In this document: positions 1-41,942 of the stretch, piece after piece | Position numbering within the stretch: the stretch's first letter is position 1 | Layout of the letters: each line of letters starts with the position of its first letter | Source: Acidobacteriota bacterium | Lineage (GTDB): Bacteria > Acidobacteriota > Thermoanaerobaculia > Thermoanaerobaculales > Sulfomarinibacteraceae | Assembly: GCA_013152895.1 (NCBI GenBank) | Contig: JAADFN010000040.1 | Span: forward strand, 1-41,942 | Reading direction: 5' to 3' | Length of the DNA: 41,942 nt | The notes under the pieces: generated by a model | Seen by the model: only the letters and a program-made list of their open reading frames with translations | Database searches by the model: none | What the model was told of the DNA's origin: nothing | Translations under genes and position numbers: made by a program

Positions 1-675
1 CTTGCAGAAAAATCGCTCGTTTCTGCATCGGGAACCACGCTGCTCCCATCCAGCGTCCTGGATGGGAGCTCGCAAGCCACCTCGGGCCACGGGGGCGTTG
101 CGATGTTGAAGAATCCGTGGGGCCAGCTCCGTGCCGAGCATCCACCGTTGCCTCCCTTGCCTCCGATGTTGCCTGGAGGCAGACGTTTACCGGCACGCCG
201 TCCTCTCGACGGACACCATCCCCGAGCCTCTTGGGTCGTGCTCCTCGCACGGAACAATCACGAAAAGCGAAAGCAAACCTTTCGTTTTTCGTGGTACCAG
301 AACGATCGCCCTGCAGGAGGGCATGGCTATTATGATATAAGCGTAAAATCGTTACGTCAATAACGATCTTACGCCAATAACAGCACTCCACGGCGTGGCG
401 ACCACGCCCCTGGCGTCCCGCGTGCCATTCTCCGGGCGTCGGGGCTGGGACGGTCCTCCGAGCCGCTCCCCGCTCGGCCTGTACACGTACGCCTCCGCGG
501 AGCTCCTTGCCATCCCGCCAGGCGGCGCGTTCTCGATTCCCTCACCCGGCGTGCTCGAAGCACGCCTGCGCTCAGGAATCTTGCGAGCGCACGACCATTC
601 ACAACGTCTTGAACCCTTCGCGACGAACCCTCATGAAGAGTCCGGGCCGGAACCCGGCATCCCGACTCAGTACAA
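1..675. other. gene-free stretch with hairpins
   Basis: I see no supported gene here: the open frames are short, overlap on both strands and resemble no family I know. What is visible is secondary structure. Bases 4-26 form a hairpin (GCAGAAA/TTTCTGC arms), and bases 42-69 form a perfect 12-bp stem (GCTCCCATCCAG) with a 4-base loop. Bases 1-5 (CTTGC) also pair with 72-76 (GCAAG) to enclose both. None is followed by a T-run, so they do not look like intrinsic terminators. The stretch could be the end of a structured RNA or a repeat that begins outside the window. Confidence 0.5.
341..374. repeat. AT-rich near-perfect palindrome
   Basis: Two 14-base arms (GCGTAAAATCGTTA and TAACGATCTTACGC) pair with one mismatch around a 6-base loop. 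The stretch is much richer in A and T than the surrounding DNA. It is not followed by a T-run on either strand. It could be a protein-binding site, a recombination site or the remnant of a mobile element end; the sequence does not decide. Confidence 0.6.
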
Positions 676-835
676 CCTAAGATGAGCGATTCTGCCGGAT
701 GAGATGCGCCAAGATCTTGATGCTCCGGTGCGTGCGACGAGCGGAGGCATACCCAGAGGTATATCGAGCATCGTCGCACGTGTCCAGAGCGCAAGAGCGT
801 GGTGCAGATCGCCGGTGAGAATCGCTCATCTTAGG
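676..835. mobile_element. MITE-like foldback element
   Basis: The ends are inverted repeats: CCTAAGATGAGCGATTCT at 676-693 and its exact complement at 818-835, with weaker pairing continuing inward (CCGG). The element is flanked by identical 5-base direct repeats, TACAA at 671-675 and TACAA at 836-840, as expected of a target-site duplication. The interior also folds back on itself: a GTGCGTGCGACGA-type segment pairs with TCGTCGCACGTG, around a central ATACC/GGTAT. It encodes no protein, so it would need a transposase supplied elsewhere. Its right end supplies the last codons of mazF. Family not recognised. Confidence 0.7.
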
Positions 836-1164
836 TACAAGCAGGCATCCAGAATCGAGAGCACTTCCGAGAGCAGGTCGTCGGAGGCGCGCTCGATCCT
901 GACCGCCCGGCGCGCCCGGAAGTCAATGGACTTGACCTGCTCGACCATGACGAAGCCCTCCACCCCGCCCCCGCGGACGGGAACATGGAAGGGGAATCCC
1001 CTCCTGGTTCTCGTCAGAGGGCATACGATGGCGAGTCCGGTGCCGCGATTGAAGAGACCCTTGCTCACCACGAGGGCGGGCCGCCTTCCCTTCTGTTCGT
1101 GACCGGCCTGCGGATCCAGGGTGATCGCGACAATGTCTCCCTGTTCCGGGACGTAGCCCGCCAT
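826..1164 (-). CDS. mazF: MazF/PemK-type endoribonuclease toxin
   Basis: A 112-residue protein of the MazF/PemK family, which cleave mRNA at short motifs when freed from their antitoxin. The family signature is clear near the N-terminus: PEQGDIVAITLDPQ followed by GHEQKGRRPALVVS, then a later VMVEQVKSIDFRAR segment of the SH3-like barrel. Length is normal for the family. Its ATG directly abuts the stop of mazE (TAGATG), so the two are translationally coupled. The last two codons and the stop (CTA AGA TGA) come from the terminal repeat of the inserted MITE-like element; without the insertion the frame would end two residues earlier. The core is intact, so activity is probably retained (inference). 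Confidence 0.93.
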   Translation of the reverse strand: MAGYVPEQGDIVAITLDPQAGHEQKGRRPALVVSKGLFNRGTGLAIVCPLTRTRRGFPFHVPVRGGGVEGFVMVEQVKSIDFRARRAVRIERASDDLLSEVLSILDACLYLR

Positions 1165-1413
1165 CTACCAGTCTTCCCTGCCAACGGGCCCACCCCAACT
1201 CACCTCGCCACCCTCGTAATCCTCGGGGATCCTCGCCACCAGCTCTTCGAGGCGGTGGCGACCGCGGTGCTTCCTGACCGGCTCGATCACGATGGCACCA
1301 TCCCGCACGACCAGATCCACCTCGTCCCCCACGTCTACCCGCGCCTCTTCCAGCACGTTCTTGGGAAGCCGGAGACCCTGGCTGTTCCCCCATTTCCGAA
1401 TCCTCGTCGGCAT
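1165..1413 (-). CDS. mazE: MazE-type antitoxin (AbrB/SpoVT fold)
   Basis: An 82-residue antitoxin. The N-terminal half is a typical AbrB-like swapped-hairpin DNA-binding domain (MPTRIRKWGNSQGLRLPKNV, then VGDEVDLVVRDGAIVIEPV). The C-terminal tail is acidic (RIPEDYEGGEVSWGG) and in this family wraps around MazF and blocks its active site. The start is fixed by GGAGGG six bases before ATG; a longer upstream frame opens only with TTG and lacks family sequence. It is the first gene of the pair, and antitoxins of this family repress their own promoter, with MazF as co-repressor (family knowledge). Confidence 0.93.
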   Translation of the reverse strand: MPTRIRKWGNSQGLRLPKNVLEEARVDVGDEVDLVVRDGAIVIEPVRKHRGRHRLEELVARIPEDYEGGEVSWGGPVGREDW

Positions 1414-1421
1414 GCATCCCT

Positions 1422-1463
1422 CCATGTATATCCCAAGTATAGCCCATGTTAGCCCCGTGTCAA
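1422..1463 (-). promoter_or_regulatory. mazEF promoter with direct-repeat operator candidate
   Basis: On the minus strand TTGACA (1458-1463) and TATACT (1436-1441) are separated by 16 bases, a near-consensus sigma70-type promoter just upstream of mazE. Two 9-base direct repeats, CCATGTATA (1422-1430) and CCAAGTATA (1433-1441) on the plus strand, cover the -10 box and the likely start site. They are good candidates for the MazE/MazEF autoregulatory operator. Confidence 0.75.
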
Positions 1464-1627
1464 CGGCACGTACCCCAGTTGAGGCCAACCACGCACGCTC
1501 CCGGGCGATGGGTGCTGGCTCGACGCGATTCCGTGCCTGTAGCACGTTGCCGGTCTTGCCGCCGGGAGAAACGGCACGGTGGCTGGCGTATTCACGGTCG
1601 CACCGGGAAGTGTGCAAGATATGCGGG

Positions 1628-2206
1628 CTAGTCCTCGTCCTCTTCAGTCTCGTCGGGGTCCGGGAGGGGCGTTCCGATCACGCGGAACACGTTCCCAACG
1701 GGAACGAGGAGGACCCGGCCATGAACGTCCAGGACCTGGTCGGACGGCCACGGCTCGGTGCCCCCGGCCTTGAAGCTCCTGAATCCGAAAGGAACCTCGG
1801 CGCCTTCCGGAGCCAGCCAATCCGGGATGACGAGGTCCCACCGCTCCTTGTCTTCGGGAACCGTCTTCATCTCGATGTCGCTGATCTCGATCTCTCCGAG
1901 ATCCTCCGCGGCTTCGGCGAGCTGCCCGGCCTCTTCGACCAGCTCATCGAGGAGCTCCTCTGTGAACTGCCGGACGATGTCGTGCTCGTGGGGCCCTTCG
2001 ACCTCGGCAGCAATCAACAGGCGGTAGACGTCTCCTTCCAGCTCGTCGCCGCACACGTAGTCGACGCTGAAGGAGATGTGCGGCTCATCGACATCGACGT
2101 CGTAGGCGCCCCCGTGGAGGAGGTCCTTCAACAGGAGACCGAGCAGAATCTCTTCGGGAGATGTTGCGTTGAGATCCAAAGCCATTGCTTCTTCCCACGT
2201 GTTCAT
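1628..2206 (-). CDS. acidic protein of unknown function
   Basis: About 192 residues, rich in Asp and Glu throughout, ending in a DPDETEEDED tail. I recognise no family. It has no signal peptide or membrane segment, so it is probably cytosolic. A leucine/glutamate-rich middle (TEELLDELVEEAGQLAEAAE) looks helical, possibly coiled coil. The start at 2206 is chosen because GGAG sits six bases before that ATG; in-frame ATGs at 2236 and 2317 lie inside or against the end of the upstream ttcA-like gene and have no good ribosome binding site. It is the last gene of a run tatA-tatC-ttcA-like-this gene, so it is probably co-transcribed with them. GC-ending codons support that it is a real gene. Confidence 0.75.
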   Translation of the reverse strand: MNTWEEAMALDLNATSPEEILLGLLLKDLLHGGAYDVDVDEPHISFSVDYVCGDELEGDVYRLLIAAEVEGPHEHDIVRQFTEELLDELVEEAGQLAEAAEDLGEIEISDIEMKTVPEDKERWDLVIPDWLAPEGAEVPFGFRSFKAGGTEPWPSDQVLDVHGRVLLVPVGNVFRVIGTPLPDPDETEEDED

Positions 2207-2237
2207 AACGTTCTCCAAATCATGTTCAAGATCCATC

Positions 2238-3002
2238 TCATGTATCGGTAACGACTCTATCACGCTCAAAAGATCGAACGGCTGCCCAGAAAAGATGCCT
2301 TCGAACGTCTCTTTCATCCCGCCCGAGCTGCCGCAGCGCCGCCCGGACGAGGTCTCTCTTGGTGTCTGAGTGCTCGGGGCATCGTTGCACGGGCGGCGGA
2401 AAGCCGCAGAGGCGCGCCATCCTGACAAGCTCGGCCTTCCGTAGCTCGTAGAGGGGACGCACGAGGGTGATGACGCCGCCGAAGTAGCTCCTCACGGGCG
2501 GCAAGACATCGGGCGTTCCCGTGTACATCAGGCTCATCAGCCAGGTTTCCACGACGTCGTCCGCATGATGGCCGAGCGCAACCCGGTCGCAGCCACGTTC
2601 GTTCGCCGCCTCGAGTAGGGTTCTCCGGCGGACATGGGCACATGTGAAACAACCCCCCGGCACCGTCTTGCCGGGATCGAATCTCGGCTCGACGGTGTCC
2701 ACGGGAACTCCCAGGCTCTCGCACCACCCGGTCACGGCCGCCGGGAGCCCCTCCGTGCGCCCGGAGGCGTCCAGAGCCACGTGAATCCCGATGAACCTGC
2801 ACCGTGGCCGGACGATCCTGTTGTACCGGGAAGCCAACCACGCGAGGGCGTAACTATCGGTTCCACCGGAGATTCCAAGCGCAACCGCCGCGCCCGGGGG
2901 CATCAAAGACCACCGGCGGCACGCTCTCTTCATCTTTCCCAAGAGCCGTCCGGTGGCCCGGTCGCACCGCGCCGGGTCAGGTAACGTCGGCCCCGTCGTC
3001 AT
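2238..3002 (-). CDS. TtcA-like PP-loop tRNA thiolation ATPase
   Basis: A 254-residue N-type ATP pyrophosphatase related to TtcA, which 2-thiolates cytidine 32 of tRNAs with an Fe-S cluster. Visible motifs are the PP-loop SGGTDS (45-50), the paired cysteines CFTC (118-121), GHHADD (144-149) and further cysteines at 199 and 208 that match the third cluster ligand region of TtcA. It is a little shorter than E. coli TtcA (311). The ATG at 3002 overlaps the end of tatC by 26 bases; a TTG six codons earlier is possible but less likely. The lysine usual in TtcA (SGGKDS) is threonine here, so a related thiolase such as a TilS/TtuA-like enzyme cannot be excluded. Confidence 0.8.
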   Translation of the reverse strand: MTTGPTLPDPARCDRATGRLLGKMKRACRRWSLMPPGAAVALGISGGTDSYALAWLASRYNRIVRPRCRFIGIHVALDASGRTEGLPAAVTGWCESLGVPVDTVEPRFDPGKTVPGGCFTCAHVRRRTLLEAANERGCDRVALGHHADDVVETWLMSLMYTGTPDVLPPVRSYFGGVITLVRPLYELRKAELVRMARLCGFPPPVQRCPEHSDTKRDLVRAALRQLGRDERDVRRHLFWAAVRSFERDRVVTDT

Positions 3003-3774
3003 CGTGGCGTTTCCGCCCAAAAATCCATGCGATCAAGACTCCCAGCAAGTACAGGCCAATCATGGGGAGAGCAAAAACGGACTGGGTGGCGATATCGGGC
3101 GTCGGCGTGATCACGGCCGCCACGATGAAAATGATGAGAACGGCCCAGCGGAACCAGCGGAGGAGCTGGCGGGGAGTGACGAGGCCGATGCGCGCCAGGA
3201 AAAAGATGAAAATCGGGAGCTCGAAGACAAGCCCAAGCCCAAGGAGGGTCTTGGACATCATCGAGAAATAGTTCTCGATCGTGACGACCTGGCGGAAGTT
3301 GTCTCCGACCGTCAGCAGGAAGTGCACGACCATGGGGAACGCGATGCGATATCCGAAATACCCGCCCCCGAGGAAAAAGACCGTTGTGAACACGATGAAG
3401 GGCGCCGCCATCCGGCGCTCATGCTTGTAAAGTCCTGGGCGTAAAAAGAGCCATACCTGCCACAGGATGATTGGGGAGGCGAAGAAGATGCCCGCCAGCA
3501 GGGCGACCTTGATGTAGAGCATGAACGGATCGACAAGACCCGTGAACGCCAGTTTCTCTCCCTTGGGGAGATACTCCATGATCGGGACTTCGAGCCAGTG
3601 GAAAATCGCCGGTGCGAAGTACCAGCTCGCCAGAAACGCGACGAAAACGGCCGCGATAATGTTGATCAGCCTCCGCCGAAGCTCTTCCAGGTGCTCGATC
3701 AACGTCATCCGCGGCAGCTCGTCATCCGTCCGGCTGCCGTTTTCCTCGAGAAGCTCTGGCGCCGAACCGCTCAC
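2977..3774 (-). CDS. tatC: Sec-independent translocase subunit TatC
   Basis: 265 residues. TatC is the membrane receptor of the twin-arginine pathway, which exports folded, often cofactor-bearing proteins. The hallmark N-terminal segment is present (MTLIEHLEELRRRLINII, near residues 23-40) and six hydrophobic segments follow. The family FELPIFIFFLARIG region is also clear. The start overlaps the tatA/B stop by 4 bases (ATGA), indicating translational coupling. A 22-residue polar extension precedes the conserved core. Together with the upstream TatA/B it could make a minimal two-component Tat system; no second TatA-type gene is in the window. Confidence 0.95.
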   Translation of the reverse strand: MSGSAPELLEENGSRTDDELPRMTLIEHLEELRRRLINIIAAVFVAFLASWYFAPAIFHWLEVPIMEYLPKGEKLAFTGLVDPFMLYIKVALLAGIFFASPIILWQVWLFLRPGLYKHERRMAAPFIVFTTVFFLGGGYFGYRIAFPMVVHFLLTVGDNFRQVVTIENYFSMMSKTLLGLGLVFELPIFIFFLARIGLVTPRQLLRWFRWAVLIIFIVAAVITPTPDIATQSVFALPMIGLYLLGVLIAWIFGRKRHDDDGADVT

Positions 3775-4091
3775 TCCCTCTCCTGCTTTGCGGTTTCGTT
3801 CGTGTCCTGCGCGTCTCCACCCGAAGACTCATCCGCCTCCTGGGGAGCTTCCACCTTCAACGTCTGCTTCACATCCGCCGCCGTTTGCTGAAGGTCCTTC
3901 TGCACACTCTTGATCTCGTCCGTGGCGATTTCTTCCTCGATCGTTCGCTTGAAATCGTTGGAGGCCCGCTTGAATTCCGCGAGCGCACGGCCCAGCGACT
4001 TTCCAATATTTGGCAGCTGCCGCGGCCCAAACAGGAGCAGGGCGATCACAAAGATAAACATCAGCTCGGGAAACCCGACGGAGCCAAACAT
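3771..4091 (-). CDS. Tat translocase subunit TatA/TatB
   Basis: 106 residues: a single N-terminal membrane helix (MFGSVGFPELMFIFVIALLL), the FGPRQLPNIGKSLGRALAEF hinge and amphipathic helix, then a charged cytosolic tail. This is the TatA/B fold; the GFPEL start resembles TatB/TatA of bifunctional systems, so I do not choose between tatA and tatB. The ATG at 4091 has GGAGGTG five bases upstream; the frame opens further upstream but without family sequence. It heads the tat-ttcA-like operon and is divergent from ctp. Confidence 0.9.
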   Translation of the reverse strand: MFGSVGFPELMFIFVIALLLFGPRQLPNIGKSLGRALAEFKRASNDFKRTIEEEIATDEIKSVQKDLQQTAADVKQTLKVEAPQEADESSGGDAQDTNETAKQERE

Positions 4092-4258
4092 GGCCACCTC
4101 CAGGTGAAAGTATAGCGCCTTTCGCCGCAATCGACACATCGGGCACGAACGATCCATCGTGGCCCGTCTTGGGATTTGGTTCGGGGTACGCTACAGTCTC
4201 ACCGGTGAAGCACGGTACCCACCGGCTTCACGTTCAGCCCTGGGAGGCGCCGAGACAC

Positions 4259-5866
4259 ATGCACGTTCGAACACGGTCAATTGTCCTGATTGTCATTGGA
4301 TTCCTTGCCAGCGGTGCCCTGGCTGGAAGCCTTTTCGGTCAACGCACTCACAATGCGGATGAGCAAAGTATCGTCATGAGGTCGGCCCGGATCGTGTCAA
4401 CCATGCTCGAGTGGCTCCCGAACAAGGAGAAACCCTCGAGCCTCGTGTATGCCGGCATCGACGGCATGCTCGAGAAGCTCGATCCCCATTCGAATTTCCT
4501 CGATCCCGCCGCGTTCGCCAAGATGAAGGCACGTCAACGGGGCTCGTTCTTCGGGGTCGGCATCATCATCTCGATGCGCGGTGGCAAGGTCACCGTCCTC
4601 GCGCCCATCGCCGGAACGCCGGCCGCGAAAATTGGTCTCCGGGCCGGAGACGTCATCAGCGCCATCGACGGACAGTCAACCGCCAAGATGACCCTCGATG
4701 ACGTTCTCGACCATGTCCGCGGTCCCGAGGGAACGGTCGTCAAGCTGACGATCGTGCGGCCCGGGCTTTCCCAGCCCCTCGAAGTTTCGATCACCCGCGC
4801 ACGGATTCCGACCAACTCCGTTCGCTTCGCGTTCATGCTCCGGCCGGGCGTCGGCTACATCCGGCTGACCGAGTTTTCCGCCACGAGCTCGCGAGAGGTT
4901 CATCAGAAAATCCACGAGCTGGAGACACAGGGCATGCGGTCGCTCATCTTCGACCTCAGGAACAACCCGGGCGGATCGCTCGATGCCGCCGTCGGTGTCA
5001 GCGACACCTTCCTCAGGAAAGGCCAGCTCATCGTCTTCACTCGCGGACGCACCAAGGACAGCAACATGACGTTCAAGGCACCCGGCACGGGGATCCACTT
5101 CAACGGTCCCCTCGTCGTCCTGGTCAACACCGGCTCGGCGTCGGCCTCGGAAATCGTCTCCGGCGCCATCCAGGATCACGATCGTGGCCTCCTGGTTGGG
5201 GACGTCACCTGGGGCAAGGGGCTCGTGCAGACCGTTTTCACGATTCGCGACACCGGCCTCGCGTTGACCACGGCCCGGTACTACACGCCGTCGGGGCGAT
5301 GCATCCAGCGAGACTACCACTCGTACATCGAGTACATCACGCATCAGAACGCCAATACCGGGGCCGCTCCGGCCACGGCGAAGTACCACACCGATGATGG
5401 CCGCCCCGTTCGCGGGGGAGGCGGCATCACGCCCGACATCGAGGTGAAGGCCAGGCAGCTCGACGAAGGTGTCGCCCAGCTTTACGGGCGTTCCGCCTTT
5501 TTCCAGTTCGCCATCGAGCTGCTGGAAAACGTGCCACAGGCCAACTATCCACAGTTCGGCCGCGCCTTTGCCGTGACACCCGGCGTTCTCACGAGATTCT
5601 GGACGTTCGTCGAAAAAAAGAAGCTCCTTGACCCGGACCTCCAGGCCAAGGTCAAGAGAAATCCCGAGGCGATGTCAGATCTGCGCCGCGCTATCAAGAT
5701 CGAAGTGCTCAACTCGACTCTGGGCCTTGAAGCCGGGTACCGCGAGATGGTCACGGGAGACAACCAGATTGCAGCCGCCCTTCGGCACATGCCCGACGCC
5801 GTCAAGATGTGGAACGCGTGGCAGAAGCGTTGGGCAGCCCCGGCAAAGGCGGCGGCCTCGAACTGA
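4259..5866 (+). CDS. ctp: S41 family C-terminal processing peptidase
   Basis: 535 residues. CtpA/Prc-type serine proteases act in the periplasm, trimming C-termini or degrading envelope proteins. Residues 7-26 form a signal anchor. The motif LDPHSNFLDP (about 74-83) precedes a PDZ domain (about 95-175) and the S41 core (about 195-370) containing FDLRNNPGGSLDAAV. The catalytic pair appears to be Ser295 in NTGSASASEIV and Lys320 in TWGKG, 25 residues apart as in the family. The start is the ATG with GGGAGG upstream; a longer TTG frame lacks support. About 150 residues after the protease domain have no assigned role. Its stop is 8 bases from the convergent dtd stop. Confidence 0.95.
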   Translation: MHVRTRSIVLIVIGFLASGALAGSLFGQRTHNADEQSIVMRSARIVSTMLEWLPNKEKPSSLVYAGIDGMLEKLDPHSNFLDPAAFAKMKARQRGSFFGVGIIISMRGGKVTVLAPIAGTPAAKIGLRAGDVISAIDGQSTAKMTLDDVLDHVRGPEGTVVKLTIVRPGLSQPLEVSITRARIPTNSVRFAFMLRPGVGYIRLTEFSATSSREVHQKIHELETQGMRSLIFDLRNNPGGSLDAAVGVSDTFLRKGQLIVFTRGRTKDSNMTFKAPGTGIHFNGPLVVLVNTGSASASEIVSGAIQDHDRGLLVGDVTWGKGLVQTVFTIRDTGLALTTARYYTPSGRCIQRDYHSYIEYITHQNANTGAAPATAKYHTDDGRPVRGGGGITPDIEVKARQLDEGVAQLYGRSAFFQFAIELLENVPQANYPQFGRAFAVTPGVLTRFWTFVEKKKLLDPDLQAKVKRNPEAMSDLRRAIKIEVLNSTLGLEAGYREMVTGDNQIAAALRHMPDAVKMWNAWQKRWAAPAKAAASN

Positions 5867-5874
5867 TCCATCCC

Positions 5875-6318
5875 TCAACCAGGATCGTTCCAGAGCAGCG
5901 TGACCGGTCCGTCGTTGATGAGCTCGACCTCCATGACAGCCCCGAAAACTCCGGTTTGCACCCGGCAGCCGCCGGCGCGAAGGAGATCGACAAACCGTTC
6001 AAAGAGGGGGCGTGCCTCTTCCGATGGCATCGCACGATCGAAGCCCGGACGCCGTCCCTTGCGCATCGAGCCGGCGAGCGTGAACTGGGACACCGCGAGG
6101 ATCTCCCCGCCGATCTCGTCAAGTCCCCGGTTCATCTGGCCAGCATCATCCTCGAATACGCGCAGCGACGCGACCTTCCGGGCCGCCCTGGCAACCTGTT
6201 CCTCGCCATCACCGCGTTCAAGCCCCACAAGAACGAGAAGACCTGCCCCGATTCTTGAAACCACGCGCCCGTCCACCCTCACCTCGGCACGGGACACCCG
6301 TTGAATCACCAGCCTCAT
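5875..6318 (-). CDS. dtd: D-aminoacyl-tRNA deacylase
   Basis: 147 residues, the usual length for DTD, which hydrolyses D-amino acids wrongly attached to tRNA. The start MRLVIQRVSRAEVRVDG, the SQFTL motif (about 77-81) and the Gly-cisPro motif NDGPVT (about 135-140) are all present. The ATG overlaps the stop of murJ by 4 bases (ATGA), so the two are co-translated. The same frame stays open far upstream through murJ, but that part is only a shadow of murJ. Confidence 0.95.
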   Translation of the reverse strand: MRLVIQRVSRAEVRVDGRVVSRIGAGLLVLVGLERGDGEEQVARAARKVASLRVFEDDAGQMNRGLDEIGGEILAVSQFTLAGSMRKGRRPGFDRAMPSEEARPLFERFVDLLRAGGCRVQTGVFGAVMEVELINDGPVTLLWNDPG

Positions 6319-7946
6319 GCCGGGCCGTCCCCTCGTCTCGCAAGCCCCTGGCGCAGGACGGCAAGCTCTCCCCCGCCGAGGAGAGTCACGATCCCGGCGT
6401 ACAGCACGGCCGCCGGGACCAGGACGGCGACGAGCCGGAAGGCGCCGGCGAGCGTGGTTCGAGTCACCACGGCGAGCCACGGACGCGTCAGCCACAACGC
6501 GGCTCCCAGCGCGCCGCCGCCGATCAGCTGACGACCCACGGCGAGCATGCTTCCCCCGGCGCGTCCAAAGCCGTACCTGCCCGCGTAAAGCGCGGTCAGG
6601 AACGTTGCATACGCCAGCATCGCGATCGTGTTCGACCAGCCGATTCCCGGCGTCCCGTACGGCCCGACCATCGCGGCACACCCTGCGACGAACGCGACGA
6701 GGAGCAAGATGCTCCCCAGCATCGGCGTTTTCGTATCGCGATGCGCGAAGAACGCGTTCGCCATCACCTTGGCGTGACCGGTCCCGATCAGGCCGAACGC
6801 GTACGCCGCCAGTGTCGCTCCCGTGATGCTCACGTCCAGGGCCGAGAATCGTCCGCCCCCGAAGAGCAGGCCGATGATCGGGTGTGCCAGGACCGCCATC
6901 GTGATTGCCGCTGGAATCGTCACGAAGCTGACCAGAACGATCGTGTTGAGCAGAGTCTGGCGCGCATGGGGCGAGCCTTCGGCCAGATGCCGCGATAGCG
7001 TCGGAAGAAAGACCGTCGTGATCTGGACGACAATCGAGCCAAACGCCAGCTCGGTGACCCTGTAGGCGGCAAACGTGTAGACGACGCCGCCGTTGCCCGC
7101 AAAGGAAGCGAAGAAATTGGAGGCCAACTGGTTGAGCTGGTAGATGCCGAGCATCGGGATACCCGGCAACATGAGGAGCAGCACCTTGCGAACGTCCGGG
7201 CTGGTCGCGAGCCGCCACGCCGGTTTGAGCCGGTACCCGAGCGACCGGACGCTCCCGACCTGGACGGCGAACTGCAAGAAGCCGCCAATCAGGACGGCGC
7301 CGGCGAGGAAGGGCACCGGGTTCTTCGAACCCCTGACCAGCGCCCATCCGAAGCTGACGATGCTGAGGTTGTAAAAAATCGGCGCCGCGGCCGGAAGGAT
7401 GAACTTGTCATGGCTGTTGAGCACGCCCTGGCACAGCGCCGCCAACGAGACGAAGATCAGGTACGGAAACACCAGCCTGTTGAGCAGAACGGCGAGCGCG
7501 GTCTTGCCGGGAACCGAGGAGAATCCCGGGGCGAACGCACGCACGAGCCACGGGGAACCCAGAATGCCCAGGGCGACGACCACCGAGAGAATGAGCAACA
7601 GCGCCGCCATGACGCCTTGCACGAGCTCCCTGGCTTCGCGGCCCTCGCGGCCCTGCGCCCGGAGACGGGTCAACGAGGGAATGAACGCCGCATGGAGCGC
7701 CCCCTCGCCGAGCAGCATCCTGAACGTGCTCGGAATACGGGTCGCCGTGATGAACGCGTCGTACATCACCCCGGCGCCGAGGACATAGGAGAGCGTCTTG
7801 TCCCTGAGATATCCAGTGATCCGGCTGAGAATCGTCACCATCACCATGCGCGACGCGTGGTGCACCATCCCCGCGGTCACATCCGCTGCAGATGAGTCCG
7901 CACCGGTGAGCGGAGCAACGTCCCCCAACACTGGATCCTCGCTCAT
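6315..7946 (-). CDS. murJ: Lipid II flippase MurJ
   Basis: 543 residues, a MOP-superfamily protein with about 14 membrane segments that flips lipid II across the inner membrane for peptidoglycan synthesis. The N-terminal signature is clear: SRITGYLRDKTLSYVLGAG, then ITATRIPSTFRMLLGEGAL and AAFIPSLTRL. A polar N-terminal stretch of about 30 residues precedes the first helix. It is divergent from ssb, with 63 bases between the starts, and is followed by an overlapping dtd. Confidence 0.95.
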   Translation of the reverse strand: MSEDPVLGDVAPLTGADSSAADVTAGMVHHASRMVMVTILSRITGYLRDKTLSYVLGAGVMYDAFITATRIPSTFRMLLGEGALHAAFIPSLTRLRAQGREGREARELVQGVMAALLLILSVVVALGILGSPWLVRAFAPGFSSVPGKTALAVLLNRLVFPYLIFVSLAALCQGVLNSHDKFILPAAAPIFYNLSIVSFGWALVRGSKNPVPFLAGAVLIGGFLQFAVQVGSVRSLGYRLKPAWRLATSPDVRKVLLLMLPGIPMLGIYQLNQLASNFFASFAGNGGVVYTFAAYRVTELAFGSIVVQITTVFLPTLSRHLAEGSPHARQTLLNTIVLVSFVTIPAAITMAVLAHPIIGLLFGGGRFSALDVSITGATLAAYAFGLIGTGHAKVMANAFFAHRDTKTPMLGSILLLVAFVAGCAAMVGPYGTPGIGWSNTIAMLAYATFLTALYAGRYGFGRAGGSMLAVGRQLIGGGALGAALWLTRPWLAVVTRTTLAGAFRLVAVLVPAAVLYAGIVTLLGGGELAVLRQGLARRGDGPA

Positions 7947-8009
7947 ACGGAGAGAGTATCATCCGCTGTGGTAGAGTACATATTCATCCACGCGGGAGGA
8001 GAGAAACAC

Positions 8010-8408
8010 ATGGGAATCAACAAGGTCATTCTCGTCGGAAACGTTGGAAGGGACGTCGACTTCAGGGCTCTTCCGAACGGAAACAATCTCGCGAAGTTCA
8101 CGCTGGCCACGTCGGAGGCACGTTTCAAGGATTCCGACGGAAAACCACACACGGAATGGCACCGAATCGTCGTCTGGGGCAAGCTTGCCGAGATCTGCAA
8201 CCAGTACGTGACCAAGGGAAAGCAGCTGTACGTCGAGGGACGTATCCGTACGAGCAGCTACGAAAAGGACGGCATCAAGCGCTATTCGACCGAGATCTAC
8301 GCCGACACCATCGAATTCCTCGGCAGGCGGTCCGATTCTGGAACCCAGGTCTCCGGCGGTAGCTCGAGCTATCCGAACGACACCGATACCGACGACGTTC
8401 CATTCTGA
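8010..8408 (+). CDS. ssb: Single-stranded DNA-binding protein
   Basis: 132 residues with an OB fold at about 1-108 (GINKVILVGNVGRDVDF, then LATSEARFKDSDGKPHTEWH and VVWGKLAEICNQYVTKGKQL). A short Ser/Gly/Asp-rich linker leads to the acidic tip DTDDVPF that in this family recruits replication and repair partners. The ATG at 8010 has GGGAGGAGAG upstream. It stands alone, divergent from murJ. Shorter than E. coli SSB because the linker is brief. Confidence 0.96.
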   Translation: MGINKVILVGNVGRDVDFRALPNGNNLAKFTLATSEARFKDSDGKPHTEWHRIVVWGKLAEICNQYVTKGKQLYVEGRIRTSSYEKDGIKRYSTEIYADTIEFLGRRSDSGTQVSGGSSSYPNDTDTDDVPF

Positions 8409-8652
8409 CCAGGGTGCCGGTGGCGCCGGCGTTCGCTGACGCCACGAACGTGCATCACGGTCCCATGATCCGGCCACGTCGAGGATCGCCGGGGAGTGCA
8501 GGCCCAGCCAGCGAACGGGCGCAGCCCGGCCTTTTCGATGCCGCCTCGAACAACCCGCCCGTCGTGCGAGCGTGATGACACGGCGCCTCGTTTCTCGTAT
8601 CCTTGGGCCGGGGCGGGTGTGACACCCCGGGCTGATGATCAAGGAGGGTCTC

Positions 8653-8844
8653 ATGAGCGGGCCAGTGTGGCGTTATGAAAAGTGTGAGAGCTGTCTTTGC
8701 GATGAGTGCCTTCGTCAGGTCGACGCAGCCTACGTCCTGGGGACGATCAACGATGCGGAGTTTCACCGGGGCCGCACCCTGTGCGAGGACTGCTACCGCA
8801 CGAACATCGAGTTGATGACACACCGCCAGAGACAGGACCTGTAG
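8653..8844 (+). CDS. small cysteine-rich protein, probable zinc-binding
   Basis: 63 residues with six cysteines: C11, C14, C16, C19 (CESCLCDEC) and C44, C47 (CEDC). The two CxxC-type knuckles separated by about 25 residues suggest a zinc-ribbon or treble-clef-like fold. No family recognised. The start is fixed by AAGGAGGG five bases before ATG. It is flanked by ssb upstream and the tRNA-Arg on the other strand downstream. A good ribosome site and the regular cysteine spacing support a real gene. Confidence 0.75.
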   Translation: MSGPVWRYEKCESCLCDECLRQVDAAYVLGTINDAEFHRGRTLCEDCYRTNIELMTHRQRQDL

Positions 8845-8937
8845 CAAAGTCCCTGCCTGGACGCTCCAGCCGGCCCGGAGGTTCGTCGCGTCATCGTCAG
8901 ACGCGCTTTGCAGGCGTTGCGTTTGGAGTCGAAGAAG

Positions 8938-9014
8938 TGGCGGGGCTGGAGGGACTCGAACCCCCGGCACGAGGTTTAGGAAACCTCTGCTCTATCCACC
9001 TGAGCTACAGCCCC
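8938..9014 (-). tRNA. tRNA-Arg (anticodon CCU)
   Basis: Full cloverleaf on the minus strand: the acceptor stem GGGGCTG pairs with CAGCCCC, the D arm contains AGCTCAGGTGGATAGAGC, the anticodon stem GAGGT/ACCTC encloses loop TTCCTAA giving anticodon CCT, and the T arm contains GGTTCGAGTCC. The 3' CCA is encoded (8938-8940). It reads AGG arginine codons. Confidence 0.95.
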
Positions 9015-9023
9015 AAGGCCGCC

Positions 9024-9055
9024 CCGATCGTACGATCGGACGCCATTTCTGTCAA
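9024..9055 (-). promoter_or_regulatory. tRNA-Arg promoter overlapped by 16-bp palindrome
   Basis: TTGACA (9050-9055) and TACGAT (9027-9032) with exactly 17 bases between them, ending 12 bases before the tRNA 5' end, make a strong promoter. A perfect 16-base palindrome, CCGATCGTACGATCGG, covers 9024-9039 and contains the whole -10 box. Confidence 0.8.
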
Positions 9056-9095
9056 CGCTTGAGGGGGATGACGACCGATACGATGGATGTTCTCG

Positions 9096-9214
9096 TTAGC
9101 TGCGCGTGTGGTGCCGCGCGTTGGACAGGATCTGTTTCTTGGTGGTGAGATACTCCTTTTCGGTAATCAACTTTTCTTTGAGCAGACTGTAAAGAGAAAC
9201 GATACGGATGTCAG
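9096..9214 (-). pseudogene. SHOCT-domain fragment
   Basis: A minus-strand frame reads LYSLLKEKLITEKEYLTTKK, QIL and a short tail, then TAA. This matches the SHOCT domain pattern (about 30 residues, LxxLLxxGxIT-EEEF-KK-LL) normally found at the C-terminus of short membrane or secreted proteins. Upstream the frame runs straight into the left end of the transposase element at 9212, with only a GTG inside the repeat as a possible start. I read it as the tail of a gene cut by the element; a free-standing 41-residue SHOCT peptide is less likely. Confidence 0.45.
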
Positions 9215-9237
9215 GTATCACATTCGCACAATGTATG
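9212..9237 (+). repeat. left terminal repeat of transposase element
   Basis: Begins CAGGTATCACA and ends ATGTATG. It matches the inverted right end at 10271-10296 and the relic left end at 11175-11200. Confidence 0.75.
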
Positions 9238-9262
9238 AATTCCTTGCCCTCCGGCTTGCGAC

Positions 9263-10234
9263 TCAGGCTCTTTCCCTCAACGTCGTGTCGAGCGCCGCCG
9301 CGGCGCGCTCGAATCTGTCGTCATGTTTCATCCTCGCCGCTCCGTCGGTTACCCAGCGGCTGACACTCCCAGGGTTCTTGTGGAGCGCCTCGGCAAGCTT
9401 TCTTACCCCCTGGTGGTACCGCTCCACGCCAACGACGGCCAACAGCTCGCGCGCCTCGCGTAGCCGGGAGGTCTTGCCCCTACCCGCGATCTCCTCAAGA
9501 TCGACGCCCAGGGCCGTGCACGCTCGTTCGAGGTACACCCCCGCTCCCAGGACCGGCCGTTCAGGCGCAGTGCTCCTTCCCAGGTAGTCAAGGTAGGGCA
9601 CGTCCTCTCTCGGTTCTATCTCGTCTTCCTCTTTTCCCCTTCTCCTCCACCACGGAAGCTCACCGGGATCCCCGAGCGTCCACTCGGCCCCCTGGCTCGC
9701 GGCCAACCGTTCGGAGTACGCCCTTCGCGCCATGGCGCGCCGCGTACCGAAGCTCAGCAAGGCCTCATCGATGTCCACAAGGCGATGCCTCCGTTTTCCC
9801 ATCAGCTCGAGATGGCCACTCCACGGGTAGTCCGACGGATCCTCGACCAGGCCCGCGGCCACCGGGTTGAGATGGATGTAGAGAATCAGCCGTTCCAGGT
9901 AGCGTTGATCCATGACGATCTTCGCCCGGTATCTCGTCTGCCACAGCGGCCCCAGGAGCTCCTTCCGGCGATTGTAACCCTTCGTGACGCGAACATTGAT
10001 GGACGCCATGCTCCGCCAGAGGGAAACCCTGGTGCTCCGAAGAGCGAGATGGTAATGATTTGCCATGAGGCTCCAGGCATAGAGAAGAAACCCGTCCCGC
10101 TCCTTGATCTCCCGGACCACCTCGACAAAGGCCGCCGCCTCCCCCTGATCCTCAAAGGCCCGCTCCCCGTGCGCCGTCCGGCAGTACACGTGGTACACCC
10201 CACCCTCCACAAATACCCTCGGCCTCCTCCCCAT
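9263..10234 (-). CDS. REP-associated tyrosine transposase (HUH/Y1)
   Basis: 323 residues. The N-terminal Y1_Tnp domain (about 1-125) starts RPRVFVEGGVYHVYCR, carries the HUH motif NHYHL (His60, His62) and the conserved YLERLILYIHLNPVAAGL segment with candidate catalytic tyrosines at 102 and 109. A C-terminal DnaA-like helix-turn-helix region follows (about 250-320, ERYHQGVRKLAEAL then GSVSRWVTDGAARM). This two-domain form is known among RAYT-type enzymes, which nick and join single-stranded DNA at palindromic repeats. The ATG has AAGGAGG eight bases upstream; a GTG frame seven codons longer is less likely. The frame is intact. Confidence 0.92.
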   Translation of the reverse strand: MGRRPRVFVEGGVYHVYCRTAHGERAFEDQGEAAAFVEVVREIKERDGFLLYAWSLMANHYHLALRSTRVSLWRSMASINVRVTKGYNRRKELLGPLWQTRYRAKIVMDQRYLERLILYIHLNPVAAGLVEDPSDYPWSGHLELMGKRRHRLVDIDEALLSFGTRRAMARRAYSERLAASQGAEWTLGDPGELPWWRRRGKEEDEIEPREDVPYLDYLGRSTAPERPVLGAGVYLERACTALGVDLEEIAGRGKTSRLREARELLAVVGVERYHQGVRKLAEALHKNPGSVSRWVTDGAARMKHDDRFERAAAALDTTLRERA

Positions 10235-10270
10235 CTTCCAAGCCTCCTTCAGCACCTGCGTTCATCGAAC

Positions 10271-10296
10271 CATACATCATGTGATTGTGATACCTG
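10271..10296 (-). repeat. right terminal repeat of transposase element
   Basis: On the minus strand begins CAGGTATCACA and ends ATGTATG, pairing with the left end at 9212-9237. It lies 37 bases upstream of the transposase start and may also contain its promoter region. Confidence 0.75.
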
Positions 10297-10384
10297 GCAC
10301 CGGCAAACGGCCACCCCCACATCGAACTAATTCACGAGAAATCACGCCCTCGATGTGCGGAATGTAGGGCTTGGAAGAGTCAAC

Positions 10385-11101
10385 TCATGGTTTTGCTGCC
10401 TCGAGGAAGAGGTTTAAACCAAAATCGCGCAGATCCAGGTACCGCAAACGCGGGAAACGTGAGCGGTTCCAAGACACGCGGTGAACCCGAAAGCCGATAC
10501 CGGTGAGGACGTCCTTCAAGTAGGGGTAATCATAGACAAACCGATGCTCGCCCCCCATGCGGCAGTGCATGTTGAGCGCTTCGCACGGTGTTTGAGCCCC
10601 GAGGTAGGCGCCGCACCACGCCAAATGCCGAGCACGAGGATGGAGGTAGATGTTTGCGACGAGCCGGCCGAGGTCCGGCGTCAGCAGCCGCATTACGCCC
10701 CCGGGCCGCAGAACGCGGAAGCATTCTGCAAGAAGGTTATGGCCGGCATCACGTTCCAGATGCTCCAGGAGATCCTCCGAGTGGATGAAATCGATCGAGC
10801 CAGATGAGAACGGGAGCGGCTGTGAGAGATCCGCCTGGAGGTCCACGGCGGGCGAGTTGATTATATCGACGTTAATCCAGCCCTCGATATGGTAATCTTC
10901 GCACCCAAGGTGCAGGCAAGGTCCGCTTGGCCCACGGGTAACAAGCGAGCGAGCACGCTGAAGTTCCCGAAAGTACTGGAGAATCAAGGTGTCGTTCTTC
11001 TGGGGCGCCTGATAGTATTCCTTCTGCAATGCCCGAAGACGCCTTCGGATCCGAAAGCGTTCGATGGCCGGCAAGACGCGACCCAGCATAGCCATTCCCA
11101 T
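10385..11101 (-). CDS. class I SAM-dependent methyltransferase
   Basis: 238 residues with a Methyltransf_11-like core: LHLGCEDYHIEGWINVDI (motif I and following acidic residue), DLSQPLPFSSGSIDFIHSED (motif II region), and CFRVLRPGGVMRLLTPDLGR (post-II). This subtype is common in polysaccharide and glycan gene clusters, so the substrate may be a sugar or lipid, but nothing nearby identifies it. The ATG has GGGAGG about nine bases upstream; ATGs at codons 3 and 5 are alternatives. It lies between the intact transposase element and its relic, both in the same orientation, and looks less GC-biased than its neighbours, so it may have been acquired with them. Confidence 0.85.
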   Translation of the reverse strand: MGMAMLGRVLPAIERFRIRRRLRALQKEYYQAPQKNDTLILQYFRELQRARSLVTRGPSGPCLHLGCEDYHIEGWINVDIINSPAVDLQADLSQPLPFSSGSIDFIHSEDLLEHLERDAGHNLLAECFRVLRPGGVMRLLTPDLGRLVANIYLHPRARHLAWCGAYLGAQTPCEALNMHCRMGGEHRFVYDYPYLKDVLTGIGFRVHRVSWNRSRFPRLRYLDLRDFGLNLFLEAAKP

Positions 11102-11174
11102 ACTACACTACCTCCCAACGGCGCTTATCTCTGCTCCGTTGGCATCTTTGCAACATTCGGTGCCACATCCGGAG

Positions 11175-11302
11175 CAGGTATCACATTCGAACAATGTGTG
11201 GATTCCTTGCCCTCCGACTTGCGACTCAAGCTCTTCCCCTCAGTGTCGTGTCGAGCGCCTCCGCGGCGCGCTCGAATCTGTGGTCACGTTTCACCCGCCA
11301 CC
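11175..11302 (-). pseudogene. truncated second copy of the transposase element
   Basis: From CAGGTATCACA at 11175 this copies 9212 onward for about 125 bases with few changes. On the minus strand it still encodes the last residues of the transposase, DHRFERAAEALDTTLRGRA, then TGA, against DDRFERAAAALDTTLRERA in the intact gene. Similarity fades near 11302, and the rest of the transposase and the other end are missing. Most substitutions are silent or conservative, so it came from a related functional copy. Confidence 0.85.
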
Positions 11303-11471
11303 CGCTGAACCGTCAGCTTGCTCCTCTCCGACCCCTCTGGCTCCCCGGATTCGTTTCTTGCGAACGACGGCCCATCGTTGCCACGTCTATCAACCTTGAA
11401 CAACCATCTGGCAAGGTCCAGCTCACACCGTTTCGGCCGATGCTGCAAGTTCCGCCTCGTTCTACGGAGGA

Positions 11472-11783
11472 TCAGTCCCAGATGCCGAGCATCGCCTTGA
11501 CCTCGTCGTCGGCATCGATGCGGGGATCCCATGGGGGCGACCACACGAGCTCGACATCGGCGCTCGACACACCCTCCAGGCGGCTCACGGCGAAGCGGGC
11601 AGCCTCGACGATCTCCGGACCGAGTGGGCACATCGGGGATGTCAGCGTCATCTTGACGGTCACACTCCCCTTTTCGGGATCGACCTCGATGCCCCGGACC
11701 AGGCCGAGGTCGACGATCGATAGCCCGATTTCCGGATCCTTGACCGGTTGCAAGCACGCCCTGACCTGCTCAACCGTTACCAT
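11472..11783 (-). CDS. sufT: SufT/MIP18-family Fe-S assembly factor
   Basis: 103 residues of the DUF59/MIP18 family: VKDPEIGLSIVDLGLVRGIE, then VTVKMTLTSPMCPLG with the conserved cysteine, and a C-terminal VWSPPWDP. SufT proteins help mature Fe-S proteins, often as auxiliary carriers. The ATG at 11783 has GAGGAGG upstream and overlaps the end of sufU by 14 bases. Last gene of the suf operon. Confidence 0.93.
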   Translation of the reverse strand: MVTVEQVRACLQPVKDPEIGLSIVDLGLVRGIEVDPEKGSVTVKMTLTSPMCPLGPEIVEAARFAVSRLEGVSSADVELVWSPPWDPRIDADDEVKAMLGIWD

Positions 11784-12261
11784 GATCGGTTGCCTCCTCT
11801 TCTCCAGCCGTTGCAGCCGCGTGCTTTTCACCGGCATCCACGGCAGCGCGCAACAGGGTGACCCACGGTAACAACGCACACTTGACCCGCACTGGAAACT
11901 GGCGGACGCCGGTCAAGGCTTCAAGGTCGCCAAGATCCATTTCGCTCGGAGGATCATCGCCGTGCATCATCCGCTTGAAGATCTCGGCGATCTTGCGGGC
12001 GTCGTCGATGCTCCTGCCCTTGACCAGCTCGGCCAGCATCGAACCGGACGCGGTCGACACGGCGCATCCCCGTCCGATCACGGCGACGTCCGTGATGATG
12101 TCCCCGTCGAGCTCGAGCTGCAGGGTGACCTCGTCTCCGCAGGAGGGATTGAGCCCGGATTCCTCGACATCGACGCGTTCCAGGTGATGACGCCCCCGCG
12201 GGTGGCGATGGTGATCGAGGATGACCTCCCGGTAGAGCTGGTCCAACATGTCTGCGCTCAT
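11770..12261 (-). CDS. sufU: SufU sulfur-transfer protein
   Basis: 163 residues of the IscU/SufU family. The ligands C41, D43 (NPSCGDE), C66 (GRGCAVSTASGS) and C128 (VKCALLPW) fall at the very positions used for zinc in Bacillus subtilis SufU, where the protein accepts persulfide from SufS. The 18-20 residue insertion typical of SufU before the last cysteine is present (DPPSEMDLGDLEAL region). The start overlaps the sufS stop by one base (TGATG). The C-terminal tail is Glu/Ala rich and non-conserved. Confidence 0.94.
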   Translation of the reverse strand: MSADMLDQLYREVILDHHRHPRGRHHLERVDVEESGLNPSCGDEVTLQLELDGDIITDVAVIGRGCAVSTASGSMLAELVKGRSIDDARKIAEIFKRMMHGDDPPSEMDLGDLEALTGVRQFPVRVKCALLPWVTLLRAAVDAGEKHAAATAGEEEATDHGNG

Positions 12262-13514
12262 CAGCTGAAGTACCTCCTTGCAAAGCGGATCCCTTCGCAC
12301 AGGGCATCGACATCATCGATCGTGGAATAGATGCCAAAAGATGCCCGCGTCGTTGCCACCACCCCCAGCCTCCGGTGGAGCGGTTGCGCGCAGTGGTGAC
12401 CCGCGCGGACCGCGACGCCCGCCTGGTCCAGCAGGGTCGCCATGTCGTGCGGATGCACCTCGGGATCATGAAAGCTGACAAGCCCTCCGCGGCGCGCGGC
12501 ATCCCGAGGCCCAAAAACGACGAGGCCGGGAAACTCCGCCAGTTTTTCGAGGGCGTACTGGGTGATCATCCGTTCGTGTTCCCGGACGTTCTCCAGGCCC
12601 AGGTCCTCGAAGTAATCGATGGCGGCCGGGAAGGCGGCGGCAGCGGCAACGTTCGGCGTTCCCGCCTCGAACTTCAGGGGAGGATCGGCCCAGGTGGCCC
12701 GGTCGAGGAACACCTCGTTGATCATCTCGCCCCCACCCTCCATCGGCTCCATGGTATCCAGGATGTCCGGCCGGGCAACGAGAAACCCGAGCCCCATCGG
12801 CCCGTAACACTTGTGCGCCGAAAAGGCGAGGACATCGGCGCCGAGAGCCTTCATGCTCACCGGCATGTGGCCAACCCCCTGGGCCGCATCGACGACGACG
12901 ATGGCCCCGACGCGGTGGGCGGCCTCGGCGACCTCGGCCACCGGGTTGATCGTTCCCAGCACGTTTGAAACGTGGACCAGCGACACGATCCGCGTCCTCG
13001 GGCCCAGGAGGTTCACGAGCTCGTCGAGCCTCAGCTCTCCCCCGTCGGTGATCGGGATGTGCCGCAGAACGACGCCGGTCCGGCCGGCCAGCATGATCCA
13101 GGGAACAAGGTTCGCGTGGTGCTCCATCTCGGTCAGCAAGATCTCGTCCCCCGGCTTGAGGGTGTGCTCCAGCCCGCGGGCCACCATGTTGATGGAGGCC
13201 GTTGCATTGCGGGTGATCACGACCGAAGACGGCGCCGGTGCGTCGATCAGCGCGGCGACCCGCGTCCGGCAATTCTCGTACGCGGCGGTCGCTTCCTCTG
13301 CAAGCGTATGAATGCCCCTGTGCACGTTGGCATTGACACCCCGGTAGTACGCCTGCTCCGCCCGGATCACCGTCTCCGGCTTCTGGGCGGTTGCGGCCGT
13401 GTCGAGGTACACGAGCCTGTGCGCGTTCACCGTGCGCCGGAGCGCCGGGAAGTGACCGGAAAGCTCCGGCCAGACGAATGGAAGCGTTCGAGGGATCTTA
13501 CCCGCGCTCATCAT
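12261..13514 (-). CDS. sufS: Cysteine desulfurase SufS
   Basis: 417 residues, a PLP enzyme that takes sulfur from cysteine for Fe-S assembly. The PLP lysine is K235 in FSAHKCYGPMG and the persulfide-carrying cysteine is C375 in VRAGHHCAQPLH, as in group II desulfurases. Other family marks are LDTAATAQKP and NATASINMVA. The start overlaps the sufD stop (ATGA). SufU encoded immediately downstream is the likely sulfur acceptor; no SufE is in the window. Confidence 0.96.
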   Translation of the reverse strand: MMSAGKIPRTLPFVWPELSGHFPALRRTVNAHRLVYLDTAATAQKPETVIRAEQAYYRGVNANVHRGIHTLAEEATAAYENCRTRVAALIDAPAPSSVVITRNATASINMVARGLEHTLKPGDEILLTEMEHHANLVPWIMLAGRTGVVLRHIPITDGGELRLDELVNLLGPRTRIVSLVHVSNVLGTINPVAEVAEAAHRVGAIVVVDAAQGVGHMPVSMKALGADVLAFSAHKCYGPMGLGFLVARPDILDTMEPMEGGGEMINEVFLDRATWADPPLKFEAGTPNVAAAAAFPAAIDYFEDLGLENVREHERMITQYALEKLAEFPGLVVFGPRDAARRGGLVSFHDPEVHPHDMATLLDQAGVAVRAGHHCAQPLHRRLGVVATTRASFGIYSTIDDVDALCEGIRFARRYFS

Positions 13515-14833
13515 GCCACCCCACCCTCATCATCAGTATCGTCTTCGTGCAGAAAGCGCCCGATGCGCTGCGCGATGATCGCCTCGAGCGGTTCCCGCAG
13601 CCCTGGGGGCATGCGGGACAGCGCCGGGTCGACGAACCCGCGAACGATCAGGCGTTGCGCCTCGGCGCCTGGAATACCCCGGCTCTGGAGGTAGAAGACC
13701 TGCTCCGGGTCCAGGGGGGCGACGGTCGCTCCGTGACTGCACGATACATCGTCGGTCATGATCTCCAGCTCGGGAATCGTGTCAGCGCGGCACCGTTCGG
13801 ACAGGAGCAGGTTCCTGTTCTCCTGGTACGCCTCGGAGCCTGGCGCACCCGTGTCGATCCGGATGATGCCGGTGTAGGCCGAGCGCGCATGGCCGGTCAA
13901 GGCGACCTTGAAGTCGATGTTCGACCGCGTGTTGGGGGCCATGTGCTCGTGGACCGTGTGATGATCCATGTGCTGGCTCCCCTCTCCCAGGACGAAGCCC
14001 ACGATCTCGCTGGCCGCTCCAGGACCTTCGAGGATCGCTCCCACGTCCATTTTGACCAGCGAGCCGCCGAACGAGGCCAGCACCGTTGTCAGGGAGGCGT
14101 CGCGAGCCACGGCGGTCCGGGTCGTCGCGTGAGCCACCGTGCCGGTATCGAGCCGCTGCAAGAGCACGTGCCGGACGTTGGCGCCCGGATGGAGCGATGT
14201 CTCGGTCACGGCGCTGATGTAGGCCCCTTCGCCACCACCCCGGTGATCCTCGACGAGGGTCAGGACGGCGCTCATCCCCGCCTCGACGACCAGCCGGGGC
14301 GCAGACCAGCCGGGGCCGGCCAACGTCACCACGTGGACCGCCCCGGGGATGACGGCGTTACGCGGAACGCGGACGAGCAGCGCGCTGGTCCACCCGGCAG
14401 CGTTGAGGGCTTCCAATACGCCATGGGCGCTCGGGACGCCGCGGCCGAGCAATGCAACGGCGGTTGCGGACGCAGCCACCGGAAGGATTTCGAGCCCTGC
14501 CGCCGCGGCAGCATCCGAGATCGTAATCCGCGGCGCCCGTCCCGCCGCGACGACAACCACGGCGCCGCCATCGGGAACGGATGGCGCCTCGACCAGGCCG
14601 GCGCCCGGATCGGCGACCTCGGGCGGCCCGGGCGGCAGGAGCTTGCCGGGACTCGTGTAACGCCAGAGGTGGGCTGACCGGTCGGGCGGCGGCAACTGGC
14701 GGAGAATCCGCAGCGCCTCCAGCCTCTTGGACAGCAGCGGCGCCGGCTCCTCGAGCCGTCCGGACAACGACCGGACGAACGCCTCGTCGAAACCGGTTGC
14801 AGCAACGGGCATGATGGCGGAAGCGTCAGCCAA
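13511..14833 (-). CDS. sufD: Fe-S scaffold subunit SufD
   Basis: About 440 residues. SufD pairs with SufB and SufC in the SufBC2D scaffold. The C-terminal beta-helix part is typical ([20 protein letters not shown], then [20 protein letters not shown] and a C-terminal helical bundle). The N-terminal third is weakly conserved, as usual. I choose the TTG at 14833 as start because GGAGG lies five bases before it; the next ATG (14812) has no ribosome binding site. With this start it overlaps the sufB stop by 8 bases. Confidence 0.92.
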
Positions 14834-16247
14834 CGGAATCCTCCATTTCAAGCTCGATCAGGCGGTTGAGCTCCACGGCATATTCCATCGGAAGCTCCTT
14901 GACGAACGGTTCGATGAACCCGTTCACGATCATCAGGCGGGCCTGGTCTTCGCTCAGGCCCCGGCTCTGGAGGTAGAAGAGCTGCTCGTCCGCCAGCTTC
15001 GAGACGCGGGCCTCGTGTTCGACGCTGACATCGTTCTCTGCGATTTCCATCGTCGGGTAGGTGTCTGACCTGGCCTCGGCGCCGATCAGAAGCGCATCGC
15101 ACTCCACGTGGGACTTGCAGCCGGTGGCGCCAGGGGTCATCTTCACGAGGCCCCGGTACGACGACCGTCCCTGACCCTTGGAGATCGACTTGGAGATGAT
15201 GCGGGACGTCGTGTTCGGCGCCAGGTGGATCATCTTGGCGCCGGCATCCTGGTGCTGGCCGTTACCTGCGAACGCGATCGACAGCACCTCGCCGTGGGCG
15301 CCCTCGCCCGCGAGGATTACCGCCGGATACTTCATCGTCACCTTGGATCCGAGGTTCCCGTCAACCCATTCGACGATGGCGTTCTCGTATGCCTTGGCAC
15401 GCTGCGTCACCAGGTTGAAGACGTTCGTCGACCAGTTCTGGATCGTGCTGTACCTGATGTGGGCGCCCTTCATCGCGATCAGCTCGATCACTCCGGAGTG
15501 CAGGGAATCCGAGCTGTAGACGGGGGCCGTACACCCCTCGATGTAGTGAACGAAGGCGCCCTCGTCGGCGATGATCAACGTCCTCTCGAACTGTCCCATG
15601 TTCTTCGAGTTGATCCTGAAATAGGCCTGGAGCGGGATCTCGACCTTGGTGCCCGGTGGCACGTAGACGAACGACCCCCCCGACCAGACGGCCGTGTTGA
15701 GCGCGGCGAACTTGTTGTCCGCAGCCGGCACGACCGAACCGAAGAACTTCTTGATGATCTCCGGGTACTGCTTGAGCCCGGAATCGATGTCCAGGAAGAT
15801 GACGCCCTGTTTCTCGAGATCGGCGCGAAACGAGTGGTACACGACCTCCGATTCGTACTGGGCCGACACCCCGGCCAGGAACTTGCGCTCGGCCTCGGGA
15901 ACGCCGAGCCGGTCGAAGGTTTTCTTGATCCGCTCCGGGACTTCATCCCAGTCGCGGGTCAGCTTTCCCAGCGGTTTCATGTAGTAGTACAGCTCGTCGA
16001 AACGGAGCTCGGCGAGCATCGACGGATCGATCCAGGTCGGCATCGGCTTCGCCAGGAAGATATCGAGCGCCCCGTGCCGGATCTCGCGCATCCACCCCGG
16101 CTCTTTCTTGTACCGGGAGATCATCTCCACGACCTCGTGGCTCAGTCCCTTCGGCGTCCTGAGAAGGTATTCTTCCGGATCGTGAAACCCGTACTTCTCC
16201 AGGTAATCCGTGTTGACATCGGCGATCGCACGCTCTTTGGAGGTCAT
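14826..16247 (-). CDS. sufB: Fe-S scaffold subunit SufB
   Basis: 473 residues, the expected length. SufB is the main platform for cluster building in the SufBC2D complex. Signature segments are [40 protein letters not shown] and the C-terminal [20 protein letters not shown]. The start overlaps the sufC stop by 4 bases (ATGA). Confidence 0.97.
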
Positions 16248-17023
16248 CGCGCCCCTCCTGCCGCCCGCGCAGCTTCCGGCTCGAGCCAGTCGTAGCCGCG
16301 CTCCTCGAGCTCGAGGGCAAGCTCGGGGCCTCCGGAACGGACCACCCGGCCGTCCATGAAAACGTGGACGGCGTCCGGTGCGATGTAGTTCAGGATTCTC
16401 TGGTAGTGCGTGACGAGCAGAACGCCGGTCTCACTGCCGGCCGCGCGGTTGATCCCTTCGGAGACGACCTTCAACGCGTCGATGTCCAGCCCGGAATCGG
16501 TTTCATCGAGAAGGGCGAAGAGCGGCTTGAGGATCATCATCTGCAGGATCTCGAGCCGCTTCTTCTCGCCCCCGGAGAACCCGTCGTTGAGGTATCGCGC
16601 CATGAACGAACGGGGCATGTTCAGGACCTTGAACGCATCATCCATCAGCGCGCGGAACTCCCGGACGGGCACATCCTTTCCCCTCCGGGCGGAGAGGGCC
16701 GCCCTGAGAAAACTGGCCACGCTCACCCCCGGCACGGCGACGGGATACTGGAAGCCCAGGAACATACCCCGCCGGGCCCGTTCGTTCGCCGGCAGATCGC
16801 CGATCGGCTCACCTCCGAGCAGGATGTTTCCCTCGACGCGGTAGGCCGGATGCCCCATCAGGGCGGCCGCCAGCGTCGACTTCCCCGAGCCGTTGGGACC
16901 CATCAGGGCGTGTTTCTCGCCGGAATAGATCTCGAGGCTCACGCCCTTGACGATTTCTTTCTCATCAACGTAGACGTGAAGATCCTCGCACGAAAAAACA
17001 GGCGTTCGTTGTGCTGTGCTCAT
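16244..17023 (-). CDS. sufC: Fe-S assembly ATPase SufC
   Basis: 259 residues, an ABC-type ATPase that drives conformational change in SufBD. Walker A is GPNGSGKST (42-50), the signature is [16 protein letters not shown] and Walker B is [13 protein letters not shown]. The start overlaps the upstream rrf2 stop by 4 bases (ATGA). It has an extra 30 or so C-terminal residues rich in Glu and Ala. Confidence 0.97.
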
Positions 17024-17556
17024 CGATGCGGCGCTCCTTCGTTTGGCTGTACGGGGCGCCCGGCCCCGGCCGTGATCGTCTCTTTCTCGGCATCCATCGT
17101 CCGGGCCTCGGCCCAGAGCTGTGCGACATGACTCGTGACGGACGTTTCACTGTGGAGCAGGTCGGCCAGGGTCGTACCTGAAAGGACCTGCATGATCATG
17201 GCTTCGATGTGACGCCAGACGGATCGCAGACCACACCCCTGCGAGCGGGGACATCCCTGGCTCGGGGGAACCAGCAGCCCGCCGCAGAAACGGCCTTCGA
17301 ACAACGGGTCTCCAAGAGCTTGCAGAACCATGCCCACGGAGATCTCGTCGGCGCCACGTGCCAGCCTGTATCCACCCCTCCGGCCCCGTTCGGAGGTCAC
17401 AAGGCCGCCGCGCCTCAAGAGAAGAAGTACCTTTGCCACCGTGGGCTCGGGCATATTCTCCATCGTTGCGAGCTCGACCACCGTCATCTGCTTCTGCTCT
17501 GCAGCCAGGCGCATGATCAGGCGAATGCCGTGTTCCTCCGTTCGTGTAATCTGCAT
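17020..17556 (-). CDS. Rrf2-family Fe-S-responsive regulator
   Basis: 178 residues. The N-terminal winged helix is typical of Rrf2 proteins ([20 protein letters not shown], then [29 protein letters not shown]). Three cysteines at 91, 102 and 108 ([19 protein letters not shown]) match the cluster-binding region of IscR/SufR, though spacing is C-x10-C-x5-C. As the first gene of the suf operon it most likely senses Fe-S status and represses the operon (inference from IscR and SufR). The C-terminal 45 residues are non-conserved. GAGGG precedes the ATG. Confidence 0.92.
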
Positions 17557-17588
17557 GGATCCCTCTTTCGCTCGTCCTCACATGAAAA

Positions 17589-17600
17589 CCGGAAATCCGG
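17589..17600. promoter_or_regulatory. candidate Rrf2 operator palindrome
   Basis: CCGGAAATCCGG is a perfect CCGGA/TCCGG inverted repeat around AA, 33 bases upstream of the rrf2 start in the intergenic region shared with nuoA. It is well placed for autoregulation of the suf operon, but it does not match a known IscR or SufR box. Confidence 0.3.
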
Positions 17601-17647
17601 AGAAACAATTCCACTTTACTCCCGCCCATCTCCTCCGACGAGGCGCG

Positions 17648-17676
17648 ACGATAATCCCATTACCACGAGATTGCAA
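17648..17676 (-). promoter_or_regulatory. possible suf operon promoter
   Basis: TTGCAA (17671-17676) and TATCGT (17648-17653) with 17 bases between them on the minus strand. Boxes are imperfect; transcription would start about 85 bases before rrf2. Confidence 0.35.
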
Positions 17677-17749
17677 CCATCCCTGCGCCGCGTATGCCTT
17701 TATCGCCATGGAGCTCCGCTCCAAGACCACCCCGTTTCCAGGCCAAGAG

Positions 17750-17801
17750 TTGACGCGCATCAAAGACGCCGTTAGGATGCCCCTTGTGAAAATGGCCACA
17801 T
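17750..17801 (+). promoter_or_regulatory. nuo cluster 1 promoter with partial Rex site
   Basis: TTGACG (17750-17755) and TAGGAT (17773-17778) are 17 bases apart and 35 bases before nuoA. TTGTGAA at 17784-17790, right at the expected transcription start, is an exact half of the Rex operator (TTGTGAA-N4-TTCACAA). The other half, GCCACAT at 17795-17801, matches only 4 of 7. Weak repression or binding by Rex is possible. Confidence 0.55.
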
Positions 17802-17813
17802 GGGGGTGGATGT

Positions 17814-18233
17814 ATGGCCGTTCAGTTCCTCCCAGTTCTTATGGTTTTTGTCATCGCGTGCCTGGTCGTTGCCGGCATGATGGGGTTCGCCGTGCTGGTC
17901 GGGCAACGCGCCCGAACGCACTCGCCGATGAAGAGACAGCCGTACGAGGGCGGTGTTCCTCCCTTCGGCATGGCGCAGAGACAGATCCCCGTGAAGTTCT
18001 ACCTCGTCGCCCTCGCCTTCGTCGTCCTCGATGTCGAGGTCGCCTTTCTCTATCCCTGGGCCGTGACGTATCGCGGCTTCCTCGCCGGTCACTCGATGAC
18101 GGTCTTTTGGGACATGCTCGCGTTCACCGCGCTCCTCGCGCTTGCATACGTTTTCCTGTGGAAAAAAGGTGTTTTCGACTGGGCACGCCGGAAGCCTCAC
18201 GTCGACGCATCGACCCAACGAGGTGACTCATGA
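17814..18233 (+). CDS. nuoA: NADH-quinone oxidoreductase subunit A (copy 1)
   Basis: 139 residues with three membrane helices; NuoA sits beside NuoH and its first loop lines the quinone site. Family segments include PVKFYLVALAFVVLDVEVAF and LYPWAV. The loop motif that reads YECG in many homologues, including copy 2 at 41182-41538, is YEGG here (residues 44-47), so the loop cysteine is absent. The C-terminus is about 20 residues longer than copy 2. It opens cluster 1 and its stop overlaps nuoE (ATGA). GGGGGTGG precedes the ATG. Confidence 0.93.
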   Translation: MAVQFLPVLMVFVIACLVVAGMMGFAVLVGQRARTHSPMKRQPYEGGVPPFGMAQRQIPVKFYLVALAFVVLDVEVAFLYPWAVTYRGFLAGHSMTVFWDMLAFTALLALAYVFLWKKGVFDWARRKPHVDASTQRGDS

Positions 18234-18757
18234 GCATCGCTCACACCCAGCCGCTCACGATGACGCCGCCCGAGATGTTGCGGGACGTTCATTTCGACGG
18301 CGAGATGGAGAAGAAGATCTCCGCTCTTCTCCGGCGCTATCCCACCAAGCAGGCCGCCCTCCTTCCCGTCCTGTGGCTGTGCCAGGAAAGGTGGGGATGG
18401 CTCCCCGCAAGCGTTCTCCAGGCCGTGGCCAAGCGGCTGGAGCTTTCGCCCGCCTTCGTCGAGGGAGTGACAACCTTCTACACGATGTACAACACGCAAC
18501 CCACCGGGAAATACCTCGTCCAGGTGTGTACGACGCTCTCATGCCAGCTCTGCGGCGCTTCCGGTCTCACCGCGCATCTCAAGGAGCGGCTCGGCATCGA
18601 TTCCGGGGAGACGACCCCCGATGGACGTTTTACACTTCTCGGTGTCCAGTGCCTCGGGGCGTGCGGCGAGGGACCGGTTGTTCAAATCAATAACGATTAC
18701 TACACAAACGTGACCGTCGAGATGCTGGATCAGATTCTGGATGAGCTTCCAGAGTGA
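18230..18757 (+). CDS. nuoE: NADH-quinone oxidoreductase subunit E
   Basis: 175 residues with the thioredoxin-like fold that carries the [2Fe-2S] cluster N1a. The ligands are C100, C105 (VCTTLSC) and C141, C145 (CLGAC). Part of the peripheral NADH-input module with NuoF and NuoG. Family sequence includes QERWGWLPASVLQAVAKRL and VEGVTTFYTMYNTQPTGKY. This is the only nuoE in the window. Confidence 0.96.
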   Translation: MSIAHTQPLTMTPPEMLRDVHFDGEMEKKISALLRRYPTKQAALLPVLWLCQERWGWLPASVLQAVAKRLELSPAFVEGVTTFYTMYNTQPTGKYLVQVCTTLSCQLCGASGLTAHLKERLGIDSGETTPDGRFTLLGVQCLGACGEGPVVQINNDYYTNVTVEMLDQILDELPE

Positions 18758-18767
18758 CGGGGGACCC

Positions 18768-20081
18768 ATGGAACCGATTCTGCTGAGAGCCGAGCACGAG
18801 ACGAATTCCAAGGCGCTGACCACCTCTCTCAAGCTTGGCGGCTACTCCGCTTTGAAGAAAGCCCTCATCATGAACCCCGAGGACATCCGCGAGGAGGTCA
18901 AGAAGTCCGGCCTGCGCGGCCGGGGCGGCGCCGGGTTCCCGACCGGGGTCAAGTGGGGCTTCGTCCCGCAGGACCTGCCCAAGCCGAAGTACTTGATCTG
19001 CAACGCCGATGAATCCGAGCCCGGTACCTTCAAGGACCGGAAGCTGATCCACACCGACCCCCACATGCTGATCGAGGGAATCATCATCTCGTCCTACGCC
19101 ATCAACGCGCATACCGCCTACATCTACATCCGCGGCGAGTTCTACGAAGAGGTCCAGATCCTCGAACAGGCTATCGCCGAGGCCTACAAGAAACACTACC
19201 TCGGGAAGAACATCCTCAAGACCGGCTACGACCTGGATGTCTATGTTCACCGGGGCGCCGGCGCCTACATCTGCGGCGAGGAAACCGCGCTGATGGAATC
19301 GATCGAGGGCAAGCGCGGCCAGCCGCGCCTCAAGCCGCCATTTCCGGCCGTCGTCGGCCTCTTTGGCTGCCCCACCGTGATCAACAACGTGGAAACGCTG
19401 GCGTGCGTTCCACACATCATCGAACGCGGCGCCGACTGGTTCGCCTCGATCGGACGCCCGCGCAACACGGGACCGAAGCTCTTCTGCGTTTCCGGTCACG
19501 TGAACCGCCCCGGGGTATATGAGCTTCCCCTGAGCGTCACCTACCGGGAGATCATCGAGAAACACTGCGGCGGGGTCCGCGACGGCAAGAAGCTCAAGGG
19601 GTTCATCCCGGGCGGCTCCTCGGCGCCGGTCCTGCCCGCCTCGGCCATCGACATCAAGGCGGATTTCGACTCCGTCGCCGAGGCCGGCTCGATGTTCGGC
19701 TCCGGCGCGCTGATCGTGCTCGACGAGACGACGGACATGGTGTGGCTGCTCGAAAACCTCCTGACGTTCTACACGCACGAGTCGTGCGGTCAGTGCACTC
19801 CCTGCCGCGAGGGAGGGAACTGGGCTCTCGAAATCGTCCGCCGGATCCGCCGCGGGTACGGACGTCCCGAGGACCTCGAGACGCTCGAACGTATCAGCCA
19901 GTTCGCCAGTCGAGGCATGACGCTCTGCCCCCTGGGAGACGCGTTCTGCGGTCCGATCACGGGCGTCCTCACACATTTCCGGGGCGAGTTCGAGCAAGCC
20001 ATCGCGAAGGCCAAACCCCTTCCGAAGAAGAAGCTTCCGGCGCTGCCGGTTCGTTCCGGCCGCGGAACCTTTGGAATGTAG
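18768..20081 (+). CDS. nuoF: NADH-quinone oxidoreductase subunit F
   Basis: 437 residues. NuoF binds NADH and FMN and passes electrons to cluster N3. The glycine-rich loop GRGGAGFPTGVKW (51-63), the FMN-site CNADESEPGTFKDR (78-91) and cluster N3 ligands C340, C343, C346 (SCGQCTPCR) and C387 are all visible. I start at the ATG at 18768, preceded by GGGGGA; an earlier ATG at 18741 lies inside nuoE. Only nuoF in the window. Confidence 0.97.
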   Translation: MEPILLRAEHETNSKALTTSLKLGGYSALKKALIMNPEDIREEVKKSGLRGRGGAGFPTGVKWGFVPQDLPKPKYLICNADESEPGTFKDRKLIHTDPHMLIEGIIISSYAINAHTAYIYIRGEFYEEVQILEQAIAEAYKKHYLGKNILKTGYDLDVYVHRGAGAYICGEETALMESIEGKRGQPRLKPPFPAVVGLFGCPTVINNVETLACVPHIIERGADWFASIGRPRNTGPKLFCVSGHVNRPGVYELPLSVTYREIIEKHCGGVRDGKKLKGFIPGGSSAPVLPASAIDIKADFDSVAEAGSMFGSGALIVLDETTDMVWLLENLLTFYTHESCGQCTPCREGGNWALEIVRRIRRGYGRPEDLETLERISQFASRGMTLCPLGDAFCGPITGVLTHFRGEFEQAIAKAKPLPKKKLPALPVRSGRGTFGM

Positions 20082-20089
20082 GAGTTACC

Positions 20090-21679
20090 ATGGTATCGGT
20101 TACGATCGACGGTCACGAGATCCAGGTTCCCGAGGGAACGAACGTGCTGGAAGCGGCCAAGAAAGCCGGCATCACGATCCCCCACTACTGCTACCACCCC
20201 GCTCTCAGCGTCGTTGGCCAGTGCCGGGTGTGCATGGTCGAGATCGATGGCGCGCCCAAGCTTGCCACCGCGTGCTCGACCCAGGTCCGCGACGGCATGA
20301 ACATCTCGACGAACAGCGAGCGGGCCACCGAAGCACGCCAGGCCGTGCTCGAGTTCCTCCTGGCCAACCACCCGCTCGATTGCCCGGTCTGCGACCAGGC
20401 CGGCGAATGCTACCTGCAGGATTACGCCTTCGATTTCGGCCTGGACACGACCCACATGGTCGAGGAGAAACGCACATATCCCGAGCGCGAACGCCGGATG
20501 CTCGGCCCGCACGTGATCCAGAACCAGAACCGGTGCATCCACTGCACGCGGTGCATCCGCTTCACCCGCGAGATTTCCGAGACGCACGACCTGACGATGA
20601 AGGCGCGGGGCAACCACCAGTACATCGACACCTTCAATGGCGAGCCGTACGACAACCCGTGGTCGGCGTGCGCGGCCGACGTCTGCCCCGTGGGCGCCCT
20701 GACGGTCAAGGAATTCCGTTTCCGGGCCCGGGTCTGGCGCCTGGAGGAAACGCGGTCGATCTGTCCCGGATGCAGCATCGGCTGCAACATCATGATCGGG
20801 CATCGTAACGGCGTCGTGTACCGTTTCATGCCGCGCGAGAACGCGGAGATCAATGGCTGGTGGATGTGCGATCACGGCCGGTTCCTCGCAGAGGATCTCA
20901 ACGCCCGCGATATCGACCGGCCCCTCATCCGCTCCGGAGGCCAGTTGGCTCCAGCCACGTGGTCGGATGCGCTCGAGGAGCTCGCGAGGATCATCGGCGC
21001 CGGGACGGACGCCAGGGTCATCGCATCGGCCAACCTCTCCAATGAGGCCCTGTACCTCGCCAAGAAGCTCTTCGCGGAGAAGCTCGGGCTCAAGATGCTC
21101 GTTCCGGTCGAGACCGGTCCCGGGCGGTCCATCAAGAACGCCCACAAAGAGTGGATCCGGAGCGAGGATCCGCATCCAAATGCCACCGGCGCGCGCCTGA
21201 TCGGGCTCAACGTTGGAGATGCCTCCCGGCTCCAGGATTTCCTGATCACATCGAGCGGCCCCGTCGTCATTCTCGATGCGGGCGCCCATCCGCTGCTCGC
21301 CTCGCAAGACATCATCCAGGCCATCAAGAACCAGCCCATCGTTGCGATGGCCAACGCACACACGCCGATGACTCGGGCTGCGGATCTCGTCTTTCCTGTT
21401 GCCTCATGGCTCGAAGCGGAAGGAACGTACACCTCGTCGACCGGCCGGGTCCAGCTCGCGGAGAGGGGCGCTCATCCCAGCGACGAGGCGAAGGCGGCCT
21501 GGGACATCCTCACCCTGATGGCCCGGGCGCTCGGCGCCGATCCCGGGCCGGTCACGCGGCCACAACAGATCTTCGAGGAGCTCGCCGCCGAAGTGCCGGC
21601 CTTTGCCGGGATGACGTACCGGCGGCTCTCCAATGAACCAGGCGTTCCCGTTCTCGAGGAGGTCGCCCATGTGGGCTGA
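20090..21679 (+). CDS. nuoG: NADH-quinone oxidoreductase subunit G
   Basis: 529 residues, the Fe-S wire subunit. Ligands in order: N1b C34, C45, C48, C62; N5 H94, C98, C101, C107; the next [4Fe-4S] set C149, C152, C155 and C199; and the off-path N7 motif C225-x2-C228-x3-C232-x27-C260, which is missing from mitochondrial homologues but kept in many bacteria. The molybdopterin-oxidoreductase-like C-terminal part is much shorter than in E. coli (908 residues in total there), as in many other phyla. GGAG precedes ATG at 20090; the frame open upstream is a shadow of nuoF. Its end overlaps nuoH by 11 bases. Confidence 0.95.
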   Translation: MVSVTIDGHEIQVPEGTNVLEAAKKAGITIPHYCYHPALSVVGQCRVCMVEIDGAPKLATACSTQVRDGMNISTNSERATEARQAVLEFLLANHPLDCPVCDQAGECYLQDYAFDFGLDTTHMVEEKRTYPERERRMLGPHVIQNQNRCIHCTRCIRFTREISETHDLTMKARGNHQYIDTFNGEPYDNPWSACAADVCPVGALTVKEFRFRARVWRLEETRSICPGCSIGCNIMIGHRNGVVYRFMPRENAEINGWWMCDHGRFLAEDLNARDIDRPLIRSGGQLAPATWSDALEELARIIGAGTDARVIASANLSNEALYLAKKLFAEKLGLKMLVPVETGPGRSIKNAHKEWIRSEDPHPNATGARLIGLNVGDASRLQDFLITSSGPVVILDAGAHPLLASQDIIQAIKNQPIVAMANAHTPMTRAADLVFPVASWLEAEGTYTSSTGRVQLAERGAHPSDEAKAAWDILTLMARALGADPGPVTRPQQIFEELAAEVPAFAGMTYRRLSNEPGVPVLEEVAHVG

Positions 21680-22718
21680 TGCCATCGTCACGCTGATCAA
21701 GCTGGCCGTCGTCATCGGGGTGCTCTTGACCACCGTGCCAATCATGGTCTGGGTGGAGCGCCGCGGTTCCGCACTGATTCAGGATCGTCTCGGCCCCAAC
21801 CGCGTCGGTCCGTGGGGTCTCCTGCAGCCCGTCGTCGATGCCGTCAAGCTGATTACCAAGGAGAACCTTGTCCCCGACGGGGTCGATCGTTTTCTCTACA
21901 TGCTGGCCCCCGCCATCGCGCTCGCCGTCGCTCTTTCGACGTTCATCGTGGTTCCCTTCGGATACGGGAAAGGCCTGACGCTCTTCGGGTACAAGGTCCA
22001 CGGGTTCATCGTCGCTCCAGATCTCAACATCGGGATCCTCTACATTTTCGCCCTGGCGGCGTTCGGCATCTACTCGATCGTGCTGGCCGGCTGGTCGTCG
22101 AACAACAAGTACTCGCTCCTCGGCGGCATTCGTTCGTCGTCACAGATGATCTCCTACGAGCTGGCCATGACGATTTCCGTCGTGGGCGTGATGATGGCGA
22201 GCTCGTCGTTCAGGCTCGACCACATCGTGATGGCGCAGACCGGAACGTGGTTCGGATTCATCCCCAAGTGGAACGTCTTCCCCCAGGTCATCGGCGCCAT
22301 CACCTTCATGGTGGCCGCATTCGCCGAAACGAATCGCCTGCCGTTCGATCTCCCCGAGGCGGAGGCCGAGCTGGTCGCGGGATATCACACCGAGTATTCG
22401 TCGATGAAGTTCGCGTCGTTTTTCATGGCCGAATACATCAACCTGGTCACGTCGTCCTCGCTGATCGTGCTCCTGTTCTTCGGAGGATGGACGCTCCCCG
22501 GGGTGGCCACGCCGTCCGGGTGGGTCGGCGCTATCTTCTCCCTTGTCGTCTTTGCCGTGAAGGTGGCGTTCTTCCTGTGGTTCTTCGTCTGGGTCCGGTG
22601 GACGCTCCCCCGTTTCCGCTTCGATCAACTGATGGCGCTGGGCTGGAAAGTCATGATTCCCCTGGCCGTCGTCAATTTCCTCTGGATCGGCATCGCGATG
22701 GCGCGCGGGATCCTGTAG
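21669..22718 (+). CDS. nuoH: NADH-quinone oxidoreductase subunit H (copy 1)
   Basis: 349 residues, eight or so membrane helices. NuoH anchors the peripheral arm and forms the quinone channel. Landmarks are VWVERRGSALIQDRLGPNRV and the conserved acidic loop AETNRLPFDLPEAEAELVAG followed by HTEYSSMKFASFF. GGAGGT precedes ATG at 21669. In this cluster it lacks its usual partners NuoB, C, D and I. Protein similarity to copy 2 (37877-38923) is clear but only moderate. Confidence 0.95.
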   Translation: MWADAIVTLIKLAVVIGVLLTTVPIMVWVERRGSALIQDRLGPNRVGPWGLLQPVVDAVKLITKENLVPDGVDRFLYMLAPAIALAVALSTFIVVPFGYGKGLTLFGYKVHGFIVAPDLNIGILYIFALAAFGIYSIVLAGWSSNNKYSLLGGIRSSSQMISYELAMTISVVGVMMASSSFRLDHIVMAQTGTWFGFIPKWNVFPQVIGAITFMVAAFAETNRLPFDLPEAEAELVAGYHTEYSSMKFASFFMAEYINLVTSSSLIVLLFFGGWTLPGVATPSGWVGAIFSLVVFAVKVAFFLWFFVWVRWTLPRFRFDQLMALGWKVMIPLAVVNFLWIGIAMARGIL

Positions 22719-22727
22719 GAGGACCTG

Positions 22728-23228
22728 ATGGTGACGTACGTCTTTCTCGCTGCAGCGGCCCTGGCGATCGTCTTCGGTATCCTGGCGATCGCGCACCGGA
22801 GCCCGATCATCAATGTCCTGTCGCTCGTGGTCGTCTTTTTCGCCATGGCGGCGATCTACGCGGTCCTGGGGATGGACTTCCTCGCGGCCATTCAGCTCAT
22901 CGTCTACGCCGGCGCGGTTCTGGTTCTCTTTCTCTTCGTCATCATGCTGCTCAACATTCGTTCCGTCGACCGTCTCGGGAGCGGGAGGCGGCTCCAGGCC
23001 GTTCTCGGCGTCGTGATCTCGATCGCCATCGGGGTCGCAGCGGTTTTGGCTATCGCCACTCTGACCCCTGCGAACGGGGCCGTGGCGCCGGGCAGCGGAC
23101 AGGGCACCGCGTTCCCCATCGGCCGCAGTCTGATGACGACTCATCTCCTTCCGTTCGAGCTGGTTTCACTCCTTCTCGTGGCGGCCCTCGTGGGCGCCCT
23201 GGTCCTGGCCAGAAAGGAGACGCGATGA
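22728..23228 (+). CDS. nuoJ: NADH-quinone oxidoreductase subunit J (copy 1)
   Basis: 166 residues, five membrane helices. The third-helix region LGMDFLAAIQLIVYAGAVLV and FLFVIMLLNI are diagnostic. NuoJ couples quinone reduction to the proton path. nuoI, which usually comes before nuoJ, is missing here: nuoJ follows nuoH by 9 bases. Its stop overlaps nuoK (ATGA). Confidence 0.95.
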   Translation: MVTYVFLAAAALAIVFGILAIAHRSPIINVLSLVVVFFAMAAIYAVLGMDFLAAIQLIVYAGAVLVLFLFVIMLLNIRSVDRLGSGRRLQAVLGVVISIAIGVAAVLAIATLTPANGAVAPGSGQGTAFPIGRSLMTTHLLPFELVSLLLVAALVGALVLARKETR

Positions 23229-23569
23229 ACCCCACCATGATTCCGATCCCCTCGGCCTGGATCCTCTACCTTTCAGCCGTCCTGTTCGTGATCGGGGCGA
23301 TCGGCGTGCTGTTGCGCCGCAACGGGATTTCCATCTTTCTTGCGCTGGAGCTCATGCTCAACTCCGCCAACCTCGCTTTTGCCTCGTTCGCGTTCCGTTT
23401 TGCCGGCCAGGGCGGCCACGCGGCCTCGGCCATCAACGGCCAGATCTTCATCTTCTTCATCATCGCCGTCGCTGCCGCCGAGGCGGCGGTCGGCCTGGCG
23501 CTGTTCATCGCGATGTATCGCCGTAAGGAAACGATCGACGTCGACCGTTTCAACATCTTGCGCTGGTAG
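23225..23569 (+). CDS. nuoK: NADH-quinone oxidoreductase subunit K (copy 1)
   Basis: 114 residues, three membrane helices, MrpC-like. The two conserved membrane glutamates are in LALELMLNSANLAFASF and VAAAEAAVGLALF. Somewhat longer than copy 2 (100 residues) because of an extended N-terminus (MNPTMIPIPSAWIL). AGAAAGGAG precedes the ATG. Confidence 0.94.
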   Translation: MNPTMIPIPSAWILYLSAVLFVIGAIGVLLRRNGISIFLALELMLNSANLAFASFAFRFAGQGGHAASAINGQIFIFFIIAVAAAEAAVGLALFIAMYRRKETIDVDRFNILRW

Positions 23570-23577
23570 GAGGTTCC

Positions 23578-25563
23578 ATGCTGGGCTCCCTCTGGATCAT
23601 TCCGCTTCTCCCGCTCACGGGCTTTGTGCTGAACCTGCTTCTCGGGTGGCTCAAGGCCCGCAAGAGCGTGGTCAACGTCGTCGGCATCGGATCGGTCGGG
23701 CTCGCGACGATCGCCACGTACTGGGCCATCATCGACTACCTCGGCCAGCCGGCCAAGGTCGTGGTCGAGCACTACTTCACATGGATCTCGGCAGGAAAGA
23801 TCACGGTCAACGCCGCATTCCAGTTCGATCCTCTGACAGTGGTGATGGTCGCCTTCGTGACGTTCGTCGGATTCCTCATTCACGTGTACTCGATCGGCTA
23901 CATGCACGGGGAAAGCGACACCTCCTACGCACGGTTCTTCGCCTACCTGAACCTGTTCATGTTCTCCATGCTGATCCTCGTTTTCGGTTCGAGCCTCCCC
24001 CTGATGTTCGTCGGCTGGGAAGGCGTCGGGCTCTGCTCGTACCTGCTGATCGGTTTCTACTTCGACGATGAATACTGCGCCGCGTCCGGAAAGAAGGCGT
24101 TCATCGCGAACCGGGTCGGCGATGTCGGGTTCCTCCTCGGGATATTTGCGACCTTTGCCATCTTTGGATCCGCCGATTTCACGACGTTCCTCCCAGCGGC
24201 CGCGGCCCATCCGCAGCAGTACGCGGGATGGGCGACCGCCATCGGATTGTTACTGTTCGTCGGCGCCGTCGGGAAATCGGCGCAGATCCCGCTGTACGTC
24301 TGGCTGCCCGACGCGATGGCGGGCCCGACACCCGTCTCGGCGCTGATCCACGCTGCAACGATGGTGACTGCCGGCGTCTACATGGTCGTACGGTGCAACG
24401 TCATCTACCGGATCGGGCCGGCCGCCCTCCTCGTCGTCGCCATCGTCGGCGGGATCACCGCGCTCTATGCGGCGACCATCGGCATGGCGCAGAACGACAT
24501 CAAGAAGGTCCTCGCCTACTCCACCATCTCGCAGCTCGGCTACATGTTCCTCGGCGCCGGAGTCGGGGCCTTCAGCGCGGCCATCTTCCACGTCGTCACC
24601 CACGCGTTTTTCAAGGCGCTCCTCTTCCTCGGCGCCGGCTCGGTGATCCACGCGTGCAGCGGGAACCAGGACATGCGGACGATGGGCGGTTTGAAGAAGA
24701 TCATGCCGACGACGTACTGGACGTTCATGGCGGCGACCCTGGCGATCTCGGGCATCTTCCCGTTCGCCGGGTTCTTCTCCAAGGACGAGATCCTCGGCAA
24801 GACATTCGCCGCCGGCGCTTCGAACCTCAACGGGTTCGGCTGGGTGTACTACATCCTGTGGTTCCTCGGGATCGCGGCGGCGTTCATCACGGCGTTCTAC
24901 ATGTTCCGGCTCGTCTACATGACCTTCCACGGGGAGTTCCGCGGAACCGAAGAGGAGAAGCACCACCTGCACGAGTCGCCGTGGACGATGACGCTGCCGC
25001 TGCAGGTGCTTGGCGTTCTTTCGATCGTCGGGGGGTTGATCGGGATCCCGAAGCTGATGACCGGTCATGCAAGCTGGAACCTGATCGAGCATTTCCTCGA
25101 TCCAGTCGTCATTCCCCTGGGTGGCGGTCACGCCGGCGAGATGGCGGCCGAGATCAGCCATCACGCGGTCAGCCCGGGCGTCGAGTGGCTGCTGTTGCTG
25201 ATCTCGCTGTCAATCGCGATCTCGGGCATCCTGGTGGCGCGGTCGTTCTACTACGGCGAGCGTGCATTCGAGAAGCCGCGACAGTTCGCCGAACGATACC
25301 CGCTCCTGTACAAGCTCGTCCTGAACAAGTACTACGTGGACGAGATCTACGGCGCCGTCGTCATTCAACCTCTTTACCGGATCTTCAGGTTCTGCTGGAA
25401 GGCGATCGACGCTGTCATTATCGATGGGATCCTCGTCAACGGCTCCGCATTCATGACGGAGCTGACCGGCGACATTCTGAGATTCCTGCAAACCGGCAAT
25501 GTGCGGAACTACGCCCTCTCGGTGGCCATGGGCGTGCTTCTTCTCATTGTCATTCTCTGGTAG
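23578..25563 (+). CDS. nuoL: NADH-quinone oxidoreductase subunit L (copy 1)
   Basis: 661 residues, a Mrp-antiporter-type proton pump subunit with a long C-terminal lateral helix. Landmarks are VGWEGVGLCSYLLIGFYF, GPTPVSALIHAATMVTAGVY and HVVTHAFFKALLFLGAGSVI, including the conserved membrane lysines. From roughly residue 130 to 590 it is strikingly close to copy 2 at 34343-36454, most of all around 24721-24990, while both termini differ. It starts 9 bases after nuoK. Confidence 0.96.
   Translation: MLGSLWIIPLLPLTGFVLNLLLGWLKARKSVVNVVGIGSVGLATIATYWAIIDYLGQPAKVVVEHYFTWISAGKITVNAAFQFDPLTVVMVAFVTFVGFLIHVYSIGYMHGESDTSYARFFAYLNLFMFSMLILVFGSSLPLMFVGWEGVGLCSYLLIGFYFDDEYCAASGKKAFIANRVGDVGFLLGIFATFAIFGSADFTTFLPAAAAHPQQYAGWATAIGLLLFVGAVGKSAQIPLYVWLPDAMAGPTPVSALIHAATMVTAGVYMVVRCNVIYRIGPAALLVVAIVGGITALYAATIGMAQNDIKKVLAYSTISQLGYMFLGAGVGAFSAAIFHVVTHAFFKALLFLGAGSVIHACSGNQDMRTMGGLKKIMPTTYWTFMAATLAISGIFPFAGFFSKDEILGKTFAAGASNLNGFGWVYYILWFLGIAAAFITAFYMFRLVYMTFHGEFRGTEEEKHHLHESPWTMTLPLQVLGVLSIVGGLIGIPKLMTGHASWNLIEHFLDPVVIPLGGGHAGEMAAEISHHAVSPGVEWLLLLISLSIAISGILVARSFYYGERAFEKPRQFAERYPLLYKLVLNKYYVDEIYGAVVIQPLYRIFRFCWKAIDAVIIDGILVNGSAFMTELTGDILRFLQTGNVRNYALSVAMGVLLLIVILW
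24721..24990 (+). repeat. near-identical inverted copy within nuoL 1
   Basis: This 270-base part of nuoL copy 1 aligns without gaps to the complement of 34997-35266 in nuoL copy 2, with about 14 mismatches in my hand alignment. It contains an uninterrupted 71-base identity (24841-24911). Such identity at silent positions is not seen between the other duplicated nuo genes. Confidence 0.85.
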
Positions 25564-25575
25564 TCGGAGGCGATT

Positions 25576-27078
25576 GTGCACATCGAGCACCTGCTGACCT
25601 TCGTGACGCTTGGACCTGCCGCCGGTGCGCTGATCCTGACCCTGATCCCGGGACGGCTCGAGAGAATCCAGCGCTGGGCGGCTCTCCTGATCTCGCTCGT
25701 TGAGTTTGCCCTCTCCACCCTGCTGTGGGTGAATTTCAACCCCGATGTCGCCGGGTTCCAGCTTCAAACGGCCAAGATTCCGTGGATTCCTCAGCTTGGA
25801 ATCTCGTACCACCTCGGCATCGATGGCATCTCCCTGCTGCTCGTGCTGCTGACGACCCTGCTGATTCCGGTCGTCATCCTGGCCTCGTGGCACTCGATCA
25901 GCGAGCACGTCAAGGCGTTTCACATGTCGTTGCTGATGTTGACGACGGCCATGATCGGCGCGTTTCTCGCCCTCGACGTGTTTCTCTTCTACATCTTCTG
26001 GGAGCTGATGCTGATCCCGATGTACTTCATCATCGGCGTCTGGGGCGGCCCCCGTCGCATCTATGCCGCCGTCAAGTTCTTCATCTACACGATGGTCGGC
26101 TCGGTGCTCATGCTCGTCGGCATCCTGTACCTGGCCTGGTTCAGCCACGCCCAGAGCCACGTCTGGTCGTTCGCCTACTCCGACCTGCTCAGGGCCGGTC
26201 ACCAGCTGCCGATGGGGCACTCCTTCTTTTCGAGCCCACAGATGCTCGTCTTTGCCGCCTTCGCCCTCGCGTTCGCGATCAAGGTCCCGATGTTCCCGTT
26301 CCACACGTGGTTGCCCGATGCGCATACCGAGGCGCCGACCGGAGGCTCCATCATCCTGGCCGGTGTCCTTCTGAAGCTCGGAACGTACGGGTTTCTCCGG
26401 TACAACCGGGTGCTGTTCCCCGCGGCGTGGCACGCGTTCGTGCCGTTGATCCTCACCCTGGCGGTCATCGGTATCCTGTACGGAGCGTGGGTCGCCCTGG
26501 TGCAGCCCGACATGAAGAGGCTCGTCGCCTACTCGTCGGTCAGTCACCTCGGGTTCGTCATGCTGGGCCTTGCCGCCGGAACGATCGCCTCGACGCAGGG
26601 CGCCGTCCTTCAGATGGTCAACCACGGGCTTTCGACGGGGGCTCTCTTCCTCCTCGTCGGCGTCCTCTACGAGCGGCGGCACACGCGGATGATCGCGGAT
26701 TTCGGCGGGATCGCGAAGGTCGTCCCGGTCTATACCGGCCTTTTCCTCCTCGTGACGCTCTCGTCCATCGGCCTTCCCGGGCTCAACGGGTTCGTCGGGG
26801 AGTTTCTCATCCTGGCCGGGACGTGGCACAGGTACCCCGTCGCAGCCATCCTTGCGGCCTTCGGGCTGATCTTTGGCGCCATCTACATGTTGTGGATGGT
26901 GCAACGCGTCTTCTGGAACCCGTTCGCCCACAAAGAAAACGTGTCGCTCAAGGACGTCAATCTCCGCGAGGTTCTCGCCGTGGCGCCCCTGATCATCTTT
27001 ATCGTGTGGATCGGCGTTCACCCGACAACGTTCCTGTCGCCCATGGAGGCGGCTGTACGTTCACTCCTGATGCATTAA
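25576..27078 (+). CDS. nuoM: NADH-quinone oxidoreductase subunit M (copy 1)
   Basis: 500 residues, an antiporter-like proton pump subunit. Landmarks are FYIFWELMLIPMYFIIGVWG (with the conserved Glu), FPFHTWLPDAHTEAPTGGS and VNHGLSTGALFLLVG. It starts with GTG; GGAGG five bases before it supports this. Clearly homologous to, but well diverged from, copy 2 (32714-34327). Confidence 0.95.
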   Translation: MHIEHLLTFVTLGPAAGALILTLIPGRLERIQRWAALLISLVEFALSTLLWVNFNPDVAGFQLQTAKIPWIPQLGISYHLGIDGISLLLVLLTTLLIPVVILASWHSISEHVKAFHMSLLMLTTAMIGAFLALDVFLFYIFWELMLIPMYFIIGVWGGPRRIYAAVKFFIYTMVGSVLMLVGILYLAWFSHAQSHVWSFAYSDLLRAGHQLPMGHSFFSSPQMLVFAAFALAFAIKVPMFPFHTWLPDAHTEAPTGGSIILAGVLLKLGTYGFLRYNRVLFPAAWHAFVPLILTLAVIGILYGAWVALVQPDMKRLVAYSSVSHLGFVMLGLAAGTIASTQGAVLQMVNHGLSTGALFLLVGVLYERRHTRMIADFGGIAKVVPVYTGLFLLVTLSSIGLPGLNGFVGEFLILAGTWHRYPVAAILAAFGLIFGAIYMLWMVQRVFWNPFAHKENVSLKDVNLREVLAVAPLIIFIVWIGVHPTTFLSPMEAAVRSLLMH

Positions 27079-27090
27079 GGAGGCAGGATC

Positions 27091-28533
27091 GTGCCAACGC
27101 AATCTGATCTTCTTGCCGTGGCGCCCGAGCTGGTCCTCATCGCGGGCGCTGGCGTTCTCCTTATCCTCGACGCATTCCTCCCGAAGCTCAGGCGGATCGC
27201 CTCGGAGCTGACGTTGCTGACGGCGGTTGGAGCCGCGTGGGCGTTGCTCGCCCTGCCCCACCAGGGACTGGTCTGGAGCGGGATGATGCGCGCGGACACC
27301 CTCTTCGTCCTGGTCAGCCTCTGCCTCCTCGTCGCCCTGTTCCTGTGTGCATGGATGGCGGGTCCCTACCTTCACCGGGCTGGGAAAGAGACCGGCGAGT
27401 TTTACGCGCTCCTGATCTTCGCCACGGCCGGAGCGATGATCATGGCAGGCTCGATCGACCTGCTCCCGCTCTTCCTGGGACTGGAGCTTCTCTCCATCGC
27501 GCTGTACGTGCTCAACGCCTTCTTCAAGGACATCGACGTCAGCCTGGAAGCCGGTCTCAAGTACTTCATCGTCGGCGCATTCGCCGCGGCCTTCACCGCC
27601 TACGGGATCGCGCTTCTGTACGGCGCCACCGCCACGACGAACATCGAGGCGATGGGGCGCATACTCGCGGCCGGCGCCACCGTTACTCCCATCCTCATCG
27701 TCGGTTTCGCCATGGTCGCCGGAGGGATGGCCTTCAAGCTGGCGCTCTTCCCCTTCCACGGCTGGGCGCCGGACGTGTACCAGGGTAGCCCGACGCCCGT
27801 CACGGCGTTCCTCTCCGTCGTCCCGAAGGCCGCCGCGCTGATCGTTCTCCTGCGTTTTGCAACGAGTTTCGACCTGCTCCACATGGGGCACAGCTGGATC
27901 TGGGCCGCTGGGATCGTCGCCGTCGGCTCGCAGACGCTCGGGAACATCGTCGCGATCGTGCAACGCGACATCAAACGGATGCTCGCCTACTCCGGTATTG
28001 CGCACATGGGCTACGCCATGATCGGCGTCATCGTCGCCGGAACCGCCGGCAGCACCGCGGTCCTGATCTACATCGCGGCGTACACAGTGATGAACATCGG
28101 CGCATTCTCCGTCATTGCATTGATGTCTGAAAACGAGGCCGAGCCCCACCTGATCTCTGACCTGGCGGGGCAGGGATGGTCCAGGCCTCTGACCTCACTG
28201 GCGCTTGCAATCTGCATGTTCTCACTCGCCGGCGTACCCCCCTTCGCAGGGTTCGCCGCGAAGTTCTTCGTCTTCCGTTCCGCCGTTGACCAGGGGTTGA
28301 TCTGGCTCGCGGTTCTCGGCGTCATCAACTCGCTGATCTCTGCGTTTTATTACCTGCGGGTCGTCTACACGCTCTACATGCGACCGCTGCCCCGGCGGGT
28401 GCCGGACTTCCTGTCCTCACGGGCTATCGGCGCCGTTGCCGGCGTATCCGCAGCCCTCGTCGTTCTCATCGGCCTGTATCCCACGTGGCTGCTCTCCGCG
28501 GCTCACGCGGCGGCACGATTCCTTGTCAGGTGA
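27091..28533 (+). CDS. nuoN: NADH-quinone oxidoreductase subunit N (copy 1)
   Basis: 480 residues, antiporter-like subunit next to NuoK. Landmarks are GLELLSIALYVLNAFFKDID, LFPFHGWAPDVYQGSPTPVT and MLAYSGIAHMGYAMIGV. It starts with GTG, with AAGGAGG before it. Followed after 6 bases by rex, so the two are almost certainly on one transcript. Confidence 0.95.
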   Translation: MPTQSDLLAVAPELVLIAGAGVLLILDAFLPKLRRIASELTLLTAVGAAWALLALPHQGLVWSGMMRADTLFVLVSLCLLVALFLCAWMAGPYLHRAGKETGEFYALLIFATAGAMIMAGSIDLLPLFLGLELLSIALYVLNAFFKDIDVSLEAGLKYFIVGAFAAAFTAYGIALLYGATATTNIEAMGRILAAGATVTPILIVGFAMVAGGMAFKLALFPFHGWAPDVYQGSPTPVTAFLSVVPKAAALIVLLRFATSFDLLHMGHSWIWAAGIVAVGSQTLGNIVAIVQRDIKRMLAYSGIAHMGYAMIGVIVAGTAGSTAVLIYIAAYTVMNIGAFSVIALMSENEAEPHLISDLAGQGWSRPLTSLALAICMFSLAGVPPFAGFAAKFFVFRSAVDQGLIWLAVLGVINSLISAFYYLRVVYTLYMRPLPRRVPDFLSSRAIGAVAGVSAALVVLIGLYPTWLLSAAHAAARFLVR

Positions 28534-28539
28534 CATAAT

Positions 28540-29202
28540 ATGTCTTTGCTTCGAAGTAACTTCGACGTCAATTCCATCTCGGCCCTCACCATCGCCCGGC
28601 TCTCGATCTATCTCCGCTGCGTCGAACGGCTCGCCGCTCTGGGCGTCGAAACTGTCTCGAGCCAGGAGCTGGCGCGGCGCTTCAATCTCAACCCCGCCCA
28701 GATCCGCAAGGATTTCGCGTACTTCGGCGAGTTCGGCGTCCGCGGCGTTGGCTACAACGTCGTCGAGCTTCGCTCCTACCTGCGCGAGATCCTCGGCCTC
28801 GACATGGAGCATCGTCTCGTTATCGTCGGGGTCGGGAACCTCGCCATGGCCCTCGCCAACTATTCCCGGTTCACGGGCCAGTCTTTCCTGATCGTGGGCA
28901 TGCTCGATGCCAATCCAGAGAAGATCGGCATGAAGACGCCGAACGGCTTACTGGTCGAGGATGCCGCCAGGCTCGCCGAGATCGTTCCCCAGAGGAACGT
29001 CGAGATCGGGGTCATCACCACCCCCGCCCCCGCCGCCCAGAAGGTGTGCGACGCCATGGTTTCAAGCGGCCTGCGAACGATCCTCAACTTTGCGCCCGTC
29101 CAGGTCAAGGGGCCGGAAGGCGTGCTCATCCGTTCCGTCGATCTCCGCATCTATCTCGAGGAGCTGGCCTTCTACCTGACCCACGGCATCCCCGAATCCT
29201 GA
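28540..29202 (+). CDS. rex: Redox-sensing transcriptional repressor Rex
   Basis: 220 residues. Rex binds operators when NADH is low and releases them when NADH rises. The N-terminal winged helix (about 10-80) contains VSSQELARRFNLNPAQIRKD, FAYFGEFGVRGVGY; the Rossmann domain starts at about 92 with VIVGVGNLAMALANY; the C-terminal swapped helix includes DLRIYLEELAFYLTHG. The third glycine of the usual GxGNLG is Ala102 here. It lies 6 bases after nuoN1, so its level follows cluster 1 transcription. A close Rex-type operator sits in the cluster 2 promoter. Confidence 0.96.
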   Translation: MSLLRSNFDVNSISALTIARLSIYLRCVERLAALGVETVSSQELARRFNLNPAQIRKDFAYFGEFGVRGVGYNVVELRSYLREILGLDMEHRLVIVGVGNLAMALANYSRFTGQSFLIVGMLDANPEKIGMKTPNGLLVEDAARLAEIVPQRNVEIGVITTPAPAAQKVCDAMVSSGLRTILNFAPVQVKGPEGVLIRSVDLRIYLEELAFYLTHGIPES

Positions 29203-29216
29203 TCCCCAGCCTCTTG

Positions 29217-29245
29217 AAAAAAAGCGGACCCCAAAAGGGGTCCGC
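29217..29245 (-). terminator. intrinsic terminator after atpE
   Basis: GCGGACCCC and GGGGTCCGC form a perfect 9-bp stem with a 4-base loop; on the minus strand it is followed by seven T. It ends the atp (and possibly nuo cluster 2) transcript. On the plus strand the stem lacks a T-run, so it may stop rex transcription only weakly. Confidence 0.92.
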
Positions 29246-29267
29246 ACAGATGCTTCCGAGAAGACGT

Positions 29268-29594
29268 TCAGGCGGAGAGAATCATGAACGCGATAATCAA
29301 CGCGTAAATCACGAGGGACTCGATCAGCGCCATACCGATAATCAGCGTGATCCGGATCGGGCCGGCGCCACCGGGATTTCGTCCCATCGCATCGCACGCA
29401 GCGGCCATCCCCCGGCCGTCACCGATAGCCCCGCCCGCAGCCGCGATCGCGATGGCAAATGCCGCACCGACGAACTGCCACATGTTCTTCTGGTGGGGAG
29501 CTGGAGCTGCGCCGCCCTCGGCCGCCAGAACCGGGCCTGCCACCAGCACGATGATCACGAGAACCAAACCTACGATTGCAAGACGTCGACTCAT
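29268..29594 (-). CDS. atpE: ATP synthase F0 subunit c
   Basis: 108 residues: a cleavable-looking signal sequence (about 1-25, ending in VAGPVLAAE) then the two-helix hairpin of the c ring. The ion-carrying carboxylate is E92 in ALIESLVIYAL, with the RNP loop (GRNPGGAG) before it. Signal-bearing c subunits are known in several phyla. Asp59 in IGDGRG sits in the first helix where many c subunits have Gln (GQG), so a second carboxylate may line the ion site. AGGAGGAGG precedes the ATG. Last gene of the atp run. Confidence 0.94.
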   Translation of the reverse strand: MSRRLAIVGLVLVIIVLVAGPVLAAEGGAAPAPHQKNMWQFVGAAFAIAIAAAGGAIGDGRGMAAACDAMGRNPGGAGPIRITLIIGMALIESLVIYALIIAFMILSA

Positions 29595-29624
29595 ATCTTC
29601 CTCCTCCTGTGGTGTTTACGGACT

Positions 29625-30374
29625 TCACTCTTCGACGACGACGGCGCCCTGGATGTACGCCATGGTCAGCATTATAAAGATAAATGCCTGGATCAATGAG
29701 CCAAAGATTCCAAGGCCCATCATCGGCCACGGAACAACGAACGGGAAAAAGCCAATGAAGATGTTGGTCGCGGTGTGTTCTCCCAGGATGTTCCCGAACA
29801 GACGGAGGGCCAGGGAGAGGATCCGCGCCAGGTGGGAGATGATCTCGATGGGAACCATCAACGGCGCCAGCAGCACGACCGGCCCCGCAAAATGCCGCAG
29901 GTAATGAAAGAGGCCCTTCTTCCGGACGCCCACGACGTTGTAGAAGATGAATGCCGTAATCGACAGGGCGAATGTTGTGCTCGTATTGTCCGTAGGAGGC
30001 TGCAAGAAGTAAAACAGGTCAAAGATGTTGCAGACGAAGATGAAGACCGCCAGCGCGCCGATGAACGGCATGAACGTCTGGCCAAGGCCCTCGCCGATGA
30101 CATCGTCCAGAAGCGACTTCAGACCCGAGATGACGAGCTCGAGCGATTGCTGCAGGTGCGACGGGGATTCGACAGAGAGCCGCCGCTTGACCGGAATCAC
30201 GATCGCCGCAATCACCACGATGACGAACGCAGCCATGATCACGTGGTCCGGAAGCCAGAACACCTGGCCGGGCTTGGCGCCCATCATGTCGAGATACTTC
30301 TGGCCCGGTGTACCGAAAAGGGAGATCAGGAGCTTGTTGACCGGGTGGTACAGGAACGAAAACTCTTGGTGCAT
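29625..30374 (-). CDS. atpB: ATP synthase F0 subunit a
   Basis: 249 residues with five to six membrane helices. The essential arginine is R191 in SLALRLFGNILGEH. Other family marks are FIFVCNIFDLFYFL and SLIQAFIFIMLTMAYI. Subunit a carries the two half-channels feeding the c ring. The F1 genes and subunit b are not in this window, so the ATP synthase genes are split in this genome. Confidence 0.95.
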   Translation of the reverse strand: MHQEFSFLYHPVNKLLISLFGTPGQKYLDMMGAKPGQVFWLPDHVIMAAFVIVVIAAIVIPVKRRLSVESPSHLQQSLELVISGLKSLLDDVIGEGLGQTFMPFIGALAVFIFVCNIFDLFYFLQPPTDNTSTTFALSITAFIFYNVVGVRKKGLFHYLRHFAGPVVLLAPLMVPIEIISHLARILSLALRLFGNILGEHTATNIFIGFFPFVVPWPMMGLGIFGSLIQAFIFIMLTMAYIQGAVVVEE

Positions 30375-30380
30375 GTCGTT

Positions 30381-30761
30381 CTACTCTCCTCCTTTCAACG
30401 CCCAGCGAAACGCTTCGGCGAAGATCGCCACGACGACGGTGGAAAAACCAAGGGCGATCGCAACTGGATCGGCCTCCGGCACAATCAGGAGCCCCACGAG
30501 AACGCCGCCCAGCAGCGCCATTCGAAGAACGATCCGGAAGACTCCAGCGCCGCCGAATTTGGGAGCTCCAGGTTGTGCCACCCTTTCAACGAGCACCTCC
30601 AGCCAGTGGAAATTGATGATAGCCGCGGCACCTGAAAAACTCAAGCTGAGCGCGGGCCACATCGAACGCGACACAACGAGCTCGATCGCCGTCCCGGTGG
30701 CCACGAGCACCCCGGCAAGCCGCATGACGCGGGTGGTGGAAAAGGCCGCATCAATCGCCAT
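30381..30761 (-). CDS. AtpI-like ATP synthase accessory protein
   Basis: About 126 residues with four predicted membrane helices. Position between atpZ and atpB and the four-helix pattern suggest the ATP synthase I family (AtpI), which assists c-ring assembly; sequence conservation in that family is low, so this is mainly from context. I use the ATG at 30761 with CGGAG just upstream; an ATG at 30776 is equally possible. It overlaps the end of atpZ. Confidence 0.75.
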   Translation of the reverse strand: MAIDAAFSTTRVMRLAGVLVATGTAIELVVSRSMWPALSLSFSGAAAIINFHWLEVLVERVAQPGAPKFGGAGVFRIVLRMALLGGVLVGLLIVPEADPVAIALGFSTVVVAIFAEAFRWALKGGE

Positions 30762-31038
30762 CGCTCCGCTCGTCATGCGCGTCCGTTTCCTGTTTCTCCC
30801 GCGCCAGCCGTTCTTCCTCTCGCGCAGCCCGGGCCGTGATACGAAACAGGTTGATGAAACCGGCGATCACCCCGAAGAGGGCGAACGTTCCGGTCAGGTA
30901 CGGTTTCGTCCCGAAGATTCCGTCCAGCCACCTGCCCCAGAAATAGCCCAGGGCGATGGCCACGGGAAACTGAATGCCGACGATCGACAGATCGGCCCAC
31001 GTCGTCGCCTGCCGCAGCCACCACCGCTTCCGCTTCAT
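30751..31038 (-). CDS. atpZ: AtpZ/AtpQ-type F0 accessory protein
   Basis: 95 residues with two membrane helices: VGIQFPVAIALGYFWGRWLD and LTGTFALFGVIAGFINLFRI, then a charged tail. This matches the AtpZ (ATPase gene 1) family, which often precedes atpI and atpB. AAGGGG lies 8 bases before the ATG. First gene of the atp run. Confidence 0.85.
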   Translation of the reverse strand: MKRKRWWLRQATTWADLSIVGIQFPVAIALGYFWGRWLDGIFGTKPYLTGTFALFGVIAGFINLFRITARAAREEERLAREKQETDAHDERSDGD

Positions 31039-31058
31039 GTTGCCAACCCCTTGGTGCC

Positions 31059-31064
31059 ATCATA
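31059..31064 (-). promoter_or_regulatory. possible atp -10 box
   Basis: TATGAT on the minus strand, 21 bases before the atpZ start, without a convincing -35. The 214-base gap between nuoN2 and atpZ otherwise holds a small GGACGC/GCGTCC hairpin (31197-31212) but no T-run, so read-through from nuo cluster 2 into atp is also possible. Confidence 0.3.
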
Positions 31065-31252
31065 CAGCGCTGCGCCGCCCGGCGCTGGGCACGACTCCAG
31101 GCTCGTTGGACCGGCCGGACGGCGTCATTGCGGTCATCCCACGCGCCCGCTCCGGTTCGCCCGGGTTCAGCGTGGCGCAGGTGAACAGCCCGAGCGGGAC
31201 GCGGGAGCGTCCGGCCTGCGCCACACGCGCGTACCGCCACCACCGCCGCGAC

Positions 31253-32710
31253 TTATCCGAGCCCGAGAGCGTGCATTCCGCTCTGGGCAATCCCGACCAC
31301 CGGCGCCGGGTAGACACCGATCGCCAGCGTCACGAAAACGCATACGCCGATCATCGCATCGAGCCAGCGATCCTGGACCAGCGCCGCGGGCTCATCCGCC
31401 TCACCATCCTTGAGGTACATCTCGACCACGATCCGGAAGTAGTAGTACAGGCTGACTGCAGACATGATCACCGCGATCACGGCCAGCCACACGTACCCCG
31501 CCTCGACCGCCGACGAGAACACGTAGAGTTTCCCCATGAAGCCGGCGGTGGGAGGAATGCCGGCCAGGGAGAGCATGAAGATCAGCATTCCCGCAGCCAC
31601 CCCGGGATGGCGTTTCGCCAGCCCGGCGTAGTCGCTGACAAGCTCGCCCGCGTACCCCCGCGTTTCCAGCATGATCACGAAACCGAACGCTCCAAGATTC
31701 ATGAAGGTGTAGATCAGCATGTACACCATGACCGACCACAGTCCCATGACCGTCCCGGCCACGATGCCGATCAACGCGTACCCGGCGTGCGCGATCGAGG
31801 AGTAGGCCAGCATGCGCTTGACGTTGTCCTGCGTCAGGGCCGCGATGTTTCCGTAAATGACGGTCGCTGCCGCCGCGACCCACATGACGATCCGCCACTG
31901 GGCCAACTCGGGATGAAACGCTCCCAGGAAGAGCCGCAGGAACATGGCGAACGCCGCCGCCTTCGGACCCACCGAGATAAAGGCCGTCACCGGTGTCGGG
32001 GCGCCCTCGTACGCGTCCGGCGTCCACACGTGGAACGGGACCGCAGCCACCTTGAACAGCATGCCGAAGCCGACGAGAATAATCCCGAGGTTGAGCGTCC
32101 AGTTGGCCGTGTGCGTGACCGTCAAGGCCGCCCTGATCTCGCCAAGATCAAGCGTCCCAAGCGCGCCGTAGATGAGCGAGATACCGTAGACGAGAATACC
32201 GGAGGAGAGCGCGCCGAGCACGAAATACTTGACTGCTCCCTCGTTCGACTTGAGCTCGAGCTTGAAATACCCGACGAGCACGTACTGGGAAAGCGCCATC
32301 AGCTCCAGGCCGACGTACAGGCTGACCAGGTTCGCGCCCGAGGCCATGATCATCATGCCGAGCGTTGCAAACAGGATGAGGGCGTCGAACTCGCCCGGGG
32401 AATACTCCGAGCGCTCCAGGTACCCTGCCGACATCAGCAGCACGATGCCGGACGCCGTCATTGTCAGGAGCTTGAAGTACACGGCGAATGTATCGACGAA
32501 CAGCATGCCGCCGAGAATCGTGTGCGGGCCGCCCGCGGGCCGCCCAACCGCCCAGATCAGGACGGCGCTCACCGCCAGCGAGCCGACCGCCAACAGGCTC
32601 AGGGTCCTTGCGCCACGCTTTCCCAGTGAAATCCCCGCCAGGAGAAGCGTGAAGCCGGCAACGGCGAGAAAGATCTCCGGCAAGAAAGGTATGAACTGGC
32701 TGAGGCTCAT
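31253..32710 (-). CDS. nuoN: NADH-quinone oxidoreductase subunit N (copy 2)
   Basis: 485 residues. Landmarks are YVGLELMALSQYVLVGYFKL, AVPFHVWTPDAYEGAPTPVT and MLAYSSIAHAGYALIGIVAG. Moderately similar to copy 1 (27091-28533). Last gene of cluster 2; atpZ follows after 214 bases on the same strand. Confidence 0.95.
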   Translation of the reverse strand: MSLSQFIPFLPEIFLAVAGFTLLLAGISLGKRGARTLSLLAVGSLAVSAVLIWAVGRPAGGPHTILGGMLFVDTFAVYFKLLTMTASGIVLLMSAGYLERSEYSPGEFDALILFATLGMMIMASGANLVSLYVGLELMALSQYVLVGYFKLELKSNEGAVKYFVLGALSSGILVYGISLIYGALGTLDLGEIRAALTVTHTANWTLNLGIILVGFGMLFKVAAVPFHVWTPDAYEGAPTPVTAFISVGPKAAAFAMFLRLFLGAFHPELAQWRIVMWVAAAATVIYGNIAALTQDNVKRMLAYSSIAHAGYALIGIVAGTVMGLWSVMVYMLIYTFMNLGAFGFVIMLETRGYAGELVSDYAGLAKRHPGVAAGMLIFMLSLAGIPPTAGFMGKLYVFSSAVEAGYVWLAVIAVIMSAVSLYYYFRIVVEMYLKDGEADEPAALVQDRWLDAMIGVCVFVTLAIGVYPAPVVGIAQSGMHALGLG

Positions 32711-32713
32711 GGC

Positions 32714-34327
32714 CTACTCCCCCTGAGATTGTGCGGCCGACGGGGGCGCGGTTTTCGTGATGGCCGCGATCCGTTGACGCGCTTCGTTTGGTTGCTGCGT
32801 GCCCCGCTCCACCCGCTGGAGAATCCGGTCGACGGAGGGCGCCATACGGTCGAAGAACGGCTTCGGATACAGGCCGATCCAGAACGCGATGATCACGAGC
32901 GGGATCAGCGTCCACTGCTCGCGCAGGGTGAGATCCTTGAGGTCCTTGTTCTTCTCGTTCGTCACCTCACCGAAGAACACCCGCTGGTACATCCACAGCA
33001 TGTAGGCAGCGCCCAAGATAATGCCAAGCGCGGCGAACACGGCCCATACCCAGTTGGCCTTGAAGATGCCCATCAACGTCGTGAACTCGCCAACGAAACC
33101 GTTGAGCGTCGGCAGCCCGATCGACGACATGGTCATCACGGCGAACAGCGTCGCATAGATCGGCATCACCTTGGCCAATCCCCCGTACTCGGCAATCATG
33201 CGGTTGTGCCGGCGCTCGTAGACGAGGCCGACGAGCAGGAAGAGGGCGCCGGTCGACACACCGTGGTTGACCATCTGCAGGATCGCGCCCCGAACCCCCG
33301 CCGGGTCGAGGGCGAAGAGCCCGACCATGATCAGGCCCATGTGGGAGACCGACGAGTACGCGACCAGCTTCTTCATGTCCTTCTGGGCCATCGCCACGAG
33401 AGCGCCGTAGATGATGGCGATGATGCCGAGCGCCGCGATCCACGGGACCGCTTTCAAGGTTGCCTTGGGGAGCATCGGGAGAGAGAACCGCACGAAACCG
33501 TACGTCCCCATCTTCAGCAGGACGCCGGCCAGGATGACCGAGCCTGCCGTCGGGGCCTCGACGTGGGCGTCAGGAAGCCACGTGTGGAACGGCCACATCG
33601 GGACCTTGATGGCGAACCCGATGAAGAATGCCAGGAAGACCCAGAACTGCAACGACCCCGGGATCTGGGGCGCGATCGCATAGAACTGCGGAATCGAGAA
33701 GGTCGCCGGGTTTCCGAGACCGTGCAGACCGATGGCGGCGAGACCCGGACCGTTGTAGAAGTAGAGGGCCAGGATGCCGATCAGCATCAGGACCGAGCCG
33801 AACAACGTGTACAGGAAGAACTTGATCGCCGCGTACAGCTTGCGGGGGCCGCCCCATACGCCGATCAGGAAGTACATCGGAACCAGCATCACTTCCCAGA
33901 ACACGTAGAACAGGATGAAGTCGAGCGACATGAAGACGCCCAGCATCCCCGTGCCCAGCAGGAGCAGGAAAACGTAGTACTCCTTCACCCGGTTCGTGAT
34001 CGCCGTGAACGACGAGTACACCGCGATGAAGGTCAGGAGGGTTGACAACAGGATCAGCAGGATGGCGAACCCGTCGACCCCGAAGTAGTACTGGACCCCC
34101 AGCGAAGGAATCCACTTCCCCCGAATCACGAACTGGAACTCGGGGCCGGATGGCCTGTAGAGGAACCAGAGCGGTACGGCCGCAAGGAAGTCCAACCCCG
34201 CGACCACCGTGGCCACCGCCTTGATGGCCTTCGTGTTCTCCCGGTTGATCCCAAAGACGATCAGCAGGGCTCCTGCCAACGGCAGGTAGCAGATGATGTT
34301 GAGCAGCTGGTGTTGGAGAAAATCCAT
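32714..34327 (-). CDS. nuoM: NADH-quinone oxidoreductase subunit M (copy 2)
   Basis: 537 residues. Landmarks are FYVFWEVMLVPMYFLIGVWG, WPFHTWLPDAHVEAPTAGS and VNHGVSTGALFLLVGLVYER. A polar C-terminal tail of about 40 residues (rich in Gln, Ala, Thr) is absent from copy 1. Its stop lies 3 bases before the nuoN2 start. Confidence 0.95.
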   Translation of the reverse strand: MDFLQHQLLNIICYLPLAGALLIVFGINRENTKAIKAVATVVAGLDFLAAVPLWFLYRPSGPEFQFVIRGKWIPSLGVQYYFGVDGFAILLILLSTLLTFIAVYSSFTAITNRVKEYYVFLLLLGTGMLGVFMSLDFILFYVFWEVMLVPMYFLIGVWGGPRKLYAAIKFFLYTLFGSVLMLIGILALYFYNGPGLAAIGLHGLGNPATFSIPQFYAIAPQIPGSLQFWVFLAFFIGFAIKVPMWPFHTWLPDAHVEAPTAGSVILAGVLLKMGTYGFVRFSLPMLPKATLKAVPWIAALGIIAIIYGALVAMAQKDMKKLVAYSSVSHMGLIMVGLFALDPAGVRGAILQMVNHGVSTGALFLLVGLVYERRHNRMIAEYGGLAKVMPIYATLFAVMTMSSIGLPTLNGFVGEFTTLMGIFKANWVWAVFAALGIILGAAYMLWMYQRVFFGEVTNEKNKDLKDLTLREQWTLIPLVIIAFWIGLYPKPFFDRMAPSVDRILQRVERGTQQPNEARQRIAAITKTAPPSAAQSQGE

Positions 34328-34342
34328 CGTCGTCCCCGCTCC

Positions 34343-36454
<2,112 letters not shown>

Positions 36455-36458
36455 GCGC

Positions 36459-36761
36459 TTAACCTCTCATCTCGTTGGCGTCGTCCAGGTTGACGGTCCG
36501 TTTCAGCCGTTCGAGCGCGATGATCAGGCCAAGCCCGATCGCCGCCTCGGCTGCCGCGACCGTGATGATGAAGATCGCCATGATCTGCCCGGAGAGGTTG
36601 CCCAACCGGTCGGAGAAGGCGATCAGGTTCAGGTTGGCGGCGTTGAAAATCAGCTCCAGCGACATCAGGACGGTGATGAAGTTGCGCCGGACCATCAGGC
36701 CGATCACGCCGAGCACGAACAGGATCAGTGACAGGATCACGTAGTGCATCGCGCCGATCAT
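36459..36761 (-). CDS. nuoK: NADH-quinone oxidoreductase subunit K (copy 2)
   Basis: 100 residues, the standard length. The membrane glutamates are in LMSLELIFNAANLNLIAF and VAAAEAAIGLGLII. The start overlaps the nuoJ2 stop (ATGA). An ATG four codons later would also serve. Confidence 0.95.
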   Translation of the reverse strand: MIGAMHYVILSLILFVLGVIGLMVRRNFITVLMSLELIFNAANLNLIAFSDRLGNLSGQIMAIFIITVAAAEAAIGLGLIIALERLKRTVNLDDANEMRG

Positions 36762-37330
36762 GGCTCCATCCTCCCCCCTCTACCTTCGAGGCCGGCGTCT
36801 TTCCTGCCAAAGATGATGGCGCCGATCATCGCCACGAGAAGGACGACCGAAACGATTTCAAACGGGACCAGGAAGTGGCGATACAACATCCAGCCGATCG
36901 CCTCCGTGTTTCCGACGACATGTCCCTGAACCGTCTGCAGCGCGGCCGCGCCCCCGCCGCGGCGCCCCAGCGAACCGGCCAGGACGCCGAATGCGATCAG
37001 CGCGCCGAGCACGACGCCCCCGATCACGGCCAGCGGCGCACGCCGCGAGAGGAAAGCGCTCTCGGGGCTGACCCTCTTGACGTTGACCAGCATGATCACG
37101 AAGAGGAACAGAACCATGATGCCGCCGGCGTAGACCAGGAGTTGGACCGCGGCAAGGAACTCGGCGTGCCGCAGCACGAAGAGACCGGCCACCGCCAGGA
37201 ACGTGCCGAGCAGCGAGAGCGCGGAGTGCACCGGGTTCTTGAAGGTGATCACGCCCACGCCCCCGGCCACCGCCAACACGGCGAGCACGTAAAAAACAAT
37301 TGCGACAAAGTGGGCCGAAAGAAACGCCAT
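36758..37330 (-). CDS. nuoJ: NADH-quinone oxidoreductase subunit J (copy 2)
   Basis: 190 residues. Key region FLAAVQLLVYAGGIMVLFLF then VIMLVNVKRVSPES. The start overlaps the nuoI stop by one base (TGATG), giving the usual I-J-K order that cluster 1 lacks. A Gly/Arg-rich C-terminus follows the last helix. Confidence 0.94.
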   Translation of the reverse strand: MAFLSAHFVAIVFYVLAVLAVAGGVGVITFKNPVHSALSLLGTFLAVAGLFVLRHAEFLAAVQLLVYAGGIMVLFLFVIMLVNVKRVSPESAFLSRRAPLAVIGGVVLGALIAFGVLAGSLGRRGGGAAALQTVQGHVVGNTEAIGWMLYRHFLVPFEIVSVVLLVAMIGAIIFGRKDAGLEGRGGRMEP

Positions 37331-37872
37331 CAAGCCGCCTCCCCTCCGCCGGTTTTCGTGCCCGCCAGATTGCCCGGCTCCTGGCCCTGCGCCGGTGACA
37401 CGACGCCCGGAAAGGCCTTGATTCCATCCCAGCTCATCAACCGCTCCTTCGTGAAATAGAGCTCCTCGTTGCGTTCGTAGTTGGCGCCCTCGTACGTCTT
37501 GGTCGTCAGCCAGACCGACTTGGGATGGGTCGGGCACGCCTCTTCGCACAGGCCGCAGAACATGCAGCGCTTGACATCGATGTCGTACCGGTCCACGACC
37601 AGTTTCTTCTTCTTCTTGCCGTCGATCTCCTCGTATTCGGCGTGATCGCGGATGAAAATAATGTTGATCGGGCAGGCGCGCGCACAGAGGTGGCAATCGA
37701 TGCAGCGGTCCACGTCGTAGCTGAAGAGGCCGCGGAAACGCTCCGTCGGCTCCCTTCGCTGCTCCGGAAACTGAACCGTTTCCTTCTTGCGGAGAAAATA
37801 GCCGCCCGTCACCCGAAGACCTGCGAAGAGATCCGTCGGGATCAGCTTGCTGAAGAACTGAGATACCGCCAT
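37330..37872 (-). CDS. nuoI: NADH-quinone oxidoreductase subunit I
   Basis: 180 residues, an 8Fe ferredoxin-like subunit carrying N6a and N6b. Ligands: C57, C60, C63, C67 (CIDCHLCARACP) and C103, C106, C109, C113 (CMFCGLCEEACP). It passes electrons from NuoG to NuoB. A lysine run (GKKKKK) lies between the motifs. The C-terminal 40 residues are not conserved. Only nuoI in the window. Confidence 0.96.
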   Translation of the reverse strand: MAVSQFFSKLIPTDLFAGLRVTGGYFLRKKETVQFPEQRREPTERFRGLFSYDVDRCIDCHLCARACPINIIFIRDHAEYEEIDGKKKKKLVVDRYDIDVKRCMFCGLCEEACPTHPKSVWLTTKTYEGANYERNEELYFTKERLMSWDGIKAFPGVVSPAQGQEPGNLAGTKTGGGEAA

Positions 37873-37876
37873 CGGA

Positions 37877-38923
37877 TCACCCTTTCACAAGCAGAACGCC
37901 AACGCCCACGATCACGAGGTTGGCCAGGGAAAGGGGAATGAGCCACTTCCAGCCGACCTGCATCAACTGATCGAAGCGGTAGCGGGGGAACGTTCCCCGG
38001 AACCACATGTAGACGAAGATGAAACACGCCACCTTCACGGCGAACCAGATCACCGGAGGGATGACGCCCAGGAAGCTCAACCAGGCGACGTTCGGAAATG
38101 GCTGCAGCCATCCGCCGAAGAACATGATCGTCGCCAGCGACGAGACCACGAGCATGTTGGTGTACTCGGCCAGGAAGAAGAAGGCGAACTTCATCCCCGA
38201 GTACTCGGTGTGGAAGCCAGCGACGAGCTCCGACTCGGCTTCCGGCAGATCGAACGGGTTCCGGTTGGTCTCGGCGACGCCGCAGATGAAGTAGATGCCG
38301 AGCGCCAGGATCCCGGGAATGAAGAACCAGAGGTGCGCCGCCTGCTGGGCCTCGACGATCTTCACGAGGGACAGCGACCGCGCCATCAGCAGGACCGCAA
38401 TGATCGCGAAGCCCATCGGCACCTCGTACGACACCATCTGGGCCGCGGACCGCAACCCCCCCATCATGGAGAACTTGTTGTTCGAGGACCATCCGCCGAG
38501 AATGATGCCGAACACCCCGATCGAGCTGATCCCGAGGACGAAGAGCAGGGCGATGTTGATATCCGTCACGTACGGTGGCATCGCCTTGGGGAGCAACCCG
38601 AAGAGGTCGGTCGCCGGCGCGAACGGAATCACCGAGAACGCCAGCAACGCCGGCACCATGATCATCGCCGGCGCCAGCATGAACACGGCTTTCTCCGCCT
38701 TCGCCGGGATCAGGTCCTCCTTGGCGAAAAGCTTGAGACCGTCGGCGATCGGCTGGAGCCAGCCCTTCGGCCCGACGCGGTTCGGCCCGAGGCGCACCTG
38801 CATGTAGGCCAGGATCTTGCGCTCGGCGAACGTCAGGTACGCGACGACGAGCAAGACGACGGCCAAGATGACAACGATCTTGACGATCGGAATGACGATG
38901 AACTGGATCAAGGGTGCCTGCAT
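37877..38923 (-). CDS. nuoH: NADH-quinone oxidoreductase subunit H (copy 2)
   Basis: 348 residues. Landmarks: TFAERKILAYMQVRLGPNRV, GWLQPIADGLKLFAKEDLIP, and the acidic loop AETNRNPFDLPEAESELVAG. Here it is embedded in the normal D-H-I context, so it should be the partner of the NuoBCDI module. Moderately similar to copy 1. Confidence 0.96.
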   Translation of the reverse strand: MQAPLIQFIVIPIVKIVVILAVVLLVVAYLTFAERKILAYMQVRLGPNRVGPKGWLQPIADGLKLFAKEDLIPAKAEKAVFMLAPAMIMVPALLAFSVIPFAPATDLFGLLPKAMPPYVTDINIALLFVLGISSIGVFGIILGGWSSNNKFSMMGGLRSAAQMVSYEVPMGFAIIAVLLMARSLSLVKIVEAQQAAHLWFFIPGILALGIYFICGVAETNRNPFDLPEAESELVAGFHTEYSGMKFAFFFLAEYTNMLVVSSLATIMFFGGWLQPFPNVAWLSFLGVIPPVIWFAVKVACFIFVYMWFRGTFPRYRFDQLMQVGWKWLIPLSLANLVIVGVGVLLVKG

Positions 38924-38935
38924 CTCGCCTCCCGC

Positions 38936-40060
38936 CTACCTGTCGATCTCGCCGAGAACGATGTCCAGCGTCCCGATGACCGCCACGAGATCCGCCACCA
39001 GCAGCCCCTGGACCATCTCTGGCAACGCCTGAAGGTTGATGAATGACGGCGGACGCACGTGGCACCGGTACGGCGTCGTCCCCTTGGGCGTCGCGACGAT
39101 GAAGTATCCCAGCTCGCCCTTCGGTCCCTCCACGGAGGCGTAGACCATCCCTTCCGGCGAGCGGAGCACCTTGGGTACCTTGGCCATCACAGGCCCTTCG
39201 GGGAGCCTGTCCAGGCACTGTCGGATGATTCGCGCGGACTGGCGCATCTCCTGCATCCGAACGAGGTACCGGTCGTACGTATCGCCGTTGGACCCCACGG
39301 GGATCTCGAAGTCGATCTCGTCGTAATGATCGTACGGAAACACCTTCCGGATATCCCACTTGACCCCGGAGCCGCGCAGGGGCGGCCCGGTCAGCCCCAT
39401 CTCGATGGCTTCCTCGGCGGAAATCACGCCGATGCCGATCGTCCGCCGCTTCCAGATCCGGTTCCCGGTCAGCAGCTGCTCGTACTCGTCCACGTGCTTT
39501 GGAAAACGGTCGATGAAGTCCGAGCACTGATCCACCCAGCCGTCGGGAAGCTCGAATGGAACGCCCCCGACACGCATCGTGTTCAGCGTCAACCGGGCGC
39601 CGCAGTACGCCTCGAACAGGTCGAGGATCTCCTCGCGCTCACGGAAGTTGTAGAAGAACGGCGTGATCGCGCCAAGATCGATCGCGTGGGTCGCCAGCCA
39701 CACCAGGTGAGAGGAGATCCTCCCGAGCTCGGCCAGGATCATCCGGATGTACGCCGCTCGCGGCGGGATCGTGATGCCGAGGAGCTTTTCCATCGTCACG
39801 ACGAAGCCCTGGTTGTTGGTCGCCGCGGCGACGTAATCCAGCCGGTCGGTGTGCGGGATGCACTGGGGGAAGGGCTCCGTCTCGAAGAGCTTCTCCGTGC
39901 CGCGGTGGAGGTAGCCGATGATCGGCTTGGCATCCATGATCTTTTCGCCGTCGAGCTTGAGCATCACGCGCAGCACGCCGTGCGTCGACGGGTGCTGCGG
40001 CCCGAAGCTCAGCTCCATCTCCTCGACGTCGAACAGGGGTTCGAGCGGTCCGCCCATCAT
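38936..40060 (-). CDS. nuoD: NADH-quinone oxidoreductase subunit D
   Basis: 374 residues, the 49-kDa-type subunit that forms the quinone pocket with NuoB. Contains FGPQHPSTHGVLRVMLKLDG (His23 and His27 near the quinone head), GYLHRGTEKLFE and RMILAELGRISSHLVWL. Hydrogenase-type CxxC ligands are absent, as expected for a complex I protein. Slightly short but complete. Overlaps nuoC (ATGA). Only nuoD in the window, not fused to nuoC. Confidence 0.96.
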   Translation of the reverse strand: MMGGPLEPLFDVEEMELSFGPQHPSTHGVLRVMLKLDGEKIMDAKPIIGYLHRGTEKLFETEPFPQCIPHTDRLDYVAAATNNQGFVVTMEKLLGITIPPRAAYIRMILAELGRISSHLVWLATHAIDLGAITPFFYNFREREEILDLFEAYCGARLTLNTMRVGGVPFELPDGWVDQCSDFIDRFPKHVDEYEQLLTGNRIWKRRTIGIGVISAEEAIEMGLTGPPLRGSGVKWDIRKVFPYDHYDEIDFEIPVGSNGDTYDRYLVRMQEMRQSARIIRQCLDRLPEGPVMAKVPKVLRSPEGMVYASVEGPKGELGYFIVATPKGTTPYRCHVRPPSFINLQALPEMVQGLLVADLVAVIGTLDIVLGEIDR

Positions 40061-40695
40061 GCACCCCCCTCTTCCTCAGTCAGTGGCCCGCCCCCTTCGG
40101 GGTAGACATCCGGTTGGACCGCCGCGCCGGTATCGATCCCTTCGACCGGAAAGTCCTTGCGCAGCGGGTGGCCGTTGAAACCCTCCCACAGCAGGATCCG
40201 CTCCAGGTTCGGATGACCGTCGAAGACAATGCCGAACATGTCGTAGACCTCGCGTTCCATCCAGTTCGAGGTCTTCCACACGCCGGTGACAGTGGGAACG
40301 GATTGCTCCTCGCCGGCAACGATCCGCAGACGGATCCGGCGGGAATCGTCGAAGCGGTGCATCCAGTAGATGACGTCGAACCGGCCCTCTTCGCGCTCGG
40401 GCCAATCCACCGCGGTCATGTCCACCAGGAACTTGAAACCCCGTTCCTTCTTGAGGAACCGGCATGCGTCGACCAGCTTGGCGGGATCGATCGTGATCGT
40501 CAGCTCTCCGGCGAAGGCGTCCGCCGAGAGCACGGCGCCCTCGACCCCGGCGGCGAGAGCCGCAACATCCGGATCGTCCATCGCATCGGCGTGTTCCGGC
40601 GTCACCGGCTTGTCCAGCCAGGGCGGTTTCGCCTCTGGCTGCGCCGGCGCGGCGGCCTGATCTTCCGGCTTCGGTGTGTTCTTCTCGTCCGTCAT
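40057..40695 (-). CDS. nuoC: NADH-quinone oxidoreductase subunit C
   Basis: 212 residues, the 30-kDa-type subunit. Conserved core WKTSNWMEREVYDMFGIVFD then GHPNLERILLWEGFNGHPLR, KDFPVEG. The N-terminal about 50 residues are a Pro/Ala/Glu-rich low-complexity stretch not typical of the family. Lies between nuoB and nuoD. Confidence 0.95.
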   Translation of the reverse strand: MTDEKNTPKPEDQAAAPAQPEAKPPWLDKPVTPEHADAMDDPDVAALAAGVEGAVLSADAFAGELTITIDPAKLVDACRFLKKERGFKFLVDMTAVDWPEREEGRFDVIYWMHRFDDSRRIRLRIVAGEEQSVPTVTGVWKTSNWMEREVYDMFGIVFDGHPNLERILLWEGFNGHPLRKDFPVEGIDTGAAVQPDVYPEGGGPLTEEEGGA

Positions 40696-40702
40696 GATGT
40701 CC

Positions 40703-41191
40703 TCACGAGGCCTTGCGGCGTGCGATCGTCATCCGATCGATCTTTCGTTGAAGCTGCATCAGCCCGTACAACAGCGCCTCGGGGCGTGGCGGGCAGCCCG
40801 GCACGTACACGTCCACGGGAATGATGCGGTCCACCCCCTGCGTCACGGCATACGTCTTGTACGGTCCGCCGCTGGTGGCGCACGATCCCATCGCCAGCAC
40901 CCACTTCGGGTCCGCCATCTGGTCGTAGAGACGCTTGATGATTGGCGCCATCTTCTCGCTCACCGTGCCGGCAACGATCATGAAGTCCGACTGGCGCGGC
41001 GTGCCGCGAAACACCTCGGCGCCGAACCGGGCCATGTCGTGCCTCGCGTCGACAACCGCCATCATCTCGATCGCGCAGCAGGCCAGCCCGAACTGCATCG
41101 GCCACAGCGAGCTGCGCCGCGCCCAGTTGAAGATCTTGTCGTACGTGGTCGTCAGAATGTTCTTGTCGAACCGGTCCTCAATCAGGCCCAT
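40703..41191 (-). CDS. nuoB: NADH-quinone oxidoreductase subunit B
   Basis: 162 residues. NuoB holds cluster N2, the last Fe-S centre before quinone. Ligands are the tandem C38 and C39 ([11 protein letters not shown]), C104 (MGSCATSGG) and C133 (VPGCPPRPE). The ATG at 41191 overlaps the nuoA2 end by 10 bases; the frame open upstream is a shadow of nuoA2. Only nuoB in the window. Confidence 0.96.
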
Positions 41192-41538
41192 TCCAGCGCC
41201 CCCCTTCGCCACGCGTAGATGTACCCCACCAGCAGAATGGCGAGGAAGACCACCATCTCGATAAAGCCAAACACGGCCAGCCTGTCGAACATCACGGCCC
41301 ACGGAAACAGGAAAATCGTTTCGACGTCGAAAACGACGAACAGCACCGCGATCAGGTAATAGCGGATGGAGAAGCGCGTGTCGTAGGCCGTCGTCGGCAT
41401 CTTGACGCCGCACTCGTACGGCTCGGATTTGACCGCGTTCGCCGATCCGGCTCGAACCAGCTTGGCCATCAACAACGTAATGATGGGAAAGGAAATCGCG
41501 ACGAGGGTGAAGATGAGAATTGGGATGTACTGGTTCAT
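41182..41538 (-). CDS. nuoA: NADH-quinone oxidoreductase subunit A (copy 2)
   Basis: 118 residues, three membrane helices. The loop motif PYECGVK keeps Cys43, unlike copy 1. [20 protein letters not shown] and [10 protein letters not shown] are diagnostic. First gene of cluster 2, with a G-rich ribosome site (CAGGGGGGGCC) and a strong promoter upstream. Confidence 0.96.
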
Positions 41539-41567
41539 GGCCCCCCCTGCTTCCTCAAACGCGGCTC

Positions 41568-41606
41568 ATTGTATCGGTTCGCCCGTCCTTGTCAATCTTT
41601 TCACAA
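41568..41606 (-). promoter_or_regulatory. nuo cluster 2 promoter with Rex operator
   Basis: TTGACA (41590-41595) and TACAAT (41568-41573) are 16 bases apart on the minus strand, 30 bases before nuoA2. Overlapping the -35 box is TTGTGAAAAGATTGACAA (41589-41606, minus strand). It fits the Rex consensus TTGTGAA-N4-TTCACAA at 13 of 14 half-site positions (TTGACAA against TTCACAA). Binding here would block RNA polymerase. The rex gene lies in this window at 28540. Confidence 0.8.
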
Positions 41607-41942
41607 GCCGAGGGCGGAGCAATGGATTCATACCAGTAGCTCTGGGCTGGCCGAAAGAATGGACCGGGGGAGCGTACGTATCGTCCGAGGTACCCGTCCA
41701 TGTGCTTACAACCTTCTTGAACACGGCGAAGAGAGGGAGGAGGCGCTCCTCGTATCTGTCATCCCAAGGGGATGCCTCTTGAGTCACCCCGAGGCGCTTC
41801 CTATTCCTGTCATCCTGAGCACCGTCATGCCCCAAGTGGGGGCATGACGGTGCTCAGGATGACAGGAAGGGGACAGCGGTGGGCGTCTCGCCCATCACGG
41901 CGCGCAGCCCCACTCCAGGCAAGCCAACGCCGAGACCGAAGG
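41607..41942. other. gene-free stretch upstream of nuo cluster 2
   Basis: No supported gene. Open frames here run through palindromic repeats and match nothing I know. The stretch contains two copies of a TGTCATCC motif (41757-41764 and 41808-41815), a small CATCCC/GGGATG hairpin at 41760-41774, and the long palindrome listed separately. The last 75 bases show nothing recognisable. Confidence 0.5.
41806..41866. repeat. perfect 28-bp palindrome (REP-like)
   Basis: Two exactly complementary 28-base arms (41806-41833 and 41839-41866) around a 5-base loop, with partial pairing continuing outward. The arms carry GTCATCCTGAGC, a motif I know from dispersed palindromic repeats in environmental bacteria. 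No T-run on either strand, so not an intrinsic terminator. REP-like elements are the DNA partners of RAYT transposases, and one such transposase lies in this window, but its own ends do not match this sequence. Confidence 0.8.

Follow-up and report, generated by a model that had tools for sequence, protein, structure and literature searches.

A predicted Rex operator over the -35 box of a complex I operon and a candidate Rex regulon in Thermoanaerobaculia (Acidobacteriota)

The NADH-sensing repressor Rex is best known from Gram-positive bacteria. In Bacillus subtilis, Rex and Ndh reportedly form a feedback loop between an NADH-oxidizing enzyme and an NADH sensor; the enzyme of that loop, to judge from the title of the report, is the single NADH dehydrogenase Ndh, whereas the locus described here concerns complex I. 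The Rex regulon of Streptomyces avermitilis and Streptomyces coelicolor includes nuoA1-N1, rex-hemA, cydA, and atp, so that complex I is repressed by Rex, as is proposed here (PMC5355995). In S. avermitilis, the sites at which Rex acts as a repressor of nuoA1-N1 and rex-hemA take in the -35 region (PMC5355995). This region also belongs to the Streptomyces footprints at the nuoA1, atpI, and rex promoters, much like the nuoA2 site predicted below; the rex operon is itself a target, as predicted for nuo cluster 1, and further likenesses are the use of half-sites and, at cydA1, of a site located past the start point (PMC5355995). The two systems also differ. Streptomyces rex is cotranscribed with heme genes and one nuo operon is targeted, whereas here rex ends a nuo operon and complex I is encoded in three loci; moreover, the sites found here are on tricarboxylic acid (TCA)-cycle genes, not on cyd, atp, or hem. 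Another similar arrangement is that of Caldithrix abyssi, where rex is among the genes of an operon for an NADH-linked energy complex and a Rex site with two mismatches lies upstream, but that complex is an electron-bifurcating hydrogenase, not complex I (PMC5317091). The Staphylococcus aureus operator, TTGTGAA-W4-TTCACAA, has the same consensus as the sites discussed here, and mismatched versions are bound with lower affinity; the targets in that organism are mainly fermentation and nitrate respiration genes, unlike those identified here (PMC2883068). A literature search found no earlier report of Rex in Acidobacteriota.

The window (the whole stretch of DNA analyzed, 41,942 nucleotides) contains two nuo clusters and a rex gene (Table 1). 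Cluster 2 lacks nuoE, nuoF, and nuoG, and cluster 1 lacks nuoB, nuoC, nuoD, and nuoI; the subunits missing from cluster 1 are supplied by a third locus on a separate contig (C131). Cluster 1 and the C131 locus are probably both required for the NADH-using complex I; for the cluster 2 complex, the electron donor may be a different one, such as ferredoxin. Just upstream of cluster 1, on the opposite strand, are genes for an Rrf2-family regulator and sufC (16244 to 17556). Upstream of cluster 2, a near-perfect 35-nt inverted repeat with a 5-nt loop (TGTCATCCTGAGC...) spans positions 41799 to 41873; a 13-mer of this repeat recurs in 14 of 343 loci, and the repeat may therefore be a dispersed one.

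Table 1. Features of the nuo loci and of the predicted Rex sites
Feature	Position	Strand	Content or basis
Promoter of nuo cluster 1, TTGACG-17-TAGGAT	17750-17778	plus	Promoter scan
Second Rex-like site, TTGTGAA-AATG-GCCACAT	17784-17801	plus	Over the predicted cluster 1 start point
nuo cluster 1	17814-28533	plus	nuoA-E-F-G-H-J-K-L-M-N
rex	28540-29202	plus	NF003993, 242 bits (cut-off 217); PF06971; last gene of nuo cluster 1
nuo cluster 2	31253-41538	minus	nuoA-B-C-D-H-I-J-K-L-M-N
-10 box of the nuo cluster 2 promoter, TACAAT	41568-41573	minus	Promoter scan
-35 box of the nuo cluster 2 promoter, TTGACA	41590-41595	minus	Within the right half of the predicted operator; promoter scan
Predicted Rex operator of nuo cluster 2, TTGTGAA-AAGA-TTGACAA	41589-41606	minus	Consensus match, genome scan, conservation
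Third nuo locus, contig C131 (L211)	nuoB, 5835-6350		nuoB, fused nuoCD, nuoI

Upstream of nuoA2, which starts at position 41538, an 18-base site agrees with TTGTGAA-N4-TTCACAA at 13 of 14 half-site positions. The half-sites are separated by AAGA, a spacing of N4 with the A/T-rich composition preferred for Rex operators, and the site is the center of a wider inverted repeat, CTTGTGAA..TTGACAAG (41588 to 41607). The TTGACA of the cluster 2 promoter lies within the operator, a repressor-type position, and is followed after 16 nt by TACAAT; the promoter scores 11 of 12, and the scan of the region yielded no other promoter-like match around 41568 to 41606. A preliminary description of this DNA had noted both the single departure from the Rex consensus and the coverage of a strong promoter, and in these respects it was accurate; the span it gave, 41568 to 41606, suits the promoter plus the operator, the operator alone being the shorter interval given in Table 1. 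From its sequence, we predict that this interval is an operator of Rex, and as part of the full explanation developed below, we assign this reading a probability of roughly 0.8.

The one mismatch falls on the fifth base of one half-site, with C in place of G. In the Thermotoga maritima complex, Lys49 of Rex contacts the guanine that corresponds to this base (PMC8836258). In S. aureus, the changes that reduce Rex binding the most are exchanges at positions 4 or 5 (in the numbering of that paper) and altered spacer lengths, and the dissociation constants are 1.2e-7 M for a one-mismatch site and 2.7e-7 M for a three-mismatch site, compared with 5.7e-8 M (PMC2883068). Thus, with one perfect half and one half held in common with the -35 box, the operator would be expected to be moderately weak. 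Because the mismatch exchanges a base contacted by Rex for one needed by the -35 consensus, the sequence can be read as a compromise between repressor and promoter, probably a permanent one in which the operator is somewhat weakened.

The overlap also invites another explanation, namely, that the promoter alone is real and that TTGTGAA, upstream of it, resembles a half-site by chance or is a promoter extension that has nothing to do with Rex. The base that breaks the match in the right half is the very one called for by the -35 consensus, and six of the seven bases of TTCACAA come free with TTGACAA. The left half, however, lies outside both boxes, so the -35 box cannot explain its conservation among relatives. 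The closest named relatives are Acidobacteriota metagenome assemblies labeled Thermoanaerobaculales, Thermoanaerobaculia, or Holophagae. When one relative with intact spacing was taken from each of eight genera (g1, g2, g4, g6, g7, g8, g9, and g10), TTGTGAA was 100% identical in all pairwise comparisons, whereas identity was 57% in the N4 spacer, 40% between the -35 and -10 boxes, and 26%, no more than random, in the 17 nt upstream of the operator. The G of the -35 box that breaks the palindrome is invariant; the box itself is kept in all family f1 relatives listed, and its distance from the -10 box in these is always 16. Conversely, the three genomes of genus g3 keep rex and a promoter, TTGACA-16-TAGAAT, but in all three TTGTGAA is absent before this nuoA2 promoter, showing that the promoter survives without it. 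Most genomes of the sister family f2 retain TTGTGAA but have it placed differently with respect to the boxes: an exact copy is found just downstream of the -35 position in 9 of the 13 promoters seen. A promoter without an operator is accordingly a very improbable account of the site. A generic promoter motif was likewise rejected because, among the sites found in this genome, this arrangement of a Rex-type half-site over the -35 box is limited to nuoA2 and icd, and the g3 promoter does without it.

The preliminary description had made its claim dependent on conservation of the palindrome in relatives that keep the promoter. The two are kept together in 8 of 10 genera; the exceptions are g3, which has no operator, and g5 (G005), in which the spacer is one base longer and the half-sites are 5 bases apart (N5) instead of N4. 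Among the class-level relatives read, the nuoA2 site was seen in G048 only. In family f7, Rex sites were found upstream of nuoB or nuoB-like genes or of nuoG instead of nuoA2 (L153, L154, and L155), which makes the link between Rex and nuo wider than the exact nuoA2 operator and suggests that operators may move between nuo operons.

The presumed repressor is encoded nearby. The product of rex passes the NCBIfam Rex equivalog model NF003993 and also matches solved Rex structures, and the gene is the sole PF06971 match in the genome. It starts 6 nt past the stop codon of nuoN1, with which it is probably cotranscribed, so its description as a cotranscribed gene of cluster 1 probably holds. The position at the end of cluster 1 is conserved in families f1 and f2, and in 22 of 30 rex loci, the gene directly before rex, in the same orientation, is nuoN; the linkage does not hold in g3 and g8 (six loci), and two further loci are cut by contig ends. 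In an alignment to T. maritima Rex, whose DNA-reading residues are Arg48, Lys49, Arg60, and Gly61 (PMC8836258), the equivalent residues R56, K57, R68, and G69 are all present. The NAD(H)-binding loop of Rex in genus g1 reads GVGNLA, that is, GxGxxA rather than GxGxxG, with alanine for the third glycine; among the genomes read, this form occurs in g1 only, and the other genera have GAGNLG. The Asp that follows the second strand is kept, within LDANP.

A second Rex-like site, missed by the preliminary description, lies over the predicted start point of cluster 1. Having three mismatches, it would be inconspicuous by itself, but its sequence is almost unchanged in six genomes (G001, G002, G004, G005, G007, and G009), and it is also seen in families f2 and f5 and in G048; g3 and two genomes of genus g6 (G012 and G015) lack it. 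Its conservation makes cluster 1, and with it rex itself, a probable Rex target. The promoter of the C131 locus contains a half-site, TTGTGAA-N6-TATAAT, about 110 nt upstream of nuoB, which is exact in g1, g5, g9, g10, and some f2 genomes and reads TTGTGAG in g7. The C131 half-site is weaker evidence for Rex control; half-sites can be protected by S. avermitilis Rex (PMC5355995).

To place the nuoA2 site in its genomic context, the whole assembly (2,993,163 bases, 97% complete) was scanned for TTGTGAA-N4-TTCACAA, with the reversed pattern as a control. Nine sites with two or fewer mismatches were found, compared with none for the reversed pattern; the chance expectation from base composition is about 2 such sites and about 0.08 with one or no mismatch. 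Only two sites have a single mismatch, the nuoA2 operator and one on contig C146, so that nuoA2 ranks among the two best matches in this consensus-mismatch scan; the preliminary description had proposed a comparable ranking with a Rex position matrix. On the genome counts and the conservation together, a chance match at nuoA2 was rejected. Sites with two or fewer mismatches precede genes for a 2-oxoacid:acceptor oxidoreductase, isocitrate dehydrogenase (icd), aconitase, and succinate dehydrogenase (sdh). Most f1 genera have kept the oxidoreductase site, and the aconitase site is shared by g1, g5, g7, g9, and g10; the icd site is conserved in g1 and g9 only, and the exact sdh palindrome is found in g1 only. 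Because of this narrow conservation, icd and sdh are weaker members of the putative regulon than nuo, the 2-oxoacid oxidoreductase, and aconitase. In relatives, sites precede genes for glutamate dehydrogenase, 3-hydroxyacyl-CoA dehydrogenase, and another 2-oxoacid:ferredoxin-type oxidoreductase. The positions of the sites, over a -35 box, over a start point, or between the boxes, suit a repressor.

Of the nine sites in the genome, three look spurious or uncertain: one inside the start of a TolC-like gene (C198; L008), one at the mnhF/G overlap (C102:26156; L003), and one adjoining a GGDEF gene (C180; L007). Another site with two or fewer mismatches, at C102:27300-27317 (L004 and L212), overlaps the promoter of an operon that comprises an ArsR-like gene and genes for Mrp antiporter subunits; this operon runs towards a NuoD-like gene at C102:18094-18819.

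Sites of this kind could, alternatively, belong to a regulator of the CRP/FNR family. The CRP core, TGTGA-N6-TCACA, sits inside the Rex consensus; nuo and TCA-cycle genes, the kinds of genes found near the sites, are typical CRP targets; and contig C24 encodes a CRP-like protein with a cNMP-binding domain and an HTH_Crp_2 domain, helix TSRETVSRLINDF (RETVSR). Furthermore, one genome that is 96% complete (G054; L341 and L336) keeps the cluster 1 site, and no rex was found in it beside nuoN or elsewhere. The half-sites themselves, however, have T at position 1 in 43 of 58 cases and A at position 7 in 45 of 58, and in the better half of each site, these frequencies rise to 28 of 29 and 29 of 29; this is the TTGTGAA of Rex and not ATGTGAT, the form of the Escherichia coli CRP half-site. 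The geometry also argues against CRP: the nuoA2 site is centered near -36.5, with a perfect -35 box inside, and not at the class II position of -41.5, and the nuoA1 site is centered near +8, so that the sites show neither an activator position nor ATGTGAT-type half-sites. In S. aureus, the Crp/Fnr-family regulator ArcR does bind sites at several Rex targets in vitro (PMC2883068). Finally, site counts track the presence of rex. The 48 genomes with rex contain 87 sites with one or no mismatch (192 Mb; 0 for the reversed pattern), and the 9 genomes without it contain 2 (38 Mb; control, 2), a difference with a binomial P value of 1.6e-5 across these 57 genomes that ignores relatedness; the comparison leaves out three more genomes for which no rex turned up (G016, together with G017 and G019, both incomplete). 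A CRP/FNR-type regulator is thus unlikely. The operator call is sound as a reading of the sequence, and Rex is well ahead of CRP as the protein concerned, although it is not proven.

The mechanism favored here is that of a Rex regulon, with binding, the response to NADH, and the direction of control taken by analogy from the Rex family. At low NADH, a Rex-NAD+ dimer would sit on the -35 box and block RNA polymerase at the cluster 2 promoter; when NADH rises, Rex would leave. As the product of the last gene of cluster 1, Rex would also act at the promoter of cluster 1 itself; further targets would probably be the nuoB-CD-I locus and several 2-oxoacid and TCA-cycle genes. The result would be a regulon with negative autoregulation, in which a rise in NADH promotes synthesis of complex I and of more Rex, NADH is oxidized, and the promoters close again. 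Complex I, including the operon that encodes Rex, is thus probably repressed by Rex as a regulon, as in Streptomyces, and the estimate given above for the operator applies equally to operator, regulon, and negative autoregulation as a whole.

The preliminary description had drawn a narrower loop, in which Rex from the NADH-accepting cluster 1 represses the other cluster, cluster 2, when NADH is scarce. The elements it started from stand: cluster 2 has a candidate operator, and cluster 1 ends with rex, a position conserved in f1 and f2. The better site is indeed that of cluster 2 (one mismatch versus three). Repression of only the other cluster, however, was not supported. The start point of cluster 1 bears its own conserved site, the nuoB-CD-I locus has a half-site, and sites occur at several TCA-cycle operons. 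Furthermore, in genus g8, one nuoA and one nuoB (those of cluster 2) but no cluster 1 were found, and rex is not beside nuoN; this genus nevertheless has the nuoA2 operator, which is therefore independent of such a loop. A one-way brake of cluster 1 on cluster 2 is accordingly hardly credible, and the control is probably exerted by a Rex regulon that includes its own nuo operon.

The mechanism proposed here is no departure from Streptomyces Rex but a known kind of control. The relatives amount to a natural experiment, since the position of the operator at the promoter differs by family and one genus keeps the promoter without the operator. It is conceivable, albeit speculative, that in Thermoanaerobaculia, Rex is a built-in regulator of a three-locus complex I whose operators are unlike in strength and geometry: one lies over the -35 box, one over the start point, and one is a half-site between the boxes. 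Together with the sites at a 2-oxoacid:ferredoxin-type oxidoreductase, these operators might then fix the NADH thresholds, both of an NADH-using complex I and of one that lacks NuoEFG and possibly uses ferredoxin. If the sites are bound, Rex control of complex I would extend to a major soil phylum, with rex lying within the nuo operon itself.
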